The translations under genes were made by a program, and so were the position numbers. Shown in pieces: positions 1-64,000 of a stretch of 64,000 nucleotides of DNA. Source of the stretch: a virus. The DNA is taken from the IMG/VR virus record IMGVR_UViG_3300032331_002067, positions 1 to 64,000 of that record; one strand, 5' to 3'. Within the stretch, counting starts at the first letter, position 1. Every line of letters begins with the position of its first letter. The notes beneath the pieces are model-generated. The model did no database searches. It saw nothing but the letters and a program-made list of their open reading frames with translations, and had not been told where the DNA came from.

Positions 1-720
1 ACAGCACCAACAGGGTTTGGTCCAACAGGGTTGACAGAGGCTGGCTTCTTGAGCAAAGCCGGAGTGGACAAATTATTTAAACTGAATGATAGCTCTTCAT
101 ACATTAAAGCAGCAAAAGCTGCTCTCGCTTTCTATGGCTACACAGGGTTCGATGTCAATACAGAAAAGATGGGCGCAGGTACTGTTAAGGCACTAAAGAA
201 TTTCCAGACGAAGTACCCTGTTGCTGGCAATAACGATGGAAATCTTGGTCCAGCTTCTGCTAAAGCACTTGGTATTTTTAGTGCAGTCGGTGTGCAAAAG
301 AAGTTTATGGGTGGAATGATTAAGAGAGCTGTTGGCGGAGTTGTTCCCGGATACTCAACAGAAGGTGTCCCTGCAATCCTTCATGGCGGAGAATATGTAA
401 TTAGCTCTAAGGCTGTTCAGAACCTTGGTCTTGGTCTTCTGACTCAATTGAACGGTCTCAAGCATGGTGTTCCATCATTCAATGTTCCTAAGCCACAGAT
501 GCCAAGTGCATCTGGAATGAACATGAATGTCACAAGCCATAGTTCGTCAGAAACGACTCAGAACTACAACTTCTATGTTGATAATTTCATTGGTGAGGAT
601 CAGTGGTTTGAATCAATGATGAAAGACTACAACATCAAGGTTGTCCCAAATAACCAAAAAGCTGCCGGTCTTGAATCAAGAGTCGTTAGAACTTATAATG
701 GTATAAACAGGGGAATGTAA
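1..720 (+). CDS. Tape measure protein, C-terminal end (partial)
   Basis: The reading frame is open from the first base, so only the last 239 or so residues are present. A peptidoglycan-binding-1-like segment (about residues 30-95, with AAKAALAFYGY and TVKALKNFQ) precedes a glycine-rich stretch VPGYSTEGVPAILHGGEYVI. That last pattern is typical of the C-terminal part of phage tape measure proteins, which set tail length and help DNA entry. It lies directly upstream of tail-tip genes and ends next to the next ATG. The call relies on this motif and gene order. Confidence 0.8.
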   Translation, partial: TAPTGFGPTGLTEAGFLSKAGVDKLFKLNDSSSYIKAAKAALAFYGYTGFDVNTEKMGAGTVKALKNFQTKYPVAGNNDGNLGPASAKALGIFSAVGVQKKFMGGMIKRAVGGVVPGYSTEGVPAILHGGEYVISSKAVQNLGLGLLTQLNGLKHGVPSFNVPKPQMPSASGMNMNVTSHSSSETTQNYNFYVDNFIGEDQWFESMMKDYNIKVVPNNQKAAGLESRVVRTYNGINRGM

Positions 721-1116
721 ATGAGTATTGTAAAATTATTATCCCTAGACGGGGTTGAGATAACAGAACATAGTCGTAAGTATTCGGGCAGTGAATCTAT
801 TGCTGCATCCGATGTTGAACTTGATTCTGGTATTAACAAAAGATACATCAAGAAGAATAAGAAAACTATGTCCCTCTCATTTTCCTATCTTCCTAGTCTT
901 TCTATTCACACAGTCGATGCTCGTGTTGGGCGTAACTATCTTCAGACGCTTGCGAATAAGCGGGGCAAGGTCGCTGTATATATTCAACTTGGTCCAGAGG
1001 AATCACCTCAGCAATATGATGCTTATGTTACAAGCTACTCAGAGACATTGATTAAAAGAGATGTTGCAAGTCAGTGTGCTTATTATGATGTCTCAATAGC
1101 GTTAGAGGAAGCGTAA
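721..1116 (+). CDS. Minor tail protein, short paralogue
   Basis: A 131-residue protein starting directly after the tape measure stop codon. Its second half (about residues 45-131) matches the C-terminal domain of the next gene: a beta-rich segment, then DARVGRNYLQTLANK, then YSETLIKRD and a terminal LEEA. The neighbour has DRRHARDFLKGIAND, YSETLLRRD and LEEV. The two are therefore tandem paralogues. Position suggests a distal-tail or tail-tip component. The exact role is not visible. Confidence 0.7.
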   Translation: MSIVKLLSLDGVEITEHSRKYSGSESIAASDVELDSGINKRYIKKNKKTMSLSFSYLPSLSIHTVDARVGRNYLQTLANKRGKVAVYIQLGPEESPQQYDAYVTSYSETLIKRDVASQCAYYDVSIALEEA

Positions 1117-2174
1117 TGCCCGGTTATATAACTCATATTACCGAGAACTTGAAACTTGGTATTGACTTCTTTGGTATTTCTGTTTCGCAAACTGGTGTTG
1201 CCTTATCTGGAGACCTGTCGGCTTCAGCATCCGGAACAAGAATAAGAACTATTGCTGCAAGTATTAATATAACTTCTGACCTGTTGATTTCCGGTACCGA
1301 GTATCAATATGAAAGAGTTGATATTCATATCTATTCTGATGTCACAACTATTAGCAAAAAAATAGCTTTTACATCATCTGCTTCATCAATCAATCTTTCT
1401 GTAAATCCTTCATCTATAAAGATTGCAAAAGCAGCAACATCTATTTTGTCAACTGCGTCTGTATCTGTTTCGGCTATTGAGATACAGAAGGTACAATCCG
1501 TTGTATCTGGTAATTTATCAACAACAATTTCTGGTCAATCAATCAAAAAAGCATCTACATCGATTAATGCCTCATTAACAGCTTCGGGTGTTGGAACTGA
1601 AATCGTTAAAGCTGCAGTTTCTATTAACGCCATGCTTACAACGGTATTGATACCTACAGAAATCAACTTTGCAACGGCAAGCATCAGTGCTTTAACACCA
1701 AGCCTATTTATTAATATGATAAGGTTTAAAGCAAATGGAGTTATAGATACATCTAACTATCAAACATTATTTGTAATTGATGGGAGTCCATTAACAAATC
1801 AAGGTCGTACATTTAGCAGTGACCTGTCTCAGGTTATTGTTGAAAACAAGAATTGGAATAACGAGAAATCAAGATATTACAAGAGGTCGGGTTCAGCGGG
1901 AAGAAAAACATTCACCTTGGCTTGGACATTTCTCCCTAACTCCAGACAGGACACAGTTGACAGAAGGCACGCTAGAGACTTCCTGAAGGGCATTGCTAAT
2001 GACCCTGATGTTCACACTCTCAAGATGATTAACGATGATTCAAATAACACAACTCCATATACTGAAACTCAATATCAGGTCTTTATAAGAGACTATTCAG
2101 AAACCCTGTTAAGGAGAGATTTGATTAATGGTGTATACTATTGGGACTGTAATATGACATTGGAAGAAGTGTAA
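1116..2174 (+). CDS. Minor tail protein with repeat-rich N-terminus
   Basis: A 352-residue protein overlapping the previous gene by one base (TAATG). Residues about 1-205 consist of a degenerate 22-25-residue repeat built on I-x-K-A-x-x-S-I, low in charge and rich in Ser, Thr and Ala, as in beta-structured fibre shafts. Residues about 206-352 repeat the domain of the preceding 131-residue protein. This looks like a duplication in which one copy gained a fibrous extension. It is probably part of the tail tip. Confidence 0.7.
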   Translation: MPGYITHITENLKLGIDFFGISVSQTGVALSGDLSASASGTRIRTIAASINITSDLLISGTEYQYERVDIHIYSDVTTISKKIAFTSSASSINLSVNPSSIKIAKAATSILSTASVSVSAIEIQKVQSVVSGNLSTTISGQSIKKASTSINASLTASGVGTEIVKAAVSINAMLTTVLIPTEINFATASISALTPSLFINMIRFKANGVIDTSNYQTLFVIDGSPLTNQGRTFSSDLSQVIVENKNWNNEKSRYYKRSGSAGRKTFTLAWTFLPNSRQDTVDRRHARDFLKGIANDPDVHTLKMINDDSNNTTPYTETQYQVFIRDYSETLLRRDLINGVYYWDCNMTLEEV

Positions 2175-5100
2175 TGCTAACTAAAGACATTTATGGGAAA
2201 ACTCTGTCTGACTCATTCAACACAGCTATTAGTGCATACGCTCAAAAAGTAAAGCCTAGAGTCAAAATTCAATGGCTGGATAGTCGCCATGTTGATAATC
2301 TAACTGTAACCACTAATTCAGCCAATGTTGCCGGTGATAGAAGTTCTAGTTACTACTTTAGTCCACAAAATTCTATGAGTGGAAATGATAGACAAGGTTT
2401 TACTTGGGGTGTATGTGATTCTAAAGATGTTAATGGTCAGGTAATTACTGCTGATGGTACATGGTACACAATGCCGACAAATCTTGATGACCATTATAAG
2501 TACGGATGGTGGTCAACAAATAAAAGTCAATCATCTGCATCTGGAACATATAACGGTTACGGCTTTGTTACCGAGCCATATGTTGAATACACTTTTACTC
2601 AGAGAAAAGTAAATAGAATTAGAGTTGCAACATCTGAATTTAATGGTCGAATTAAGGATTATACTTTGTATGTTTATAACTCAACATTAACATTGATTCT
2701 ACAAGAAGATGGGACAATGCCTGACAATGCATATTATGTTGATCACTGGGTATCAGCAGCTCTTGCCTCACAAGATGTTTATAGAATCAAAGTGGTTGTC
2801 CATTCAACAAAGAATCCTGTAGATAATGCAAGAATTCAAGAAGTGTCCCCAATTTATGAAACAGATTTGACGGAGTATGTGATGTCTCACTCGGTTGAAA
2901 GAACAAGGGATTTACATGAGACAAGTTTGCCGATTGCTGGCACAGGGTCTTCTTCCGCATCCATTACGCTAGATAATACAAATAAAGAATTTAACATGTT
3001 TAGTTCTGGTTCAATGTTTGGACCCTATATGAAAAAAGATTTAAAGATAACAATCGCTAACGGCTGGAGAGTTAAGAAAACCGATGATGTTATTTCAACA
3101 ACTCAGCTTTTAAGCTCTATTTCTAATTCCGCTACAACTATCATGGTCAAGGATGGAGATATTTTCCCTAATGGCGGAGCAGGGAATTCTTTTGTAATCA
3201 TCCTTTCCCCAAACACTCAGAATGAAGAATATGTTCTTGTTTCTAGTAAGTCTGGAACAAGGCAATTAACTGTTGAATCTCGTGGTTATGGTAATACTGT
3301 TGCAAAAGCCCATTCAGCGAATGCTACTGTCACATTTGACCCATACGAGTATGTTCATGCCGGGACATTTTATGTTGATGAATGGTCAGGTTCTTCATCA
3401 ATGCAGGTCTCCATTAAAGCTAATGACGCATCAAAGTTCTTGACAGAAAAGCAAATTACAAAAGGTTTCTTCTTGCAGACCACAACTGCTGGCGATGCTA
3501 TTGGGAATCTATTAATGATGGGTAATTTTCCACAAGCTGACTACAAACAGCTTGTCCGATACATTGATGAGCCAAAGAGGATTGGGGCAATAGCTCAGTA
3601 TTCTTTTAATGAACCAACAATTGATAGATCAGCCAATGTCATTGTTCCATCAACAGGATTGAGAGCAAGGTTTTGGGGTATCCCGAGCGGTAAGGAATAT
3701 CTTGTAACAGATATTGTTGCCGATGCAATGGATAAGCAATTATCCGACATGGATAAGGCTCTTGGTCTCAAAGCGTTTATTTCTCCTAGTTATGTTGCAC
3801 TGTCAAAGAATTTGGTTGAGGCGGGGAATGCTGGTGCAGCCGTAGCCCTTGAGGATTACGAGTTTACATCCTTTGGGGGTGAGGTCAATGATATTTATTA
3901 CAATGGTGTTATTGATGGTTATTACATTCCAAGCGAATCTGGTGTTCAAGAATTATTTATGAAAGTTAAGAATGGCGGTGTTCGCGTATTCTTTGATGAA
4001 AATTTAATTATCAATGAATGGTTTAACCATGTCGGAGTTTTGACCGATGTATCAAGCACTATATCCTCAAATCTTGATTTAGATGCTGGTATTCCTTACA
4101 AGATTAGAATTGAATTCTTTCACACATTTAATACAGATGTATATCCAACATCTGGTGAGATTGTTGCAGCGGGTCTTCCGGCAACACTTTACGCAACATC
4201 CGCTTCGTTACAGACAGCTGGTAATATAACCTTAACCAACAGACCCCTTGTTCGGAATGAGGATGGGACAATAAGCACAATTCGTTCAATAAGTTTTAAT
4301 GATGGGGCTAATGAGGTTGTTATACCAACAGTTGTTAATGGTGTTGTTGTTGACAATCAGACAGCAAAAAATCACTACATTGCAACCGGTTTTCATCTTG
4401 GAAAGTTTGCAACAGGTGCAACAACAGCAGCTTCAATTTACGCTGCAGCCCTTCATACAATCCAAGAAGCTTGGATTGATTTGGTTCAGCCCTCAAAGTT
4501 TGATTTGGAATTCTGGAGATCAATTGGCGGTACTGATGAAATTGTTCCAGCTACAGACTGCGCAACCATCGTAGCCTTTGACGCAATAGGCTCTAGGAAC
4601 GCTTCTCCTGTGATTTCTAACAAGAATGCCAACCATCACAAGAATGACGCAATTTATAACAACCTTCCCCTTCTCGCTCAACCGACAGGGTTGGTCTCTG
4701 AGCCAGATAATAAATCTGTATCTTTGACCGGAACGAGCTATATAAGAATCCCCTACCACTCATCACTTGACATCGTAAATAGTGCTAGTGTGAATTATAC
4801 TGGTCGTTGGTCAATAGAGATTTTTGCAAAGTTTCCTAGCGTATTTGCTAGTGGCGGAGAATACTTGTCAAACTGGAATACGGGAGCTGTCTCCAATGGT
4901 TTTGCTTTCTTTAATACATCATCATCTCATGGGTTTAAGATATACACAGCAACGGGGCTAGTCACTGTTTCTTCATCAACAGCTCTCTCAACTGCAAACT
5001 TCTCTCACCTTTTAGTTACATGCGATGGTTCTCGTGTTTATTACTATGTAGATGGTGTTCTTAAAAACTCTACTGCACTAGCGTCTGCACCGACTACTTG

Positions 5101-6412
5101 GGCTTCAGATGATATTACGATTGGTGGTAGGGGTTCATCTTATATAGAGTATGTTAATAATGTAACACCATATGGAGAGACCGCTCCTTCTTCATATGCA
5201 AACTTTGTAATTGATGAGTTTGCAATTTATAATACATTTTTAAGTCAAGAACAAATAACTAATAGATATATTGCTACTAAGATTCAACCATTAACTGTAT
5301 TCCCATTCCTTTATGGTAATGATAATAGTATTAGAGAAATTATTGACACTATCTCTTTGGCTGATTTTGGTCGTATGTATATTGAAGAAACAGACAATTC
5401 AAGGTATGACCACTTCAATAGATTCTTTGAATCCTCAATTGATCAACACGCAAATGTCCAAGCATCAATTTCTGGCGATACACACATTACATCCGCTGAC
5501 TTCAGTGTTCAGCTTCAAGTTAATAAAGTAACAGTAAATATTGCCGGACTGACATCAATTCTTCAGGGTCGTCAAGGTCTTTGGAACGCAGAAGACCCAA
5601 CAACTCTCGGTGTTGTTACATTGGCTGCAAATGCAACATCATCTTCAACAAGCATTATCGTTGATACAACCGACAATCCCCCATTCCCGAAGAACGGTTA
5701 TTTAAAGATTGATAGTGAGATTGTAAAATACACATCAATTACATCAAATTCTTTCAATGGTCTTGAGAGAGCGCAGTTTGACACAGTTGCTGCTGCACAT
5801 ACCACGGCAGCAAAAGTGCGGGAAGTTAAATATTACGACATCAAATATGATAAAGCTCCCGCTTTTGATATCCAAAGCCCATTTATTAGTGCTATTCGCT
5901 ATGAAGACCCAGACCTTGTGGAAATTCACAGGTTCTTGCCAACAGCTTATGGTGCTGAGTTAATCATGGTCGCTTCAAACTCCGTTGAGGCAAATAGTTT
6001 TGCCTACCTTCAGGGGACAAACCCTCTTACAGGGGAAGTCCAATTGACATCAATTGCTGGTACACCGATTCTGACCACAGAGCAGGCAAGTCAGGTCAAG
6101 ACGCAGAGCGGAACACTTGCCTCAGACATCAGGAAATACGGTTTAAAGGAGATTGTCATAGACAATCCTTACATTACAGACGCAGAACACGCCACAAAAA
6201 TAGCTAATTTCATGATTTCTAAACTTGCAGAACCTGTCCCCATCATCAATATCAACGCAATGGCTATGCCTAAATTGCAATTGGGGGATAAGATTCGTAT
6301 TACATCAATCAATTCACTTGATATAATTAATAGTGATTACTGGGTTGTCTCTCATAGCATGAGTGTTGGGGATTCTTTGGATCATTCAATTACATTAAGG
6401 AAGGTTGTCTAA
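2174..6412 (+). CDS. Large tail-tip / receptor-binding protein with PA14-like and LamG-like domains
   Basis: A 1412-residue structural protein, TAATG-coupled to the gene before. About residues 305-370 and again 1145-1200 carry the same short beta module (T-S-I-x-V-x-D, then FPxxG, then a short L-x-V/E-R-G motif). Residues about 571-650 resemble a PA14 domain (GYYIPSESGVQELFMKV, then VRVFFDENLIINEW, then YKIRIEFF). Residues about 847-1035 resemble a concanavalin/LamG jelly roll (WSIEIFAKF, then VTCDGSRVYYYVDGVLKNS, then ITIGG). Both domain types commonly bind carbohydrate, so adsorption to the host envelope is the likely role. The C-terminal 200 residues are typical of large tail hub proteins. 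Confidence 0.75.
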   Translation: MLTKDIYGKTLSDSFNTAISAYAQKVKPRVKIQWLDSRHVDNLTVTTNSANVAGDRSSSYYFSPQNSMSGNDRQGFTWGVCDSKDVNGQVITADGTWYTMPTNLDDHYKYGWWSTNKSQSSASGTYNGYGFVTEPYVEYTFTQRKVNRIRVATSEFNGRIKDYTLYVYNSTLTLILQEDGTMPDNAYYVDHWVSAALASQDVYRIKVVVHSTKNPVDNARIQEVSPIYETDLTEYVMSHSVERTRDLHETSLPIAGTGSSSASITLDNTNKEFNMFSSGSMFGPYMKKDLKITIANGWRVKKTDDVISTTQLLSSISNSATTIMVKDGDIFPNGGAGNSFVIILSPNTQNEEYVLVSSKSGTRQLTVESRGYGNTVAKAHSANATVTFDPYEYVHAGTFYVDEWSGSSSMQVSIKANDASKFLTEKQITKGFFLQTTTAGDAIGNLLMMGNFPQADYKQLVRYIDEPKRIGAIAQYSFNEPTIDRSANVIVPSTGLRARFWGIPSGKEYLVTDIVADAMDKQLSDMDKALGLKAFISPSYVALSKNLVEAGNAGAAVALEDYEFTSFGGEVNDIYYNGVIDGYYIPSESGVQELFMKVKNGGVRVFFDENLIINEWFNHVGVLTDVSSTISSNLDLDAGIPYKIRIEFFHTFNTDVYPTSGEIVAAGLPATLYATSASLQTAGNITLTNRPLVRNEDGTISTIRSISFNDGANEVVIPTVVNGVVVDNQTAKNHYIATGFHLGKFATGATTAASIYAAALHTIQEAWIDLVQPSKFDLEFWRSIGGTDEIVPATDCATIVAFDAIGSRNASPVISNKNANHHKNDAIYNNLPLLAQPTGLVSEPDNKSVSLTGTSYIRIPYHSSLDIVNSASVNYTGRWSIEIFAKFPSVFASGGEYLSNWNTGAVSNGFAFFNTSSSHGFKIYTATGLVTVSSSTALSTANFSHLLVTCDGSRVYYYVDGVLKNSTALASAPTTWASDDITIGGRGSSYIEYVNNVTPYGETAPSSYANFVIDEFAIYNTFLSQEQITNRYIATKIQPLTVFPFLYGNDNSIREIIDTISLADFGRMYIEETDNSRYDHFNRFFESSIDQHANVQASISGDTHITSADFSVQLQVNKVTVNIAGLTSILQGRQGLWNAEDPTTLGVVTLAANATSSSTSIIVDTTDNPPFPKNGYLKIDSEIVKYTSITSNSFNGLERAQFDTVAAAHTTAAKVREVKYYDIKYDKAPAFDIQSPFISAIRYEDPDLVEIHRFLPTAYGAELIMVASNSVEANSFAYLQGTNPLTGEVQLTSIAGTPILTTEQASQVKTQSGTLASDIRKYGLKEIVIDNPYITDAEHATKIANFMISKLAEPVPIININAMAMPKLQLGDKIRITSINSLDIINSDYWVVSHSMSVGDSLDHSITLRKVV

Positions 6413-8178
6413 TGGCAAGAGTTAAAATTGCTGGAACATCAGGTGCTTCTGAAAATACAATTGTTTTTTCATCGGCTGGTGGACACTCTCATAACGGTCA
6501 GAACTCATCTTTGATTGATTCAACCGCTTATTCAATGTATGACTTCTCTCCGACCTTTGTTGGAACAGAGGTGAATCCGGATAGAGCTGTTCGCCAAGAA
6601 AATAATAGAATTGCATTCGAGGATGTAATCAAGAGGGTTGTTAATAACTCAGTTCTTGCACCTGCCGGTATTCGTCTAGAGCCGGGTTCGTTGAATGGTT
6701 CATTGATCATTGCTAATACAATTACAGCAAATCAACTCGCTGCGAATACCATTACTGCAGCTGAGATTTCTGCAGGAACAATTACTGCAAATGAGCTTTC
6801 ATCAAATATTGTTTTAATCAATAACAGAATTGTAAGTCAGAACTGGAATGGGACAATCCAAGCAAACGGAACAATATTTTCTAATGGTATTGGAAGCGCT
6901 GGTTGGGCTATTACAAATACACATGCTGTATTTGATTCAACATTGATTCGTGGTTCCATTGCTGCAAACTCCATAGTAACTCCGGGCTTAACAATTTTTG
7001 CAAATGGTGCGATTACTAGCAATAACTTCAGCACAACAACAACTGGTATTGTTACTGCAACTAATGCGATTATCTCTGGATCAATTACATCGGGGTCGGG
7101 ATCTATCGGTGGTTGGACAATTGATACAAACAGAATATATGGCGGTTCAACATATCTTTATTCCAATGGAAGTATGTCAATTGGAGCAACAACGATTGCT
7201 GCCAATGGTCAAATAACCAATGGTGGTTACACACTCTCAGCAGCTGGTTCTCTATCAGCAACAGGTGCTAATATATCTGGAATTATTAACTCAACATCCG
7301 GAACCATTGGTGGTTGGTTAATTGACTCTACTGGGCTTTCAAAAACAGTAAGCGGGTCTTCATCTTATATATATCCATCGCAAATTGTGCTCGGAATTCT
7401 AAATGAAGAAGTTAGTGGTAGCACAGTCCTCTCAGCAGCTCGTATGACTATGAGCGATGATAACTACTTTAGCCGTGTCAAAACGGATGGTATTTCAATT
7501 CAGGAATACGCAGCTGGTACAACATCCTACTTTAAACATTTTGGTGCTCAATTGTATGGAGGTATGAACCTTATTGGAGGTACACTTACTTCAACCGCTG
7601 TAAGTACTACGACCTGCAATGCAACAACTTTTAATGGAACCCTTAACGGCAATGCAAGCTCTGCCACATACGCAACTACTGCTGGGCTGCGTCTTGGTCG
7701 CATTATTGATATAACATCGGCATCATCGGGTCAAGATTTTATCATTGCAAATGGTAACGGCTCAGGCGTATTGAGGGTTGCTTCAGAAGCTGGGGTTTAC
7801 AGCAAAGTTGTTACTGGTAGAGCTGTTCAAGTCAACAGCTCCGACTTAATTGGGACAACAGCATCAACAGCTCGTCTGAAACAGGATATTGAGCCATATA
7901 TTTTCAATGAACAAGCTATTTTGTCCATTGAGCCAAAAAGATTTAAATACAATGAAAAGGTGCAACATGGAGGTGACGACTCAGATTGGCTATATGGTTT
8001 TATAGCGGAAGAAGCTGTTACAGCAGGACTTTCGGAGCTTTGTGGTTTTGATGAGGAAGGCTTGCCTGACTATTTTTCATATGAGAGAATGTGTGTTGCC
8101 CAGCAGCAAATTATCAGAACACTTTGGAATAAAGTTGAATCCTTGGAATCTAGGATTCAAACCCTTGAGGGTGTATAA
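6412..8178 (+). CDS. Tail fibre/spike with C-terminal S74-type intramolecular chaperone
   Basis: A 588-residue protein. The N-terminus has GGHSHNGQNSSLIDSTAYS, like tail fibre attachment regions. The middle contains ladder repeats (ITANQLAANTITAAEISAG) and duplicated GSIGGWTID / GTIGGWLID blocks of a trimeric beta shaft. Residues about 485-588 resemble the Peptidase_S74 chaperone domain (STARLKQDIEPY, LYGFIAEEA, then a terminal coiled coil VESLESRIQTLE). This domain helps trimer folding and often cleaves itself off. The Ser-Lys spacing looks intact, so cleavage is plausible. Confidence 0.85.
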   Translation: MARVKIAGTSGASENTIVFSSAGGHSHNGQNSSLIDSTAYSMYDFSPTFVGTEVNPDRAVRQENNRIAFEDVIKRVVNNSVLAPAGIRLEPGSLNGSLIIANTITANQLAANTITAAEISAGTITANELSSNIVLINNRIVSQNWNGTIQANGTIFSNGIGSAGWAITNTHAVFDSTLIRGSIAANSIVTPGLTIFANGAITSNNFSTTTTGIVTATNAIISGSITSGSGSIGGWTIDTNRIYGGSTYLYSNGSMSIGATTIAANGQITNGGYTLSAAGSLSATGANISGIINSTSGTIGGWLIDSTGLSKTVSGSSSYIYPSQIVLGILNEEVSGSTVLSAARMTMSDDNYFSRVKTDGISIQEYAAGTTSYFKHFGAQLYGGMNLIGGTLTSTAVSTTTCNATTFNGTLNGNASSATYATTAGLRLGRIIDITSASSGQDFIIANGNGSGVLRVASEAGVYSKVVTGRAVQVNSSDLIGTTASTARLKQDIEPYIFNEQAILSIEPKRFKYNEKVQHGGDDSDWLYGFIAEEAVTAGLSELCGFDEEGLPDYFSYERMCVAQQQIIRTLWNKVESLESRIQTLEGV

Positions 8179-8187
8179 TAGGTAGAC

Positions 8188-8850
8188 ATGGCTTACGAAA
8201 ACTATTCATTTGTATCTTGGACAGCAGGGACACCCATCTCAAGTGACCGTCTGGGTCAGATGTCTACCAATATTGGTCAGGTCAAAGATGCTACTGATGA
8301 TAACCCCAAGGGAATCTTGAAACTCAAGACGATTTCTGGCAGTACATTTGGTCCATATTCCGATTGGAATACAGAGCATGAAATTATCTCTCTTGAAAAT
8401 GAGGGCGGTGCTGGTGTTAACAACCTTATTAATGTCGGAGTCAACCGTTATTACAGACTCACTCTTTCATTCCCCGGAATTAGTATTCTCAATGCAGGTG
8501 CAGAAGATTCAACTTACTTAATCACACTAAACGAGGGCACCACTGTTGCCCCAGTAGTTCTATCAACTTGGAAGGTAACAGCTGGTCCATTTACTTTTGT
8601 TGATACAGCAACAGCTAATGCCAACATTGCAAACCATAAGCTCAAGTCTACTTCCTTCCCAACAAGGATTGGTGCAGGAACTTACTCCACAATTTTTGAT
8701 AGTACAGGTTCTGGTATTACAAATAAAAGATATTATATTGGAATCACAAGGGATGATGGCTCCACTCAGAATAATAACCCAACTTTCCAGATCCTCACTA
8801 GCGATGCCAGAATGCAGTTTTATGCAGAAGACATCGGAGGGTCTGTATAA
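8188..8850 (+). CDS. Putative minor tail protein
   Basis: A 220-residue protein 9 nt downstream of the tail fibre gene, so the same transcript is likely. The N-terminus (SWTAGTPISSDRLGQMSTNI) is of a kind common in structural proteins behind actinophage fibre genes. The rest is predicted beta-rich with no catalytic motif. It is probably a fibre accessory or baseplate decoration. The call rests on gene order. Confidence 0.55.
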   Translation: MAYENYSFVSWTAGTPISSDRLGQMSTNIGQVKDATDDNPKGILKLKTISGSTFGPYSDWNTEHEIISLENEGGAGVNNLINVGVNRYYRLTLSFPGISILNAGAEDSTYLITLNEGTTVAPVVLSTWKVTAGPFTFVDTATANANIANHKLKSTSFPTRIGAGTYSTIFDSTGSGITNKRYYIGITRDDGSTQNNNPTFQILTSDARMQFYAEDIGGSV

Positions 8851-8853
8851 ACG

Positions 8854-9294
8854 ATGTCTTCAAGCCCGCTTGCTTCTCAGCGGAAAGACATTCCTTGGAC
8901 AGATAAATCATCTGTCGGTGATTTAAACCCCAACTATGCTGGTGGAAAATACATAGATGATAAAGGTTATGTCCGGGTTTTAATGCCGGAACATCCTTCC
9001 AATATTAAAGGATATATTTACGAACATCGTGCAGTCATTGAGCACTACCTCCGTAGATTTCTAAACCCTTGGGAGACTGTCCATCACATCAATGAAATAA
9101 AGAGTGATAATCGTGTAGAGAATTTGTTTCTCTGTACGCATCCTGAACATAGTGCAATCCATAGAGAAGGAAAGCGCCCAACTCAAGATCATCGTGATAA
9201 ACTACGAGCCAATATGAAGCAAAGAAAAAAGGTTGTAAAAAAGAGTTTGAAGCCTCGTTTTGATGCCCGATCAAAAAAAACTAATTTTGAGTGA
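8854..9294 (+). CDS. HNH endonuclease (HNH_3-like)
   Basis: A 146-residue protein. The core is VHHINEIKSDNRVENLFLCT followed by HSAIH, the HNH_3 pattern of free-standing phage homing-type nucleases, with an upstream beta hairpin GYVRVLMPEH and an arginine- and lysine-rich C-terminal tail that can bind DNA. It sits between the tail operon and the next transcription unit, a common place for a selfish HNH insertion. Confidence 0.9.
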   Translation: MSSSPLASQRKDIPWTDKSSVGDLNPNYAGGKYIDDKGYVRVLMPEHPSNIKGYIYEHRAVIEHYLRRFLNPWETVHHINEIKSDNRVENLFLCTHPEHSAIHREGKRPTQDHRDKLRANMKQRKKVVKKSLKPRFDARSKKTNFE

Positions 9295-9313
9295 AAATCG
9301 CATTCCATGCGTG

Positions 9314-9319
9314 TACAAT
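9314..9319 (+). promoter_or_regulatory. Leaderless promoter -10 (TACAAT)
   Basis: TACAAT ends 7 nt before the ATG at 9327, which places the transcription start at about the A of the start codon. There is no Shine-Dalgarno sequence before that ATG. This supports the ATG at 9327 over the upstream GTG at 9291. No clear -35 is seen, and the site lies just behind the end of the HNH gene. Confidence 0.55.
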
Positions 9320-9326
9320 TATCCTT

Positions 9327-10520
9327 ATGAAAATTTGTGAAACCGAAGGTTGCCCATTGGAGTTTGAACCCAATACGGCAAATCAAAAGTATGCCGACTC
9401 ATCGTGTAGAAAATCTATCGATACGATGGGTCTTTGTAAATATAGAAAAGAGAATGGATTAGTTCCAATGCCTAAAGATGCATTAACAGGGGGAAAACCC
9501 CAAACAGAAACAGAACTGAAGATTAGTTACACAAAGCTTCTTCAGGAATATGAAAAGATTAAGACAAAGGAAAGTCATCTTGCTGATGCTGTCTTTAGAG
9601 CCGTTAAAGACGGATTGTCTGACTACAAGCATGTTCCAATTCCTAAGCCCCCTGCTGACCGTAGAAAGGGTACTGAGGAGGTCGCAGTCGCTGTTATCGC
9701 AGACTGGCAATTGGCTAAAGTCACTCCTGACTATAACACTGAAGTCTGTGAACGCAGAATTGACCAGTACGCAGACAAGATTATTCATCTGACTGAAATC
9801 CAAAGACAAGACCATCCTGTGCGTGAACTTCGCATTTGGGCATTGGGAGATATTGTTGAGGGAGAGCTTATTTTCCCCGGACAAAGCTTTCTTGTAGATG
9901 GCGGTTTGTATCGTCAAATTACTGTTGATGGTCCAAGAATCATGAAGAACTTTATTACAAAGATGCTTGCCAACTTTGAGAAAGTTACATTTGTCGGGGT
10001 CATTGGTAATCATGGTTCCATTGGTGGTCGTGCAAGGCGTGACCATGACCCAGAAACAAATGCGGATAGAATGCTTTATCGCATTGTTGAATTGATGTTT
10101 GATGGAGAGAAGCGCATTTCATTCAATATCCCTGATGGTCGTGGTGAACGACACTGGTATGCAATTGACTCTATTGGAAAATATAAGTCATTACTTATTC
10201 ACGGAGATCAGTTTGGCAGCCTTTCATCTTTCTATTCTTTCCAAAAGAAAGTTTATGGATGGAAGATTGGCGGTATTGAACGCAAAGATAATGATGGAAA
10301 TCTTATTGATGAGTTCAACGATGTTTATTTCGGACATTTTCATACTCCAACAAAGATGACATTCAACACTGTGCAGTGTCGCATCTCTGGTAGCCCAGAA
10401 TCAACTAATACCTATGCTATTGAAGTTTTAGGCGCTGTTGGTCAAGCTTCACAGCCTTTAATGTTTGTTCATCCTGAGAAGGGAATTGTTACAGCAGAAT
10501 ATACTTGTTGGTTGGATTGA
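9327..10520 (+). CDS. Calcineurin-like metallophosphoesterase
   Basis: A 397-residue protein. The N-terminal 30 residues hold Cys residues (CETEGCP, SSCRKS) that may bind zinc. The metallophosphoesterase motifs then follow in order: DWQ, LGDIVEG, GNHG, IHGD and FGHFHTP. The first motif, usually DxH, reads DxQ here. Relatives act as DNA exonucleases or phosphodiesterases, and the place at the head of the replication block suggests DNA processing. An in-frame GTG at 9291 would add 12 residues, but the -10 box favours 9327. Confidence 0.8.
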   Translation: MKICETEGCPLEFEPNTANQKYADSSCRKSIDTMGLCKYRKENGLVPMPKDALTGGKPQTETELKISYTKLLQEYEKIKTKESHLADAVFRAVKDGLSDYKHVPIPKPPADRRKGTEEVAVAVIADWQLAKVTPDYNTEVCERRIDQYADKIIHLTEIQRQDHPVRELRIWALGDIVEGELIFPGQSFLVDGGLYRQITVDGPRIMKNFITKMLANFEKVTFVGVIGNHGSIGGRARRDHDPETNADRMLYRIVELMFDGEKRISFNIPDGRGERHWYAIDSIGKYKSLLIHGDQFGSLSSFYSFQKKVYGWKIGGIERKDNDGNLIDEFNDVYFGHFHTPTKMTFNTVQCRISGSPESTNTYAIEVLGAVGQASQPLMFVHPEKGIVTAEYTCWLD

Positions 10521-10526
10521 TGATCA

Positions 10527-10766
10527 ATGAGCCGATTTGCAACAGTAAAATTTGTTTGTAAATACTGTAAGGGGACAAAGCTTGTTGGAGAACAATATTA
10601 TGCCCTCGGAGAGAATTGGGTTGATATCACCTGTGTTAGGTGTAGTCATTCCAAAGATATTACTGTGGAGGATTTAGAATTGCTAATGCGAAGAATAAAT
10701 AAAGCCAATGCGGTGTCTAAAATACGGGAAGTAAGAGATGCTAACAACAAAACTAATTCAGAATAA
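10527..10766 (+). CDS. Small zinc-ribbon protein
   Basis: A 79-residue protein with two CxxC knuckles (CKYC near residue 11 and CVRC near residue 36) spaced as in a zinc ribbon, then a charged helix. It starts 6 nt after the phosphoesterase. No family was recognised. A nucleic-acid-binding role is possible. Confidence 0.65.
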   Translation: MSRFATVKFVCKYCKGTKLVGEQYYALGENWVDITCVRCSHSKDITVEDLELLMRRINKANAVSKIREVRDANNKTNSE

Positions 10767-11199
10767 ATTCTATTTGTATTCTGGAACTATCGTCAAGATC
10801 AAAAAAATCAATAAATCTGTAAACAAGATTTATGTTGAGAAGCTTATTGATGACTCTAGGGTTGTCATTCCATTTCAGCAGAATGAACTTCTTTTGAAGC
10901 GCATTTATACTGTTGGTGAAGTTGCTAAGATTGTTGAGAGAAGACCAGATACAATACGAAAGTATGAAAAAAGAGGATTGATACCAAGTGCAGAAAAATT
11001 TGGTTCTGAATACGGTGCGTATTCCTCTTGGCGGTACTATAATGAAGACGATGTTTATCAGATGGTAGAGTTTTTTAGCTCTAGAAATCCGGGTAGACCA
11101 ACGAACGATGCTGGTATCAGCATTGATAACAAAATAAAAACATTAAACAACAAAGTCAAATTGACTAAAAAGGAGCAAGAATATGTCTCAAGAAAATGA
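10738..11199 (+). CDS. MerR-like helix-turn-helix protein
   Basis: A 153-residue protein overlapping the previous gene by 29 nt. Residues about 57-75 (YTVGEVAKIVERRPDTIRKY) followed by EKRGLIPSA and WRYYNEDDV match the winged helix of the MerR/excisionase group. The N-terminal 50 residues are beta-like. No C-terminal effector domain is present, so it may be a phage regulator or a DNA-architecture factor. Confidence 0.7.
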   Translation: MLTTKLIQNKFYLYSGTIVKIKKINKSVNKIYVEKLIDDSRVVIPFQQNELLLKRIYTVGEVAKIVERRPDTIRKYEKRGLIPSAEKFGSEYGAYSSWRYYNEDDVYQMVEFFSSRNPGRPTNDAGISIDNKIKTLNNKVKLTKKEQEYVSRK

Positions 11200-11389
11200 A
11201 ATTGAAATTTGGGCATCAATCGGTGTCACAAAGAACCTTGGTAACTATGAATCGCTTAGGCTAGATGCCGGTGCGAGAACCAAAGCTTCATCCACAGAGG
11301 ATGAGGCAGCTTGGGAGAAACTGTGGGCATCCATTGATGCTCAGATTGAAGCGAAACTCCAAGAATTGGATAATGGCACTAGCAAGTAA
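11183..11389 (+). CDS. Hypothetical acidic protein
   Basis: A 68-residue helical, acidic protein (WEKLWASIDAQIEAKL). The ATG is preceded by AAGGAG at a good distance and overlaps the end of the HTH gene. It also overlaps the WhiB start, so all three are probably translationally coupled. Function unknown. Confidence 0.6.
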   Translation: MSQENEIEIWASIGVTKNLGNYESLRLDAGARTKASSTEDEAAWEKLWASIDAQIEAKLQELDNGTSK

Positions 11390-11672
11390 TTGGCAGAGCA
11401 AAGCACTCTGTGCGAGCGATCCAAAACAACACACTTGGTGGTCTTATGATAAAGACGACATTGCTTATGCAAAACAAGGTTGTTCTCGGTGCTCAGTTCG
11501 TGCAGAGTGTTTTCTCTCAGCTTGGGAATCTGATGAATTCTATGGCATCAATGGTGGAATCTCTGAATACGAGTTCCTACTGATAACATGGAAAAAATCA
11601 AAAAAGGAATCCAATGTTAACTGGAAAAGAACTGATAGAGATCTTCAAAGAATCATGCGAGAAATCACATAA
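11373..11672 (+). CDS. WhiB-like transcription factor (first copy)
   Basis: A 99-residue protein. Cys13, Cys37, Cys40 and Cys46 give the WhiB pattern C...CxxCx5C that holds a 4Fe-4S cluster, and GINGG replaces the usual GVWGG turn. WhiB proteins occur only in actinobacteria and their phages, where they bind the principal sigma factor and redirect transcription. ATG 11373 was chosen because it sits just before the first Cys region and overlaps the upstream stop by 17 nt. Confidence 0.9.
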   Translation: MALASNWQSKALCASDPKQHTWWSYDKDDIAYAKQGCSRCSVRAECFLSAWESDEFYGINGGISEYEFLLITWKKSKKESNVNWKRTDRDLQRIMREIT

Positions 11673-11922
11673 GCTTTTTATACCAGACTCTCCAAGGCAA
11701 GAATCCGTTGCGGATGCCTTGGCAAAACATTATGATAGTGAGATGCTTGAAAAAGCTGTGAACTATTATATTAAAAAAAATCACGGTCCATTTTTAATTT
11801 TTGATTTTGCCATTGAATCACGCACAGTGTTTGATAAGGTAAAGTTTGAAGAAGAAGCGAAAAACCGTTTCCGCAACCTAGTAAGAGAAACCCACGACAG
11901 ATTGGCATCTGATGAACTATGA
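11614..11922 (+). CDS. Hypothetical protein, possible helicase partner
   Basis: A 102-residue, all-helical protein. It overlaps the WhiB gene by 59 nt and the helicase gene by 11 nt. The region YYIKKNHGPFLIFDFAIES is the most distinctive part. Its position directly before a DnaB-type helicase suggests a loader or accessory factor, but this is inference from context only. Confidence 0.5.
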   Translation: MLTGKELIEIFKESCEKSHKLFIPDSPRQESVADALAKHYDSEMLEKAVNYYIKKNHGPFLIFDFAIESRTVFDKVKFEEEAKNRFRNLVRETHDRLASDEL

Positions 11923-13129
11923 AGTTCGGCTTCTTAATTCCATTATTGACACTAAAGATTTTACATCTGCGGTTAATGGTGGTGTTGAGAACATGTTTAT
12001 TGAATATCGTGATGTATGGAACTTTGTTGTTTCGCATTATGACCAACACAAGAAAGTACCATCCAAAGAAACTGTAAAGCAGCACCATCCGGAGTTTGAA
12101 TTTTTTGCTACTCCAGAGCCATTGTCTTATTATCTTGAGGAAGCTAAAAAGGAATCACTGTCCTATCAGACAAGAGTGATTGTTTCCAAAGCTAACTCAA
12201 TGCTTAACGATGTTGGACCAAAAGAATCCCTCTCCTACTTGATGGAGAGTACATCTAAGCTTTATAAGTATTCAAGTAATCTTAAAGACACAGACCTCGC
12301 TGGTGAGTGGCGGGATAGATACGAGGATTTGAAAGAACGGTCAATCAAAGGCGCTGGAGAACTACAAGGTATTCCTAGTGGTATCGGTGTAATTGATAAA
12401 TCGTTTGGTGGTTGGCAACCCGGAGACTTTATTGTTCTTCTTGGCTGGACAGGTGTTGGTAAGTCATTCATCGCTAGACTGTTCGCAGTTAATGCTTGGA
12501 AAGCTGGCTACAGACCACTAATCATCTCTCTTGAAATGAATAAGCAACAAGAGGGTCAGCGTCTTGACACGCTGTTGAACAATGGCGAAGGTCATTTTAC
12601 AAACACAGACTTGGTTCGTGCTAACCCGAATGTTGTTGATGGTTACGAGAAGTGGGCAGAAGAGACTTTCTCAGGGAAGCACGCTATTCACCTTGTTACA
12701 TCAGAGGGTCTTGAAACAGCTGACCAGAACATGGTTCAAGCAAAGATTGACCAGTATCAACCGGATCTTGTAATTCTTGACTATCACGGTCTATTTGATG
12801 ACTCAAGCGGTGCGAAGAATGAAACAGAGAAGGCTAAGAACCTCTCTAAGGCGTTTAAGCGCATGGCTGTTAAGAACGGAGTGCCAATCATTGATGTGGC
12901 AGCAGTAACTATGAATGATGGTCACTCAGAGCGACCACCAGAATTAGAAGAAGTCGCTTGGAGTAAGCAGTTGGCATATGATGCTGACTTAGTGTTGGCA
13001 ATCCATCGTGATTACAACTCTGACTTATTCCAAGTGGTATCAAGGAAGGTAAGGCGGTCAACTCATTTTGGCTTTCTCCTTCGTTGGAATTTAGACACAG
13101 GAAAGTGGGCAGAAGAATGGGATCTGTAA
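11912..13129 (+). CDS. DnaB-like replicative helicase
   Basis: A 405-residue protein. The RecA-type core spans about residues 150-400, with Walker A GWTGVGKS, the region SLEMNKQQEGQRLDTLL, Walker B LVILDYHG and a late RKVRRSTHFG arginine region. The N-terminal 130 residues are helical but shorter than in cellular DnaB. It would be the hexameric fork helicase, working with the primase encoded right after it. The start overlaps the previous gene. Confidence 0.88.
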   Translation: MNYEVRLLNSIIDTKDFTSAVNGGVENMFIEYRDVWNFVVSHYDQHKKVPSKETVKQHHPEFEFFATPEPLSYYLEEAKKESLSYQTRVIVSKANSMLNDVGPKESLSYLMESTSKLYKYSSNLKDTDLAGEWRDRYEDLKERSIKGAGELQGIPSGIGVIDKSFGGWQPGDFIVLLGWTGVGKSFIARLFAVNAWKAGYRPLIISLEMNKQQEGQRLDTLLNNGEGHFTNTDLVRANPNVVDGYEKWAEETFSGKHAIHLVTSEGLETADQNMVQAKIDQYQPDLVILDYHGLFDDSSGAKNETEKAKNLSKAFKRMAVKNGVPIIDVAAVTMNDGHSERPPELEEVAWSKQLAYDADLVLAIHRDYNSDLFQVVSRKVRRSTHFGFLLRWNLDTGKWAEEWDL

Positions 13130-13311
13130 AGAATAAGAAAAAGAATGTTCTCTACGGGGAAGCTCAAGACATTGAAACAATCATTAGGCTAAGACCTTGG
13201 ATTGAGGATGAATGTCGTAAGAAATACGGAGACTTTAGAAAGAGTGATCTTGTAACAGATTATGAACCAAAAACAAACATTTTCAAGTTCAAGCTCTTCT
13301 TTCATAAGTAA
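13117..13311 (+). CDS. Hypothetical basic protein between helicase and primase
   Basis: A 64-residue protein overlapping the helicase 3' end by 13 nt and ending 2 nt before the primase start. The N-terminus is lysine-rich (SVKNKKKN). No family recognised. The position hints at a replisome accessory role. Confidence 0.5.
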   Translation: MGSVKNKKKNVLYGEAQDIETIIRLRPWIEDECRKKYGDFRKSDLVTDYEPKTNIFKFKLFFHK

Positions 13312-13312
13312 G

Positions 13313-14206
13313 ATGGAAGATGAAATTCGTAAGCTATTTGAGAACTATAACATTGATGTAGCCTCAGATAGCGGTAATGAATTCAATATCTACTGTCCAT
13401 TCCATAAGAACCTACACAGTCCAGCTTTTTTTATTAATAGGAAGACTGGGCTGTGGCAGTGTTTCAACCCCTCTTGCGCTAAGCGAGGAAACTTTAGACA
13501 ACTTTATCGTCAGATAACCGGCAAGCCGTATGGAAAGAGCATCACTCTTGATTCGGCTGCCTTAACTAACGAGATTGAAAGAGGTTTTCGGGGGAAGGTA
13601 ATCTCAAATGAGATTGACATTGATTCCGTTGCTGTTGATTATGACAACAATGATGAAACAATGTTATTGTCAAAGTTCCTTGATAGAGGTTTATCCCTTG
13701 AAACAATGGAGTACTTTGAGATTGGCTTCTCCAGAGTTAAGGAGAGGATTGTTATTCCAGTAAGAGACCCCAACTACAAGCTAGTCGGTTTTATTGGAAG
13801 AGCAACAACCGATGAGCAAGAACCAAGATATTTATATAACAAAGGATTTAAGCGTGCTGATGTATTATTTAACATCCAAAACGCAAAAAAACACCCTAGT
13901 TGTATAATTACAGAGGGCAGTGTTGACGCAATGATGGTTTACCAAGCTGGTTATCCAAATGTTGTATCAACACTTGGCGCTCAGGTTAGCAATAACCAGA
14001 TCAAAATGCTGAAAAGATATTTTGACGAATTAATTATATTTTCTGATAACGATGACGCAGGAATCGCCATGAAGAATGATATAATAAATCTCTGCCGAGG
14101 CAAAGTTCTTTCCGAGGCAAAGATAGCTGATGGTTGTAAAGACCCCGGCGAAATGAAAAAAGAACAAATAACAAACAGTATTGAAAATAAAATTTCAATC
14201 ATATAA
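13313..14206 (+). CDS. DnaG-type primase (CHC2 zinc finger and TOPRIM)
   Basis: A 297-residue protein. A CHC2-type zinc motif (CPFH, then CFNPSC) spans about residues 23-52. The TOPRIM core has EGSVDAM and FSDNDDAG, the acidic residues that hold catalytic metal. It lacks the C-terminal helicase-binding domain of cellular DnaG, as many phage primases do. It would lay RNA primers for the PolIII-type polymerase. An in-frame ATG at 13262 would add 17 low-complexity residues and overlap the upstream gene, so 13313 is preferred. Confidence 0.88.
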   Translation: MEDEIRKLFENYNIDVASDSGNEFNIYCPFHKNLHSPAFFINRKTGLWQCFNPSCAKRGNFRQLYRQITGKPYGKSITLDSAALTNEIERGFRGKVISNEIDIDSVAVDYDNNDETMLLSKFLDRGLSLETMEYFEIGFSRVKERIVIPVRDPNYKLVGFIGRATTDEQEPRYLYNKGFKRADVLFNIQNAKKHPSCIITEGSVDAMMVYQAGYPNVVSTLGAQVSNNQIKMLKRYFDELIIFSDNDDAGIAMKNDIINLCRGKVLSEAKIADGCKDPGEMKKEQITNSIENKISII

Positions 14207-14220
14207 CAAAAGGAATACAC

Positions 14221-14871
14221 ATGACATTTGCAAGTATCAAATCACTTCAAGACCTCGAAAAGAGCGTCACACCTACACAGAACAAACAAGGAACTGGAAT
14301 CAAGAAGTATTTCAGCCTTTCATCAGGAGATTCATTCAAGATTCGTTTCCGTCAGGAACTTACCGAAGATGCAACTTTCTTTGATGAAGAGGTTGGTACA
14401 GGGATCACAGTACCTGTTGTAACATCACCTATTAACTGGAAGTGGCGAGCAGCTTCTACTTCTTCACTTGAGAAGTTCAACTATCGCTGTTGGGCAACCG
14501 AGCAGGCTGTTCACGACAAGGCGTGGAAGCCAAAGCCACATTTGCTTATCAACATTGCTGTTGAAGTAGAAGTCGGAGTCTGGGAGCCTCGTGTTCTTGA
14601 CACAACATTCAACCAGCGTCACATCGGAATGATGCTCATTGAATACGCAAAGGAATTCGGAACAATTACTGACCGCTACTACAAGTACTCACGCACAGGC
14701 TCGTCTGCATCAGACACTAATTACAGTTTGATTCCTCTCTCACAAGGAGAGATGCCAAAGGAAATCACTGAGTTGCCAATGCACCAGCTTGACAGCATGT
14801 ACCTGACTCTCTCCTACGATAAGCAAGAGAAGTTCTTTACTACTGGAGAAATTGCCAAAGATTCTTGGTGA
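14221..14871 (+). CDS. Putative single-stranded DNA-binding protein
   Basis: A 216-residue protein with AAAGGA before its ATG. Aromatic-rich beta strands (WKWRAAS, NYRCWA, HLLINIAVEVEVGVWEP) form one core domain, which is followed by a less ordered C-terminus. This matches the size and make-up of phage OB-fold SSBs. The place between primase and polymerase fits. No diagnostic motif was recognised, so the call is partly context. Confidence 0.55.
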   Translation: MTFASIKSLQDLEKSVTPTQNKQGTGIKKYFSLSSGDSFKIRFRQELTEDATFFDEEVGTGITVPVVTSPINWKWRAASTSSLEKFNYRCWATEQAVHDKAWKPKPHLLINIAVEVEVGVWEPRVLDTTFNQRHIGMMLIEYAKEFGTITDRYYKYSRTGSSASDTNYSLIPLSQGEMPKEITELPMHQLDSMYLTLSYDKQEKFFTTGEIAKDSW

Positions 14872-14890
14872 TTGATTAACTGCTACGGTG

Positions 14891-14916
14891 AAGCCCTGCC
14901 TAATAAGCAGGGCTTT
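14891..14916 (+). terminator. Intrinsic terminator-like hairpin
   Basis: A 9-bp stem AAGCCCTGC / GCAGGGCTT with a 7-nt loop and only a short T run. It lies between the SSB-like gene and the nucleotidase gene and probably ends or trims the upstream transcript. Confidence 0.65.
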
Positions 14917-14934
14917 ATCCGTGTAAGGACATAA

Positions 14935-15465
14935 ATGAAAAACAAAAATATTGTTCTTGACCTTGATGGTGTAATTGCAGATATCTCAACATCGATTGAT
15001 GAATACATTACATATACTGGTATAAAAGAAAAGTACGACTATACACATTGGTTGACATCTGATCATGATGATGAAGAGGCAATGAAGTTATTTAATGACC
15101 CTTTGTTCTGGAAGAATCTAAAACCATACGAGGATGCTTGGCATCAAGTAAATAAGTGGTTTAGTGATGGATATGATGTTCACATTGTTACAGCAAGAAG
15201 GTGCGATGCTGCAATCCGGAACACCTCTTCTTGGCTAGACGCATGGAGAATTGCAACACTTGAACCTATATTTGCAGGAATCCATAAAAAATACGAAGTT
15301 ATTAAAGAAATTAATCCTCTATTTGTTGTTGAAGATAACCCAAACGAAGTAAAAATTTTAATTGATAACGGAGTGAACGCTTTTCTCAGAAAGCAGTGGT
15401 ACAATGAGCCATACTGGGAAACCTTACCGACCATAGAAACCTTATACGATATAGATTGGAACTAA
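14935..15465 (+). CDS. HAD-family 5'(3')-deoxyribonucleotidase-like protein
   Basis: A 176-residue protein. Motif I is DLDGVIAD, motif II is VTARR and motif III is VEDNPNEV, all HAD landmarks, and there is a cap-type insertion with WLTSDHDDEEAM. Relatives of the NT5C type remove phosphate from deoxynucleoside monophosphates, which would tune the dNTP pool. The gene directly precedes the polymerase. Confidence 0.8.
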   Translation: MKNKNIVLDLDGVIADISTSIDEYITYTGIKEKYDYTHWLTSDHDDEEAMKLFNDPLFWKNLKPYEDAWHQVNKWFSDGYDVHIVTARRCDAAIRNTSSWLDAWRIATLEPIFAGIHKKYEVIKEINPLFVVEDNPNEVKILIDNGVNAFLRKQWYNEPYWETLPTIETLYDIDWN

Positions 15466-18400
15466 GTGACTGATTTCGTACACTTACACTGTCATTCCGA
15501 GTACTCACTCCTTGATGGAATGTCAACCCCCACAGAGATTGCAAAAATCTCTAGCACGAATGGTCAATATGCTGCTGCAATTACTGACCACGGCACGATG
15601 GGTGGTGTCTTGAAGTTTCAAGATGCTTGCAATAAGCAGAGCGTAAAACCAATCTTTGGTGTTGAAGCTTATTTTGTTCCATCTATTAATACGGATGCTC
15701 AGACAAAGTATGAGCGCTTCCATTTGATTCTTCTTGCGAAGAATAATGCTGGACTGCAAAAGCTTTTTAGAATCTCACAAACTGGTTGGACAGATAACTT
15801 CTACTACAAACCTCGTATTGACTTTAACTTACTAGAAGACATGGTTGATGATGACATCATTGCATTGTCCGGTTGTATGGGTGGTCCAATTTCAAAAGCG
15901 ATTGAGGCTGGCAACCATGCACGAGCAGAAGAATTGTCTGAACGCTTTATTAAAATCTTCAAGGATGACTTCTATTATGAAGTGCAAGCTTGGAATCCCA
16001 AGAACCTCAATGATTCACTTATCAAACTTGCTAGTGCTTATGATAAGAAGGTTGTTGCAACAGCTGATTGTCACTTCCCAACATACGAAGATCGTGGACC
16101 AGAAGAAGTTCTTCTTATGGTTTCTCAATATCCAAGCTTGAACGCTGGAGATATTCGTGTTGCACAACAGAATCTTCATGTCATTCACGATGAGAACGCA
16201 AATGTAATTGACAAGATGAATGCTATGTACCCGGAACGGTTCTTGCGCTTTGATGAAATCAATCCATACATTGCTAAGGCTGATGTTGTCCACTCTTGGT
16301 TTAAAGATGCTGGTTATGACAATGTTGAATATCTTGAGAACACAATGGAAGTTGCTGACAAATGCACAGCGACAATTGCTACTAAGAGAAATCTTCTTCC
16401 AAAGTATTCCAAGGTTCTTGATTCAAACTTCTATCTGAGAGAGATTGCTGAGTTTGCAATTCAGACAAATAAACTTGGTGCGGAATATCAGGAAAGGCTT
16501 AATGAAGAACTAGGAATCATTGAGCAACTTGGTTTCTCTGACTACTTCTTGATTGTATGGGACTTAGTTAAATGGGCTGATGAGAACGATATTGGTCGTG
16601 GTACAGGGCGAGGTTCTGTTGGCGGTTCTGTCCTTGCATACTTGCTTGATATCTCAAAGGTTGACCCATTGAAGTACGGATTGCTTTTCTCACGATTTAT
16701 TAACCCTGAACGAAATGACTATCCGGACATTGACTTGGACTTTGAGGATAAGCGCAGAGGCGAGGTTCGTAATTACCTGCGTGACAGATGGGGTCATGAC
16801 AATGTTGCTGCTATCTCTACTTACGGCGGTTTCAAACCTAAGTCTGTAATTAAAGATATCTCTCGTGTCTATCAGGTTCCATTTGCTGAGATTAACAACA
16901 TCACTCCATACTTTGAGACATTGCAGGAACTTGAAACATCACCTAAAGGTAAGATCTTTTGTAGTAAGTATCCAGACATTATCAAGCTTGCAAAGAAGCT
17001 TGAAGGTCGTATTCGTAACTCAGGAATTCATGCTGCTGGCATGGTTGTTTCATCAATCCCTCTAAGTGATGTTTGCCCTGTTGAGACAAAGAAAGATACA
17101 AGCGGGGAAGGTCGTTCTATTGTTACTGCTTTTGATATGGAAGATGCAGAAGCCGTTGGTCTGATTAAAATCGATGTTCTCGGTCTAAAGACCGTTTCTG
17201 TTATTAAAGATTGCATCGCAAAGATTAAAGAAAATCGGGGCATTGATGTTAGTCAGCTTTCATTGGAATTGGATGACCCAGAAGTATTTAAGAACTTCAA
17301 TGATGGAAATACAGTAGGTATCTTCCAAACAGATGCTGCTGCTTATCGTAACTTGATTGAAAGAATGGGTATTGATAATTTTAATGACCTTGTTGTATCA
17401 AACGCACTTGTAAGACCGGGAGCATTGTTGTCACAGGGTCAGGTTTATATTGATTGTAAGAAGGGTGTGAATGCTCCAAAGTATCCACACCCTATTGTTA
17501 AGGACATTCTTGAAGAAACATACGGAACGGTTATCTTTCAGGAACAGCTAATGCAAATGGCTGTACTCCTCGCTGATTTCACATGGTCAGAGGCTGACAA
17601 ACTTCGTAAGATCATTGGTAAGAAGAGAGATGCTGCTGGATTTGATGAGTATAAAGAGAAGTTTGTTAACAATAAGTATATCAAGAAAGCAGCAGCAGAG
17701 AAAATCTGGGCGGAATTTGAACTAGCAGCCTTGTACATGTTTAACAAGTCTCACGCTGTTGCTTACTCCATGCTCTCTTATCAGACCATGTGGTTGAAGA
17801 TTCATTACCCAATTGAATTCATTTGGTCACTTCTCTTTAATGAATCAGCAGGTGACAAGATTACGGCTTATTTGATGGAAGCGCAAAGGGTGGGCGTAAA
17901 GATACTAGCACCTGATGTGAATCACTCGGATGAATACTTTTCGGTAAGTATCAAGGGTGAGGAGGAGTCAATTCAATTTGGATTGTCCAATGTCGCCGGA
18001 TGTGGTAACTCAGCTATCAAGGAGATTTTTGAAAAGCGACCATTTGACTCGTATGAGGAGTTTACAAACAAATGCAGAAAGTCTGCAGTGAAGGTAACTG
18101 TAAGAGAAAATCTAGAGAAGGTAGGAGCGTTTAAATCTTTGGGTCATGTCTCGGCTTATGATCACGAGAAGTATTATCTTCCTGTATTGGGTTTCTCACT
18201 TAACACTAATGGTGAACAGAATGAAATGGATGAGTTTGTCGGGAAGCTTGCAGACTTCCACGAAATTACCTCTCCATTGACGCTGGTAAAGGCTGTGGTG
18301 CGTTCTACAAAGAAAACGCCTCAATACCTTCGTATTGAGTTTGAAGACCATTCTGGCTCGTCTACGGTGTTTGCTGAGCGTAATACCGAACTTGCCACAC

Positions 18401-18867
18401 GAGACTATATTTATGCTCTTATCGGGGATAGAACGATGCATGACTTCTGTGATGCGTATGAGTATTACGATTCAAGCTTGTATAACTTCATGATGTTACG
18501 GGCAAAGGGGCATGACCACGATTACGGCTGGTTGCATAAGACGGGTCTTGGAACTGCTGAAAAAGAAAAGACCTTAATGTATATCTTCCATATGCGTAAA
18601 TTCATTACATCCACCGAGAAGGAAATGGCGAACCTCTACTGCTGGGATGGGGAGAAGATATTTAAGGTCGTGGTGTTCCCGAACACGCTAAAGAAGATTA
18701 AAGGTCTTCTTCAGACCAAGACATGGTTTGCAGCGAGGTTGGAAAAGATTGAAGACCAAAAGACGCTGACACGATTGGACTCTTACAAAGTTGAGAGCGA
18801 CAGTGGCATCATCTCTATTGAGAATTACATTGAGAGAAAGTCTCTCAAGAAAGAAGATTATGTCTAA
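15466..18867 (+). CDS. dnaE: DNA polymerase III alpha subunit (DnaE type)
   Basis: A 1133-residue protein with a GTG start directly after the previous stop. The N-terminal PHP domain begins VHLHCHSEYSLLDGMSTPTE. The C-family polymerase core contains GRGTGRGSVGGS and the catalytic PDIDLDF (near residue 423). A helix-hairpin-helix region and a C-terminal OB-like segment follow (about residues 945-985). It would be the main replicative polymerase of the phage. No QADMF-like clamp motif was recognised, and no clamp gene was seen in the window. Confidence 0.95.
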   Translation: MTDFVHLHCHSEYSLLDGMSTPTEIAKISSTNGQYAAAITDHGTMGGVLKFQDACNKQSVKPIFGVEAYFVPSINTDAQTKYERFHLILLAKNNAGLQKLFRISQTGWTDNFYYKPRIDFNLLEDMVDDDIIALSGCMGGPISKAIEAGNHARAEELSERFIKIFKDDFYYEVQAWNPKNLNDSLIKLASAYDKKVVATADCHFPTYEDRGPEEVLLMVSQYPSLNAGDIRVAQQNLHVIHDENANVIDKMNAMYPERFLRFDEINPYIAKADVVHSWFKDAGYDNVEYLENTMEVADKCTATIATKRNLLPKYSKVLDSNFYLREIAEFAIQTNKLGAEYQERLNEELGIIEQLGFSDYFLIVWDLVKWADENDIGRGTGRGSVGGSVLAYLLDISKVDPLKYGLLFSRFINPERNDYPDIDLDFEDKRRGEVRNYLRDRWGHDNVAAISTYGGFKPKSVIKDISRVYQVPFAEINNITPYFETLQELETSPKGKIFCSKYPDIIKLAKKLEGRIRNSGIHAAGMVVSSIPLSDVCPVETKKDTSGEGRSIVTAFDMEDAEAVGLIKIDVLGLKTVSVIKDCIAKIKENRGIDVSQLSLELDDPEVFKNFNDGNTVGIFQTDAAAYRNLIERMGIDNFNDLVVSNALVRPGALLSQGQVYIDCKKGVNAPKYPHPIVKDILEETYGTVIFQEQLMQMAVLLADFTWSEADKLRKIIGKKRDAAGFDEYKEKFVNNKYIKKAAAEKIWAEFELAALYMFNKSHAVAYSMLSYQTMWLKIHYPIEFIWSLLFNESAGDKITAYLMEAQRVGVKILAPDVNHSDEYFSVSIKGEEESIQFGLSNVAGCGNSAIKEIFEKRPFDSYEEFTNKCRKSAVKVTVRENLEKVGAFKSLGHVSAYDHEKYYLPVLGFSLNTNGEQNEMDEFVGKLADFHEITSPLTLVKAVVRSTKKTPQYLRIEFEDHSGSSTVFAERNTELATRDYIYALIGDRTMHDFCDAYEYYDSSLYNFMMLRAKGHDHDYGWLHKTGLGTAEKEKTLMYIFHMRKFITSTEKEMANLYCWDGEKIFKVVVFPNTLKKIKGLLQTKTWFAARLEKIEDQKTLTRLDSYKVESDSGIISIENYIERKSLKKEDYV

Positions 18868-19510
18868 TAATATGCAAGAAGAAATGAACGCAATCGGATG
18901 GTGGCATAGGATTCCCATTGGGGATGTGACAACACCCGGACACAATGAGGAATCTCAATCAACACTTGATGCGATGAATCTTGGAGACCTGACGGGGAAG
19001 ACTGTCCTTGATATCGGTTGTTGGGATGGATTCTATTCATTCGCTTGTGAGAAGAAGAATGCTAAAAGAGTCGTAGCGTCTGATCGCTTTGTTTGGGATT
19101 CGCCAGAATTCACTGATGCCGGATTTAATTTTGCCCATAAACATCTGAATTCAAAGGTCGAGAAGCTTCATGCTTCTGTTGAAGAGCTTCCTGAAAAGAA
19201 CCTCGGAAAGTTCGACATTGTTCTCATGCTAGGTGTCTTATACCATGCCAAGAGTCCTATTCAATACATTGAGATTGCAAAAGAACTTTCAAAAGGAATT
19301 GTTATCTTTGAAACAGCAGTTGACTTGATGGACATTCCTGTTCCAGTTGCTCGCTACTATGTCCATGATGAGCTGAACCATGACCCAACAAACTTTTGGG
19401 GTTTCAATGAATTAGCAATGCTTGGAATGATGCATGATGCAGGATATAAAAATATCAAATCAGTTAGGTTGGAAAATCAAAATAGAATGCTTTTCATTGG
19501 AGAGGTCTAA
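18860..19510 (+). CDS. SAM-dependent methyltransferase (CmoB/DUF1698-like)
   Basis: A 216-residue protein starting inside the polymerase stop region (ATGTCTAA). Motif I is VLDIGCWDGFYSF and the post-II region is VLMLGVLYHAKSP, with WWHRIPIGD at the N-terminus, a pattern like CmoB, which alkylates tRNA wobble uridine. Since two glycosyltransferase genes lie nearby, sugar or small-molecule methylation is an equal possibility. Confidence 0.7.
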   Translation: MSNNMQEEMNAIGWWHRIPIGDVTTPGHNEESQSTLDAMNLGDLTGKTVLDIGCWDGFYSFACEKKNAKRVVASDRFVWDSPEFTDAGFNFAHKHLNSKVEKLHASVEELPEKNLGKFDIVLMLGVLYHAKSPIQYIEIAKELSKGIVIFETAVDLMDIPVPVARYYVHDELNHDPTNFWGFNELAMLGMMHDAGYKNIKSVRLENQNRMLFIGEV

Positions 19511-20548
19511 ATGAAATTATCTTTTCATACAGATCAAGATGTGAAAGATTCAGATGGAACAGCTGGATATTCGTATAGCTACTTCAAGATGATTGAGTAC
19601 TTCTCTAAGTTCACCTATGAGGGTGAACAGATGGAGATACTTGATAACTCAGAAGATGCCAATGTCCAGTTGTTCTATATGGAGCCTGAACGATACAACC
19701 ACAATACTTGGGGAGATTTGCGTAAACCGGATTTCAAGAAATTCCATGACCATCAATATAAGATTCAAGGTACTCATCTAGAGGCTACGAGGGTTTGGAG
19801 TCACTGGGTTGATGCTATGAAGTCCGTTGATGAAATATGGGTTGGCAACTACTTCGCTAGGGATGCAGTATTGAACTCCGGCATTGAAACACCTACTTAT
19901 GTTTTTGAGTTGGGTATTGATTCGATGTGGAAGCCTCACAAGAGAGAACGAGGTCGTAAGATTAAGTTTCTTCATGTTGATTCAGCTAGTCCACGCAAGA
20001 GAGCTGATCTTACATTGAGAGCTTTTAATCAAGCATTTGGTTCTAGAGATGATGTATCACTTACTTTGAAGTACCATCAACATCAGAACCCATTTGGTAT
20101 TAATTTATCAATGAATCAAAATATTGATTATGTTTATGAAACTCTCTCACAAGAAGATTTGGTAAAACTTTATCTAGATCACGATGTTCTTGTTTATCCA
20201 ACAGAGGGTGAAGGGTTTGGGTTTATCCCATTGCAAGCTCTTGCTACCGGAATGCCAGTTATTACAACAGGGAAGTGGTGTTCTTATACCAATCTTCTTG
20301 GGGATAATATTATTGAATCAAAAATAGGAAAAACACAGCACACGCAGTATCACGATGGTGAAGTTGACCTAGCTGAATTTGATTCTTTGGTTGATTTAAT
20401 GAGAAAAGTTGTGGATAACTTTGATGATGAAGTAAATTATTATTTCAATCAAGCACCATCTGTTTATGACAGGTATAATTGGAAAACGAGATGCGATGCA
20501 TTTCTTGAGTCTGTGGTTAAAAGACTTGGCACAAAAACTTTCAACTAA
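19511..20548 (+). CDS. Glycosyltransferase, GT4-like (first copy)
   Basis: A 345-residue protein. The C-terminal half carries the GT-B signature YPTEGEGFGFIPLQALATGMPVITT, with the E-x7-E-like pair that binds the nucleotide sugar, and FLHVDSASPRKRADLTLRAF marks the start of the second Rossmann domain. It is directly downstream of the methyltransferase. The acceptor could be phage DNA, virion protein or host wall; the sequence does not show which. Confidence 0.8.
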   Translation: MKLSFHTDQDVKDSDGTAGYSYSYFKMIEYFSKFTYEGEQMEILDNSEDANVQLFYMEPERYNHNTWGDLRKPDFKKFHDHQYKIQGTHLEATRVWSHWVDAMKSVDEIWVGNYFARDAVLNSGIETPTYVFELGIDSMWKPHKRERGRKIKFLHVDSASPRKRADLTLRAFNQAFGSRDDVSLTLKYHQHQNPFGINLSMNQNIDYVYETLSQEDLVKLYLDHDVLVYPTEGEGFGFIPLQALATGMPVITTGKWCSYTNLLGDNIIESKIGKTQHTQYHDGEVDLAEFDSLVDLMRKVVDNFDDEVNYYFNQAPSVYDRYNWKTRCDAFLESVVKRLGTKTFN

Positions 20549-20573
20549 GAAAAAACTATATTAAAGGAGAAAA

Positions 20574-21506
20574 ATGTTAGTAGTAGATAAAAGAAAAGGC
20601 GATCATATGCCTATTCACGAAGTTATTCCAACACCGAGCATCGGGTTAAATCGTGCTCTTGGAGGAGGGCTTAATTCAGGAGCAACCCATCTATTCTGGG
20701 GAACACCATCAGTTGGTAAAACAACAATGTGTTTCCGGATTCTTGCGGAAGCTCAGAGAAGAGGATACCGACCAGTCATCATTGACTCGGAGTATTCTTA
20801 CAATGATCAGTATGCTGCAAAGTGCGGTATTGACATCGATGATGTTGTTGTAATCCAATCAACAATTGTAGAAGAGATCATGAAGGCTCTCATTGGTTAT
20901 TTGAATAACGATGTTGAGAAGCACATCTTCTTATTTGACTCTCTATCGAATATCATCAAAGAAGAATTTTATGACAAGCCAGAGGGTGGTAAAGCAATGG
21001 GACTTCAATCTCGTTCGCAGGGTTACCTTCTTCAGAAGCTTGTTAATTACCTCCATAAGGAACGGAACATTATGCTATTCGTAGCGCACCAGACCGTTGA
21101 CCTTAGTGGAATGTTCGCTGTAACAAAAGCGAAGATGGGTAACACAGTGCATCACAATATGCACAACATTGTGAAGTTATTCCTTTCAATGTCACAAAAG
21201 GAAATGGAGCGTGATGATACTCACACCATTACTTCACAGAGGGCTGTGTGGACAATTGAAAAGACAAAACAAATCCCAACTATCGGAGCGCAAGGTTATT
21301 ACTATGTTCTCCCACAAGAAGGAAAGATTGACACTGACCGAGAGCTTATTGATATTGCGGTTGAGATGGATATCATTCAACGCAGAGGTGCATGGTATTC
21401 TTATGGCACTGAGAAGTGGAATGGAATGACATCTATTAATTTGTCTGAAGAAGTAAGAGATGAGATTGCAACTCTGATTTTGGGTCGTGAGCTTCAAGAG
21501 GTGTAA
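20574..21506 (+). CDS. RecA/UvsX-like recombinase ATPase
   Basis: A 310-residue protein with AAAGGAGA before the ATG. Walker A is GTPSVGKTT, Walker B is KHIFLFDSLSN, and the core continues with LLQKLVNYLHKERNIMLFVAHQT as in RecA/RadA proteins. It lacks the long RecA C-terminal domain. It probably builds the filament for recombination-dependent replication together with the nuclease and resolvase downstream. Confidence 0.85.
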   Translation: MLVVDKRKGDHMPIHEVIPTPSIGLNRALGGGLNSGATHLFWGTPSVGKTTMCFRILAEAQRRGYRPVIIDSEYSYNDQYAAKCGIDIDDVVVIQSTIVEEIMKALIGYLNNDVEKHIFLFDSLSNIIKEEFYDKPEGGKAMGLQSRSQGYLLQKLVNYLHKERNIMLFVAHQTVDLSGMFAVTKAKMGNTVHHNMHNIVKLFLSMSQKEMERDDTHTITSQRAVWTIEKTKQIPTIGAQGYYYVLPQEGKIDTDRELIDIAVEMDIIQRRGAWYSYGTEKWNGMTSINLSEEVRDEIATLILGRELQEV

Positions 21507-21507
21507 T

Positions 21508-21624
21508 GTGGTCATCTATCTTCTAGTCATCGCCGGCATTTGTGTTGGAATTGTTTACAATCTAATTAAGTTTTATCAAGAGTTTAAGGAGACAATGGAT
21601 AATACGGATATGGAGATTGATTAA
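21508..21624 (+). CDS. Small single-pass membrane protein
   Basis: A 38-residue protein with a GTG start one base after the RecA-like stop. A hydrophobic segment VIYLLVIAGICVGIVYNLI is followed by a charged tail. The tight spacing and the ATGA overlap with the next gene support it. Function unknown. Confidence 0.5.
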   Translation: MVIYLLVIAGICVGIVYNLIKFYQEFKETMDNTDMEID

Positions 21625-21785
21625 TGAGAAAAGAGCAAAGCACTCTTATCCACTTCCATATCATTACTCGTGGTTTATCAAACTATGAGACACCATGTGG
21701 TAAAACTGGTGGTGATTACTATGTAACTCAAAATAAAAAAGAAGTAACCTGTAAATCTTGTAAGGAATACAATGAAAAGAAATGA
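21624..21785 (+). CDS. Small zinc-finger-like protein
   Basis: A 53-residue protein overlapping the stop of the membrane protein. It has a single CxxC (CKSC) near the C-terminus and another Cys (TPCGKTGG) mid-way, which could form a small zinc knuckle. No family recognised. Confidence 0.5.
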   Translation: MRKEQSTLIHFHIITRGLSNYETPCGKTGGDYYVTQNKKEVTCKSCKEYNEKK

Positions 21786-22071
21786 AAAAGAAGAAACAAA
21801 GCGTGACGGAGCTAGACCAGTTAAAAACTCTGGTCGTGGATTCCGGAAGGGAGATGCCACGATGAATGAATTCGTAGTAGATTATAAACACAACGGCAAG
21901 ACATTCACCCTCACAAGGGATGGATGGATCAAATTAAGAAAAGATGCTTGGAAATCAACATATAAGCACCCATGTCTCTCTGTTGTTCTCGGTGAGGATT
22001 CTGATGTCAAAGTCGCTATCATTGAGTGGCATGTCTTTAAAGAATTGATTCAAGATAGTAACTATGAATGA
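21772..22071 (+). CDS. Hypothetical protein
   Basis: A 99-residue protein, basic N-terminus (MKRNEKEETKRDGARP) and a beta-rich centre (YKHNGKTFTLTRDGWIKL). It overlaps the genes on both sides by 8-14 nt. Translation from the internal ATG at 21862 is also possible. Function unknown. Confidence 0.55.
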   Translation: MKRNEKEETKRDGARPVKNSGRGFRKGDATMNEFVVDYKHNGKTFTLTRDGWIKLRKDAWKSTYKHPCLSVVLGEDSDVKVAIIEWHVFKELIQDSNYE

Positions 22072-22225
22072 CGAAAGAAAAAGATTAGTTCAGAATTATG
22101 GACCAGAGATTGTCATTGAGTGTTGCCGTGAGTGGAAAACACACTGGGGCAATGGGTCGTGGGGAAAATGTGGCATCTGCAGAGATGTTCCACGATTAGT
22201 TAAAGGAAAAACATGGGATGAATAG
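22064..22225 (+). CDS. Small Cys-containing protein
   Basis: A 53-residue protein with ECC and CGIC knuckles and several Trp residues (EWKTHWGNGSWGKCGIC). The ATG overlaps the previous stop. It is probably a zinc-stabilised small domain of unknown role. Confidence 0.5.
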   Translation: MNDERKRLVQNYGPEIVIECCREWKTHWGNGSWGKCGICRDVPRLVKGKTWDE

Positions 22226-22236
22226 GAGAATAAAAA

Positions 22237-22551
22237 ATGGCTGACATCATAGTAGACCCGGATTGGCTCGCTGAGCAGATGGGTGATAAAGGAAAAGAAT
22301 TTATTGAATGTATGAGGATTGTTCAAGACATTATTGATAATCCTCAGAATTATGTAGGAATGCAAGCTATTAAGTATTTGAATGTACTTTCTGGCTATAG
22401 AACAATGATGATTGTAAAATCACAAGCATTCAAGAGAAGATCTAGTATTATGTCCGAGCAAGACAAGTTTGTTAATGATATCTGGAAAACAATGTACGAA
22501 GCGTTATTAGAAAATATCAATGCGTTAAAGATTGCTGCAAAAGGAGCATAA
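22237..22551 (+). CDS. Hypothetical helical protein
   Basis: A 104-residue, helix-rich protein with AGGAGA before the ATG and a stop adjacent to the nuclease ATG. It is probably made together with the nuclease and could be its partner. No motif recognised. Confidence 0.55.
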   Translation: MADIIVDPDWLAEQMGDKGKEFIECMRIVQDIIDNPQNYVGMQAIKYLNVLSGYRTMMIVKSQAFKRRSSIMSEQDKFVNDIWKTMYEALLENINALKIAAKGA

Positions 22552-23301
22552 ATGTTAAAAGCACTACAACAACTGAAGACACCAAAGGAACCGATTAATA
22601 AGGAGGACTTGGTTGAGAAGCTTCTTAATGATGCTATTGATGACCATCTTGCTCTAAGGAATAAGCCGGAATTTAAGAAGGTCGGTGGTTTTCACCCAAG
22701 TTATACAAACCAATGTGCTAGATACTGGCATTACCTATTTGAGGGTCAAGAAGTCACACCTTCTTTTAGATCACAGACTTATCGTATCTTTGATAATGGT
22801 CATGCTGTCCATGAGCGTCTGTATAGCTACCTTCGTGAGATGGGTATTCTTGTTGCCGAGGAAATCCCAGTAACTCATACAGACCCTCCTATTGAGGGAA
22901 CAGCTGATGGAATCATCGACTGGTACGGTCATAAACTGATTGAATTGAAGTCAATTAGTGCTGAAGGATTCCAGTATCGCCAGTTTCATAACAAGCCAAA
23001 AGATGATCATTATCGTCAGGCTCAGATTTATATGAGGTGCTTGGACTTACCAAGTGGTTATGTTATCTATGAAAATAAGAATAATCAGGAGATATTACCC
23101 ATCTTTATAGAGCGTGACGATGTTTTTATTGATAAACTGTTTACTAAGTATAATAAAATTTATACTAACTTCCTTGAGGGGGAGCTACCCAAGCAACCGT
23201 ATAAGAGGTCATCAGCGAAATGCGCTCAGTGTGACCTTGCTGCCATGTGTTGGGGTGAAGGAGAATTTAGCAAGACTACTGAGGTTGAAGAGCCTTTCTA
23301 G
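22552..23301 (+). CDS. PD-(D/E)XK nuclease, Cas4/RecB-like
   Basis: A 249-residue protein. The nuclease core shows EGTADGIIDW and LIELKS (the D and ExK residues), then a QAQIYMRCL helix. Cysteines at the start (QCARYW) and end (CAQCDLAAMCW) look like the four-Cys iron-sulfur site of Cas4/AddB-type nucleases. It sits among RecA-like and RuvC-like genes, so 5'-end resection in recombination is the likely role. Confidence 0.85.
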   Translation: MLKALQQLKTPKEPINKEDLVEKLLNDAIDDHLALRNKPEFKKVGGFHPSYTNQCARYWHYLFEGQEVTPSFRSQTYRIFDNGHAVHERLYSYLREMGILVAEEIPVTHTDPPIEGTADGIIDWYGHKLIELKSISAEGFQYRQFHNKPKDDHYRQAQIYMRCLDLPSGYVIYENKNNQEILPIFIERDDVFIDKLFTKYNKIYTNFLEGELPKQPYKRSSAKCAQCDLAAMCWGEGEFSKTTEVEEPF

Positions 23302-23321
23302 GGTATTGCTATGAAAAAAAG

Positions 23322-23636
23322 ATGTTCAATGAAGAGAAAAGAGTTTGCTCAAACGGTGATTGCAAAAAACAATTCGTAGCTAAAGTTTATAACGCTACTT
23401 ATTGCAGTCCGGAGTGCAGAAAGATTATAACTAATAAAAAATTATTAGAATCTTATCACACTAAAAAAGCTAATAAACATAAGAAAAGAATCTGTAAAAC
23501 AAAAGACTGTACAACAATACTTTCTTCTTATAACAAAGAAGATATATGTGAAGCGTGTAAGGAAGAAAGATATGTCCAAAGATTAGTGTCGTGGGGTTGG
23601 GATGAAGAAAAGATTCGCAAGGATCAAAAACAATGA
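23322..23636 (+). CDS. Double zinc-finger protein
   Basis: A 104-residue basic protein with two Cys4-like sites: CSNGDCKKQF with YCSPEC, and CKTKDC with CEAC. Such small fingers occur beside phage nucleases and may guide the following resolvase to DNA. It overlaps the resolvase start by 4 nt. Confidence 0.65.
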   Translation: MFNEEKRVCSNGDCKKQFVAKVYNATYCSPECRKIITNKKLLESYHTKKANKHKKRICKTKDCTTILSSYNKEDICEACKEERYVQRLVSWGWDEEKIRKDQKQ

Positions 23637-24217
23637 GTCTCAACTATCTAAAGAAGGAAAAGGTCAATACCGTACTGGCGATTGACCCTGCTTCTCACTC
23701 ACTAGCTTGGTGCATTATGCAAAGAATTGACGGTGAGTTGATTATCGTCAAATCAGACAAACTTTCTTTTATGAAGAATTCTACGATTGAGGATAAGTTC
23801 AGTCAAATTAAATTCGGTATTACAAGTATCTGCGATATGTATAAGCCCGATGTCTGTGTTATTGAACAGTCCGTTTATATTCAGAACTTCCAGACCAGTC
23901 GTCTGCTTTCCTATATTATTGGGTTCACTTGGGGAATGGCATCCTTCACTTGTAAGAGAGTGATGGATGTTAGCCCTCTTGTTTGGAGAAGTGGTGTTGG
24001 ATATAAAAATTTAACAGGAAAAGATAAAGACGCTTTAAGCAAAAACGGACAGAAAAAGAATCTTGAACTGAAAAAGAAAGAGGAAAGAAAGCGTAGAGTC
24101 CGTGTTATAATTGAAGAATATTTCAACGCTGATGATTTGGATCTCGGTGACGATGACATAGTTGACGCTGTTGGAATAGCTATTTGGTATTGGAAAGTAG
24201 TTAACCCGGATGACTGA
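23633..24217 (+). CDS. RuvC-like Holliday junction resolvase
   Basis: A 194-residue protein of the RNase-H-like fold. The acidic residues fall in AIDPAS, VIEQSVY and DDDIVDAVGIA, the standard order for RuvC. A lysine-rich insertion precedes the last motif. It would cut branched DNA made during replication and recombination before packaging. Confidence 0.88.
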   Translation: MSLNYLKKEKVNTVLAIDPASHSLAWCIMQRIDGELIIVKSDKLSFMKNSTIEDKFSQIKFGITSICDMYKPDVCVIEQSVYIQNFQTSRLLSYIIGFTWGMASFTCKRVMDVSPLVWRSGVGYKNLTGKDKDALSKNGQKKNLELKKKEERKRRVRVIIEEYFNADDLDLGDDDIVDAVGIAIWYWKVVNPDD

Positions 24218-24503
24218 TGTTTATAAAGACAAGGCTTGGTTATACGAGCATTATGTCCAGAAACGAATGAACTTAACAGATATTTGTAAGGTATTAAAAC
24301 AATCTTACAATATTGAAGTAACACCGCAAGCAGTTTATAACTGGTGCAAAAAATATGACCTCCTCAGATTTAGAGGTAAAGGTCGCAATCTATCTTCAAC
24401 AACATTACGGAGACCCAAATCTCCTTTGCAAGAGCAAGTTGAGAAGAGAAGAAGAGAACAACAAAAAGCTAATAAGCTTAGAAAGAAAGGTATGGGGCGA
24501 TGA
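24210..24503 (+). CDS. Helix-turn-helix protein
   Basis: A 97-residue protein. Residues about 18-50 (LTDICKVLKQ, then VTPQAVYNWCKKYDLL) form a homeodomain-like HTH as in transposase or terminase-small N-termini. The C-terminal third is strongly basic (EKRRREQQKANKLRKK). It overlaps both neighbours. It may be a regulator or DNA-binding accessory. Confidence 0.65.
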   Translation: MTDVYKDKAWLYEHYVQKRMNLTDICKVLKQSYNIEVTPQAVYNWCKKYDLLRFRGKGRNLSSTTLRRPKSPLQEQVEKRRREQQKANKLRKKGMGR

Positions 24504-25255
24504 AAAGAAGCGTCACTATTAAAGATATTGTCAATTTTGCTAGATTGGATATGATTTATAATCAAATTCGCATTATTGAAGCAAAACAGAACCAAGCACC
24601 ATCAAAGTGTCTAGGTTCAGGTAAGTGCTGCAAGATTGGTCTTGTCATTCCCATGTTTGAATGTGCGAACATCGCTTACAATCTCACTCAGCAATACTAT
24701 TTAACTCTTGAAGACAAGGGAGAGGCTGCTGCTAAAGCATGGATGGCTGATGTTGTTGAATCCCTCAAGGGAGCGATGTATGACGAAACATGGAAGTCCG
24801 GTGGAGAATCAGAAAGGCATTGTGCTTTTTACAAGGGTGGTTGCACAGTCTATGGTTTTAGACCATTCGTGTGTCGTTCTTTTGGAACAATCACTCCTGT
24901 TGATGATTTCTGTCCACGAGAAAGGAACGCCTATGGGAACATTGACTTCTATGCGGGTAAGCCTGTCCAGAAGATTGTTAAAGAGTTCCAAGACATCATT
25001 AGAGAATATGCATCAGATAAACATGAGAACTACGACATGACACTCTATATGCCTCTAGGTGTCCTTAGCTTCTTGCTTGAACCAGATGAACTTACTGAGC
25101 TTGCTAAAGTTACGGACCCAAGATTCTGGGTCGGAACATCTGGTTGGTATAACTATCGTGTTGAATTTACAAAACAACATGGGTATTCCGTTGAGGAATT
25201 GGAAGTTGCTGCTGCTGAAGGCGGTAAGTTGCTTGCGTTTGACCCTGAAGCTTAA
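24500..25255 (+). CDS. YkgJ-family cysteine-cluster protein
   Basis: A 251-residue protein. CLGSGKCCK, then HCAFYKGGCTVYGFRPFVCRSFG and a later CPRER give the Cys pattern of the YkgJ/UPF0153 family, which binds zinc or an iron-sulfur cluster. The biochemical role of that family is poorly known. It is coupled to the glycosyltransferase gene that follows with no gap. Confidence 0.75.
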   Translation: MKRSVTIKDIVNFARLDMIYNQIRIIEAKQNQAPSKCLGSGKCCKIGLVIPMFECANIAYNLTQQYYLTLEDKGEAAAKAWMADVVESLKGAMYDETWKSGGESERHCAFYKGGCTVYGFRPFVCRSFGTITPVDDFCPRERNAYGNIDFYAGKPVQKIVKEFQDIIREYASDKHENYDMTLYMPLGVLSFLLEPDELTELAKVTDPRFWVGTSGWYNYRVEFTKQHGYSVEELEVAAAEGGKLLAFDPEA

Positions 25256-26329
25256 ATGACAATGGAACTCGTATGGAATGGAACGAGCATTGCTCAAGTT
25301 CGTAATGAGGGCTACAAGGTAGCAGAAGACGAAATCTACAACCGTTTGATCTTAATGGGTGTTGAGATAAATCGTGATTGCATTATGCCATCAGAATTAA
25401 AGTCCTTAGCGCAAGTTAACATCGGAATAGAATATCAATCAGAGTGTTATGACGATGTGGGGTGTGATGTATTAATCAACAATCGTCTTCCTATTGATTA
25501 CACAATGTGTAGTGAATACAATATTGGCTTTTCATATTGGGAAACAACACGCTTGCCTGAAGATTGGGTAAGGCGTATGAACATGATGGATGAAATATGG
25601 ACAACATCATCGTGGGCAAAGCATGTATTTGTAAGTTCCGGAGTTAAAGTCCCCACTTATAATTTTGATCTCGGAGTGGATTCAAGATACTTCGCCCCTA
25701 GCCGGAGAACTCTGAAATCTCAACCTTTTACCTTTCTCAGTATCGGTTCTCCTTCTACCAGAAAGAATAGTCAGCTCGCTGTTGATGCGTTTGTAAAGCT
25801 GTTTGGGAATGATGATAGGTATAAGCTTATTTATAAAAGCGTTGACTCCCCTGATGCCCGATTGTGGAATGACAGGGGGGGACCATCTTCCATCTACAAT
25901 CATCCAAATATTGAGGTGATTGAGGCTGATGTTTCTATTGAGGAATTAGCCCGTATTTATGATCGTGCGGATTGTGTCCTTTACCCAACAAGCGGTGAGG
26001 GTTGGGGGATGCTTCCTTTCCAGTCTATTGCAAAAGGTATTCCAACCATCTGCACCAACGCAACAGCGTGTACAGAATACGCTCATCTCTCTGTTCCTCT
26101 TGATTTCAAATGGGGAACAAACAAGATGTCCGGTATCTACGGTGACTGTGGTGAATGGGCAGAGCCAAATTTCGATGATTTATGTGATAAAATGTTATAT
26201 GTAATTTATAATTATGATGATGTTTCTAACTTCACATATAACAACGCAGTTATCAATCAAGATAGATGGTCTTGGGATACTGTTGCGAAAGGCTATTACG
26301 ACAGATTATGTCAGATATTGAACCAGTAA
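25256..26329 (+). CDS. Glycosyltransferase, GT4-like (second copy)
   Basis: A 357-residue GT-B protein with LYPTSGEGWGMLPFQSIAKG near the C-terminus and LSIGSPSTRKNSQLAVDAF at the domain junction, parallel to the copy at 19511. The two differ clearly in sequence, so they may add different sugars or act on different acceptors. The gene overlaps the small terminase start. Confidence 0.8.
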   Translation: MTMELVWNGTSIAQVRNEGYKVAEDEIYNRLILMGVEINRDCIMPSELKSLAQVNIGIEYQSECYDDVGCDVLINNRLPIDYTMCSEYNIGFSYWETTRLPEDWVRRMNMMDEIWTTSSWAKHVFVSSGVKVPTYNFDLGVDSRYFAPSRRTLKSQPFTFLSIGSPSTRKNSQLAVDAFVKLFGNDDRYKLIYKSVDSPDARLWNDRGGPSSIYNHPNIEVIEADVSIEELARIYDRADCVLYPTSGEGWGMLPFQSIAKGIPTICTNATACTEYAHLSVPLDFKWGTNKMSGIYGDCGEWAEPNFDDLCDKMLYVIYNYDDVSNFTYNNAVINQDRWSWDTVAKGYYDRLCQILNQ

Positions 26330-26892
26330 AAGAAAAGACTTTATTCGATAAGATTAAGGATGTTGAAGACGCAGGGTTAATGCATGTTAAGGGCTACTCA
26401 AACCACGAGATAGCTTCATTGATGTCAATTAAGCCAGCTGAAGTTAAGACTTATATTGAAGAATATAAGAAGATTCTTAACAGAAAAGCAGATGATGACC
26501 CCTATTTTCTAGAGCGTGTCCAATTCAATACAATTAAAGCTCTTAAAGAGTTTGATGAGCTAAGCAAAGAGGCTTGGGAGACAATCAATATTGCGACAGA
26601 TCATGGGATGGTCGCAGCAAGAATTCAAGCCATTAAGCTTGCCGGAGAGCTTGCTACAAAGAAGGCTCAGCTTCATAAGCTCATGGGTGGTAATAACTCT
26701 GACGCTGAGTACATCGGTAGAATGCAAAAAGCTGAGAATGTTAACCAGATTCTTTCCAGAGTCCTCCGGGATGTTATCGCAAAGTTTCCTGAAGTTGCTG
26801 AGGAAGTCCGTAAAGAGCTTGCTATCGCATTTGAAATAATGGATGAACCAAAAGAAGAGGAAGTAATTGATGTTGAGTCACACGAACAGTAA
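26308..26892 (+). CDS. Terminase small subunit (probable)
   Basis: A 194-residue protein. An N-terminal HTH (HVKGYSNHEIASLMSIKPAEVKTY) is followed by long helices and an acidic tail, the plan of phage small terminases. It lies just before the large subunit, from which it is separated by a terminator-like leader. The internal ATG at 26308 is preferred; longer forms would be read inside the glycosyltransferase gene. Confidence 0.7.
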   Translation: MSDIEPVKEKTLFDKIKDVEDAGLMHVKGYSNHEIASLMSIKPAEVKTYIEEYKKILNRKADDDPYFLERVQFNTIKALKEFDELSKEAWETINIATDHGMVAARIQAIKLAGELATKKAQLHKLMGGNNSDAEYIGRMQKAENVNQILSRVLRDVIAKFPEVAEEVRKELAIAFEIMDEPKEEEVIDVESHEQ

Positions 26893-27017
26893 AAAGGGTC
26901 AGATAAAGAGACCTTTTTTTGACCCATTACGGCTCATAATTAGAGACCTTTTTTTGGGGCTTTACCAATATCGTCATAATTTGAGAATGGCTTTTTTGCC
27001 CTTACGGGGGTTTTTTT
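26893..27017 (+). other. Leader with repeated T-tracts before the large terminase
   Basis: The 125-nt gap has three T runs. Two follow an identical AGAGACC (ending at about 26929 and 26955) and each can pair with a GGTC/GGCTC block upstream, forming weak terminators. The third lies inside the bipartite repeat at 26975-27005. GGGGG precedes the ATG as a possible ribosome site. This looks like a terminator or attenuator region between the two terminase genes. Confidence 0.5.
26975..27005 (+). repeat. Bipartite repeat, copy 1
   Basis: CATAATTTGA, then 14 nt, then CCCTTAC, 13 nt before the large terminase ATG. The same two boxes with 13-14 nt spacing recur at 53749, 54010, 54180 and 54835. It may be an operator or an unusual promoter. 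Confidence 0.65.
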
Positions 27018-28757
27018 ATGTCTGATTATCTCGGCATCAACTTAAATTATGATGATTTTGATAAGTTACTTAAACAAGATGAGCTTGTTGAAGTCCCTGT
27101 TTCAATTGAAACTTTTGTAACAGATAAGAAATATCTTGGACTACCTAGCCTATCACCTATTCAACTAGAAATCGTGCGCCATTCCACACAAATTTTAAAA
27201 CTTCCAACACTGATAAAAATGTACGGTGAAGAAGCCGGTACGAAATGGTATACCGATTATACAGATAACGAAGTCATTTGCATGTTAGGTAAAGGATCCG
27301 GAAAGGATCACTGTGCCAGAATATCAATGGCTTACACTGTTTATCTCTTACATTGTCTTAGAGACCCACTGAACTATTATGGTAAAGCTAGAGGTGTCTA
27401 TATTGACTTGTTAAACCTTGCTGTAAACGCTCAGCAAGCTCAGAGAGTGTTCTTTGAACCATTAAAGAACTTATTACTAGGTTCACCTTATTTTAACTCT
27501 GTGGGCTTTGAGCCAAGAGTATCTGAAATCTTTTTCTTTAGTAGACCAGTAAGGTGTTTCTCTGGTCACTCTGAAAGTGAAGGTTGGGAAGGTTATGAAG
27601 TAATGTCAATTATTTTGGATGAAATTTCAGCTTTCAAAACTGATGCTGAAACTAAAGGTGATCATAGATCGAAAGGCTCAGCTTCAGCTATTTATAACAT
27701 GAGTAAATTATCTGTTATGTCTCGTTTCCCAGAAGTAGGTAAAGTTATTCTTTTATCATTCCCCCGGTATAAAGGAGACTTTATTCAGCAGCGATTCTTT
27801 AACTCTAGAGAAAAGAATGAACCTAAAACTTGGTCAATCAAAGCTGCAACTTGGGAAGTAAACCCAACTATCTTTAGAGAACAACTAGAATCTGAGTATA
27901 TTAGAAATCCAATTGAAGCCAGAGCTAGATTTGAATGTGAACCACCAACAATGGAAGATGCATACTTTAGAGATGCGGATTTGGTTAGAAAAGCTTTTAT
28001 GTATAGCGAAGATCCTATTAATGAAGAGGGTGAGTTTAAAGACTGGTTTAATAATAAAGATGGTCATACACGATTCATTCATATTGACCTTGGACTTAAA
28101 CGAGATAGGTCAGCTTTATCTATGGTTCATTGTGCCGGATTTAAAGAAGTTAAAACATCTATGGGTATTGAAACGCTTCCTGTTGTAAATGTTGACTTAG
28201 TACATTCATGGGAAGCTAAACCCGGAGAAGAAATTAACTTCTCATCGGTAAGACAGATGATTGTTGATCTATGTAGAAAGTATGATGTTGGATTAGTCAC
28301 ATTTGACCGTTGGCAATCTGTTGAAATGATTCAGAGCTTAAAAGCTCAAGGAATTAATGCAAACTTTCATAGCGTTAAGAAAACAGATTATGACACTCTT
28401 ATGACAACTATTTACGATACAAGATTAAGAGGTTATTGGAACGAGTTACTTGTTGAAGAAGAACTTCTTAAGTTGAGACTATTTAATAACAATAAGATTG
28501 ACCACCCGAACTCCGGGTCTAAAGATTTAGCTGACGCTCTTGCCGGTTCAGTTTTTAACTGTATTCAGAACATGGTTATGAACACAGAAGTTGACATTGA
28601 AATCATCGGTACAGATAGAGAATATGAATACGATGATGATATGCCTGAATTTGGCACAACTCATCTGTATAATGGTTCTACAAAAGAACTGTCATTAATG
28701 GATCAAAAGAAGTCCATTGGTGCAGACGATATAGAAGGATGGTTAGAAACCCTATGA
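27018..28757 (+). CDS. Terminase large subunit
   Basis: A 579-residue protein. The ATPase part has a Walker-A-like CMLGKGSGKDH and a Walker B of SIILDEISAF. The RNase-H-like nuclease part has FIHIDLGLKRDRSAL, LVTFDRW and SKDLADALAGSV with the metal-binding aspartates. It cuts concatemeric DNA and pumps it into the prohead. Confidence 0.92.
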   Translation: MSDYLGINLNYDDFDKLLKQDELVEVPVSIETFVTDKKYLGLPSLSPIQLEIVRHSTQILKLPTLIKMYGEEAGTKWYTDYTDNEVICMLGKGSGKDHCARISMAYTVYLLHCLRDPLNYYGKARGVYIDLLNLAVNAQQAQRVFFEPLKNLLLGSPYFNSVGFEPRVSEIFFFSRPVRCFSGHSESEGWEGYEVMSIILDEISAFKTDAETKGDHRSKGSASAIYNMSKLSVMSRFPEVGKVILLSFPRYKGDFIQQRFFNSREKNEPKTWSIKAATWEVNPTIFREQLESEYIRNPIEARARFECEPPTMEDAYFRDADLVRKAFMYSEDPINEEGEFKDWFNNKDGHTRFIHIDLGLKRDRSALSMVHCAGFKEVKTSMGIETLPVVNVDLVHSWEAKPGEEINFSSVRQMIVDLCRKYDVGLVTFDRWQSVEMIQSLKAQGINANFHSVKKTDYDTLMTTIYDTRLRGYWNELLVEEELLKLRLFNNNKIDHPNSGSKDLADALAGSVFNCIQNMVMNTEVDIEIIGTDREYEYDDDMPEFGTTHLYNGSTKELSLMDQKKSIGADDIEGWLETL

Positions 28758-28927
28758 CAAATGAAGAAACACCGAACTTTTCTCCAAGCTATGAAGAATT
28801 GTTAAATGAATTGACTGCTATTAATTCAAGGTTGACCCTTGAGAATATTGCTCTTAAGATTACGGTTGAAAAGATGCGTAGCTTTCAAGAATTTCAAGAA
28901 GCTACTGTAACACCTCAGAAGAAGTAA
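28754..28927 (+). CDS. Small coiled-coil protein
   Basis: A 57-residue protein whose ATG overlaps the terminase stop (ATGA). The centre (YEELLNELTAINSRLTLENI) has heptad-like leucines, so a coiled coil is likely. Function unknown. Confidence 0.55.
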   Translation: MTNEETPNFSPSYEELLNELTAINSRLTLENIALKITVEKMRSFQEFQEATVTPQKK

Positions 28928-29004
28928 CTTAGACAAGTCCCTTACCCATATTTCTTGGCTTTTAATTATCTAATAAATAAATTTGAAAAAAACTTGGTTC
29001 CGAG

Positions 29005-29033
29005 TTGCAAGAGTGAGTTGGGGCAGATACTAT
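29005..29033 (+). promoter_or_regulatory. Candidate sigma-A-type promoter
   Basis: TTGCAA, 17 nt, TACTAT in the 170-nt gap behind the terminase operon. It would drive the 118-residue gene at 29098 with a leader of about 60 nt. The rest of the gap shows no gene. Confidence 0.45.
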
Positions 29034-29097
29034 TTCTATTCCAAGGGCGCAAGCCATTTAATCAGAACAAACCAAATCAACCTAATAGGAGATTAAA

Positions 29098-29454
29098 ATG
29101 TCAACATTCAACATCAAAAAAGTAGATACCTTTCCAGAAATTACTCGTACAGGAAGAACATCTGCTGAACTTCAAATGATTATCGAAGCTCTTCACTCTT
29201 CAAATAAGAACGGTGAAAACTTCTCTATTCTTAATATTGAAGAAGGAAAGAAGTTTAACACAATGCAACAGCGTATTCGTGCTCAAGCAAAAAAGCTTGA
29301 TTACAAGGTAATGATTCACTTTAGCCGTACAGAGTCTGCTCTTTACTTTAAAGTTATTCCTGCCGGTACAAAGAAGTCAGAGACTTCTGTTGCAGCTAAA
29401 GATGTAAAGTCTGTTAAGACCAATGCAAAGACCACTGTAAAGTCAAACGCATAA
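29098..29454 (+). CDS. Small DNA-binding-like protein, distant relative of the 54-56 kb family
   Basis: A 118-residue protein with AGGAGA before the ATG. A TRTGRTSAE start, a central MQQRIRAQAKKL helix and a beta end ALYFKVI parallel the layout of the three proteins at 54.4-55.9 kb (RGxPP, then MKYRNR, then a beta end). The lysine- and alanine-rich tail resembles nucleoid-protein tails. It has its own promoter and terminator, so strong expression is possible. The relation is by layout, not clear identity. Confidence 0.5.
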   Translation: MSTFNIKKVDTFPEITRTGRTSAELQMIIEALHSSNKNGENFSILNIEEGKKFNTMQQRIRAQAKKLDYKVMIHFSRTESALYFKVIPAGTKKSETSVAAKDVKSVKTNAKTTVKSNA

Positions 29455-29485
29455 TCAAAAACTAATAATAAAACAAATTGTTTTT

Positions 29486-29509
29486 CCGCCCTTCGGGGCG
29501 GTTTTTTTT
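29486..29509 (+). terminator. Intrinsic terminator
   Basis: CCGCCC, loop TTCG, GGGCGG and eight T. A clear rho-independent terminator right before the next promoter. Confidence 0.9.
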
Positions 29510-29512
29510 GTG

Positions 29513-29518
29513 TATAAT
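29513..29518 (+). promoter_or_regulatory. Leaderless promoter -10 (TATAAT)
   Basis: A perfect TATAAT overlapping the end of the terminator; the ATG at 29526 begins 7 nt after it with no Shine-Dalgarno site. This decides the start of the glycosyltransferase downstream and argues for a leaderless mRNA. Confidence 0.65.
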
Positions 29519-29525
29519 TACATCT

Positions 29526-30365
29526 ATGACTACTTTTGAAGAACAAGAAATTGAAATTACCCATGAAATGATTGAATCATGGCATCCGCTAATCGCTATG
29601 CCTTGTTATGATCAAATGATTACTGAGCCAACATTTATGTCAATGATGAGAACAGCTATGATGTTTAAAGATATTGGTTTGAAATTCTCAATTGCAACAA
29701 TCTCAGACTCTCTTATTAACAGGGCAAGAAACAATATGGTAGCTAAATTTTTAGCTCATCCGGAGTTTACTCATCTTATGTTTATTGATGTTGATCTTGG
29801 ATTTCAACCAGAGGATATCCTAAAGCTTTTGTGGCATGATAAGGAAATAGTTACTGGCTCTTACCCCATCAAAGATATTCTGTGGGACAGGGTAGTTGAT
29901 AATGTAAATAAGGGAGTGCCATCAAATGAACTCCTTGGAAGAAGTTTAAGATTTGTTGTTAATGCCGTAAAGGATAAGGACAATACAAATGTTGCTGTTG
30001 ATAAAGGTGCAATTGAAATCTACGATGCCGGGACAGGGTTTATGTTAATTAAAAGGTCAGTATTTGAGAAGATGATTGATTCTTACCCTGAGCTTAGATA
30101 TAACGATGATACAGGTTCGTTAGATGATGAAGAAAAGAAATGGACTTATGCTTTCTTTAACTCATATGTAGATTCAGAGAAACAGAGATTCTTATCTGAA
30201 GACTATGGATTCTGTAGATACTGGCAAGAAATCGGTGGTAAAGTTTGGGCTGATCCTTCCTTTAAGTTAACGCACTTAGGTCGCTTAAAGTATGAGGGAA
30301 CGATGATTACATTCTTACAGGATAATATGGTTGACCCTACACCGGAATCTAATCCGGAAACCTGA
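29526..30365 (+). CDS. Glycosyltransferase, GT-A fold (third copy)
   Basis: A 279-residue protein. The DxD-type motif lies in LMFIDVDLGFQPEDILKL, preceded by SLINRARNNMVAKFL and followed by DAGTGFMLIKRSVFEKM, a common phage GT2-like plan. It is a different fold from the two GT-B genes. It forms a one-gene unit with its own promoter. Confidence 0.8.
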   Translation: MTTFEEQEIEITHEMIESWHPLIAMPCYDQMITEPTFMSMMRTAMMFKDIGLKFSIATISDSLINRARNNMVAKFLAHPEFTHLMFIDVDLGFQPEDILKLLWHDKEIVTGSYPIKDILWDRVVDNVNKGVPSNELLGRSLRFVVNAVKDKDNTNVAVDKGAIEIYDAGTGFMLIKRSVFEKMIDSYPELRYNDDTGSLDDEEKKWTYAFFNSYVDSEKQRFLSEDYGFCRYWQEIGGKVWADPSFKLTHLGRLKYEGTMITFLQDNMVDPTPESNPET

Positions 30366-30719
30366 TTTATTTCAAAAGGCTTGAGCTGCCAAAAAATGTA
30401 TACTAAAATTTGCTGAAAAGTAAATCTAAACAGTGGGGCGTTCAAACTTTATTAAATGATTTAATATCAACCATTCCCGATCCTTGATCGCCGGCTTTAA
30501 TAAACTATTTACAAAGAGCTTAACTATCACGATCTTCTCGATTTATTTTCTGGCGCACAATAAAAGTTTTTTCTAACATTTTCTTGGTGCATGTTTGATT
30601 TCATTATTTTTGACGATACACTTTGTTCATGGTTTGCGAATACTTTGAATATGAAATTTTATTCATTTGTTTATTCGTAACTATAAGTAAAAATAAATCA
30701 TTTATTATGGGAGGACTTT
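30366..30719 (+). other. 354-nt gene-free region
   Basis: No supported gene. It holds one copy of the dyad/GGCG repeat (30397-30440) and an AT-rich stretch ending in a strong ribosome site (GGGAGGA) before the ATG at 30720. A promoter for the small-gene region is likely here, but no convincing -35/-10 pair was found. Confidence 0.5.
30397..30440 (+). repeat. Dyad/GGCG repeat, plus-strand copy at 30.4 kb
   Basis: TGTATACTAAAA, then about 28 nt including AAAAGTAAATCTAAAC, then GGCG. Related copies begin at 37064 and 45566 and in the 54-58 kb array. Likely a phage control element. Confidence 0.6.
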
Positions 30720-31262
30720 ATGTCTAATCTAAATACAAATCCAGAGCATAATGTAAAGTCAAAGTATGACCTTATTGTTGACCAATTGATGGGCATAGAA
30801 ATATCAGATAATGATAATGATTATGGTTACATTTGTGAAATTGTTGCTGTTGTTACAAATAGCGAAACTTATTACAAATGTATTACTAATCTTGGTAAAA
30901 CATTCAATGCTAATGTTATTCTTCACGCTTTGCGTCAAGTTAGAATGAATCAGAATGTAATTGATAACGAGAACCGTGACGATAATGTTGAAGTTCTCCC
31001 TGTTGGTTATCCTGATGGTACAGCTTATTCTAATGCTGTATTTGGTCCAAAGCGTAAGCGTAATCCAACTCCAATTATGAGCCAAGCTATTAATAATAAT
31101 GCTAAGTTTGACAATGGTGAAGTTATTAGTATTACTTCACATACATCAACAGGTGATAGATTTCCTGAAGAATACCGTAATATTGATCAAATTCTTACCC
31201 CAGAACAAATTGTAAACCTAGAAGAAAAGATTGCTACAAGCAAGGAGAATTCAAATGTCTAA
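30720..31262 (+). CDS. Hypothetical protein
   Basis: A 180-residue protein with a strong ribosome site (GGGAGGA). The first 90 residues are alpha/beta (YICEIVAVVTN, TFNANVILHALRQV); the rest looks flexible with KRKRNP. First gene of the small-gene region. No family recognised. Confidence 0.6.
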   Translation: MSNLNTNPEHNVKSKYDLIVDQLMGIEISDNDNDYGYICEIVAVVTNSETYYKCITNLGKTFNANVILHALRQVRMNQNVIDNENRDDNVEVLPVGYPDGTAYSNAVFGPKRKRNPTPIMSQAINNNAKFDNGEVISITSHTSTGDRFPEEYRNIDQILTPEQIVNLEEKIATSKENSNV

Positions 31263-31617
31263 TGAAAAAGTAAACCTCAACTCAATTCAAAATAAAATTG
31301 TATCTCGTGGTCGAAATGGAGGAAAAAAGAAAACAAAATCTCTTTTTGATACTCCATTAGAAAACAGAACTTATTGGGGAAATGATGACGGTAGTAAACT
31401 TAAAGTTTCACTTGCTCGTAATGCTATTCGTAAAGATATGAAATTCGGAATTCTTTTTGATGTAGATTATGATGACCTTACTCGTGTTCTAAATAAAGAG
31501 TATAAACAAGAACTAATCAAATTTCAACTCGAATTGATGAAAGATTTAGTAATGGATCGTGAAATTATGATTGTAGAAATAGACAATCATAAATGGCAAA
31601 TACAATGGTTAATCTAA
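31255..31617 (+). CDS. Hypothetical protein with KVNLNSI motif
   Basis: A 120-residue protein, AAGGAG before the ATG. The N-terminus (KVNLNSIQNKIVSRGRNGG) resembles the KVNLNSI...LVKRGKPP start of the proteins at 54.4 and 55.0 kb; after that the likeness stops. The C-terminal part is helical and acidic. It may share the same DNA- or partner-binding N-terminal arm. Confidence 0.5.
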   Translation: MSNEKVNLNSIQNKIVSRGRNGGKKKTKSLFDTPLENRTYWGNDDGSKLKVSLARNAIRKDMKFGILFDVDYDDLTRVLNKEYKQELIKFQLELMKDLVMDREIMIVEIDNHKWQIQWLI

Positions 31618-31648
31618 ATTAACCAATAAACAAAAACTAAACATTAGC

Positions 31649-31678
31649 AAGGCAATAGGTATTCCTATTGCCTTTTTT
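31649..31678 (+). terminator. Intrinsic terminator
   Basis: An 11-bp stem (AAGGCAATAGG / CCTATTGCCTT), 4-nt loop and a T run. Confidence 0.9.
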
Positions 31679-31714
31679 GTGTTTAAAAACAAATAGAAAG
31701 AATGGTGATAACCA

Positions 31715-32116
31715 ATGTCTCAACAAAATACAAACTTAAAACCAAAGATAATTATGAATACTTATCTAAATCTAAACTACGTTCTTCGTAAACAACTAAG
31801 AAGAATCGAATCAGAAATCGAAAGATACTTTAATGATGAAGGACATTATTATGGTGATGGTTTGAATGAAGTATGCGATATTAGAGATTTAGTTATGACA
31901 GAAATTGATTCATTAGGCGAAAAGATAGAAAATCTTGCTTTTTGTACCAATATGTCAAATGAATCATTTGACCATCTGTTAGATAACTATGCTGTTGAAA
32001 TATTAGATGGAATACAAACATACAATCAAGTTGGTGAGTATCTAAGTGAATTTGATTACTCAGATATGAACGAATCCTTCTTGAAAGAATTCAGTAAGCT
32101 ATACGAAAAAGAATAA
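31715..32116 (+). CDS. Hypothetical acidic protein
   Basis: A 133-residue, helix-rich acidic protein (NYVLRKQLRRIESEIERYF). The ribosome site is weak. It opens a run of overlapping small genes that continues to 37 kb. Function unknown. Confidence 0.55.
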   Translation: MSQQNTNLKPKIIMNTYLNLNYVLRKQLRRIESEIERYFNDEGHYYGDGLNEVCDIRDLVMTEIDSLGEKIENLAFCTNMSNESFDHLLDNYAVEILDGIQTYNQVGEYLSEFDYSDMNESFLKEFSKLYEKE

Positions 32117-32126
32117 GGAGAAAAAA

Positions 32127-32357
32127 ATGGCAATCTGTAAAATCTGCAATAATGAATTTATTGAAGAAAGATATGAAGCTGGTTATGATTATTGCTTAGA
32201 TGAAGTATGTAATCGAATTGGTTTAGATGAAAGAGAAAGAGAATTCCGGAAAGTTTATACTCCGGCATTATTGCATAAATGCAATTACTTTTGGATAAAG
32301 AAAAGCGAACTGCGAGACTTAAATGTTAGAGCAGACATGTTACAAACAGGAGATTAA
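32127..32357 (+). CDS. Small zinc-binding protein
   Basis: A 76-residue protein with AAGGAGA. CKICNNEF near the N-terminus and YCLDEVCNR later form a likely Cys4 zinc site. Function unknown. Confidence 0.55.
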   Translation: MAICKICNNEFIEERYEAGYDYCLDEVCNRIGLDEREREFRKVYTPALLHKCNYFWIKKSELRDLNVRADMLQTGD

Positions 32358-32360
32358 ACA

Positions 32361-32729
32361 ATGGATTATGAAGAATTTACAAATTATCAATTGTCAATAC
32401 ACCCCGATTTTGTTTCATATCAATTGAAGGAAGACGAAATTAAAGTTTTCCTTTCTGCTGATTATGGAGTTAATTCAAAATCTGGAAATAAAACAATTGG
32501 AAAAGAAATTGTTAAAACAATTAATTCTTTTCATATCAAAAAAGATAGAGAATGTTTTTATGCACAAAGAGTTAAAGACTCTGCAATTAAAAACCTTAGT
32601 CAAAACAAAAGAGTAGGCAGTGCAATAAAAATGGGCATTGCTTCTAACTATGTACATCAAATGATGTTGTATCAGATTAGAACATTTTTGTTTTTTAAAA
32701 AATTCCCTGAGTATTTGGAGGTCAAATAA
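32361..32729 (+). CDS. Hypothetical protein
   Basis: A 122-residue protein, less acidic than its neighbours, with a basic middle (KNLSQNKRVGSAIKMG) and an aromatic C-terminus (TFLFFKKFPEYLEV). Coupled to the next gene by TAATG. No family recognised. Confidence 0.55.
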   Translation: MDYEEFTNYQLSIHPDFVSYQLKEDEIKVFLSADYGVNSKSGNKTIGKEIVKTINSFHIKKDRECFYAQRVKDSAIKNLSQNKRVGSAIKMGIASNYVHQMMLYQIRTFLFFKKFPEYLEVK

Positions 32730-32986
32730 TGGAAATGGTTACAGTATGTCCTTGTTTTTCTTGTGGAAAACAAATTACTTATTTAACATTTGGAAAGAGT
32801 TCTTTAATGAGTCCAGAAGATGCAATTGAAGTTTTGATTGAAGGTGGTTATGGTTCTAAATTTGATCTTTCTCAAATGCTTATTTGGATTTGTGATGAAT
32901 GTATTCAACAAAAAATGAAAGAAAGAGTCTTTATGATTAATGAAGATATAACAAACGATTACACAATGGAGAATGAAAATGATTGA
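32729..32986 (+). CDS. Small zinc-binding protein
   Basis: An 85-residue protein with CPCFSCGK and a later ICDEC, a probable zinc ribbon with a long insertion. Overlaps the next gene by 8 nt. Confidence 0.55.
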   Translation: MEMVTVCPCFSCGKQITYLTFGKSSLMSPEDAIEVLIEGGYGSKFDLSQMLIWICDECIQQKMKERVFMINEDITNDYTMENEND

Positions 32987-33260
32987 TGAAATCCCAGAGG
33001 AATACCTTATGAAAGATACTCCATACGCAACAAGAAATCAAAATGGTGTCGTTACCTTTTTTGATTCAGTAGAAGAAGCTATTGCTGATTTTATTGGATA
33101 TGAAGGATATCGATTAGATATTGAAGTTAATGGTGTAGTTGTTTTTATCTACAGAGATGAATTACCACTTATGTCAAAAGCTCAACCCGGATCTTTAGCA
33201 TATGATAATCCCTCAAAGAGGGTTTCATATGAAGCTAAAGTAATAGTAGAAAGAAAGTAA
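32979..33260 (+). CDS. Hypothetical protein
   Basis: A 93-residue alpha/beta protein (VVTFFDSVEEAIADFIGYEG). ATG 32979 is 7 nt behind GGAG and is preferred to 32973. Function unknown. Confidence 0.5.
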   Translation: MIDEIPEEYLMKDTPYATRNQNGVVTFFDSVEEAIADFIGYEGYRLDIEVNGVVVFIYRDELPLMSKAQPGSLAYDNPSKRVSYEAKVIVERK

Positions 33261-33261
33261 T

Positions 33262-33567
33262 ATGAACAATATTAAAAGAACAGATGAAGCAAACGCAAGT
33301 GGTACTTGTTTACAAGGCTATGTAATAGCCACATATGAAGAATTAGTGAAAACATTTGGTGAACCTGATTATGGACCTAATTCTGTTGATACAGATAAAA
33401 CAACTTGTGAATGGGTATTGGAGTATAACGAAAGTAAATACTGCACCATTTATGATTGGAAACTAGGAGAAACACCATTCTTTAAGTATGAGTGGCACAT
33501 TGGCGGAACTGAAAGCAAATGTGTAGAAGTATTGCAGAATGCTATTGAAGAAATGAGAAAGCAATAA
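33262..33567 (+). CDS. Hypothetical protein of a common phage type
   Basis: A 101-residue protein with LQGYVIATYEELVKTFGEP, then TCEWVLEY and FFKYEWHIGG. Proteins with this YxELxxxFGxP plan are common in phages but have no known role. TAATG-coupled to the next gene. Confidence 0.55.
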   Translation: MNNIKRTDEANASGTCLQGYVIATYEELVKTFGEPDYGPNSVDTDKTTCEWVLEYNESKYCTIYDWKLGETPFFKYEWHIGGTESKCVEVLQNAIEEMRKQ

Positions 33568-33833
33568 TGAAAGACAAGCCCAAATATCAATGGATATTAC
33601 ATCATACTAGATCAACTGATAGAGTATTTTTTGGTCCATTTGAAAGCTATGAAGAACTTGATTTGTTTTATGGAACAATTGCAAGAGCAGAGCAAATTCA
33701 TTGCTCTGTTGAATTATTAATCAATCCATTTGTAGCATCATATGATGAATGGTGGTATAACCCATATGATGAGCTACAAAAGAAAAACCCCGAATTATTT
33801 AATAGAAAGAAAGAAGAAGCAAATGTCAACTGA
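33567..33833 (+). CDS. Hypothetical protein
   Basis: An 88-residue protein (RVFFGPFESYEELDLFYGT) with a proline- and tryptophan-rich middle. Overlaps the next gene by 11 nt. Function unknown. Confidence 0.5.
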   Translation: MKDKPKYQWILHHTRSTDRVFFGPFESYEELDLFYGTIARAEQIHCSVELLINPFVASYDEWWYNPYDELQKKNPELFNRKKEEANVN

Positions 33834-34110
33834 TATTTATGATTTTACAACTGAACACGAGAAAGCATTATTCTCAATTACAAAACACTGCTCTTGGTGT
33901 GGAAATTGGATTGTCATTAATATGACATATCGTCAACATGAAGCTTATGTTGAAAAAACAGCATATGTGCAAGATATCTTTCCGCATATTTCAAAAGAAG
34001 AGCGTGAAATGTTGATTAGTGGAACACATCCTAAATGCTGGAATGAAATGTTCGGAGATATTGATGAAGATGAAGAAGAGGAAATTGATTCTTATGCTGG
34101 AAATGAATGA
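33823..34110 (+). CDS. Small zinc-binding acidic protein
   Basis: A 95-residue protein with HCSWCGNW and a later HPKCW, and an acidic tail (DIDEDEEEEID). The ATG overlaps the previous stop. A zinc site of CxxC-H-C type is possible. Confidence 0.5.
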   Translation: MSTDIYDFTTEHEKALFSITKHCSWCGNWIVINMTYRQHEAYVEKTAYVQDIFPHISKEEREMLISGTHPKCWNEMFGDIDEDEEEEIDSYAGNE

Positions 34111-34330
34111 GAAGCTTAGATTCATAGATGAATTTGAAATAAGCGTTCATAAAAAAATCTCTAATATGAAATTTGGAGAGTGCTTGTCAATTGAAACTGT
34201 TGCTAAAACAGAAGAAGAGAGAAAAGCGATCAGAAAAGCAATTGAAAAGTCAGCAAAATATAATTGCATGGTTTTAAGATTGCATTGGTTAAAAGATAAA
34301 AACATTGTTAAAGTAACACACGAAATATAA
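34094..34330 (+). CDS. Hypothetical basic protein
   Basis: A 78-residue alpha/beta protein (MKFGECLSIETVAKTEEERKAIRKAI). ATG 34103 is an equally possible start. No family recognised. Confidence 0.5.
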   Translation: MLEMNEKLRFIDEFEISVHKKISNMKFGECLSIETVAKTEEERKAIRKAIEKSAKYNCMVLRLHWLKDKNIVKVTHEI

Positions 34331-34338
34331 AGGAAATT

Positions 34339-34500
34339 ATGACCCCAGAAAACAAATTAGAAGAATACATTGAGAATCTTTGGTTAAAAGATGGCTTGAT
34401 TGTTTTTCCTAAACGAGAAGAAATTGAAGAAGATGACGAAAGCCTTGACTTGTCAATAAATATTGATTGGTTCTTATGGGAAAAGGAAATGCACTCATGA
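34339..34500 (+). CDS. Small acidic protein
   Basis: A 53-residue protein with AGGAAA before the ATG, overlapping the next gene by ATGA. Strongly acidic (EEIEEDDESLDL). Function unknown. Confidence 0.5.
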   Translation: MTPENKLEEYIENLWLKDGLIVFPKREEIEEDDESLDLSINIDWFLWEKEMHS

Positions 34501-34661
34501 AGACATTTAATTATGAATGTAAATCTTGTGGTGAGTTATATCACGAAAAGACAGAGACTGGATATTGCGTAATTTGCGAAGGAAGTTTGGTTGAAGTCAA
34601 TTCACTTGATTATGACGAAGAATATGATAATGATAAAGATTGGAATGGAAGGTATATATAA
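34497..34661 (+). CDS. Small zinc-ribbon protein
   Basis: A 54-residue protein: CKSC at residues 8-11 and CVIC at 24-27, an ideal rubredoxin-like knuckle pair, then an acidic tail. TAATG-coupled to the next gene. Confidence 0.6.
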   Translation: MKTFNYECKSCGELYHEKTETGYCVICEGSLVEVNSLDYDEEYDNDKDWNGRYI

Positions 34662-34984
34662 TGAGAGAATATATGGAAATTGGCTCAACGCCATATGATG
34701 AGCCTTGTGCTCAAGTTGGTTCAGATGATTACAGAAATCGTGCTGAAAAAGAAATGGATACTTATGTAAGTCTATTGGAAAGGTTATTTCCAGAAGCTTC
34801 AAGTAAAAATATTAACTTCAAGAAAAAATGGTTTCAACATGATTTTGGAACATATGGTGAAGTTTGTATGTATTGGAATACAGAGGATGAAGAATCTGAT
34901 AGTTATGTTTATGAGATTGAAAAAAGATTACCAGAAAGCTGGGATAAAGTAGCAATGGAAGAGTTAGGAATAGTAAATGATTAA
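34661..34984 (+). CDS. Hypothetical acidic protein
   Basis: A 107-residue protein with a helix (AEKEMDTYVSLLERLFPEAS) and a beta half (HDFGTYGEVCMYWN). No family recognised. Confidence 0.5.
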   Translation: MREYMEIGSTPYDEPCAQVGSDDYRNRAEKEMDTYVSLLERLFPEASSKNINFKKKWFQHDFGTYGEVCMYWNTEDEESDSYVYEIEKRLPESWDKVAMEELGIVND

Positions 34985-35087
34985 GATATTTAGTTTTGCG
35001 ATTATATTTCTAATCGCAGTACCAACAGTATTGATTGGATTAGCAATGATGATTAGTGAATCAACCGATGAAAGGACATCGAAATGA
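34977..35087 (+). CDS. Small single-pass membrane protein
   Basis: A 36-residue protein; residues about 5-26 are hydrophobic (FSFAIIFLIAVPTVLIGLAM) and the tail is charged. It overlaps both neighbours by 4-8 nt, which supports it as a real gene. Confidence 0.45.
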   Translation: MIKIFSFAIIFLIAVPTVLIGLAMMISESTDERTSK

Positions 35088-35635
35088 ATAAGGAAAGAAT
35101 GTTACAACTAGCAGATTATATTGAAAATCTGCCGGAACACAAATTTGAAATGCAGTATTGGATTTCAAACAAGATAGAGCAAGGTACATTCAATAATAAA
35201 CCGTATTGGTCAATTGAGTCTTATCCCTTGTGGCATAGCAATCCAGAAACATTAGTAGAACCTTTAAATTGTGGTACTGCTTGCTGTATTGCTGGTTGGG
35301 CTGCTGCAATTGAAAATAATTTTAAACCAATTTCTCTTCTGCAAGATGGAAAATCAATTGAAGATAGAGCAGCAATATGGCTTGATCTAAATCAACAAGA
35401 GGCACATAATCTTTTCTTAATTGGTTTGGATAGTGTATGGGTTGATTATATTGCTAAAACCGATATTGAGCTTGATAATTATGAAGAGACTTTTACAAGT
35501 ATTACAAATAAAACAGCAGCATTAGTTATTAGAGACATTGCTAATGGAGTTATTGATATTGATAGAGAATATGATTCTGATGAATCTAGGGAGTATTTAG
35601 AAGAATTGGGGTACTTTGAAGATGATGAATTCTAA
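35084..35635 (+). CDS. Hypothetical protein with CGTACCIAGWA motif
   Basis: A 183-residue protein. The motif CGTACCIAGWAAA, with IEDRAAIWLDL downstream, recurs in uncharacterised phage and bacterial proteins. The Cys pair could bind metal. Helical overall, acidic C-terminus. It has ATGA overlap with the previous gene. Confidence 0.6.
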   Translation: MNKERMLQLADYIENLPEHKFEMQYWISNKIEQGTFNNKPYWSIESYPLWHSNPETLVEPLNCGTACCIAGWAAAIENNFKPISLLQDGKSIEDRAAIWLDLNQQEAHNLFLIGLDSVWVDYIAKTDIELDNYEETFTSITNKTAALVIRDIANGVIDIDREYDSDESREYLEELGYFEDDEF

Positions 35636-36329
35636 TGATATTTTTATTTATTCGGATAATCTTGTTCGTTGTGCAACTGATGCCTTAACTAAACCAGAAG
35701 ATTTTGGTTATTGGGGTCCAGAAGATACTTTTGTAACTTGGGGTTTTTGTGGAATTGATAAAACAAGAGATTCTAGTGTTATGGATATCTCAAACTTTGA
35801 AACAATTTCTCAAGAGCTAATGGATGATTATCCGGATGATTTTAGAATTGAAAACTATAGCCATTGGGCTTGTGGTTCAATTGACCGTTTGATTTGTCGT
35901 ATTCTAAAGCGAGAAACCAATGTTGAGTTAGACAATATTACAGATGCTTTTAAAAAAGCTATGATTTGTAAAGATAAACTTGGTGCTTACCCTGTTTATG
36001 ATGAAGAGGATTATCACAATAGATTATATAAGGAAGCAATTGGTTGTCTTTATGATTTGCCAGATTATCTAGAAAATATGATCGACACTAATGTTCCAAA
36101 TTATGGTGAAGATATCTACTATGAATTGACAGCAAATATGAACATTGAATTCGATGTAGATGGTGAACAATATCCAAAGGATGATGATATTAAGTATGCC
36201 GTTTATAGTTTGCAATATTGGAACGATGAAGCAACTGAAGAATGGAATGAATGGACAGACCAAAACGGTATGGAAAGAATTTCTACAAGAAAGAAAAACC
36301 CTAATCAATTAAAACTATTTGAGGATTAA
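35622..36329 (+). CDS. Hypothetical acidic protein with C-terminal beta-clamp-type motif
   Basis: A 235-residue acidic protein (start 35622 or 35625). No enzyme motif is visible. The last eight residues are NQLKLFED. QLxLF matches the pentapeptide by which many bacterial proteins dock on the DNA sliding clamp. A terminal, probably flexible motif suits binding to the host clamp, either to recruit it or to block it. The motif is read directly; the binding is inference. Confidence 0.6.
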   Translation: MMNSNDIFIYSDNLVRCATDALTKPEDFGYWGPEDTFVTWGFCGIDKTRDSSVMDISNFETISQELMDDYPDDFRIENYSHWACGSIDRLICRILKRETNVELDNITDAFKKAMICKDKLGAYPVYDEEDYHNRLYKEAIGCLYDLPDYLENMIDTNVPNYGEDIYYELTANMNIEFDVDGEQYPKDDDIKYAVYSLQYWNDEATEEWNEWTDQNGMERISTRKKNPNQLKLFED

Positions 36330-36535
36330 TGAACGAAATACAAACAAAAGAAGTAAGAACGGAATTACACCGTGTCTTAGAAAATATGGATATACCAAAG
36401 ATGAGGTTTGATGATTTGGGTTGGCTAACCCGGAACATTGGAATTAATAATTCAAATCATCCAAACTTTATCCTAGCAACTTGGTTAATAGAAAAGCTTA
36501 AGGAGAGCAAAAATGAACAAGTGTCCTCAATGTAG
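36329..36535 (+). CDS. Hypothetical helical protein
   Basis: A 68-residue protein (TELHRVLENMDIPKMRFDDL), coupled to the previous gene and overlapping the next by 23 nt. Function unknown. Confidence 0.5.
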   Translation: MNEIQTKEVRTELHRVLENMDIPKMRFDDLGWLTRNIGINNSNHPNFILATWLIEKLKESKNEQVSSM

Positions 36536-36767
36536 ATTGGAAAATCTAACATTTATTGACAGTCATGAAAATGTAATATGCGAAAATCCAGAGGATAAAG
36601 CATTTCTTTCTGATTGGGAACAATATGAATGTCAAAATTGTAATCTCATTTTTGATGTTCAAGATGGAATTATTGAAGTAAAAGAAATCATTGGTCTAAA
36701 TCATTATGCATTTAGATATAAATTAACAACAAATTGGGAGAAGGTTTATAATGAACTTGGAATATGA
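36513..36767 (+). CDS. Zinc-ribbon protein
   Basis: An 84-residue protein with CPQC and CQNC separated by about 38 residues and a beta-rich end. It has AAGGAG before the ATG. A zinc ribbon of unknown partner. Confidence 0.6.
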   Translation: MNKCPQCRLENLTFIDSHENVICENPEDKAFLSDWEQYECQNCNLIFDVQDGIIEVKEIIGLNHYAFRYKLTTNWEKVYNELGI

Positions 36768-37053
36768 AAACAAAGAGCGTGAGCTAACACATGAAGAATT
36801 AGAAATGGAAGCCGATGCAGCATTGGATATTGAATACCAAGCTCATCTTAAAGGTATTTCGGTTCAAGACTACATGGATTTAATGACATTAAGACTTAAT
36901 CAAGTCCATCAGGCAATTGATGATGATTATGAAATTGGTGATGAATATGATTGGGATAGATCAGATAGAAGCCAATATTGTAAGCATGGTAAATTCATTG
37001 GTTCTTGGTGGGGACCAGACATTCTTTGTGGTTATTGTGAAGCCGGAGAATAA
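36751..37053 (+). CDS. Acidic protein with C-terminal zinc knuckle
   Basis: A 100-residue protein. The first 70 residues are acidic helices; the end YCKHGKFIGSWWGPDILCGYC is a Cys-His knuckle. Such knuckles at the end of small actinophage proteins are common. Function unknown. Confidence 0.55.
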   Translation: MNLEYENKERELTHEELEMEADAALDIEYQAHLKGISVQDYMDLMTLRLNQVHQAIDDDYEIGDEYDWDRSDRSQYCKHGKFIGSWWGPDILCGYCEAGE

Positions 37054-37063
37054 ACATAGAATC

Positions 37064-37126
37064 TTAGCGCATACTAAAATTCACCAAAAAATAAAGATAA
37101 ACAAACGGGCGTAAGCCTAAAAGGAA
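37064..37126 (+). repeat. Dyad/GGCG repeat, plus-strand copy at 37.1 kb
   Basis: TTAG-CGCATA-CTAA dyad, about 28 nt with AAAAAATAAAGATAAACAAA, then GGGCGTAAGCC and AAAAGGA, the ribosome site of the gene at 37132. Very similar to the copy at 45566. Probably a promoter/leader module. Confidence 0.7.
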
Positions 37127-37131
37127 AGATA

Positions 37132-37269
37132 ATGGAAAATCAAAACACTGCACTATTTAGTGCATCAATGGTATTGACAGCATATGTCGATGAAAATGGA
37201 AATGTTAAATATGTAAAGTCATCTTGGGATGAACTTTTCGAAAAAGAGAAAGAAGAAGAAAATGCCTAA
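37132..37269 (+). CDS. Small acidic protein
   Basis: A 45-residue protein behind the repeat leader (AAGGAAA). It overlaps the start of the YubB-like gene by 8 nt. Function unknown. Confidence 0.5.
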   Translation: MENQNTALFSASMVLTAYVDENGNVKYVKSSWDELFEKEKEEENA

Positions 37270-37840
37270 CTGGTGTATGAACACATTAGAAATACAAGGT
37301 CCAATTGAAGATGTGGATAAATTCATGGAAAAGATTAAATCTGTTGAACCAGATAAACTTAGTCTTTTCAATGCACTTATCCCAATGCCAACTGAATATA
37401 TTGGTGAACCTGCAAGTATGACCAAAGAAGAAAAAGATTGGTCAGATACTGAAAAGCTTTGCTTTGAAAAGTATGGTCATAAAGATTGGTATGGATGGTC
37501 TATTGCTAACTGGGGAGTTAAATGGGATATTAGCGATGGTTATATTTCAGATGAAACTCTTGTTACTAAATATAACATTGATAAACAAGCAACCGAAGAA
37601 ACAGGTGAGAAACTTGTAATAATGCAATACTCAACTCCTTGGGCACCCGGAGATGAAAGTTTAGCTGAAGCTTTTTGCAGAGATGAATACAAATCACTTT
37701 CTTTTCATATTTATTATGAAGAAGGTGGAATGGGATTTCACGGTGCTTTGACAGTACATAAAGGTGAAATTGTATATCAGGAATCTGATGATATGAGTAC
37801 TATAAGAAAATGTCTAGAAGATTCTCTAGACTGGATTTAA
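37262..37840 (+). CDS. YubB/Api92-like ferredoxin-fold protein
   Basis: A 192-residue protein. The start MPNWCMNTLEIQGP and the pattern SLFNALIPMP, WYGWSIANWGVKWD and YSTPWAP are hallmarks of the YubB/DUF1281 ferredoxin-like family carried by many phages and plasmids. The molecular role of the family is not known. Confidence 0.8.
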   Translation: MPNWCMNTLEIQGPIEDVDKFMEKIKSVEPDKLSLFNALIPMPTEYIGEPASMTKEEKDWSDTEKLCFEKYGHKDWYGWSIANWGVKWDISDGYISDETLVTKYNIDKQATEETGEKLVIMQYSTPWAPGDESLAEAFCRDEYKSLSFHIYYEEGGMGFHGALTVHKGEIVYQESDDMSTIRKCLEDSLDWI

Positions 37841-37871
37841 CAACAAAACAACAATAAAAGGAAAAATAATA

Positions 37872-38303
37872 ATGGAAACAGCACAAGAAAAACTAGAAGC
37901 AATTTTTAATTTGCTTTATGGAAAAGATGATACAAAAGAAGCAATTGCTTATGGTATTACAAAAGATAAAGATAATAATCTTATCAGTAAGATCATTACT
38001 AAAGGAGATGATATCTATGAAATGATTGATACTCTGCACGAAGATAAAACATATCTAGTAAATGATTTTGTATCCGTTAGAACAACTGGTTGGGCAGCCC
38101 CTTTGGGTGCTAATGGTGAAGTTGAAGGTGCGCCAAGTCAGCACCCAAATCGTAGGCGTGTATGTTTGTTTGTAAGTTTAGATATTCTAAACAAAGAAGT
38201 AATCGGAAGCTGCCTTAAATTTGACGATGATGAAGAAGTTATTTATGACTTCAATCAAGCAACTGGTTCATTGGCATTGGCATTGGAAAGTCTGGTCGAA
38301 TAA
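37872..38303 (+). CDS. Hypothetical acidic protein
   Basis: A 143-residue alpha/beta protein with WAAPLGANGEVEGAPSQHPNRRRVCLFV, a conserved-looking beta core. AAAGGA before the ATG. The next gene starts on its last base. Confidence 0.55.
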   Translation: METAQEKLEAIFNLLYGKDDTKEAIAYGITKDKDNNLISKIITKGDDIYEMIDTLHEDKTYLVNDFVSVRTTGWAAPLGANGEVEGAPSQHPNRRRVCLFVSLDILNKEVIGSCLKFDDDEEVIYDFNQATGSLALALESLVE

Positions 38304-38788
38304 TGGGGTTAGACAATATGCCAAATGTTTATCCTTGCGTAAAGGAAAACACAGCCATTATGAATGATGGTCGGATTGATTGTGAAGCAACTATAAACGC
38401 TAATCAATGTCCATACAAAAGAGAAAAAGAAAGTGATCCATTAACTAAAGACATGCGTTCAATATATGGAATGTTTGGAACTGAATGCTGGTATAGAGGA
38501 AAGTATGGTAATAACCTACTTGCTAAAATGAAGCGTCATAACAATGATTTTCCATATGATGAAGATGGATTTTATGGAAATGGAGAAGATGGCATATCAG
38601 AAGATGAATGCGAAACAATGTCAGAAGTAATGGTTAACTTTACTGAGTCATGGATTCATTATGTAGATACTAAAGGTATCGCAGAAACAGGGGAGGAAAG
38701 AGAAGCTTTAATTAACGACTGGATTTATGCAGCTTGGTGGTTAAAGTTTGTAGGAAATTATGGAGAAGGCTCAGGAGTTTGGTACTAA
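38303..38788 (+). CDS. Conserved actinophage protein (MGLDN type)
   Basis: A 161-residue protein starting MGLDNMPNVYPC, with DGRIDCEAT, QCPYK, and the end WIYAAWWLKFVGNYGEGSGVWY. Proteins of this type are common in actinobacteriophages. Four Cys residues could bind a metal. Role unknown. Confidence 0.65.
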   Translation: MGLDNMPNVYPCVKENTAIMNDGRIDCEATINANQCPYKREKESDPLTKDMRSIYGMFGTECWYRGKYGNNLLAKMKRHNNDFPYDEDGFYGNGEDGISEDECETMSEVMVNFTESWIHYVDTKGIAETGEEREALINDWIYAAWWLKFVGNYGEGSGVWY

Positions 38789-38792
38789 ATAG

Positions 38793-39161
38793 ATGTTCAG
38801 TATGGATGACTTTGACAATATACAAAAACCTAGTGAAAGAAAGGAGGCTCCAGATTATATAATAGAAGACCCGGATTTTCTAAATCAGATGATGACAGTT
38901 GCTCGAATAATTAGAGAAACTGATTTTGATGACCACGAAAGTCGTGCATCTTTCATTATGCATATGATTAATATGTCGATAGATGATCCTAATAATGTTC
39001 ACGAGAAATCGTTAGATGTTGTTAGTGCATTATCATCTCATATTTGTATGATGATGATGGCTATTAATGGTGGAAAAGAAACATATTTATCAAGTTATGA
39101 TAATTCTGTTATTCAACCAATGATAGATGATGGTCCACATATTCCAATCTGGGATAATTAA
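38793..39161 (+). CDS. Hypothetical acidic protein
   Basis: A 122-residue protein, Met- and Asp-rich helices (SSHICMMMMAING). It ends just before WhiB copy 2. No family recognised. Confidence 0.5.
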   Translation: MFSMDDFDNIQKPSERKEAPDYIIEDPDFLNQMMTVARIIRETDFDDHESRASFIMHMINMSIDDPNNVHEKSLDVVSALSSHICMMMMAINGGKETYLSSYDNSVIQPMIDDGPHIPIWDN

Positions 39162-39162
39162 A

Positions 39163-39519
39163 ATGTCAACAATTACAATTAATTGGTTAGATGAAGCTGC
39201 TTGTTTAGGTCAAGGAACAGATTTGTTTTATACAGACACTGTTTATACATCAGAAACAAAGAAGATTATTGCCAAAGCTAAAACATTTTGTAATAGTTGT
39301 CCGGTAGTTGCTGATTGCTTACAATATGCAATTAATAATGAAGAAAGGTTTGGGGTTTGGGGTTCTTTTTCATCAAAAGAAAGAGCATCAATCCGAAACC
39401 ATTTGAAAACCAATGACATTACAAAAGATCAAGCAAAGGCAATGGTTAATAAAACAGTATTGCAAGTAAAAGAAACATTCAAAAATACAATATTTGTGGA
39501 GGGTGATAATGCCCGATGA
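39163..39519 (+). CDS. WhiB-like transcription factor (second copy)
   Basis: A 118-residue protein. Cys14, Cys43, Cys46 and Cys52 give the 4Fe-4S pattern and GVWGS the sigma-contact turn; SSKERASIRNHLK provides basic residues. It differs strongly from the copy at 11373, with a different turn and a longer tail, so the two probably act on different promoters or at different times. Confidence 0.9.
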   Translation: MSTITINWLDEAACLGQGTDLFYTDTVYTSETKKIIAKAKTFCNSCPVVADCLQYAINNEERFGVWGSFSSKERASIRNHLKTNDITKDQAKAMVNKTVLQVKETFKNTIFVEGDNAR

Positions 39520-39640
39520 TATGAATCTTAATTTTGAAGGAAAAATAACAAATAAGGATGTGCGAGAAATATTGCATGTTCCGGTATTTATTACCAAATC
39601 AATAGACAACAAACAAGAGAAAGAAGAAGAAAATGAGTAA
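39509..39640 (+). CDS. Small hypothetical protein
   Basis: A 43-residue protein with GGAGGGTGATA ahead of the ATG; overlaps the WhiB end by 11 nt and the next gene by 8 nt. Function unknown. Confidence 0.45.
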   Translation: MPDDMNLNFEGKITNKDVREILHVPVFITKSIDNKQEKEEENE

Positions 39641-39989
39641 TCCAACTTGTTCAGAAAGGATTGCAAAGCAAATGCAATCCATGAATGAAACATTAGAAGA
39701 GCTTTATGACAAGATTAATCAATTTGAAGACTCAGAAGTGAATGAGGAAGGAATGGATGAGTATATCAACCTACCTTTGTCAATTGAAACATTCAAGATA
39801 ATCAAAGTTTTATTCTCAACTGGAGGTCCAGCAGATTGGATTGAAATTAAAGTTGATGAAGATGACGGAGAAGTTATTGATGTTGATTACCACTTCTCAG
39901 ATTGGTTTGACCACGCACAGGTTAAAGTAGAAAAAAATAGTTATCTTTGGCAATATGCTGAAGAACGAGCAGAATTAGAAAGAAACTAA
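39633..39989 (+). CDS. Conserved hypothetical protein
   Basis: A 118-residue acidic protein (FSTGGPADWIEIKVDEDDGEV, then VDYHFSDWFDHA). The ADW-I-x-I-x-V segment recurs in phage proteins of unknown function. Confidence 0.55.
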   Translation: MSNPTCSERIAKQMQSMNETLEELYDKINQFEDSEVNEEGMDEYINLPLSIETFKIIKVLFSTGGPADWIEIKVDEDDGEVIDVDYHFSDWFDHAQVKVEKNSYLWQYAEERAELERN

Positions 39990-40000
39990 AGGAAAACAAA

Positions 40001-40588
40001 ATGGAAAATATTAATGTAACACTAGGTATTGACGATGAGTCAATGGAGAAACTTTCTTCACTTCTTGAAGAAACACTAAAGGATTCTTTGACAGAATCAA
40101 TCAAGAACGATATTGAAAATGATATCGATGTTGATGACAATATTAGCAATTGGATGGATTATAACTTTGATGTTGAAGATCATCTTCGAAATGTAAACTT
40201 GAATGACTACATTGATGATAAAGATATTGAAGGTTCAGCACTAGAGCTTCTTGGAAGTTATAGTCCACTTAATGATTGCGATACAGCTAATGCTTTTACT
40301 GAAGCAGTAGCAAAAGCAATTCGTTACCTTCTGATGAAGGATCAATTAACTGTTGAAACTATTGAAAAAGCACTCGAAAAGCGTTCTGAAAACAAGAAGC
40401 GTGACGAGATGAAAGCATCTATTATGGAGGAAATTAAACCTCTTATGTTTGATGAGTTCAAAGCTGAACTTGAGCGTTATGCAGCACATGTTGAATATGA
40501 AAAGGCTCAAGAAATCGTAAGACAGACTAATGCTGTTGTTATCCCAGAAGTTACACCGTGGACTCGTGAAAACGATATCGGTTACTAA
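40001..40588 (+). CDS. Hypothetical acidic helical protein
   Basis: A 195-residue protein, mostly acidic helices with a basic patch (EKRSENKKRDEMK) near residue 130. It precedes a strong hairpin terminator. Function unknown. Confidence 0.55.
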   Translation: MENINVTLGIDDESMEKLSSLLEETLKDSLTESIKNDIENDIDVDDNISNWMDYNFDVEDHLRNVNLNDYIDDKDIEGSALELLGSYSPLNDCDTANAFTEAVAKAIRYLLMKDQLTVETIEKALEKRSENKKRDEMKASIMEEIKPLMFDEFKAELERYAAHVEYEKAQEIVRQTNAVVIPEVTPWTRENDIGY

Positions 40589-40603
40589 ATAAAAAAAGAA
40601 ATC

Positions 40604-40632
40604 AGAGGGGGGAAGAAATTCCCCCCTCTTTT
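40604..40632 (+). terminator. Intrinsic terminator
   Basis: A 9-bp stem AGAGGGGGG / CCCCCCTCT, 8-nt loop, short T run, 17 nt before the next ATG. It separates the GHKL-like gene from its neighbours. Confidence 0.8.
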
Positions 40633-40648
40633 ACAAAAGGAAATTAAA

Positions 40649-42334
40649 ATGTTAAAAGATTATATCGTAATCTCAAATAAAGCTGAAACCGTAAGTCGTA
40701 TCTCTTTAGAAAAGCTAGGTTTTTCTACTAAGAGAAATGACGCTAAGACTATTGGTCAATTTGGCTCTGGAATTAAATATGCACCAATTGCTGCACTAAG
40801 GAATGGACTTGAATGGTTCTTTACCGGAAATGATAACAATGGTCCATTCACTCTTGAATACATTGTTCAAGAAGAAGATGGAGTTGAGTGTATTGCTTAT
40901 AAGTATGGAGATCAAATTAAATCATCTTCTTTTACTCTTGAAGCAGGAGTAATGTCTTGGGAAGACCCATTCCAAATTTTACGCGAACCTATTGCTAATG
41001 CAATGGATGGAGCAACAGTAAATGAAGATGGATGGTATAACATTTTTGTTATTACTGTTGATACAGATGACCCAGAATCAATGAAAAAGCTTGAACCTCG
41101 TGAAGGTGTATTCTCTGTTTATATCACAGCATCTCCTAATCTAATGAAGGTTGTTAATAATTATGATGCATACTTCTCTGTAAAGCGTGAAGTATTGTTT
41201 GATAATCATTTTGGTAAACTTCTCGATAAGTTTGATAACACATCTCGATTTTATACATTAAATGTTCTTGTAAAACATGATGAAACAAGTAATTCCATTT
41301 TCGATTACCAATTCGATAGTCTTGAACTAAATGAAGAGCGAAGTGTTAAATCATTATGGGATCTTGACTACAATGTATCCAAAATGATTTGCAGTGTTAC
41401 TAATCCAGATATTGCTGAAGAATATATCTCTGAGTTTGTAGGGGCTAAAGCAGAGGATAGTGGTATTTGGGAACTAAATCGTTTGGCTAGTCAAAACTTC
41501 AAATATCACGGAAGCGATGTTTCTCACGAAGTTTGGCAGAAAACTTGGAATAATCTTTATACAGAAAAAGCTGTGATGCTTAATGGTGATCAGAATTCAG
41601 ATTCTCTTCGTTTGGCTGTTATTAGTCGTGGATATCAACCAATTGTTGTAGCTAATAAAACAGCTTACAATATTTTATCATCAATGGAAATCAAATCTCT
41701 TTTTGACATCTTGGGTGAACAAGTTGATTATGAAATTGATGACGATATTAGTGGATATCCTCGTTTGCTTGAAGCAATTGAAATTGCATCATCTTTTGAG
41801 ACCGGAATCATTCCCCTACAGAATGAAATTGGCGTGTTTGAAAGTAAAAAAGAAGGTGTAATGGGAATGTGCGTGAGTATTGGTGATAACAAAAAGCGTA
41901 TTGTCATTGAGAAATATCACGCCAAGAATGGAACAATTCAGGAACTTGTTGGCACACTGATTCATGAATTTGATCATTACAGCACTAATGTTGGTGATTC
42001 AGCCGATATGATTGGCAGAGAATTTAGGAATATTGCAGACACAAGAATTGGTGGATTGATGGTTGAACATTACAAGCAAAATATCCTCGAAAAGAAGTTT
42101 GGTGGTGCTTATATTGCAATCAGTAAAATGTCTTCAATGTCTAACCTAAACTACAGTTCAGAGTATTCTGAAATTCTTGGTAAAACAATCCTTGGTATTG
42201 GAGGATTGAGTTTCATTATTGAATGTAGCAAATCAGCGATTGAAAAATCAGGAACTTGTTTTGTTGATAATACAGGTAAATATCTGTATGTTCCTATTAA
42301 CGGAGAATTCGAAATCATAAAGGAGATTTTGTAA
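40649..42334 (+). CDS. GHKL-ATPase-like protein with HExxH-type C-terminal domain
   Basis: A 561-residue protein, the largest in the small-gene region. The N-terminus (VISNKAETVSRISLEKLGFSTK, then TIGQFGSGIKYAPIAALRNG) matches a phage family of Hsp90/GHKL-like ATP-binding proteins, the GxFGSGxKYA being the ATP-lid glycine motif. EPIANAMDGA is N-box-like but comes after that motif. Around residues 438-442, IHEFDHYSTN resembles an HExxH zinc peptidase site. A chaperone-like ATPase joined to a possible protease is unusual. Activity of either half is unproven. Confidence 0.6.
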   Translation: MLKDYIVISNKAETVSRISLEKLGFSTKRNDAKTIGQFGSGIKYAPIAALRNGLEWFFTGNDNNGPFTLEYIVQEEDGVECIAYKYGDQIKSSSFTLEAGVMSWEDPFQILREPIANAMDGATVNEDGWYNIFVITVDTDDPESMKKLEPREGVFSVYITASPNLMKVVNNYDAYFSVKREVLFDNHFGKLLDKFDNTSRFYTLNVLVKHDETSNSIFDYQFDSLELNEERSVKSLWDLDYNVSKMICSVTNPDIAEEYISEFVGAKAEDSGIWELNRLASQNFKYHGSDVSHEVWQKTWNNLYTEKAVMLNGDQNSDSLRLAVISRGYQPIVVANKTAYNILSSMEIKSLFDILGEQVDYEIDDDISGYPRLLEAIEIASSFETGIIPLQNEIGVFESKKEGVMGMCVSIGDNKKRIVIEKYHAKNGTIQELVGTLIHEFDHYSTNVGDSADMIGREFRNIADTRIGGLMVEHYKQNILEKKFGGAYIAISKMSSMSNLNYSSEYSEILGKTILGIGGLSFIIECSKSAIEKSGTCFVDNTGKYLYVPINGEFEIIKEIL

Positions 42335-42447
42335 TGGGTAAAATGACTTGGGCTATTTGTATCTTATTGGTATTTGTTGCCTTTCCAGTATTGGCAGTAT
42401 TAACATTAGGTTTTCTTTTAGCTATTATGCTAGGAGGAGGTGCTTAA
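42334..42447 (+). CDS. Small single-pass membrane protein
   Basis: A 37-residue protein with AAGGAG before the ATG; residues about 5-32 are hydrophobic (ICILLVFVAFPVLAVLTLGF). It overlaps the stop of the GHKL-like gene, so membrane anchoring of that protein is one possibility. Confidence 0.55.
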   Translation: MGKMTWAICILLVFVAFPVLAVLTLGFLLAIMLGGGA

Positions 42448-42450
42448 ATA

Positions 42451-42831
42451 ATGCCTAAATTTGAAAATTATTTTATTGTTGAATATCGTTATCCGGTAAA
42501 AGTAGAAGATGTTTCTACTGTTCAGGAAGCTATGTCAAAAGCAAACAGGATATGTGAAAGAGTATTTGGTTTCAAACCTGATAATTGGTTTGCAAGAATC
42601 TTTGAGTATTCAACAAGGCAAAAGGATCCCGGATTAGTAAAGGAATACTTTTATAATCCAAACTCATTGACCTATAGAGAGATTACAAAGAATTTTGGAT
42701 ACTTTTCACAACTATTAGCTGACGGTAAAACGCCAGATGATGTTATGAATTATGAAGAAGTCTTTGGTCGTCTTGAATCTGATGGTGAAGTTAAAATTAT
42801 TTATAAGGAAGAAAAAGATGGTGAAGGATAG
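42451..42831 (+). CDS. Hypothetical protein
   Basis: A 126-residue protein with AGGAGG before the ATG. The start FIVEYRYPVKVEDVSTVQEAMSKA has the beta-alpha form of the small proteins at 46671, 46852, 48847 and 50585. Function unknown. Confidence 0.55.
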   Translation: MPKFENYFIVEYRYPVKVEDVSTVQEAMSKANRICERVFGFKPDNWFARIFEYSTRQKDPGLVKEYFYNPNSLTYREITKNFGYFSQLLADGKTPDDVMNYEEVFGRLESDGEVKIIYKEEKDGEG

Positions 42832-43255
42832 GATTATCCTTTGCGCTGGCTGTTCAGAAAGATTTAGTTCAAACAAGACCGAGGTTTATCGTAAAAAACG
42901 ATGCTGTGGAAATCAAAATTGTATTCAAGTAATTGATCAAAAAGTAGCCAACGCAAATTATAAAAGACAACAGAAGAAAATTAAGAATGGTAAATTCCGA
43001 CACGGAGTTCCAATTGATTTAAAACAAAAGGTATATGAAAGAGATGGGCATAGCTGCAAGTTGTGTCTTGGTCTTATTAAAGAAAAAGAAAGAGAAGTTC
43101 ATCACATTGTTCCTGTATCTGAAAATGGTGCAGATGATTTGAAGAATCTAATCTTGCTTTGTAATAATTGTCACACAACAGTTCACAAGAAAGGACACAC
43201 TAATTATTATGGCAAATTTAACACCTATATTGGAGACTTGGAAAAGATATCTTGA
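42818..43255 (+). CDS. HNH endonuclease
   Basis: A 145-residue protein. An N-terminal zinc knuckle (CAGC with CCGNQNC) precedes a classic HNH core: RDGHSCKLCLG, VHHIVPVSENGADD and ILLCNNCHTTVH. Both Cys pairs and the HH are intact, so it should be active. It is a likely free-standing homing-type nuclease. It overlaps the genes on both sides. Confidence 0.92.
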   Translation: MVKDRIILCAGCSERFSSNKTEVYRKKRCCGNQNCIQVIDQKVANANYKRQQKKIKNGKFRHGVPIDLKQKVYERDGHSCKLCLGLIKEKEREVHHIVPVSENGADDLKNLILLCNNCHTTVHKKGHTNYYGKFNTYIGDLEKIS

Positions 43256-43430
43256 TGATAATGATCTTTATAAGTGGTGCGAGTCAATCGTATTTCTATT
43301 AGAGATTTTTTCAACAGATTTTGAATTCAAAGCGACACTTATTGACGAGGCTAATAAAGTTTTCTTACTGAAGCTTGATAATGATGCTAAATCGGATGTA
43401 TTTTTCTTCCTTCTAGGGAAAATGAAGTAA
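43209..43430 (+). CDS. Hypothetical protein
   Basis: A 73-residue helical protein (CESIVFLLEIFSTDFEFKATL). Its first 47 nt overlap the HNH gene; an internal start further down is possible. Function unknown. Confidence 0.45.
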   Translation: MANLTPILETWKRYLDDNDLYKWCESIVFLLEIFSTDFEFKATLIDEANKVFLLKLDNDAKSDVFFFLLGKMK

Positions 43431-43468
43431 TCATACGGATAGGTGATAAAATTGAATAGGTACAGAAA

Positions 43469-43828
43469 ATGAGAATTGACCCTTTTAGAGAACACAGAGA
43501 TAGCCTATTCACAGACTTTGCTTTGCAAATATTTAATGCACATGTATCAGATAACAGTCAAGATAATCTATCTCAATTGATGGATTCTTACCAATCAGAA
43601 GCAATGGATAATCCAGCATTTATGCCGGGAGTTATCTTTGGTTCAATGGTTCATATGTTTATGATGATACAGATGTTGGCAGAAGAAAGAGATATTGAAA
43701 AAGAAGATATGATTAAGGAATATACAGATTATTACAACATCAACAGGGTTAAATTAGCCAAGATGTTAGGTAATAGACCAGAATATGCGAATAAACTTAT
43801 TCGTGAAATGTTTAAAGATCCAGAATAA
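43469..43828 (+). CDS. Hypothetical helical protein
   Basis: A 119-residue protein with Met-rich helices (FGSMVHMFMMIQMLAEER). No family recognised. Confidence 0.5.
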   Translation: MRIDPFREHRDSLFTDFALQIFNAHVSDNSQDNLSQLMDSYQSEAMDNPAFMPGVIFGSMVHMFMMIQMLAEERDIEKEDMIKEYTDYYNINRVKLAKMLGNRPEYANKLIREMFKDPE

Positions 43829-43845
43829 TAGAAAGATAAAATAAA

Positions 43846-44436
43846 ATGGGATACTATATCGGAACAGAAGATGTAAATATCTTCCTAGACAAAGAACACT
43901 TTGATGATGTTTATAAAAGAATGTGCGAAATCAATGACTATGATGACCTAAAGCGTGGAGGTTCTTATGGTGGAGATGAAAAGCAAGTAGAAGGTCAAAG
44001 ATATAATAGCAAGAAATGGTTTTCATGGATGGCTTATGATTATCCTGAAACCTGTCCAGATATGAAATCAATTTTTGATGCATTGGGATTTGAATTAGAG
44101 TTTGATGAAAATGGTAACTTAGTTGGTCTTGGTTATTGGGATAAAGCTGGATCAGAAGATTATTTCTTATCTTGCTTTGCCGGTTATGTTAAAGACGGAA
44201 GCTATATCCAATGGAAAGGTGAAGAGACTGAAGATTATTACAGATATCTTTTCAAGGATGGTAAGATGATTTATCAAAGAGCAGAGATGATTCTTAAATA
44301 CTCAGATGAGAATTCTGAGACTTACGAATTTGGTAAACCATCCTCATCAGATGTGGCAATGATAGAGTGGTCCAGAAAAAGACAAGAAGAAGCAGAAAAA
44401 GCTAAAGCCCTTGCTGCGTCTGAGAATAACCAATAA
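43846..44436 (+). CDS. Hypothetical phage protein
   Basis: A 196-residue acidic alpha/beta protein (MGYYIGTEDVNIFLDKEH, then GLGYWDKAGSEDYFLSCFAGY). Similar MGYYI-type openings occur in phage proteins of unknown role. Last gene before the lysin unit. Confidence 0.55.
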   Translation: MGYYIGTEDVNIFLDKEHFDDVYKRMCEINDYDDLKRGGSYGGDEKQVEGQRYNSKKWFSWMAYDYPETCPDMKSIFDALGFELEFDENGNLVGLGYWDKAGSEDYFLSCFAGYVKDGSYIQWKGEETEDYYRYLFKDGKMIYQRAEMILKYSDENSETYEFGKPSSSDVAMIEWSRKRQEEAEKAKALAASENNQ

Positions 44437-44646
44437 GATTATGCCTGTTATTACCTATAAGGTATAATAGATAGATTACTTTTTAAGGAGGTGATGTAGA
44501 TTGACATAAAATTTGTGGAACAAGTAGCATTATAAAATTTGCAGTAATCTTGTTTCGCAACCTTAGCAATACGCTAATACGGCTAATTGATGTGTTTGTA
44601 GATACAATCAATTTCCCGTAAAACCAAAAGTTTTAAGGAGCGAAAA
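44437..44646 (+). promoter_or_regulatory. Long structured leader and promoters of the lysin gene
   Basis: Two promoter candidates: TATAAT at 44463-44468, and TTGACA (44501-44506) with TAGCAT 18 nt on. Between them lies a perfect 11-nt Shine-Dalgarno sequence AAGGAGGTGAT (44485-44495) with no real gene behind it. Near 44577-44606 ATTGAT / ATCAAT can pair. The true ribosome site AAGGAG is at 44635. This may control timing of lysin production. Confidence 0.5.
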
Positions 44647-45315
44647 ATGAAAACTAAAAATAAAATTAAAAACATGTTGTTATGTACAGCATTAATTACA
44701 GGAATGGTTGCAACTAATGCATCAGCAAAAGTTAATACAGTTCCTACGGAAATACCTCAACTAACTTTCAGTGAACTTGGAAAGCCAAGAGCTTTGGATT
44801 TATATTGGCATAGAATGGCTCAATGTGAAACCGGAGGCGATTGGAAAAACAAAGGTCAATGGTCAGGTGGTTTAGGTATTTATAAACAAACTTGGATTGG
44901 ATATGGCGGAAAAGAATTCGCATCTAAACCAGAATTTGCAACAATAGATGAACAAATTATTATTGCAAATAGGATCTCAACTCAGGGATATCAAACCAAA
45001 AATGAGTTCCGAACATTTGAGGATAGACAAAAGAATAGACCATTCTTTAGAGAACCAGTAGGCTTTAGCGGATGGGGATGTAAAAAGAATGTTGGAAATC
45101 CTGTGTTGTTTAAAAAATTCCCTGCGAAAACATTACTTCATCAATATCATCTTGGTGAAAGAGGTTCTCTTGTTAGTAACCTTCAAAAAATTATTGGTGC
45201 AGTACCAGTAGATGGATATTATGGTCCACATACTGATTCTGTTTATAATAAGTTTATGAACAAATACAGGAAGTATCTCATTGCCGAATACGAGAAATAT
45301 AAACATCTCTCATAA
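44647..45315 (+). CDS. Secreted Rpf-type lytic transglycosylase (lysin)
   Basis: A 222-residue protein. A signal peptide (KNKIKNMLLCTALITGMVA, then NASA-KV) is followed at about residues 52-105 by the resuscitation-promoting-factor domain: WHRMAQCETGGDW, WSGGLGIYKQTW and the catalytic Glu of CETGG. The C-terminus has VPVDGYYGPHTDSVY, a peptidoglycan-binding-like repeat. It would cleave the glycan strands of an actinobacterial wall. The signal peptide suggests export by the host. Confidence 0.88.
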   Translation: MKTKNKIKNMLLCTALITGMVATNASAKVNTVPTEIPQLTFSELGKPRALDLYWHRMAQCETGGDWKNKGQWSGGLGIYKQTWIGYGGKEFASKPEFATIDEQIIIANRISTQGYQTKNEFRTFEDRQKNRPFFREPVGFSGWGCKKNVGNPVLFKKFPAKTLLHQYHLGERGSLVSNLQKIIGAVPVDGYYGPHTDSVYNKFMNKYRKYLIAEYEKYKHLS

Positions 45316-45399
45316 GTAAGCAATAAGTAGCGGTTGATTGATACCGTAAAACCTCATGCCTGACATATGTGTGAATAAATTCAATCAATATGTCATTCA
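45316..45399 (+). other. Intergenic stretch before tRNA-Arg
   Basis: Contains an inverted repeat TGACATA / TATGTCA (about 45361-45397) directly ahead of the tRNA, possibly a processing hairpin. No gene seen. Confidence 0.4.
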
Positions 45400-45471
45400 G
45401 CTTCTATAGTTAAAGGGATATAACTACGGACTTCTAATCCGTTATTTTAGGTTCGAATCCTAATGGAAGCA
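45400..45471 (+). tRNA. tRNA-Arg (anticodon TCT)
   Basis: A complete cloverleaf: 7-bp acceptor GCTTCTA / TGGAAGC (one G-U), D stem GTTA/TAAC, anticodon stem ACGGA/TCCGT with loop CTTCTAA, 4-nt variable loop, T stem TTAGG/CCTAA with TTCGAAT. The anticodon at 45433-45435 reads AGA, a codon used heavily in these genes and rare in most actinobacteria. CCA is not encoded. Confidence 0.96.
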
Positions 45472-45473
45472 CT

Positions 45474-45529
45474 AAGAGATTAAGTATAGGTCGTTATTGG
45501 ATATTCCTTCCTATACTTAATCTCTTTTT
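45474..45529 (+). terminator. Intrinsic terminator after tRNA-Arg
   Basis: A 17-bp perfect stem AAGAGATTAAGTATAGG with its complement, 19-nt loop, then T5. Confidence 0.9.
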
Positions 45530-45565
45530 CTATACCCAAAAACAAGTAAAGAAAGGCATAAAGAT

Positions 45566-45628
45566 TTGAGCGCATACTCAATTTATCCAAAAAGTAAACC
45601 TAAACAAGATGGCGTAAAGCTAAAAGGA
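45566..45628 (+). repeat. Dyad/GGCG repeat, plus-strand copy at 45.6 kb
   Basis: A perfect dyad TTGAG-CGCATA-CTCAA, then 28 nt with AAAAAGTAAACCTAAACAAG, then GGCGTAAAGC and AAAAGGA as ribosome site of the gene at 45634. Over 60 nt it matches the copy at 37064 closely. Confidence 0.7.
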
Positions 45629-45633
45629 AAAAA

Positions 45634-46050
45634 ATGACGAACAATCATATTAAAAGAAAACAGTTTATAGAAGCTGCTCAAAAGTTATGTAATCCAATTG
45701 TGGAATTGACTATTGCTTGGCAAGAGTTATCTAGTGAAGATAATGGAGAGACATCAATTGATTATCCATTTATTGGATCTTTTGATGAATGGGTTTATTC
45801 TTACAATGAATGGCTAGATAAGTTAGAAGAGAAGTTCTCGATAAAAACAGATGATTTCAAACCAACAATTACGGTTAAAGATTTGAAAACAATTTTGGAT
45901 AAATTAGATGATGACATTCAGATAGTTATACGAGATGAAAAATCAGATTGGTGGTTGAACATTGAATCACTTGAATTACCAGATGAAGATAATGGAAGCT
46001 TCACACTTACATTTAATCCAAAAGACAATTTTGATAACAGACAATTCTAA
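45634..46050 (+). CDS. Hypothetical acidic protein
   Basis: A 138-residue protein. Its C-terminal part (TVKDLKTILDKLDDDIQIVI, then WWLNIESLELPDEDN) has the alpha/beta form of small phage proteins seen elsewhere. First gene behind the repeat leader. Confidence 0.55.
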   Translation: MTNNHIKRKQFIEAAQKLCNPIVELTIAWQELSSEDNGETSIDYPFIGSFDEWVYSYNEWLDKLEEKFSIKTDDFKPTITVKDLKTILDKLDDDIQIVIRDEKSDWWLNIESLELPDEDNGSFTLTFNPKDNFDNRQF

Positions 46051-46063
46051 AGAAAGAAATAAG

Positions 46064-46321
46064 ATGAGAACAAATATGAGCTGGTCAAATGATGATATTG
46101 AAGTACAAGATCATTATATTGAGACAGAGAACTATGAAGCATTAGCAATTTTCCATGCAGATTGTGCAAGTCAATTAATGCTGTCAATGAAACCAAAAGA
46201 AGGTGTATTTTATAACACGACTCCTTTCCCTTTTATTGAAGCACAAATTCATGCACAACTATCAACAACATTTGCAACACTTGCAATTAGTAGAGGAGTA
46301 GAAACCAATGAGAAAAAGTAA
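46064..46321 (+). CDS. Hypothetical protein
   Basis: An 85-residue helical protein (YEALAIFHADCASQLMLSM, AQLSTTFATLAISRG). Overlaps the next gene by 14 nt. Function unknown. Confidence 0.5.
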   Translation: MRTNMSWSNDDIEVQDHYIETENYEALAIFHADCASQLMLSMKPKEGVFYNTTPFPFIEAQIHAQLSTTFATLAISRGVETNEKK

Positions 46322-46511
46322 AATGGTAAAGCTAATCATTGAAGCAATTCAAAGACCCGGAGAAGATTATACAGATGGAGAATGTATGGATGAAGTTATC
46401 CAAATTGTAGAGAAAGCCGGTTATGACTTTAAATGGGATGAATGGCATAAATCACAAGATAAGAGTGCTGGTTATAGATTAATGCCAGTATCAGAATACA
46501 GGAGAGATTAA
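46308..46511 (+). CDS. Hypothetical protein
   Basis: A 67-residue protein with a helix ECMDEVIQIVEKAGYDFKWD. The next gene starts directly after its stop. Function unknown. Confidence 0.5.
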   Translation: MRKSKMVKLIIEAIQRPGEDYTDGECMDEVIQIVEKAGYDFKWDEWHKSQDKSAGYRLMPVSEYRRD

Positions 46512-46658
46512 ATGAGTAATGATGCTTATTTTGAAGCAGCAATGGATAATTATGAAGAGGAAGATGATGAGTATGAATCGGAAGATATTGATGAAGATGA
46601 AGAAGAAGGTTATTGCCCAGCCTGTGGTTTTCCAAATTGCAGCGGATTTTGTTTATAG
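46512..46658 (+). CDS. Very acidic protein with zinc knuckle
   Basis: A 48-residue protein. Some 20 of the first 32 residues are Asp/Glu, followed by CPACGFPNCSGFC, a compact four-Cys knuckle. An acidic, DNA-mimic-like segment on a zinc knuckle is a possible inhibitor design, but no target is evident. Confidence 0.5.
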   Translation: MSNDAYFEAAMDNYEEEDDEYESEDIDEDEEEGYCPACGFPNCSGFCL

Positions 46659-46670
46659 GAAGGAAACATT

Positions 46671-46877
46671 ATGACTAAGTACAAGATATACGAATTATAC
46701 AATTATACATTGACTTACAATGTTGAAGCAGAAAGCGAAGAACAAGCAATAGAGCTAATGCAAGATGATCCTTATGAATATAGGGATTTTGAATTAGAAG
46801 ATAACGAAGAACACAATATGGTTTATAGGATTATAGAGAAAGTAGTAGAAAATGAAGAAGCTATTCGTAGTAACTAG
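46671..46877 (+). CDS. Small beta-alpha protein, family member 1
   Basis: A 68-residue protein (YNVEAESEEQAIELMQDD). It shares the YxVEAExExxAIE pattern with the overlapping next gene and, more weakly, with those at 48847 and 50585. Function unknown. Confidence 0.5.
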   Translation: MTKYKIYELYNYTLTYNVEAESEEQAIELMQDDPYEYRDFELEDNEEHNMVYRIIEKVVENEEAIRSN

Positions 46878-47034
46878 GTTTTATCATTATGCAGAAATGT
46901 ATGATGTTGAAGCTGAAACAGAAAAAGAAGCAATTGAAAAATTAGAAGAAGGATTCTTGAGTGGTGAATTTGATGAGCCAGATGATATCTATCAAGAGTT
47001 TGATTTTTATGAAGCACAGGAGATAACAAAATGA
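46852..47034 (+). CDS. Small beta-alpha protein, family member 2
   Basis: A 60-residue protein (YDVEAETEKEAIEKLEEG), a tandem paralogue of the gene before it, which it overlaps by 26 nt. ATGA overlap with the next gene. Confidence 0.5.
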   Translation: MKKLFVVTRFYHYAEMYDVEAETEKEAIEKLEEGFLSGEFDEPDDIYQEFDFYEAQEITK

Positions 47035-47318
47035 ATTCAATAGAAGCACTAGAAATATACCAAAAGATTGCAAGAGCAGATTGGTATTACAACTATTGTG
47101 ATGATTATGGTGCATTTTTAAAAGGTCAGGCTTCTTGCAGTGCTGTTAAATCTTTTATTGATAAAAGAGAATGGTCACAAGATGATGTTGAAATGATTAG
47201 AAATGAAGCAATGAACGCAATTGCATTAGATACAAGAAGTGATGAAGAATCGAAGAATAAAAGAGTTACTTGGTGGAATGAAAAGATCGACCAATTATTT
47301 AAAGGGAAAGTACAATGA
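47031..47318 (+). CDS. Hypothetical protein, ADW-type paralogue 1
   Basis: A 95-residue protein with ALEIYQKIARADWYYNYCDDY. The gene at 47832 has AIDWSIKIRDADWNYHYIDDY, so the two are paralogues flanking one gene. Function unknown. Confidence 0.55.
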   Translation: MNSIEALEIYQKIARADWYYNYCDDYGAFLKGQASCSAVKSFIDKREWSQDDVEMIRNEAMNAIALDTRSDEESKNKRVTWWNEKIDQLFKGKVQ

Positions 47319-47827
47319 CATTAATTACAAACGATTATGAAGCATTTGTGTTCATCAAAAATCATTTGCTTACGCAAAATGCAAAATCAATAGAAGACAA
47401 TGGTGATTGTTTATATCGAGGATATTCTCAAGAAAAAATTAATGAATTGAGAGATAGTGCTCATATTCTTGCCAAAGAAGAGTATGACATTGAGGAAGTT
47501 GGTTCATCATATTTTGATGATACTTACAATGATATTTTTCGTGAACTTGTACTTCAAACAGTTCCTGACGCAATGTGTGCAGTGGGTTGTATTGTTTTAG
47601 ATGACTTTTATGATTCCGAAATGGAAGGAAAAACAATTGAGTTTGAAGAATATGTTTGGGACTCTGTTGTTAAATCAAATCCTGCTTGGAAAATGACGGA
47701 ATCATCATATCGTTTGCTACAGAAATTGCAATCTATTCACGATACACATGAAGTAGATAGCTGGGAAGTTAATCTATCTCTATTGAATGTACAATTTGAT
47801 AAATACGGTGACTACACAGGAAGATAA
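47315..47827 (+). CDS. Hypothetical protein
   Basis: A 170-residue acidic alpha/beta protein (NELRDSAHILAKEEYDIEEV). It lies between the two ADW-type paralogues. No family recognised. Confidence 0.5.
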   Translation: MTLITNDYEAFVFIKNHLLTQNAKSIEDNGDCLYRGYSQEKINELRDSAHILAKEEYDIEEVGSSYFDDTYNDIFRELVLQTVPDAMCAVGCIVLDDFYDSEMEGKTIEFEEYVWDSVVKSNPAWKMTESSYRLLQKLQSIHDTHEVDSWEVNLSLLNVQFDKYGDYTGR

Positions 47828-47831
47828 TGAA

Positions 47832-48098
47832 ATGATTACAGAAAAACAAGCCATTGATTGGTCAATTAAAATTAGAGATGCAGATTGGAATTATCATTAT
47901 ATTGATGATTATGTATCTTGGAATAGAGGTAGAGAAGAATGTCTTAGTGTCTACAATGACGCAAAAATAGCAAAACTTACTGATGATGATATTCAATTAG
48001 TTGTTGATGTCTTTCTTTCAGCAAGACAAACCAATACAGAAGAATATATCCAGACACAAACACAATTCATTACAGATATTTTTACAAGGAGTAGATAA
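47832..48098 (+). CDS. Hypothetical protein, ADW-type paralogue 2
   Basis: An 88-residue protein, paralogue of 47031 (shared KI-x-x-ADW-x-Y-x-Y-x-DDY). TAATG-coupled to the next gene. Function unknown. Confidence 0.55.
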   Translation: MITEKQAIDWSIKIRDADWNYHYIDDYVSWNRGREECLSVYNDAKIAKLTDDDIQLVVDVFLSARQTNTEEYIQTQTQFITDIFTRSR

Positions 48099-48247
48099 TG
48101 GAAAACGAACAGTCAAAAAATAAAAATAGTCGGTTCTCAAATAAACTTGATGCCGACCCAGTTGATTTTGGATTTACAAGGTCTGAAATTATGAAAATCC
48201 GTGGCTATGAACCAAAGAAAAAGAAAGCAAAAAAGAATGGAAACTGA
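48098..48247 (+). CDS. Small basic protein
   Basis: A 49-residue protein with a lysine-rich end (EPKKKKAKKNGN). Overlaps the next gene by 11 nt. Possibly nucleic-acid-binding. Confidence 0.45.
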   Translation: MENEQSKNKNSRFSNKLDADPVDFGFTRSEIMKIRGYEPKKKKAKKNGN

Positions 48248-48467
48248 CGATGAAGTGTTCCCTGAACGAATCAATGTAATGAAAGTTATTACATATGATG
48301 TTGAAGGCATTAGACAACAGATTGTTGCAGATAATGGAGAAGTAACTTTAGAAGAAGTTATGGACAGAATATATCTTTATGCAAAAGATGACTTTAGCTG
48401 TGGCTGGGGTCATGAAGCAAATATAAGAGATCTTATTTTTACAGATGAGAACGGAGAAGAGTACTGA
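48237..48467 (+). CDS. Hypothetical acidic protein
   Basis: A 76-residue protein (VIADNGEVTLEEVMDRIYLY-like core). The stop overlaps the next ATG (TGATGG). Function unknown. Confidence 0.45.
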   Translation: METDDEVFPERINVMKVITYDVEGIRQQIVADNGEVTLEEVMDRIYLYAKDDFSCGWGHEANIRDLIFTDENGEEY

Positions 48468-48649
48468 TGGAAATTGAAGACATTAGCCAAGATGTTTATT
48501 TTGCATTTGGTGAGGATTGGGCAACTGTTTATTATCAAGATAGAGCTGTTCAAAAGTTTAGCGGAAGCGATTCCTTTGATAAAGCAAAACAACTAGCTGA
48601 CCGTTTTAGTAGGTTAGGTAATACTTTGGAGGTAAGAGATGTTAGTTAA
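48467..48649 (+). CDS. Hypothetical protein
   Basis: A 60-residue protein (YFAFGEDWATVYYQDRAVQK), overlapping both neighbours. Function unknown. Confidence 0.45.
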   Translation: MEIEDISQDVYFAFGEDWATVYYQDRAVQKFSGSDSFDKAKQLADRFSRLGNTLEVRDVS

Positions 48650-48854
48650 ATACACAATTCATAGAATTGATACACCAAAACTTGCAATTAAAAATCACTG
48701 GACTGATGAAGCTAGTGAATACTGGAATAATGAAGATGGTTGGGGTCATAAATCAACTGCAACCGTCTTTGAGGATAAATATTACAATCTTCCATTAGAT
48801 GGAGAATGGGTTGAAATTTATATAAATGAGCCAGTAGGAGAATACAGTGCTTAA
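48639..48854 (+). CDS. Hypothetical protein
   Basis: A 71-residue protein, Trp-rich (KNHWTDEASEYWNNEDGWGH), with GGAGG before the ATG. Overlaps the next gene by 8 nt. Confidence 0.45.
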   Translation: MLVKYTIHRIDTPKLAIKNHWTDEASEYWNNEDGWGHKSTATVFEDKYYNLPLDGEWVEIYINEPVGEYSA

Positions 48855-49038
48855 AACATACACAGTAACAGCAACCGGAACATATTTTATTCAGGCAGCT
48901 AATGAAATTGAAGCCCAAGACATTATCTACGAAGCAATGTTAGGCAATGGAGATACCAGTATTTTAGGTTGGGGCGAAATTCATTACGACATGAAAACAG
49001 TAGAGGGTTTTCATACAACTATAGAAAGGGTTGATTAG
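48847..49038 (+). CDS. Small beta-alpha protein, family member 3
   Basis: A 63-residue protein with a GTG start behind AGGAG. YTVTATGTYFIQAANEIEAQ has the beta-alpha form of 46671 and 46852. Function unknown. Confidence 0.45.
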   Translation: MLKTYTVTATGTYFIQAANEIEAQDIIYEAMLGNGDTSILGWGEIHYDMKTVEGFHTTIERVD

Positions 49039-49040
49039 AA

Positions 49041-49298
49041 ATGGCTCATTATTATTACTTGGTTTATTTTGACGAGGAAACAAAAGAATGGATTCACGAT
49101 GTTGATTCAGAAGAAATTCGCCTAGAAGGTAAGACTATTTGGAATACTGAAACGGAAGAATGGGAAAGTGGATACCTTGGAGATGGTATCTGGAATGATA
49201 AACAAGACAAGACTGATGAGATTATGAATGATGGACTTCAATATCTAAATCGTATCTCAGCAGTTTGGCATCTAAAAAAGGAAAAAAATGGAAACTGA
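49041..49298 (+). CDS. Hypothetical protein
   Basis: An 85-residue acidic protein (YYYLVYFDEETKEWIHDVDS). Overlaps the next gene by 11 nt. Confidence 0.45.
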   Translation: MAHYYYLVYFDEETKEWIHDVDSEEIRLEGKTIWNTETEEWESGYLGDGIWNDKQDKTDEIMNDGLQYLNRISAVWHLKKEKNGN

Positions 49299-49707
49299 TT
49301 ATAAAACAGAGTTCAAGTTTGAATATACAAATACATGCACCTGCACATTCTATGACGAAGATAAAGATGAATATCTTGAATCATCAGATTGTTATGGAGA
49401 TTGTTGGGAATTTGTATTAGAAGACTTTAGTAATATCACAAAGAGTTTGTTTGATAAAAATGACACTCTGTGGTGGAAAGTATCTAATTTGAGATTATGG
49501 AATGGAGATACTTCAGGATTTGCTCACGCAGATACGCCGGCAAAGTTAATCCAAGCTATGACAGTAAATAGCTCTTGGACAATTACAGGAATAGTAATGG
49601 ATGATCATATTGAATATTCATTATCTCATCATGATGCCCCAACGGGAAGTAATACTCTATTATCAATTGTTACAGAAGAAGAAAGAGAAGAATGGGGGTT
49701 GTACTGA
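49288..49707 (+). CDS. Hypothetical protein
   Basis: A 139-residue protein with several Cys near the N-terminus (TCTCTF, DCYGDCW) and beta-rich C-terminal half. The next ATG overlaps the stop. Function unknown. Confidence 0.5.
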   Translation: METDYKTEFKFEYTNTCTCTFYDEDKDEYLESSDCYGDCWEFVLEDFSNITKSLFDKNDTLWWKVSNLRLWNGDTSGFAHADTPAKLIQAMTVNSSWTITGIVMDDHIEYSLSHHDAPTGSNTLLSIVTEEEREEWGLY

Positions 49708-50108
49708 TGAAATTTGATATTGAATGGCTAACCGAGAATGAGCCGAAACAAAGAACTGATGTTTTCTATTGTGAAGGTTATCACCATAGTCCAGTTTGTT
49801 TTATAACCGGGAATAAAAGAAAAGTTTTAATCTCTTGTGATGGTGAAATGACAATTAGATATAAGCATAGTGTCTTGAAAAACTTTTGGGACTTATTAGG
49901 TCATGGTATCAAAACAGATTCAGATTTAAAAAAGTTAGATCATGATAATTATGATGATGAACCTTGGTTTGCAGCCTATGACATTACTAATAATTATGAT
50001 GAAGTAGCAGGACATGAGACTTATGATGATTTAGGAATCATTGAAGGAAATCTTGATGAAATGATCAAGCTAGTAAAAGAATATCTTATAAAAGGAGAAT
50101 ACAGATGA
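49707..50108 (+). CDS. Hypothetical acidic protein
   Basis: A 133-residue alpha/beta protein (CFITGNKRKVLISCDGEMTIRY). ATG overlaps the upstream TGA; 4-nt overlap with the next gene. Confidence 0.5.
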   Translation: MKFDIEWLTENEPKQRTDVFYCEGYHHSPVCFITGNKRKVLISCDGEMTIRYKHSVLKNFWDLLGHGIKTDSDLKKLDHDNYDDEPWFAAYDITNNYDEVAGHETYDDLGIIEGNLDEMIKLVKEYLIKGEYR

Positions 50109-50443
50109 AAGCAATATTAATAACACCGGAAAATGAAATTGAAGTCCTTGATGAGGACTTTGATCTCAAGACAATTCAAAGCTATTTGGGAGGCTGGATT
50201 GAAGTTGTAAACTTTGGTCCGGATAATCCACATTTCTTTGCTTATATTAACGAAGAAGGAAAACTCAATGGTTTGCCAGAAAATGAGATTGTAACTACAT
50301 TTTGGTATAACTCAGGACAGCAGATTTTATTGGGAGATGTCATTGTAGGAAATGCATTGTTTTTTGGTCAAGTAGATGATGAGGGGAATGAGACAGATGT
50401 TCCTGATGATTTGATTGAGTTCTTTCGGATGATAAGAAAATGA
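50105..50443 (+). CDS. DUF3846-like protein
   Basis: A 112-residue protein. LKTIQSYLGGWIEVVNFGP, then AYINEEGKLNGLPENEIVTT and ILLGDVIVGNALFFG follow the DUF3846 pattern found in many phages and mobile elements. Role unknown; related domains have been linked to ArdA-like or regulatory small proteins only loosely. Confidence 0.7.
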   Translation: MKAILITPENEIEVLDEDFDLKTIQSYLGGWIEVVNFGPDNPHFFAYINEEGKLNGLPENEIVTTFWYNSGQQILLGDVIVGNALFFGQVDDEGNETDVPDDLIEFFRMIRK

Positions 50444-50598
50444 GTAATAATGAACCATTTGAGTGGGGTATTCTTTGCACAAAATGCGAAGGACAAGCTG
50501 TGCCATTAGGCAAAATTGGCGACCTCAATTATTATAAATGCACAGATTGCGGAATGGATTACGCATACGAACATAGGGAATATAATGAAAAAGTATAG
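50440..50598 (+). CDS. Small zinc-ribbon protein
   Basis: A 52-residue protein, CTKC at residues 13-16 and CTDC at 34-37, a zinc ribbon. ATGA overlap upstream and 14 nt overlap with the next gene. Confidence 0.55.
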   Translation: MSNNEPFEWGILCTKCEGQAVPLGKIGDLNYYKCTDCGMDYAYEHREYNEKV

Positions 50599-50731
50599 AA
50601 TAAGCGTATGGGCTTGTATTGAAGTTGAAGCTAAAGATTTAGAAGATGCATTAGATCAAGCACACGATGCAGTCATAGGCTGTAATATAAAAACAAACGA
50701 ATTTGAATTCGAAGCAGAAGAAATAGATTAG
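50585..50731 (+). CDS. Small beta-alpha protein, family member 4
   Basis: A 48-residue protein (YRISVWACIEVEAKDLEDAL) of the same beta-alpha type as 46671. Function unknown. Confidence 0.45.
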   Translation: MKKYRISVWACIEVEAKDLEDALDQAHDAVIGCNIKTNEFEFEAEEID

Positions 50732-50743
50732 AAAGAAAATAAA

Positions 50744-51229
50744 ATGTCATTAAATTGGTCAACACAAAAAGTAGAATACTTTAAACAAAACCCAGACGAG
50801 CTTTGGGTAAAGTATCGTAAAGGAACACCTGAAGAATACGAAGATGTAAATGCTGAAACAAAAGCGTTGATTTTTGGCTCAATGGCTCTTGGGCTTGGAA
50901 GTATTACAGAAAAAAATGCTTCCGAATGGTATGCAAGATGGAAAATGTATGAGAAATATGATGGATTTTCATTGTATGCTATGTTCAAAGAAGATGGCAC
51001 ATATGAAGACATCTATTTAACCCCAGAAGTTATCCTAAAGCATATTGGATTAGGTATGAATGTTTCTGACGAAACAACAGCAAATTGGTGCAAGCGTTTT
51101 AGTAAGCCTAGATATAAAGAAGAAACTGACCGACCTACTTTTGTTCAAGCAAAAGCTATGGTTATTGTTTTGAAAATGGAATTTGATTCCTTAATCAAAG
51201 ATCTCAATAAAGAAATGGAGACAGTATAA
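50744..51229 (+). CDS. Hypothetical protein
   Basis: A 161-residue protein, helical, with a charged C-terminus (VLKMEFDSLIKDLNKEME). TAATG-coupled to the next gene. No family recognised. Confidence 0.5.
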   Translation: MSLNWSTQKVEYFKQNPDELWVKYRKGTPEEYEDVNAETKALIFGSMALGLGSITEKNASEWYARWKMYEKYDGFSLYAMFKEDGTYEDIYLTPEVILKHIGLGMNVSDETTANWCKRFSKPRYKEETDRPTFVQAKAMVIVLKMEFDSLIKDLNKEMETV

Positions 51230-51444
51230 TGGCGGGTAAGAAACCAGCTAAAGTTAATTCAGCTACACAGAAAGAAAAGGTAACGATACAGCCCGGAAAA
51301 GCTGTAAAGTATCTTAGTTTAGTAAAAGGTGCAAATCCTTTCGTCTGTCCTACTTGTAATCGTAATCTATTTAAAGGGATTCTTTATGAGCACGATAATA
51401 AGACATACTGCAAGCGTACCTGTATCCCAAAAGTGGAGGCATAG
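51229..51444 (+). CDS. Small basic zinc protein
   Basis: A 71-residue protein: lysine-rich N-terminus, then CPTCNRNLFKG and CKRTC, a zinc ribbon. One of few basic proteins in this region, so DNA or RNA binding is possible. Confidence 0.55.
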   Translation: MAGKKPAKVNSATQKEKVTIQPGKAVKYLSLVKGANPFVCPTCNRNLFKGILYEHDNKTYCKRTCIPKVEA

Positions 51445-51446
51445 TA

Positions 51447-51731
51447 ATGAATTTAGGAAGCCTTAGTATCTTTAGAAACTCTCTTCAAATCAGAGAGTTT
51501 GCTAGAGGATATATTGCAGCAATGCCATTACAAAACAAATACCAAGATGAATATGATGAATGGCATGCATTCTCTGATGATATCGATATTAACTTCTATG
51601 TTATAGATGGATACATTAGGGCAACGGCTTATAAAGTCATTGATTCAATGATAGATACAGATCAAGAAGAATTGATCTACGAAGAAAAACTACTACTCAA
51701 ACAACTAATCAAGAAAGAAACCTATAAATGA
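51447..51731 (+). CDS. Hypothetical protein
   Basis: A 94-residue alpha/beta protein (REFARGYIAAMPLQNKYQDEYDE). 4-nt overlap with the next gene. Confidence 0.5.
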   Translation: MNLGSLSIFRNSLQIREFARGYIAAMPLQNKYQDEYDEWHAFSDDIDINFYVIDGYIRATAYKVIDSMIDTDQEELIYEEKLLLKQLIKKETYK

Positions 51732-51997
51732 GTAAAACAAAGAACCTAAAGACAACGACAGAATTTCCATGTGGTCAAATGATTACAACAGTCAGAACCA
51801 TGACTGATAAAGAAATGTTGGAAGAAGGTTGGGAGCGTAGGCATTATGAAAGCGTGAACCCAACTTGTTTTGTATTATCTGATGGATCTATTCTTTATCC
51901 TTCTTGTGATGAAGAAGGTAACGGACCGGGAATGTTTTTTGGAATAGTTGATGGAAGCCATATTGCTATCTCTTTAACAGAGAAAATTAGCTCATAA
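51728..51997 (+). CDS. Hypothetical protein
   Basis: An 89-residue protein (TMTDKEMLEEGWERRHYES, then CFVLSDGSILYPSCDEEGN). Similar LSDGSxLxPS segments are common in phage proteins of unknown role. Confidence 0.5.
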   Translation: MSKTKNLKTTTEFPCGQMITTVRTMTDKEMLEEGWERRHYESVNPTCFVLSDGSILYPSCDEEGNGPGMFFGIVDGSHIAISLTEKISS

Positions 51998-52064
51998 AGT
52001 TGAGATTAATTGTCCTAATACAATAGGATAATTGTCATAAGGATTATATAAAGAAAGGAGGGGT

Positions 52065-52130
52065 ATGCGTAAATCGTGTACCTCTCCTTTTATAATCCAT
52101 TACAGAGCCTCTGAGTGGGCTATGAAGTAA
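52065..52130 (+). CDS. Very short possible gene (21 residues)
   Basis: A 21-codon frame behind a near-ideal ribosome site (AAAGGAGG, 5 nt before the ATG). It may be a leader peptide for the next genes. Weakly supported. Confidence 0.3.
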   Translation: MRKSCTSPFIIHYRASEWAMK

Positions 52131-52147
52131 AGCTGGAAGGAGCTTTA

Positions 52148-52222
52148 ATGAGGATATTAATTCAATACGGACTCATAGGATTAGCTATGTTTCTAATTTA
52201 TACATTTGTCAAAGGAGACTGA
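52148..52222 (+). CDS. Tiny membrane peptide
   Basis: A 24-residue peptide, almost wholly hydrophobic (ILIQYGLIGLAMFLIYTF) with GAAGGAG before the ATG. Could be a toxin-like or accessory lysis peptide. Speculative. Confidence 0.4.
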   Translation: MRILIQYGLIGLAMFLIYTFVKGD

Positions 52223-52223
52223 C

Positions 52224-52463
52224 ATGAAGAAAAATCCAATGGTGAAGGTAAAACTAAGCCGATTAGATCTCGAAATCTTAGGCGAAGCCTTAGTTGAATC
52301 AGAGAGGGTTGTTCACATACTTGGTGATGAAGAATATATCGCTAGGTATAACCATATTGCCGATGTGATAGCTGACCGAATGGTAAATCTTTATAAAAAG
52401 AGAGAAAAAGCCAAAAAGCGTAGATTCCGGTATCAGAAAGTAAGGTTTGGACTATGGGGCTAG
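52224..52463 (+). CDS. Small basic helical protein
   Basis: A 79-residue protein with AAAGGAGA. C-terminus KKREKAKKRRFRYQKVRFG is strongly basic, suggesting nucleic acid binding. Overlaps the next gene by 10 nt. Confidence 0.5.
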   Translation: MKKNPMVKVKLSRLDLEILGEALVESERVVHILGDEEYIARYNHIADVIADRMVNLYKKREKAKKRRFRYQKVRFGLWG

Positions 52464-52681
52464 TTATGGAATGGAAAATGACAAAAGACTACAAAATAGA
52501 TAGGGATGTATCAACATCAATTGAACAGATTGAGTTTGTACATAGCCTAATCCAAGAGCTAGAGAATAAAGGGGTCGAATTGCCGATGGGTGATTACAAC
52601 CTTATTTATGACTATATTGAGGGGGCTAGAGATATCCTTATGGAATACGAAGAAACAATGGATTTCGAGGAGGAATCATGA
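52454..52681 (+). CDS. Hypothetical acidic helical protein
   Basis: A 75-residue protein (TSIEQIEFVHSLIQELENKG). Start 52454 or 52466. Four-nt overlap with the next gene. Confidence 0.45.
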   Translation: MGLVMEWKMTKDYKIDRDVSTSIEQIEFVHSLIQELENKGVELPMGDYNLIYDYIEGARDILMEYEETMDFEEES

Positions 52682-52803
52682 CTTATTACGAATGTGAAGA
52701 ATGCAGCAGAACGCTGTCTATAGAAGAAATAAATTATGGGCACGATTGTGAGCCAAAAGAGGAAAGTGGAGTTATTTATGACCCAAGCAAAAGAAGCTAT
52801 TAA
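52678..52803 (+). CDS. Small zinc-knuckle protein
   Basis: A 41-residue protein behind GGAGGAA; CEEC near residue 6 and HDCE near 22 could bind zinc. Overlaps the next gene. Confidence 0.4.
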   Translation: MTYYECEECSRTLSIEEINYGHDCEPKEESGVIYDPSKRSY

Positions 52804-52942
52804 TATGACCCATAGTCATTATTGGAAATGTACGGATATTCCGGGCTATTTCTTATGTGAATGTGGGGCTATGTCCAGACACAATAGAGAAACCGGATCA
52901 AAAGAGATTTGGAGCCTTGAATCGGAAGGTGGCGAAATATGA
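52778..52942 (+). CDS. Small Cys/His protein
   Basis: A 54-residue protein (HSHYWKCTDIPGYFLCECGAMSRH) with a C...CxC/H cluster. The start could also be 52805. GGAG precedes 52778 by 9 nt. Overlaps the next gene by ATGA. Confidence 0.45.
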   Translation: MTQAKEAINMTHSHYWKCTDIPGYFLCECGAMSRHNRETGSKEIWSLESEGGEI

Positions 52943-53106
52943 TACTAATAGACTTTCTATGTCTTATCCTGCTATATACGATTCACCGTTTGGTAGCCCA
53001 AAAGCCAAATGATGCCTTTGGGAATATGATGTTCTTAATCCTTGCGGGGTTCGGGTTCCTATTCTTATTCCTAGATGTAATTGAAAAGATAAAGGGATTG
53101 TTCTGA
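52939..53106 (+). CDS. Small two-span membrane protein
   Basis: A 55-residue protein: hydrophobic segments at residues about 2-14 (ILIDFLCLILLYT) and 30-47 (MMFLILAGFGFLFLFLDVI) with a charged turn between. Size and plan resemble small phage holins, but it is far from the lysin gene. Holin function is only a possibility. Confidence 0.5.
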   Translation: MILIDFLCLILLYTIHRLVAQKPNDAFGNMMFLILAGFGFLFLFLDVIEKIKGLF

Positions 53107-53107
53107 G

Positions 53108-53296
53108 ATGATAAAGAAGAAGATTGATCCAAGTGATCGGCGGGAATATTTCTATGGAGAAAGTGTACATGAATATATCGGGGTTCTTGTAGAGATGATT
53201 CTAAAGATAGAAGAGTCTAAAGAGATAGGGAATCTAGATAAGGATCGTATAAGAGTTCTATTAACTGATTCTATTTCTATTCTGAACGAGTATTAA
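53108..53296 (+). CDS. Hypothetical protein, last plus-strand gene
   Basis: A 62-residue protein (HEYIGVLVEMILKIEESKEI). Closes the plus-strand gene block before the gene-free region. Function unknown. Confidence 0.5.
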   Translation: MIKKKIDPSDRREYFYGESVHEYIGVLVEMILKIEESKEIGNLDKDRIRVLLTDSISILNEY

Positions 53297-53318
53297 CACA
53301 CAGGTATATACACATATC

Positions 53319-53339
53319 TGTGGATTACATTGTGGATAA
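53319..53339 (-). promoter_or_regulatory. DnaA boxes 1 and 2
   Basis: TGTGGATTA (53319-53327, one mismatch) and TGTGGATAA (53331-53339, perfect complement of TTATCCACA) 3 nt apart. Confidence 0.6.
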
Positions 53340-53433
53340 GCTACCCGTATAGATACCGTATAGTAGCAATCATGTAGTAAGCGCTCAACATGGCGCAAAT
53401 ATATACTAATTAGTAGTTAGTAACATAGCAATT

Positions 53434-53479
53434 AAAAGCCTTAGAGGTAAGTTAAATCTTATCTTTAGGGCTTTTTTTT
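53434..53479 (+). terminator. Intrinsic terminator of the plus-strand block
   Basis: A 16-bp stem with a few G-U pairs (AAGCCTTAGAGGTAAG opposite CTTATCTTTAGGGCTT), 6-nt loop and T6. It would end transcription from the small-gene region. Confidence 0.88.
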
Positions 53480-53563
53480 GTGCCTAAAATCAGCATAAAG
53501 TAAAGAATAATCGATAAAAAACGATCAAAACATAGCAAAAACATACTATTTTGTATCAAAACA

Positions 53564-53579
53564 TCGAACATTTGTTCGT
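53564..53579 (+). promoter_or_regulatory. SOS box (LexA operator)
   Basis: TCGAAC-ATTT-GTTCGT matches the actinobacterial LexA operator TCGAAC-N4-GTTCGA at all but the last base. It lies 4 nt before the next DnaA box. It suggests that something here answers to DNA damage in the host. Confidence 0.7.
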
Positions 53580-53583
53580 ATGT

Positions 53584-53592
53584 TGTGGATAA
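53584..53592 (-). promoter_or_regulatory. DnaA box 3
   Basis: TGTGGATAA, the perfect complement of TTATCCACA, next to the SOS box. Confidence 0.6.
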
Positions 53593-53748
53593 CTTCGGAT
53601 ATGTACTAAAATTAAAGGTAAAGTTAAAGAAAAACAGCCTACATTAGAGAGCTGAATGCGTATTCGCCGGCTTTGTTCTATCTATAGCTATCTCTATCCC
53701 TATATATAAGCTAGAAGACTATCTAACCCGGAACTTTGCGGGAAAGCT

Positions 53749-53779
53749 CATAATTTGAGAATGTATAAGTGCCCCTTAC
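53749..53779 (+). repeat. Bipartite repeat, copy 2
   Basis: CATAATTTGA, 14 nt, CCCTTAC. Confidence 0.65.
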
Positions 53780-54009
53780 CCTATATATATCCCTAGCTAT
53801 AAAGTAAATAAGAATATTTGAAGGTATTTACCCCGATAGTTAATGTATTAGAGAATGAGGTAGAGAATGTGATAGTAGATATCCCAAATGCCGGCGATAA
53901 TAATGTGAAAGTTACGGGCTTGTAATTTGAGTCATATATTCACCTATATATGTACAGATATACCTAGGGGAATAGATAAACCAATAGCCCCGTCTTATTC
54001 CTCAGACCC

Positions 54010-54039
54010 CATAATTTGAAAGGGATACTGATCCCTTAC
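54010..54039 (+). repeat. Bipartite repeat, copy 3
   Basis: CATAATTTGA, 13 nt, CCCTTAC. Confidence 0.65.
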
Positions 54040-54140
54040 CCTTATCTTAAATTGAAATAGAAATTTAAACTTAATAAAAGAAAGATTCATCATGATTAGT
54101 AAATTCATTAAATTAATGAGAAAATTAAAGTTAAATTTAA

Positions 54141-54178
54141 TTGGTGTCCAAAACGCTGAAGCGTTTATGGTACCCCAA
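54141..54178. repeat. Double-stem element H1
   Basis: Outer TTGGTGT / ACCCCAA (one mismatch), inner AAACGCT-GA-AGCGTTT. It is followed at once by bipartite repeat copy 4. Confidence 0.6.
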
Positions 54179-54179
54179 C

Positions 54180-54209
54180 CATAATTTGAAAGTTAAGGTG
54201 GTCCCTTAC
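54180..54209 (+). repeat. Bipartite repeat, copy 4
   Basis: CATAATTTGA, 13 nt, CCCTTAC. Confidence 0.65.
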
Positions 54210-54268
54210 CGTATAGGTATCGTTTGGAGAATGTATTAAATTAATAAGAAAGATAAAGGTAAACGAAA

Positions 54269-54305
54269 CTGGTGTTCAAGTGCTTTAGCACGCCCAGAAC
54301 ACCAG
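54269..54305. repeat. Double-stem element H2
   Basis: Outer 9-bp CTGGTGTTC / GAACACCAG, inner GTGCT-TT-AGCAC. Compared with H4 the outer T-A pair is C-G, a compensatory change. Confidence 0.75.
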
Positions 54306-54316
54306 CGATTTTGGGC

Positions 54317-54343
54317 AAAAAAAAACCACGCCTTTCGGCGTGG
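54317..54343 (-). terminator. Intrinsic terminator of the first cassette
   Basis: CCACGCC / GGCGTGG stem; on the minus strand it is followed by T9. Confidence 0.85.
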
Positions 54344-54379
54344 AAAAAACTTTCGTTTATTTTTTCGGTTTCACTTTCG

Positions 54380-54730
54380 CTAAGCGTTCGCCTTGCGAGA
54401 GATAACCATTCTGCCATCGTCAAGCCAGTTGATTTGGATTGCAATCCCCAACTTTTCCGAAACACTTTCGGCACGATTTCGGTATTTCATCTTTTCGGCT
54501 TGAATCTTCGTTGAATCTTGGTTGAGATTCACCGTTGCTTCAGACCAAACGAATGCGTCACCGATTTCGTTGGGGTCTAATGACAGAATGTCTGTCGCCA
54601 ATACAGGGTTTTCGTATGGGGGTTTCCCACGCTTGACCAACTTGGATTGGATTTCGGAAAGGTTTACCTTTTGGTTTGCCTTTTTGGGTTTGTCGCCTGC
54701 GTTATCGCTCGGCATGGTTGTTGTAGCCAC
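54380..54730 (-). CDS. RGKPP-motif small protein A
   Basis: A 116-residue protein. A lysine-rich arm, KVNLSEIQSKLVKRGKPPYENP (an AT-hook-like RGKPP), LATDILSLDP, then EKMKYRNRAESVSEKLG and a beta end INWLDDGRMVIS. About two thirds identical to the gene at 55034 and related to that at 55609. Possibly a minor-groove DNA-binding phage regulator. GTG 54730 is chosen because it lies 6 nt behind a TATTAT box, exactly as in the paralogue; ATG 54715 is the alternative. Confidence 0.65.
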   Translation of the reverse strand: MATTTMPSDNAGDKPKKANQKVNLSEIQSKLVKRGKPPYENPVLATDILSLDPNEIGDAFVWSEATVNLNQDSTKIQAEKMKYRNRAESVSEKLGIAIQINWLDDGRMVISRKANA

Positions 54731-54736
54731 ATCTAC

Positions 54737-54742
54737 ATAATA
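54737..54742 (-). promoter_or_regulatory. Promoter of gene A (leaderless)
   Basis: TATTAT with a TTGAAT box 20 nt upstream (minus strand); GTG start 6 nt downstream. Confidence 0.55.
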
Positions 54743-54795
54743 CGAATGGGCTTGGGTTATGTATTCAATAATCGTAAATAATAGACCCAGAACGG

Positions 54796-54833
54796 CGGGC
54801 GCACGAAGTTCGCTGAAGCTCTCCGCACGCCCG
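54796..54833. repeat. Double-stem element H3
   Basis: Outer CGGGCG / CGCCCG; the inner stem is short (GCT-GA-AGC). Followed by bipartite repeat copy 5. Confidence 0.55.
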
Positions 54834-54834
54834 T

Positions 54835-54864
54835 CATGATTTGAATGGTAATTTGAATCCTTAC
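54835..54864 (+). repeat. Bipartite repeat, copy 5
   Basis: CATGATTTGA, 14 nt, CCTTAC (two changes from the consensus). Confidence 0.5.
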
Positions 54865-54927
54865 GGAGATCCTTACCATGATTTGAAAATGTGAATGAAA
54901 TTTTACTCATAGCTACACCGGTAGAAG

Positions 54928-54964
54928 CTGGCGTTCAAGTGCTTTAGCACGACCCGAACGCCAG
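54928..54964. repeat. Double-stem element H4
   Basis: Outer 9-bp CTGGCGTTC / GAACGCCAG, inner GTGCT-TT-AGCAC. Same layout and loop as H2 with one swapped base pair. Confidence 0.75.
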
Positions 54965-54975
54965 CGATTTTGGGC

Positions 54976-55002
54976 AAAAAAAAACTCGCCCCGAGGGGCG
55001 AG
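54976..55002 (-). terminator. Intrinsic terminator of gene B
   Basis: CTCGCCC / GGGCGAG stem, then T9 on the minus strand. Confidence 0.85.
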
Positions 55003-55033
55003 CCAAAAAAACTTTTTTTGTGTGGGGGGGATG

Positions 55034-55366
55034 TTACTGAGGAGTACCGAGGGAGATAATCATTTTTCCGTCATCCTGCCAGTTGATAGCGATGGTTACG
55101 CCACACTTCTCAGCAACGCTGAGGGCACGATTACGGTACTTCATTTTCTCTGCTTGTACCTTGTCCTGTGGTGCTGTGAGGTTCACAGTCGCTTCCGACC
55201 AGTAGAAGGCATCGCCCTCAACTGTTGGGTCAAGACTGAGAATGTCAGTAGCGAGCACTGGGTTCTCATAGGGGGGCTTGCCTCGCTTCACCAAGTTAGC
55301 CTTGATGCTGTTGAGGTTCACCTTTTTGTTTGGTTCCGCTTTGCGGTCACCTGTGTTATTTGCCAC
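55034..55366 (-). CDS. RGKPP-motif small protein B
   Basis: A 110-residue paralogue of gene A: KVNLNSIKANLVKRGKPPYE, LATDILSLDP, WSEATVNL, MKYRNRALSVAEKCG and INWQDDGKMIIS. GTG start 6 nt behind TATAGT, so leaderless. The two copies lie in neighbouring cassettes, which implies cassette duplication. Function unknown; DNA binding is inferred from the AT-hook-like motif. Confidence 0.65.
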   Translation of the reverse strand: MANNTGDRKAEPNKKVNLNSIKANLVKRGKPPYENPVLATDILSLDPTVEGDAFYWSEATVNLTAPQDKVQAEKMKYRNRALSVAEKCGVTIAINWQDDGKMIISLGTPQ

Positions 55367-55372
55367 GAGATA

Positions 55373-55378
55373 ACTATA
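55373..55378 (-). promoter_or_regulatory. Promoter of gene B (leaderless)
   Basis: TATAGT with TTGGAT 20 nt upstream on the minus strand; GTG 6 nt downstream. Confidence 0.6.
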
Positions 55379-55442
55379 CCTATGGGGTTCACCTGTGTAT
55401 CCAATACCTACTAAATACTCTCATAGATTAGACCCAAACTGG

Positions 55443-55480
55443 CTGGTGCTTAAAAGAGCTGAAGCTCTTCCGCACACCAG
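55443..55480. repeat. Double-stem element H5
   Basis: Outer CTGGTG / CACCAG, inner AAGAGCT-GA-AGCTCTT (7 bp). Confidence 0.75.
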
Positions 55481-55501
55481 ACCATCTTGTGTATAGAGAG
55501 A

Positions 55502-55554
55502 GCGCATACTCAATCTCTCTGACTGTCCGTCTGGGTCGGCTTGGCGTTAGGCAC
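55502..55554. repeat. Module 2, copy 1
   Basis: GCGCATACTCAAT, 28 nt containing GACTGTCCG, then GGCGTTAGGC and an A run. Conserved in four of the array gaps. Confidence 0.6.
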
Positions 55555-55590
55555 AAAAAAAGGGAGAGAGCCGAAGCCCTCTCCCTTTTC
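55555..55590. terminator. Bidirectional intrinsic terminator of gene C
   Basis: GGGAGAG...CTCTCCC stem, T-run on both strands. Confidence 0.85.
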
Positions 55591-55608
55591 GTCAGCCCGC
55601 AAGTGATT

Positions 55609-55911
55609 CTAGCGGTTTGCTTTGCTTACTACTGGACTTGACTTTGCGCCGACTGTCCATGAGATGGACACGGGCTTACCAAGCCTCATAGAGATGGTAT
55701 GTATGCGGTTGCGATACTTCATCTTTTGAGTGTGATTGCTCTGAGTGACACGAATATCACTCAAGACAATCTCATCAGTTGTCTTTTTGAGAAGGCGTAG
55801 AGCCTGCTCAATGTTTGCGTCAGAGAATGGGGGTCGCCCACGCTTGACGATTGTTGCTGTACCTTTAGGCTGAACTTTCATGATTCCTACTTTCGTTGGG
55901 TTTAGGTTCAC
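55609..55911 (-). CDS. RGRPP-motif small protein C
   Basis: A 100-residue, more diverged member of the A/B family: VNLNPTK, IVKRGRPPFSDA (a full AT-hook core RGRPP), MKYRNRIHTISMRLG and a beta end. Start: GTG 55911 keeps the shared VNLN; ATG 55881 has a ribosome site (AGGA) and is the alternative. The promoter 20 nt further up does not place an in-frame start at the leaderless distance, unlike A and B. Confidence 0.6.
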   Translation of the reverse strand: MNLNPTKVGIMKVQPKGTATIVKRGRPPFSDANIEQALRLLKKTTDEIVLSDIRVTQSNHTQKMKYRNRIHTISMRLGKPVSISWTVGAKSSPVVSKANR

Positions 55912-55930
55912 CGTTGGGCTGACATCTATA

Positions 55931-55936
55931 ACTATA
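55931..55936 (-). promoter_or_regulatory. Promoter of gene C
   Basis: TATAGT with TTGAAT 20 nt upstream on the minus strand. Confidence 0.55.
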
Positions 55937-55988
55937 CCTATGGGTTGAATATATGTATTCAATATGAGAATATATAGACCCTAGATTC

Positions 55989-56028
55989 GCTGGCGTTTAA
56001 GAAGTCTGAAGCCCTCTCGCACACCAGC
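55989..56028. repeat. Double-stem element H6
   Basis: Outer GCTGGCG / CACCAGC (one mismatch), inner stem weak. Shares TTTAAG and TCGCACACCAG with the others. Confidence 0.55.
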
Positions 56029-56048
56029 TCGCTTAGGTAGGAAGAGAA

Positions 56049-56098
56049 TGTGTACTCAATTCCAATGGATCGCCTGTCCGGGTCGGAGTGGTGTTAGA
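56049..56098. repeat. Module 2, copy 2
   Basis: TGTGTACTCAAT, about 29 nt containing CTGTCCGGGTCGG, then GGTGTTAGAC. Confidence 0.55.
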
Positions 56099-56100
56099 CA

Positions 56101-56134
56101 AAAAAAAGAGGGGGTCTTGCGACCCCCCCTCTTT
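56101..56134. terminator. Bidirectional intrinsic terminator
   Basis: AAAGAGGGGGTC / GACCCCCCCTCTTT stem flanked by A and T runs. Confidence 0.85.
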
Positions 56135-56147
56135 CGGAGTGTGTGAC

Positions 56148-56564
56148 CTAGGCGAAGGCTAGGAACTCAACGATTGCCTGTGAGTAAAGGTGACCCTCCA
56201 CTTGCATATTCTCACCCAACAATGCCTCAACCGCTTTCACGGCTGGTAGCAATGTTTCCTGAATGGTGAACAATGTCTCGTAGTAGGTAGCCTTCGTGAC
56301 TGTCTCGCTATCGTCACGGGTCACTGTTCTAATGACTGTCTGAGTAGCGTCTAGGAGTGTCTCACCCGTTGAGCGGGCTTGTTCTAGGAAGAACATATGA
56401 GTATCTCCTGACATATGGTCAGACTGAATCATGACCTTTATAAATGCCTTAGTGAATATCTCCACGAAGGTGTTGAGTGTGCTTGCGAACACATTCAGAC
56501 TAAGTATCTGAAGTGGCTCGCAGGGTTCAAGTAGTGGTTCCAATGTTACCTTTCCGCAGTTCAT
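56148..56564 (-). CDS. Hypothetical array protein D
   Basis: A 138-residue, largely helical protein (LEQARSTGETLLDATQTVI, YYETLFTIQETLLPAV). The ATG has GGAAG upstream. A TAATAT box lies at 56588-56593 with TTGAAT 20 nt above it. An ATG at 56582, placed like the leaderless starts, would give only six codons. No family recognised. Confidence 0.55.
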   Translation of the reverse strand: MNCGKVTLEPLLEPCEPLQILSLNVFASTLNTFVEIFTKAFIKVMIQSDHMSGDTHMFFLEQARSTGETLLDATQTVIRTVTRDDSETVTKATYYETLFTIQETLLPAVKAVEALLGENMQVEGHLYSQAIVEFLAFA

Positions 56565-56587
56565 TTGTTCACTGCTTCCATACACCT

Positions 56588-56593
56588 ATATTA
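56588..56593 (-). promoter_or_regulatory. Promoter of gene D
   Basis: TAATAT with TTGAAT 20 nt upstream on the minus strand, the same layout as in the other cassettes. Confidence 0.5.
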
Positions 56594-56647
56594 CTATCGG
56601 GTTTAGAATATGTATTCAATATCGGGATATACCTAGACCCACATTGG

Positions 56648-56685
56648 TTGGTGCTAAAGGAAGCTTAAGCCTCCTCGCACACCAA
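56648..56685. repeat. Double-stem element H7
   Basis: Outer TTGGTG / CACCAA (compensatory to H5), inner AGGAAGCT / AGCCTCCT with one mismatch. Confidence 0.7.
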
Positions 56686-56723
56686 ACGAACATCGGTACG
56701 GGAAGACGATCAGTGTAGAGAGA

Positions 56724-56774
56724 ACGCATACTCAACTCTATAGACTGTCCGTACCGAATGGATTGGAGTAGAGA
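56724..56774. repeat. Module 2, copy 3
   Basis: ACGCATACTCAAC, 28 nt with GACTGTCCG, then GGAGTAGAGAC. Confidence 0.55.
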
Positions 56775-56775
56775 C

Positions 56776-56811
56776 AAAAAAAAGAACCGTACTGGCTGTA
56801 CGGTTCTCTTT
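56776..56811. terminator. Intrinsic terminator of the E-F operon
   Basis: GAACCGTAC / GTACGGTTC stem, T-rich on the minus strand. Confidence 0.85.
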
Positions 56812-56820
56812 CTTGGGGGT

Positions 56821-57033
56821 CTAATCGTTTGGTCGGTATGTCTCGTACCCATAGGGGTCGTAGATAGTGGTCGTGGTCTCGCAAGGGTAGTGAAACTCTT
56901 GGCAGTCGGGGATACCCTTTCCCCCCCTCTCACCGATAATGAAGCAGGCGATAAGTATCGCATACGCAAGGCTCACCCAAAAGATGAACCTCACGAATGA
57001 GCGAATACGGTAGTAGGTAGGTGAGTGCCCCAT
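56821..57033 (-). CDS. Small membrane protein F
   Basis: A 70-residue protein; FVRFIFWVSLAYAILIACFII spans the membrane, and the C-terminal part carries two Cys (PDCQEFHYPC). Coupled to gene E by TAATG, so the two probably act together. Confidence 0.6.
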   Translation of the reverse strand: MGHSPTYYRIRSFVRFIFWVSLAYAILIACFIIGERGGKGIPDCQEFHYPCETTTTIYDPYGYETYRPND

Positions 57034-57296
57034 TACAAGCACCTCGGGCACTTGCAGGGGGCAGGCTCGCAACACTCAGTAGCGTTGGTCAGTATCTCAA
57101 ACTTACGCAACCCTTTGAGGATTGCGGGGTTGAGGTAAAGGTTCTCTGTCCAACCTTCGTACTGAGCCTCACACATTGCCTTGCAAGCCTCATAGATAGA
57201 GAACTCATTAGGGTGAGTTCGTAGTGTCCAATACATGTCCCAGTTCTTAGGGAACTGGGTTGCCTCTGCGATAGCAGTCAGCGGGTTTATTCCCAT
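57033..57296 (-). CDS. Cys-rich small protein E
   Basis: An 87-residue protein; helical body, then ECCEPAPCKCPRC at the end, a probable metal knuckle. ATG 57296 lies exactly 6 nt behind TATAGT, so the mRNA is likely leaderless. Confidence 0.6.
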   Translation of the reverse strand: MGINPLTAIAEATQFPKNWDMYWTLRTHPNEFSIYEACKAMCEAQYEGWTENLYLNPAILKGLRKFEILTNATECCEPAPCKCPRCL

Positions 57297-57302
57297 ACAC
57301 AC

Positions 57303-57308
57303 ACTATA
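57303..57308 (-). promoter_or_regulatory. Promoter of the E-F operon (leaderless)
   Basis: TATAGT, TTGTAT 20 nt upstream, ATG 6 nt downstream on the minus strand. Confidence 0.6.
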
Positions 57309-57360
57309 CCTATGAGGTTAGAATGTGTATACAAAATGAGAGAATACCTACCCCCTTACA

Positions 57361-57402
57361 CGCTGGTGTTTAAGAAGGCTTAAGCCTTCCCGCACTCCAG
57401 CG
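57361..57402. repeat. Double-stem element H8
   Basis: Outer CGCTGG / CCAGCG, inner GAAGGCT-TA-AGCCTTC (7 bp). Confidence 0.75.
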
Positions 57403-57448
57403 ATTCTAGATCTATCACCGTTCCCCTGAGAGGTCGTGTATAGAGAGA

Positions 57449-57499
57449 GCGCATACTCAACCCTATGGGCTGTCCGCCTCGGTAGGAATGGTGTTAGGC
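57449..57499. repeat. Module 2, copy 4
   Basis: GCGCATACTCAAC, 28 nt with GGCTGTCCG, then GGTGTTAGGC and an A run. Confidence 0.6.
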
Positions 57500-57530
57500 A
57501 AAAAAAAGAGCCAGCCCGAAGGCTGGCTCT
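57500..57530 (-). terminator. Intrinsic terminator of gene G
   Basis: GAGCCAGCC / GGCTGGCTC stem, T8 on the minus strand. Confidence 0.88.
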
Positions 57531-57555
57531 CTCTCTTGGGGGATTGTTGGGGGTC

Positions 57556-57888
57556 TTAGTAGTTGCGACCATTCGCATCGGTTACCTTGTAGCCCGACTT
57601 GACGAGCAAGGCAATGGCTAGGTCGGCATCGCTTGATACTCGCTCACGAATAGGTGACTTTACCTCGTAGCCTGCCATGAGTAATTCGTTCATTGCGCTT
57701 TCTACGATAGCCTCACGAGCCTTTATGTGGAGTTTGCTTGCTGTCTTGACCATGTAGGCGAGTTGGTCGTCAAACATTTTGGCGTATGCTACGGAGAACT
57801 TTACGCCCTCGCTTGCGACTTCCATGTTGCGTAGTTGAACGCAAGCCTCCTTGAAGGCTTCTTGTATAAGGTTAGTATCGTGTGACAT
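57556..57888 (-). CDS. Hypothetical array protein G
   Basis: A 110-residue protein, helices then SDADLAIALLVKSGYKVTD. The ATG has AAAGGA. The promoter 50 nt upstream leaves a leader that begins with ATGGAAGCA and contains CGCCC / GGGCG. Function unknown. Confidence 0.6.
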   Translation of the reverse strand: MSHDTNLIQEAFKEACVQLRNMEVASEGVKFSVAYAKMFDDQLAYMVKTASKLHIKAREAIVESAMNELLMAGYEVKSPIRERVSSDADLAIALLVKSGYKVTDANGRNY

Positions 57889-57938
57889 GGATTCCTTTCT
57901 CGCCCGTCAGTTGTTCGGGGCGTTGCTTCCATGTCATA

Positions 57939-57944
57939 ACTATA
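57939..57944 (-). promoter_or_regulatory. Promoter of gene G
   Basis: TATAGT with TTGAAT 20 nt upstream on the minus strand. Confidence 0.6.
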
Positions 57945-57997
57945 CCTATGGGCTGAAAATGTGTATTCAATCTAGGGAATAAACAAACCCCTACCCT

Positions 57998-58034
57998 GCG
58001 GGCGTAAAGCGAAGCTGAAGCTTAGCACGCCCGC
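57998..58034. repeat. Double-stem element H9
   Basis: Outer GCGGGCG / CGCCCGC, inner GCGAAGCT-GA-AGCTTAGC with small mismatches. Confidence 0.75.
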
Positions 58035-58109
58035 CTATTGACTCCCCAAACAGAGGAAAACGAAAAACAAAAAAATAACGCAGTAGCATGCTACGGATAT
58101 ATACTCAAA

Positions 58110-58159
58110 TTTTCTAAAAAACGGGGTCGGCTGCAAGTGCCGGGTTTTGGTTTAGAAAA
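58110..58159. repeat. Long hairpin near tRNA-Asn
   Basis: TTTTCTAAA / TTTAGAAAA (9 bp) enclosing AAAAC / GTTTT and CGGC / GCCG. A 12-bp palindrome GTAGCATGCTAC sits at 58083-58094. No gene between 58035 and 58209. Confidence 0.6.
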
Positions 58160-58209
58160 CGGGGGAGATGGGGGGTTGAGTGCGTATTGCTCCCAGAGCT
58201 GAGCTGCTG

Positions 58210-58282
58210 CTCCCAGAGTAGGGCTTGAACCTACGACACACGGATTAACAGTCCGTTGCTCTGCCAACTGAGCTATCTGGGA
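58210..58282 (-). tRNA. tRNA-Asn (anticodon GTT)
   Basis: Complete cloverleaf on the minus strand: acceptor TCCCAGA / TCTGGGA, D arm TAGCTCAGTTGGCAGAGCA, anticodon loop CTGTTAA, T arm with GGTTCAAGCC. CCA is not encoded. Confidence 0.96.
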
Positions 58283-58322
58283 AAGATCGAATTTAGAAAG
58301 TTTGGGGGATCGAATTTAGAAC

Positions 58323-59093
58323 TCAATTTGTATTCACTTCTACATTTATCTCTAGAATCTTATTGGAGGAATGTTGAGCTACATTATCTTGTCCTATGTT
58401 AGTGATCTCGTATCCGAGAGACTCAATGTAGGAGAATAGATCTTGTCTCCGGGGCTGGAACCATTCCTTGTTTGCCCACGCTTCAAAGAGAATAGGTGGG
58501 AACCCATTTCGCTCAATAGTATTTTTTGCGCCCACGAGAACAGCGAGTTCCAAGCCTTCTACATCGATTTTGATGAGCTTGATATCGTTCATCTCAAGTG
58601 AGTCCAATTTTAAGACAGAAATCAATTCCGTGTTACCACTGGAGGTACACTCATAACCGTTCTCACGCACCTCGTGATCAAGGCTAAAGGCTCCTACATT
58701 CAATTCTGTGGAATAGTCCGGCAACTGAATATAAAACGAATCTGGCTCGTATGACAAACCGAAGTTTTTGGCGAATACATTGTCACACCTGTTGAGTAAG
58801 ATATTTGAACAAAGCTGGTAAAACACGATTCTTTGCGGTTCAAAGGCATGGAACTCAAACTGTGGATACTTCTTTGCTAACGGCACACAAAAGCTTCCTA
58901 CATTGGCTCCGATGTCCAAGACCAAACCCTGCTCACCAATCCTGAGATAGTGATCCAAGAACATTCCTGAGAATGTGAGAATGTGTGGCTCATGCCCAAC
59001 TTTATTCTTTAAGGCATCTGAGATGAGATCATCTTTATCAAACAAGAAAAAGCGACAATCCCCTCCGTCATATATTGAAGATGATGGAATCAT
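58323..59093 (-). CDS. FkbM-family methyltransferase
   Basis: A 256-residue protein. Motif I VLDIGANVGSF, then HAFEPQRIVFYQL, and LKLDSL with LIKIDVEGLELAVLVGA, the FkbM signature. The family O-methylates sugars and small molecules. AAGGAAA precedes the ATG. It ends the minus-strand enzyme block and could act on glycans made by the phage glycosyltransferases. Confidence 0.88.
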   Translation of the reverse strand: MIPSSSIYDGGDCRFFLFDKDDLISDALKNKVGHEPHILTFSGMFLDHYLRIGEQGLVLDIGANVGSFCVPLAKKYPQFEFHAFEPQRIVFYQLCSNILLNRCDNVFAKNFGLSYEPDSFYIQLPDYSTELNVGAFSLDHEVRENGYECTSSGNTELISVLKLDSLEMNDIKLIKIDVEGLELAVLVGAKNTIERNGFPPILFEAWANKEWFQPRRQDLFSYIESLGYEITNIGQDNVAQHSSNKILEINVEVNTN

Positions 59094-59105
59094 ACTTTCC
59101 TTTTG

Positions 59106-59324
59106 CTATTCATTATCTCTATTATACCAATGAGACTCACGATATCTCTGCATGGCGTTGATATTTGAGACTGTTTGTGCAACCTGTCGATGCCGGCGAT
59201 TCCGTGACCACAAGCTATTCTGAAACCACGAGGAAACAGCCACATACCCGGCATAACCCACACACAATATTGCAAACCACCTTGCAATCACTACATAGTA
59301 TCTTTCGGGTGCCACCTTGGTCAT
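59106..59324 (-). CDS. Small membrane protein
   Basis: A 72-residue protein; residues about 8-30 (YYVVIARWFAILCVGYAGYV) span the membrane, the rest is basic. ATGA overlap with the oxygenase gene upstream. Confidence 0.5.
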   Translation of the reverse strand: MTKVAPERYYVVIARWFAILCVGYAGYVAVSSWFQNSLWSRNRRHRQVAQTVSNINAMQRYRESHWYNRDNE

Positions 59325-59884
59325 GCCATTCCTCCATCGGGAAGGAAGTTTATGTTTATTGCGAATCTAAAAGGACTCAATACGGGATTGCTTCCCGCAT
59401 GAAGGATGTCTCCATCAAACACAACCGCCGTTCCTTTTTTGGGATATACTTCTTTTACAACATTGAGGTCGTCATCATAGAAGTATGTAGGACCGTCTGA
59501 GTCGTTCACATAGTACAGACAGACAAGATGTGGAACCAAACTGCCATCCTCTAGTTTTAAATCAGTGTGTGGTGTCTGAGGACTACACCGGGATGGGTTT
59601 GGCATCGTGACATTTACCTTTGCTCGATACAACCGGATGTCTCCATGCTTATCCTGAATAGCATTGATTATTGGCAATACAACAGGAAGATTCGGAGACT
59701 GTTTTTCTTCCCCCATCATAAAGAGATGATTGGTTAGTTGTTTACCGGAAGAGGATGAGCTGCCAGTTTCTAATGGATCGTTATGAATATTTTGAAAACG
59801 GTAAGGGAATGCGTTGCTAGAGACAAACTCTTCAATTAGGTTCTGATCCTTAACTGGTATGAAGTTTTCAAAAATATCTATCAT
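59321..59884 (-). CDS. 2-oxoglutarate/Fe(II) oxygenase
   Basis: A 187-residue protein of the prolyl-hydroxylase-like type. Iron ligands in PHTDLK (HxD) and ILHAGSNP (His), 2OG-binding Arg in SPFRFAININF. Phage members hydroxylate proteins or small molecules; the substrate is not evident. It is TAATG-linked to the gene before it. Confidence 0.85.
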   Translation of the reverse strand: MIDIFENFIPVKDQNLIEEFVSSNAFPYRFQNIHNDPLETGSSSSSGKQLTNHLFMMGEEKQSPNLPVVLPIINAIQDKHGDIRLYRAKVNVTMPNPSRCSPQTPHTDLKLEDGSLVPHLVCLYYVNDSDGPTYFYDDDLNVVKEVYPKKGTAVVFDGDILHAGSNPVLSPFRFAININFLPDGGMA

Positions 59885-60036
59885 TAGTAACGCTGATTCC
59901 GCTCAAGCCTAGATATCTCACATTCTTGATTAATGATGGTGGACATCATTCCTTCAACCTTCTCCTTTAGCTTTAAATTTTCTTCTTCAAACATGGCGCA
60001 CCTATCAATCCACCATTTAATTGTCACTCTGTCCAT
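59884..60036 (-). CDS. Small coiled-coil protein
   Basis: A 50-residue protein (CAMFEEENLKLKEKVEGMMS) starting 7 nt after the nuclease stop. A longer frame starting at 60129 would overlap the nuclease gene. Function unknown. Confidence 0.5.
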   Translation of the reverse strand: MDRVTIKWWIDRCAMFEEENLKLKEKVEGMMSTIINQECEISRLERNQRY

Positions 60037-60043
60037 TTGGGGA

Positions 60044-60451
60044 TCACTTTCCACTCTTGACTCTTCTTTTCTGAAGAAGGTCAAAGTCTTTAATTTTTGT
60101 TTCCCCCATGTACTCCCAAGCAAAGCCATCTTTGATCAATTGTTCATTAACAGAAGTCGGTTGGTCATCAATAAAGATCCATCCAAGAATTCTTCCGTAC
60201 TTTTCAGTGGAGTCGGGTTTCTCTGTTCTAATGACAATCTTTGTTGCAGCCTTTAGAATTTCATCTAGTCTCTTCTTTACCTCAAGACCAAGAACTTTTT
60301 CGTTCTTATCCGTTGTTCTAGATTCTGGTGTGTCAATACCGGCAAGTCTAACCCGCTGGTAATAAGAAATATTGAACCCAAGATCAATATCTACATCAAT
60401 GGTGTCACCATCAACTACTTTGTATAATTTTTTTACGACATATTCGTACAT
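60044..60451 (-). CDS. Staphylococcal-nuclease-like thermonuclease
   Basis: A 135-residue protein: VDGDTIDVDIDLG, RLAGIDTPE, and EKYGRILGWIF with the catalytic Arg and Asp/Glu pattern of SNase. No signal peptide, so it acts in the cell, perhaps on host DNA. Confidence 0.88.
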   Translation of the reverse strand: MYEYVVKKLYKVVDGDTIDVDIDLGFNISYYQRVRLAGIDTPESRTTDKNEKVLGLEVKKRLDEILKAATKIVIRTEKPDSTEKYGRILGWIFIDDQPTSVNEQLIKDGFAWEYMGETKIKDFDLLQKRRVKSGK

Positions 60452-60462
60452 ATAACCTCTTT

Positions 60463-61689
60463 CTAATTAATTTTTGGTTTTGGTGTGAACACCACTGGTA
60501 GAACTTCTATATTAGTAAATATAGTTGAATTTGGTGAGTGAATACATTCACCATTTATTTTAATATCTGGAAATCTTTTAATAATAGAAATTATAGCTAC
60601 TTCCATTTCAATTTTAGCAAGAATCATTCCAATGCATTGATGAAGTCCTCCACCAAAAGTAAGAATTTGACTTGCGTTATTTTTTCTAAAAGCAATAAGC
60701 TCATTAGGATTAGGAAAAACATCTGGGTCACGATTGCCGGAAGCAACATTAACAGATATAAGAGTTCCTTCTGGAAAGATGACTCCACGATATTCAATAT
60801 CTTCCATTGCCATCCTCAATGTTCCACGAAGAGTTGGTGTCAATCTTGCTAGCTCCTCTACTAAGTGAAGAACACGGTTATCATCCTGCAAAAGAAGATC
60901 GATTTCTTCCTGATGCTCTAGCAAATATGCCATTGATAAACTTAGTTGATTTCTAATTGTATCAATACCTGCTGTAACAATCATTTCAATAACAGCTGCT
61001 ATGTCAAAATCAGAAAGAACCTCTCCATCATCCGCTGGAGAAACAAGCTTGGAAATTACATCATGACCCGGATTCTTTCTTTTTTGTTTAATAATTTGAT
61101 CTGTAAAATTATTTATATCTGATTGTAAATTTTTAATTGTGTCAATAGTTACATCAGTATCAATATTGTATAAATCTAGAAGCGTTTTTGACCATTTATC
61201 TAAAATTTCCCAGTTTTCAATGGGAATATCAAATAAATCACAAAGAACAGCTATTGGATAAAAAGCAAATATATCTGCGGTTAAATTTGATGTACCTTTT
61301 TCTTCAATGCTATCAAGCAAGTCTGACATGATCTTTTCCATTTTTGGTTTCATATGTATTGCATTCATATATGTGAAAGCAGGCATAATCATTTTCTTTA
61401 AACGCCGATGGTCTTCTCCGTTAATTAGTAAAAGCCCTCTTTTTCTTTTTTCACGGTATTCAGGAGTCAACGCTGGATGAAGATCATTGAATACAATTAG
61501 TGGAGATTGCCATCTCTTATCTCTTAAAACAGCAAAACAATCTTGATTACGCAAAACAGCATAACCAATTCTTGTCTTTACTAGCCAAGATTGAGCAGCT
61601 AATTTTTCAGTTTCTTTAAAACCATCATGCCTTGTCAATACATTATTCATATATGGCAAATCTAATTGCTCTGCTAAATATGTCATCAT
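60463..61689 (-). CDS. Cytochrome P450
   Basis: A full-length 408-residue bacterial-type P450. I-helix AGIDTIRNQLSL, K-helix ELAR (ExxR), and the heme-binding FGGGLHQCIG with Cys near residue 352. It lacks a membrane anchor and would use host redox partners; no ferredoxin gene was seen. P450 genes are rare in phages. It is preceded by a hairpin terminator and a possible leader peptide. Confidence 0.93.
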   Translation of the reverse strand: MMTYLAEQLDLPYMNNVLTRHDGFKETEKLAAQSWLVKTRIGYAVLRNQDCFAVLRDKRWQSPLIVFNDLHPALTPEYREKRKRGLLLINGEDHRRLKKMIMPAFTYMNAIHMKPKMEKIMSDLLDSIEEKGTSNLTADIFAFYPIAVLCDLFDIPIENWEILDKWSKTLLDLYNIDTDVTIDTIKNLQSDINNFTDQIIKQKRKNPGHDVISKLVSPADDGEVLSDFDIAAVIEMIVTAGIDTIRNQLSLSMAYLLEHQEEIDLLLQDDNRVLHLVEELARLTPTLRGTLRMAMEDIEYRGVIFPEGTLISVNVASGNRDPDVFPNPNELIAFRKNNASQILTFGGGLHQCIGMILAKIEMEVAIISIIKRFPDIKINGECIHSPNSTIFTNIEVLPVVFTPKPKIN

Positions 61690-61701
61690 TACCTTTCATT
61701 C

Positions 61702-61746
61702 AAAAACCCCGGCTATTTACTTTCGTAGGGATAGTTCCGGGGCTTT
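61702..61746 (-). terminator. Terminator/attenuator before the P450 gene
   Basis: CCCCGG / CCGGGG with T5 on the minus strand, 13 nt before the P450 start. It either ends the upstream operon or acts as an attenuator. Confidence 0.65.
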
Positions 61747-61753
61747 CGTTGTA

Positions 61754-61807
61754 CTATAACGGTCCCAAGGTAGCCTGCACTTGCGCAACAGACACAAAGG
61801 GTGTCAT
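61754..61807 (-). CDS. Possible 17-residue leader peptide
   Basis: ATG followed by 16 codons (MTPFVSVAQVQATLGPL) between a good promoter (TTTACA, 16 nt, TATAAT at 61812-61817) and the hairpin above. The ATG lies 4 nt behind the -10, closer than the usual leaderless distance. Speculative. Confidence 0.3.
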   Translation of the reverse strand: MTPFVSVAQVQATLGPL

Positions 61808-61819
61808 ATACATTATACA

Positions 61820-61993
61820 CTATCGACTGTTTTTGTAAAATCCACTGCCCTTTAATTGCATCAAAGGGGCTGAATAGACTTGTTTTAATTCCCCATTGCA
61901 GTATTCACAATGCGTCTTCTTCTGTTCTTCTTTTATTGAACGAATCTCTGTATAGAGATGATCATTCTCACACTTATAATCGTAAATTGCCAT
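61820..61993 (-). CDS. FmdB-like zinc ribbon protein
   Basis: A 57-residue protein, MAIYDYKCEN, CEYCNGELKQVYSAP and the end GSGFYKNS, the FmdB pattern (the first knuckle has a single Cys here). Starts 1 nt after the previous stop. Confidence 0.75.
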   Translation of the reverse strand: MAIYDYKCENDHLYTEIRSIKEEQKKTHCEYCNGELKQVYSAPLMQLKGSGFYKNSR

Positions 61994-61994
61994 G

Positions 61995-62807
61995 TTATCT
62001 AAATTTTGGGTTAGGATGATTTGGTTCCGGATAGATTGGACCCTTATAAGTATAGCTTCCGCTAGAAATATTTGCTCCACGAGAGTCGTAAACAGTATAA
62101 TTTGTTACGATTGGTCCATTTGATGTGGTGATAGGAATCTTATTATGTCTATTGATTGGTGATTCATCAATTGAATAGAAGAAATTACCATCCGTTAAGG
62201 CTTTTGGCATAAAGTCGTCATTATTAGACATGGGAAATAGAAAAGTTCCATTTATCCACTTAATTGCGATAATCGAATAACCAATAATATCCAGTAGTGT
62301 ATCCTGTAGGGATTCATTTGATGGATTTGAATCTTTTTTAATCAAATTTTCAAGACGAGCTACCTTGTCATGAATTCTAATCACCAAGCCATTAAGACCA
62401 AACTTCGCAATATTTTCAGAGCCATAGTCTCTTTGTTTTCTTGTAACAGTAAGGAGAGTCCAATCTCTGTATTCGTTCAAATCTAAATCTTTATCTATTT
62501 GTTTTAATGACAAAAATGAAAGAACAGAAAGAATACACCAATAGTTTACAATAGCCGATGCTACTTCAAAGTCATTTGTTTTGTCATGATTCCAAACTTT
62601 TACTGTGATCATATAATCAACAATAGTCCTCATATTCTCAACAAAATCATTCCCAAGAACCTTGTTACACAAAGTAACATCTCTTGTAATATCTGCAAAT
62701 AGTTCCTCATTTTCAGAAATGAATTCGAATAGCTCTTTAACAGTAAATGAAGCTGCTTCTTCCCAAGATTCTGAAAGTTTTGCTGAGAGTAGCTTAGAGA
62801 GTACCAT
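61995..62807 (-). CDS. Nmad1/DUF1599-domain protein
   Basis: A 270-residue protein. About residues 120-185 (RKQRDYGSENIAKFG, then GLVIRIHDKVARLENL and LLDIIGYSIIA) match the nucleotide-modification-associated domain 1, predicted to take part in making modified DNA bases in phages. The N-terminal helical and C-terminal disordered parts are unfamiliar. TAATG-coupled to the HTH gene. Confidence 0.75.
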   Translation of the reverse strand: MVLSKLLSAKLSESWEEAASFTVKELFEFISENEELFADITRDVTLCNKVLGNDFVENMRTIVDYMITVKVWNHDKTNDFEVASAIVNYWCILSVLSFLSLKQIDKDLDLNEYRDWTLLTVTRKQRDYGSENIAKFGLNGLVIRIHDKVARLENLIKKDSNPSNESLQDTLLDIIGYSIIAIKWINGTFLFPMSNNDDFMPKALTDGNFFYSIDESPINRHNKIPITTSNGPIVTNYTVYDSRGANISSGSYTYKGPIYPEPNHPNPKFR

Positions 62808-63220
62808 TACTTGCTTGATTGACGCTCTTTGTTTGGATCAACAATTTCAAACTGACCACGCTTAATCTTCTTGAAGAAGCCTCTGTTTGCATTGTAGTAG
62901 TTATAGAAGGTTGGCATAGAGATACCTGTTGCAGATACTAGGTCTTGAGGGGTAATTGTTTTACCAATATTCTCTTTGATGTATGACTCAATAATTGCAC
63001 TTTTGCGCGAACGCTTTCCTTCTGTAGATACAGAGTTTTTTGAAAGCAAACCATGCTTCTCCCAAACCTCTTTAACAAAAGCGGATGGTACGCTATAGAA
63101 TTTTGCTGTTTCTGAAATGGACATTTGGTTTTTCGCACCAGTAAGAGCTGCAGCAACCTCACGGTAGCTTTCGCTCGGTGTTTTGTCCAAGATCAATTTC
63201 ATTTCTCTTTCAGTAATCAT
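62807..63220 (-). CDS. Helix-turn-helix DNA-binding protein
   Basis: A 137-residue protein with AAAGGA before the ATG. Two HTH-like units: MSISETAKFYSVPSAFVKEV and ITPQDLVSATGISMPTFYNY. Probably a transcription regulator of this minus-strand operon. Confidence 0.7.
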   Translation of the reverse strand: MITEREMKLILDKTPSESYREVAAALTGAKNQMSISETAKFYSVPSAFVKEVWEKHGLLSKNSVSTEGKRSRKSAIIESYIKENIGKTITPQDLVSATGISMPTFYNYYNANRGFFKKIKRGQFEIVDPNKERQSSK

Positions 63221-63285
63221 TTGATTCCTTTCGTAGAGTAGATAGTTTACACCTCGTGAATAGAAAGTCAACTCGGTTTTATAAA

Positions 63286-63891
63286 TTATCTTTGTTGAAC
63301 AAAAGTCTGGAATGGAGCACCTGTGTATGGATCAAATTTAGATGCTACAGAGAGAGCTTTGTTGATAGCAGTCTTGGCTTTGGCTAGAGGGAGTTCCTTG
63401 CCATTGCTAAGGGCGTGCAGAGCGCCTAGGGCGTAGGATGAGCCACTGCCAATGGCGTAGATACCGGCTTTATCTGAAGTCCAAGAGTAGTCTCCATCAA
63501 TAATATAGATCGTTCCGTTAATAACGACAACTATTTGTGATGAATGTTCAGCGATATGATCTTTCGCATCATTGTCAGGCATGGCATATCCGGTACTCTC
63601 AAAGCATTCACGCAAGGATGGAACAAATTTTTGAGTTATGAACTGATCAAGTTTTGGACCAGATGTTACAAAACTTGGAACTGGGGGAATAAAGGCGTGG
63701 TGCAATATGTTGATAGCTCTTACATCGCCAGCAGCTCCGAGAAGGTATCTGCCATTTTGAGCAACTTTGCTACTACCTGTCCCTAGAGTTGTTATCTGAT
63801 AAGCCATTCCTGATTCATCAAAAGATGAAACTCTGGAGTCAGTACAGATAACTGCATAATCATCGCCTTGAATTCCTACAATTGTTGTCAT
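63286..63891 (-). CDS. Proteasome-beta-like Ntn hydrolase
   Basis: A 201-residue protein. ATG 63891 puts Thr as residue 1 after Met removal (TTIVGIQGDDYAVICTDSR), giving Thr1 and Asp17 as in proteasome beta subunits. A Lys at position 33 is not seen; the next Lys is at about 40 (SSKVAQNG). YAIGSGSSYALGALHAL matches the conserved GSGxxxAxG segment. It may be an active protease or a decoy subunit that enters the host proteasome. Confidence 0.8.
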   Translation of the reverse strand: MTTIVGIQGDDYAVICTDSRVSSFDESGMAYQITTLGTGSSKVAQNGRYLLGAAGDVRAINILHHAFIPPVPSFVTSGPKLDQFITQKFVPSLRECFESTGYAMPDNDAKDHIAEHSSQIVVVINGTIYIIDGDYSWTSDKAGIYAIGSGSSYALGALHALSNGKELPLAKAKTAINKALSVASKFDPYTGAPFQTFVQQR

Positions 63892-63911
63892 TTCTGCCTT
63901 TAGATACTGAT

Positions 63912-63970
63912 GGGGCACCCCAAGATATCAGGTCTAATCTTTCGAAATAGTACCCGCCAAAGAGTGCCCC
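63912..63970. promoter_or_regulatory. Inverted repeat in the leader of the Ntn hydrolase gene
   Basis: GGGGCAC and GTGCCCC enclose 45 nt upstream of the start; a TATACT box is visible further out near the window end. It could fold in the mRNA leader or be an operator pair. Confidence 0.45.
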
Positions 63971-64000
63971 AAACTTAGTATAGCGTAGTTTGTTAAATAT

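Follow-up and report, generated by a model that had tools for sequence, protein, structure and literature searches.

Organization of the array

Seven small genes, all on the minus strand, occupy 54.2-58.05 kb of the window, the 64,000-nucleotide stretch of viral DNA that was analysed, and form six units (g7; g6 and g5; g4; g3; g2; g1), in agreement with a preliminary description of the same DNA. Each unit consists of a predicted promoter, one or two small genes and an intrinsic terminator, followed by a hairpin of about 40 nt with conserved ends. The array is also GC-richer, as had been noticed, at 0.479 compared with 0.367 in the remainder of the window, and GC exceeds that of the flanks in all ten arrays measured.

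57556..57888 (-): g7, unit 1, 110 aa
57033..57302 (-): g6, unit 2, 89 aa; leaderless ATG at about 57296
56821..57033 (-): g5, unit 2, behind g6; predicted membrane protein
56148..56585 (-): g4, unit 3, at most 145 aa
55609..55881 (-): g3, unit 4, 90 aa, RGRK family
55034..55366 (-): g2, unit 5, 110 aa, RGRK family
54380..54715 (-): g1, unit 6, 111 aa, RGRK family; in-frame leaderless GTG at 54730
53500..54240 (-): gene-free array tail with hairpin and promoter elements in degenerate copies

The stop codon of g6 overlaps the ATG of g5 (TAATG), and the probable start of g4 is a TTG at 56543, behind a ribosome-binding site and a short leader ORF (MEAVNK). A homologue of g7 is cassette 1 of one related array record, L005; another, L002, has a different gene there, and its counterpart of g4 is 88% identical to that of the window.

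The virus probably infects Actinobacteria. It encodes a WhiB protein and a proteasome subunit, and the best DnaE matches among those listed are to Streptomyces phages, including the distant cultured relative NootNoot (37.6%). A megablast search of the 40-64 kb part of the window against named phages gave no match.

Predicted transcription signals

A strict scan of the whole 64 kb found eight intrinsic terminators on the minus strand, six of which lie inside the array, exactly one for each unit, as had been claimed. Promoters of the same build were likewise recovered as six blocks of the form TTGAATACATA-N15-TATAGT/TATTAT, that of g2 being degenerate.

57933..57970 (-): promoter block, unit 1 (matrix)
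57506..57531 (-): intrinsic terminator, unit 1
57297..57334 (-): promoter block, unit 2 (matrix)
56782..56808 (-): intrinsic terminator, unit 2
56582..56619 (-): promoter block, unit 3 (matrix)
56104..56133 (-): intrinsic terminator, unit 3
55925..55962 (-): promoter block, unit 4 (matrix)
55560..55587 (-): intrinsic terminator, unit 4
55367..55404 (-): promoter block, unit 5 (g2), degenerate, outside the matrix top five
54983..55004 (-): intrinsic terminator, unit 5
54731..54768 (-): promoter block, unit 6 (matrix)
54326..54343 (-): intrinsic terminator, unit 6

When the window was scanned with a matrix built solely from the seven promoters of L002, the top five matches were five of the six array promoters (15.5-24.3 bits); the next-best match scored 8.2 bits, and the highest among 20 shuffled windows 11.5 bits. 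A simpler sigma-70 scan gave no promoter excess in the window (28 found, 30.7 expected), because the array promoters deviate from the spacing that it assumes. In each of the 14 promoters of this kind that were examined, an ATG or GTG begins 5-7 nt past the -10 hexamer; three of these starts are a GTG that comes two bases after an ATG at 4 nt. The chance of a start codon at this spacing is 0.087 per site. The promoters and terminators of the array are predicted, and presumably used, signals.

Gap repeats and the conserved-end hairpin

Repeats had been described for every gap, and each gap indeed contains a hairpin and a promoter block.

57998..58034 (-): conserved-end hairpin, before unit 1
57436..57507 (-): gap repeat of family D3 with the TTGAGTATGCG element
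57362..57401 (-): conserved-end hairpin, gap between units 1 and 2
56711-56782: family D3 gap repeat
56647..56686 (-): conserved-end hairpin, gap between units 2 and 3
about 56039-56110: related copy of the D3 repeat
55989..56028 (-): conserved-end hairpin, gap between units 3 and 4
55489-55560: family D3 gap repeat
55442..55481 (-): conserved-end hairpin, gap between units 4 and 5
54927..54965 (-): conserved-end hairpin, following unit 5
54794..54835 (-): additional hairpin like the others by sequence, second in the gap preceding unit 6
54268..54306 (-): conserved-end hairpin, after unit 6

The TTGAGTATGCG element was considered as a second promoter and ruled out, because, on inspection by eye, a -10 hexamer at the spacing seen in the array was missing. 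The hairpin is imperfect, near-constant in length (37-42 nt) and present about once per cassette, with the ends GCKGGYGT..ACRCCMGC and arms that vary yet remain complementary; it lies between the terminator of one unit and the promoter of the next, outside the predicted primary transcript. Arms were scored by end-anchored pairing instead of a covariance model, because the inner stems vary in length, and this pairing was 0.852, compared with a mean of 0.601 and a maximum of 0.672 for shuffled partners within genomes. The inner parts are more similar within genomes (0.509) than between them (0.349), a difference reached in 0 of 1000 label shuffles. The sense strand gives the better fold in 60 of 86 hairpins and the antisense strand in 19, which hints at a role as RNA but fits poorly with a site outside the primary transcript. 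The hairpin is kept better than recombination homology alone needs and so would have a further role, most likely as a backup terminator or as a structure for the processing and insulation of read-through RNA.

Arrays with this element are present in about 12 uncultured phage records. Exact pattern scans of whole collections returned mostly single chance matches, including 23 bacterial genome stretches that each had a single match, as well as many isolated viral matches; clusters alone were counted as occurrences and lone matches were set aside. An Rfam search returned tRNA only.

The RGRK protein family

Three units encode paralogous proteins, as had been recognized, with 65% identity between g1 and g2 and 30% for g3. 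They represent a new protein family of about 100 aa, RGRK, of which two or three cassettes stand at the distal end of every sampled array that reaches that end. Sequence searches of the family against Pfam, PHROGs and PDB gave no convincing match, Foldseek found no PDB match and one uncharacterised phage protein, and tblastn of the RGRK proteins and the gene at 51229 against named phages gave no match. Of 41 records picked regardless of the hairpin, four have hairpin arrays, and exactly these have a strong RGRK match, a coincidence with a chance of about 1e-5 if the records are independent. In keeping with this co-occurrence it is conceivable, though doubtful, that hairpin and RGRK form a dedicated two-part system in which the proteins recognise the hairpins and control the expression or exchange of cassettes. 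Recognition in such a system could be of the hairpins as DNA or as read-through RNA.

Cassette turnover between related phages

Comparison of related arrays, all of them on incomplete contigs, shows gain, loss and transfer of whole cassettes. The flanks and g4, g2 and g1 are kept in L002, but the entire g3 cassette is absent, and the upstream cassettes of L002 differ from those of the window, each with the same gap. Two cassette indels separate L014 from L015: L015 has one additional cassette with a 25-bp direct repeat on its flanks, and L014 has another, with an imperfect flanking repeat of about 110 bp. L015 and L209 share, at 95.6% identity, a block of 432 bp that comprises a promoter, a 41-aa gene, a terminator, a hairpin and about 50 nt and that ends in TGTAATATTACA repeats, whereas their other array matches are at 66-76%; the imported cassette brought its gap along from another array phage. 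In all three resolved cases the breakpoints fall in short spacer repeats, direct repeats past the hairpin, and not within the hairpin itself. Most proximal cassettes have no match in other arrays, and the near-identical records G006, G048, G049 and G050 display no turnover. The proposal that the array was built by cassette duplication and shuffling is supported: the three paralogous units fit duplication, turnover is seen in relatives, and the fixed gene content that would have spoken against it is not what the comparisons of the window with L002 and of L014 with L015 give.

Origin and maintenance of the array

At the level of sequence, the data show the anatomy of the units, their turnover, indels bounded by repeats, one recent transfer of a single cassette, and hairpins that are homogenised and complementary. 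We consider it likely that this is a modular early or host-takeover array, each unit of which is self-transcribed, and that it is diversified by homologous recombination at the gap repeats. Each unit would be an autonomous transcription unit, and the gap modules, repeated and homogenised within a genome, would act as short homologies at which recombination could insert, delete, duplicate or import one whole unit with its control signals intact. The phage has a RecA homologue (20574-21506), and RecA-type recombination may be the agent of exchange. The distal RGRK cassettes would constitute a conserved core, and the proximal ones a fast-changing accessory set. The array contains small orphan genes, probably transcribed early and with a putative part in host takeover, and these might be separately tuned effectors, as also suggested in the preliminary description.

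Alternatively, the hairpin could be a site for site-specific recombination or transposition, with a dedicated enzyme moving the cassettes in the manner of integrons or REP/RAYT elements. Its conserved ends, variable complementary arms, length and frequency of about one per cassette are compatible with such a site, as is the movement of one whole cassette together with its hairpin. Nevertheless, neither a tyrosine integrase (PF00589), as in the IntI type, nor a Y1 transposase was found in the 12 array records, which are incomplete contigs, and these searches lend no support to the integron and REP/RAYT readings. The resolved junctions lie in spacer direct repeats beyond the hairpin, as opposed to an attC core with the crossover inside the site, and the promoter is within the mobile unit, in which integron cassettes differ. 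We regard a dedicated enzyme as quite improbable.

An old, fixed, operon-like regulated set, with gaps that serve as operators or insulators under regulatory selection and with differences due to ordinary mosaicism, would account for the short repeated motifs near the promoters, for the conserved and always distal RGRK cassettes, and for the fixed content of near-identical genomes. It is unlikely, given that whole units are gained and lost with their signals intact and with gap repeats at the boundaries, and that gap elements are homogenised inside genomes. The units could also be classic morons, each acquired by independent non-homologous recombination, their row being mere accumulation; a promoter, gene and terminator of deviant GC is the very definition of a moron (PMC1524935), and most proximal cassettes are unmatched elsewhere. 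This explanation is weakened because the gap architecture is common to the units: independent imports would not have a common promoter build and one kind of hairpin per genome. Paralogous cassettes, moreover, attest to internal duplication, and the rise in GC spans every measured array. Independent acquisition is very improbable.

Comparison with known systems

The earlier remark that a phage rarely isolates each small gene with its own terminator is too strong: NootNoot has a similar arrangement in its terminal repeats, and there are precedents in morons and in the PeSLs of T4. The window units resemble morons in the single gene with its own promoter, terminator and deviant GC; they differ in forming a homogenised array that exchanges at gap repeats, apparently by homology, whereas morons are isolated, independent, non-homologous insertions, often expressed from a prophage, a state in which the window virus is not known to exist. 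In cluster K mycobacteriophages, SAS/ESAS are a repeated gene-start motif and a 17-bp imperfect inverted repeat (PMC3203893), similar in that an inverted-repeat motif recurs before small genes of an actinophage; ESAS, however, whose arms are separated by 4-13 bp, is associated with translation starts, while the window hairpin is upstream of the promoter and past the terminator. The host-takeover module of SPO1, about 24 small orphan genes clustered in the terminal redundancy and expressed early (PMC10531801, PMC6873191), is a comparable cluster, but in a Bacillus phage whose proteins are not known to be related to those of the window, and a terminal-repeat site for the window array is suggested by analogy with NootNoot only. 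Host shut-off activity also characterises modules of the SPO1 kind.

NootNoot (Samistivirus, Stanwilliamsviridae) shares the convergent layout of the window: small genes, mostly on the minus strand, form an array in its terminal repeats, and the gaps of 100-200 bp contain a terminator, a conserved palindrome and a promoter. The palindrome, GTCSGSCCSGGAC, which is confined to the two repeat copies, stands where the window has its 40-nt hairpin. No RGRK relative was found in the phage collection. The array genes of NootNoot are annotated mostly as hypothetical, and our reading predicts that the genes in the terminal repeats of cultured Streptomyces phages, which have little annotation, operate likewise; this can be tested at the bench.

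Work by Arbiol in 2010 and Comeau in 2014 reportedly dealt with the PeSLs of T4-type phages. These are promoter-early stem-loop mobile regulatory cassettes (cited in PMC4503421 and PMC3950731), and they too repeat a stem-loop terminator and a promoter between small ORFs (in a hyperplastic region) and shuffle as modules. The window array repeats a terminator and a promoter in the gaps between its small ORFs, and modules are shuffled among it and its relatives. In contrast to PeSLs, the window is not T4-type as far as tested and lacks the T4-type early promoter (its promoters are of the TTGAATACA type, those of T4 of the GTTTAC type), its start codons are placed as in leaderless mRNA, and its array is GC-rich, with a universal distal RGRK core and a conserved-end hairpin added between terminator and promoter. 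Shuffling of promoter-terminator cassettes was known earlier in T4-type phages and has been proposed for a haloarchaeal virus; the window array and its relatives extend it to uncultured phages, probably of Actinobacteria, with clean examples of single-cassette gain, loss and transfer. What is new relative to PeSL-type shuffling is the hairpin element and the RGRK family, a cis element and a protein that can serve as array markers for detection in metagenomes and for the mining of host-takeover proteins.

Genomic setting and probable host

The window belongs to a 100,001-base record of an uncultured virus and encodes a WhiB factor, a proteasome subunit and a RecA homologue. Since, in addition, the nearest named relatives of its DnaE polymerase, among the matches listed, are Streptomyces phages (37.6% identity), NootNoot (genus Samistivirus) being one of those matched, the host is probably an actinobacterium. 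The small-gene array and its neighbors are arranged as follows:

Window, ending at 53.3 kb, plus strand: last genes before the array
Window, about 0.9 kb between these genes and the array: gene-free stretch
Window, 54.2-58.05 kb, minus strand: small-gene array
Window, past the array: tRNA-Asn, then FkbM-type methyltransferase, 2OG oxygenase and nuclease

GC content was higher in the array than in the surrounding DNA in 10 of 10 arrays measured. Positions 53500-54240 are conserved and gene-free, with degenerate copies of the array hairpin and promoter, and 53477-55588 aligns at about 82% with L002, a related phage record. Positions 51229-51444 encode a 71-aa protein whose CxxC..C motif resembles a zinc ribbon; relatives were detected in more than 100 uncultured phage stretches, on contigs of up to 210 kb, and none among named phages.

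Architecture of the units

Along the direction of transcription, a unit consists of a promoter block, a single gene (two in one unit) and a terminator. The terminator is followed by a hairpin (about 40 nt), often with a gap repeat containing TTGAGTATGCG between the two, and then by the promoter of the following unit. When both strands of the 64 kb were scanned strictly, eight minus-strand terminators were obtained, six of which fall within the array, one per unit. The promoter block is built of TTGAATACATA, about 15 nt, and TATAGT or TATTAT; when a matrix derived from L002 only was applied to the window, all but one of the six array promoters made up its top five matches. The window, L002 and the phage record L005 together hold 14 promoters of this kind; each has an ATG or GTG beginning 5-7 nt past the -10 hexamer, and three have an extra ATG at 4 nt. 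A start codon at 5-7 nt is the spacing of leaderless mRNAs, which are common in Actinobacteria. In several units the main gene is preceded by a short leader ORF at the promoter-proximal start (MEAVNK, MSAQR, MEVNPK, VRVKPK). MEAVNK, MEVNPK and VRVKPK are leaderless and lie immediately 5' of a ribosome-binding site and the main gene; they are candidate leader peptides. Transcription of the units, and its timing, are predictions.

Window, 56541-56585: leaderless short ORF
L002, 5450-5510, 6400-6450 and 6820-6870: leaderless short ORFs

The hairpin has conserved ends, GCKGGYGT and ACRCCMGC, and variable inner arms that retain complementarity. In a set of 86 unique hairpins drawn from 11 arrays, the variable outer positions formed Watson-Crick pairs at a rate of 0.852; shuffling of partners within the genome gave 0.601 on average and 0.672 at most. 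The inner part has a folding energy of -5.6 kcal/mol versus -2.8 for chimeras. A caveat to these values is that candidates had been pre-filtered by a folding-energy cut that favours pairing. The pattern matched 11 of 46 phage records (reversed control, 0), and multiple matches within a record were grouped in small-gene arrays. The inner sequence is homogenised per genome (0.509 within genomes, 0.349 across them; 0 of 1000 label shuffles). Any role of the hairpin is putative.

Two or three distal RGRK cassettes are present in every sampled array that reaches the distal end, and the other cassettes are mostly single-lineage. The RGRK proteins, of about 100 aa with an AT-hook-like RGRK/RGRP motif, have no relatives in Pfam, PHROG or PDB; an AlphaFold model (pLDDT 85) gave one uncharacterised phage protein as the sole good structural match. 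Among 41 records selected on the basis of an unrelated gene, strong RGRK matches were obtained in four, the same four that carry hairpin arrays. Functions of the array proteins are putative. A diverged extra RGRK-family gene lies on the opposite strand just past the array end in four phage records (G009, G010, G044, G045); its positions are given here for the phage records L209 and L014:

L209, 10467-10820, opposite strand: diverged RGRK-family gene
L014, about 13850-14125, opposite strand: diverged RGRK-family gene

Cassette turnover and probable homologous exchange

Compared with the window, L002 retains the flanks and g4, g2 and g1; the g3 cassette is missing, g7 behind the first promoter is replaced by a different gene, and other cassettes are present. 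The phage records L014 and L015 are about 90% identical, with two cassettes distinguishing them: one, found in L015, is flanked by the 25-bp repeat TTTAGTATGAAWTTGTAATATTACA, and the other, found in L014, by an imperfect repeat about 110 bp long. The extra L015 cassette is also found in L209, within a 432-bp block of 95.6% identity bounded on both sides by TGTAATATTACA-type repeats; the remaining matches between these two arrays are at 66-76%. The TGTAATATTACA palindrome is confined to array regions in the three records carrying it. Taken together, the L002, L014/L015 and L015/L209 cases point to homologous exchange of cassettes between gap repeats. No tyrosine integrases or Y1 transposases were found in the 12 array records, which are fragments.

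In the phage record L066 (3600-9800), dozens of copies of a palindrome, TTAACGTTAA, occur in gaps and inside hairpins, occupying the place held by TGTAATATTACA in L014, L015 and L209; it is a possible operator of a phage regulator. The contigs of two relatives, L004 (10703) and L005 (12297), break off immediately before the array or shortly within it; strain variation there is a possible cause.

Comparison with known systems

Both copies of the terminal repeat (about 10 kb) of NootNoot carry small genes, mostly on the minus strand, separated by gaps of 100-200 bp. In these gaps the palindrome GTCSGSCCSGGAC is accompanied by a terminator and a promoter, both identified by eye. Within the NootNoot genome the palindrome is confined to the terminal repeats. 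As in the window, plus-strand genes approach the array and stop short of it, in NootNoot by about 1.2 kb. The genes at 888-9780 are mostly annotated as hypothetical and include Lsr2-like and ParB-like proteins.

NootNoot (MF347636.1), 888-9780: array of small genes in the terminal repeat; gaps contain promoter, terminator and palindrome

The analogy of this layout to the SPO1 host-takeover module (PMC10531801, PMC6873191) suggests that the array is an early, first-entering gene set. As far as the promoter-early stem-loop cassettes (PeSLs) of T4-type phages are described in the papers that cite them (PMC4503421, PMC3950731), the array architecture works alike. Because, as far as tested, the array has neither a T4-type promoter nor a T4-type genome around it, we do not class it as a PeSL; relative to the PeSLs so described, it belongs to another phage group and additionally has a conserved hairpin, together with a protein family that marks such arrays.
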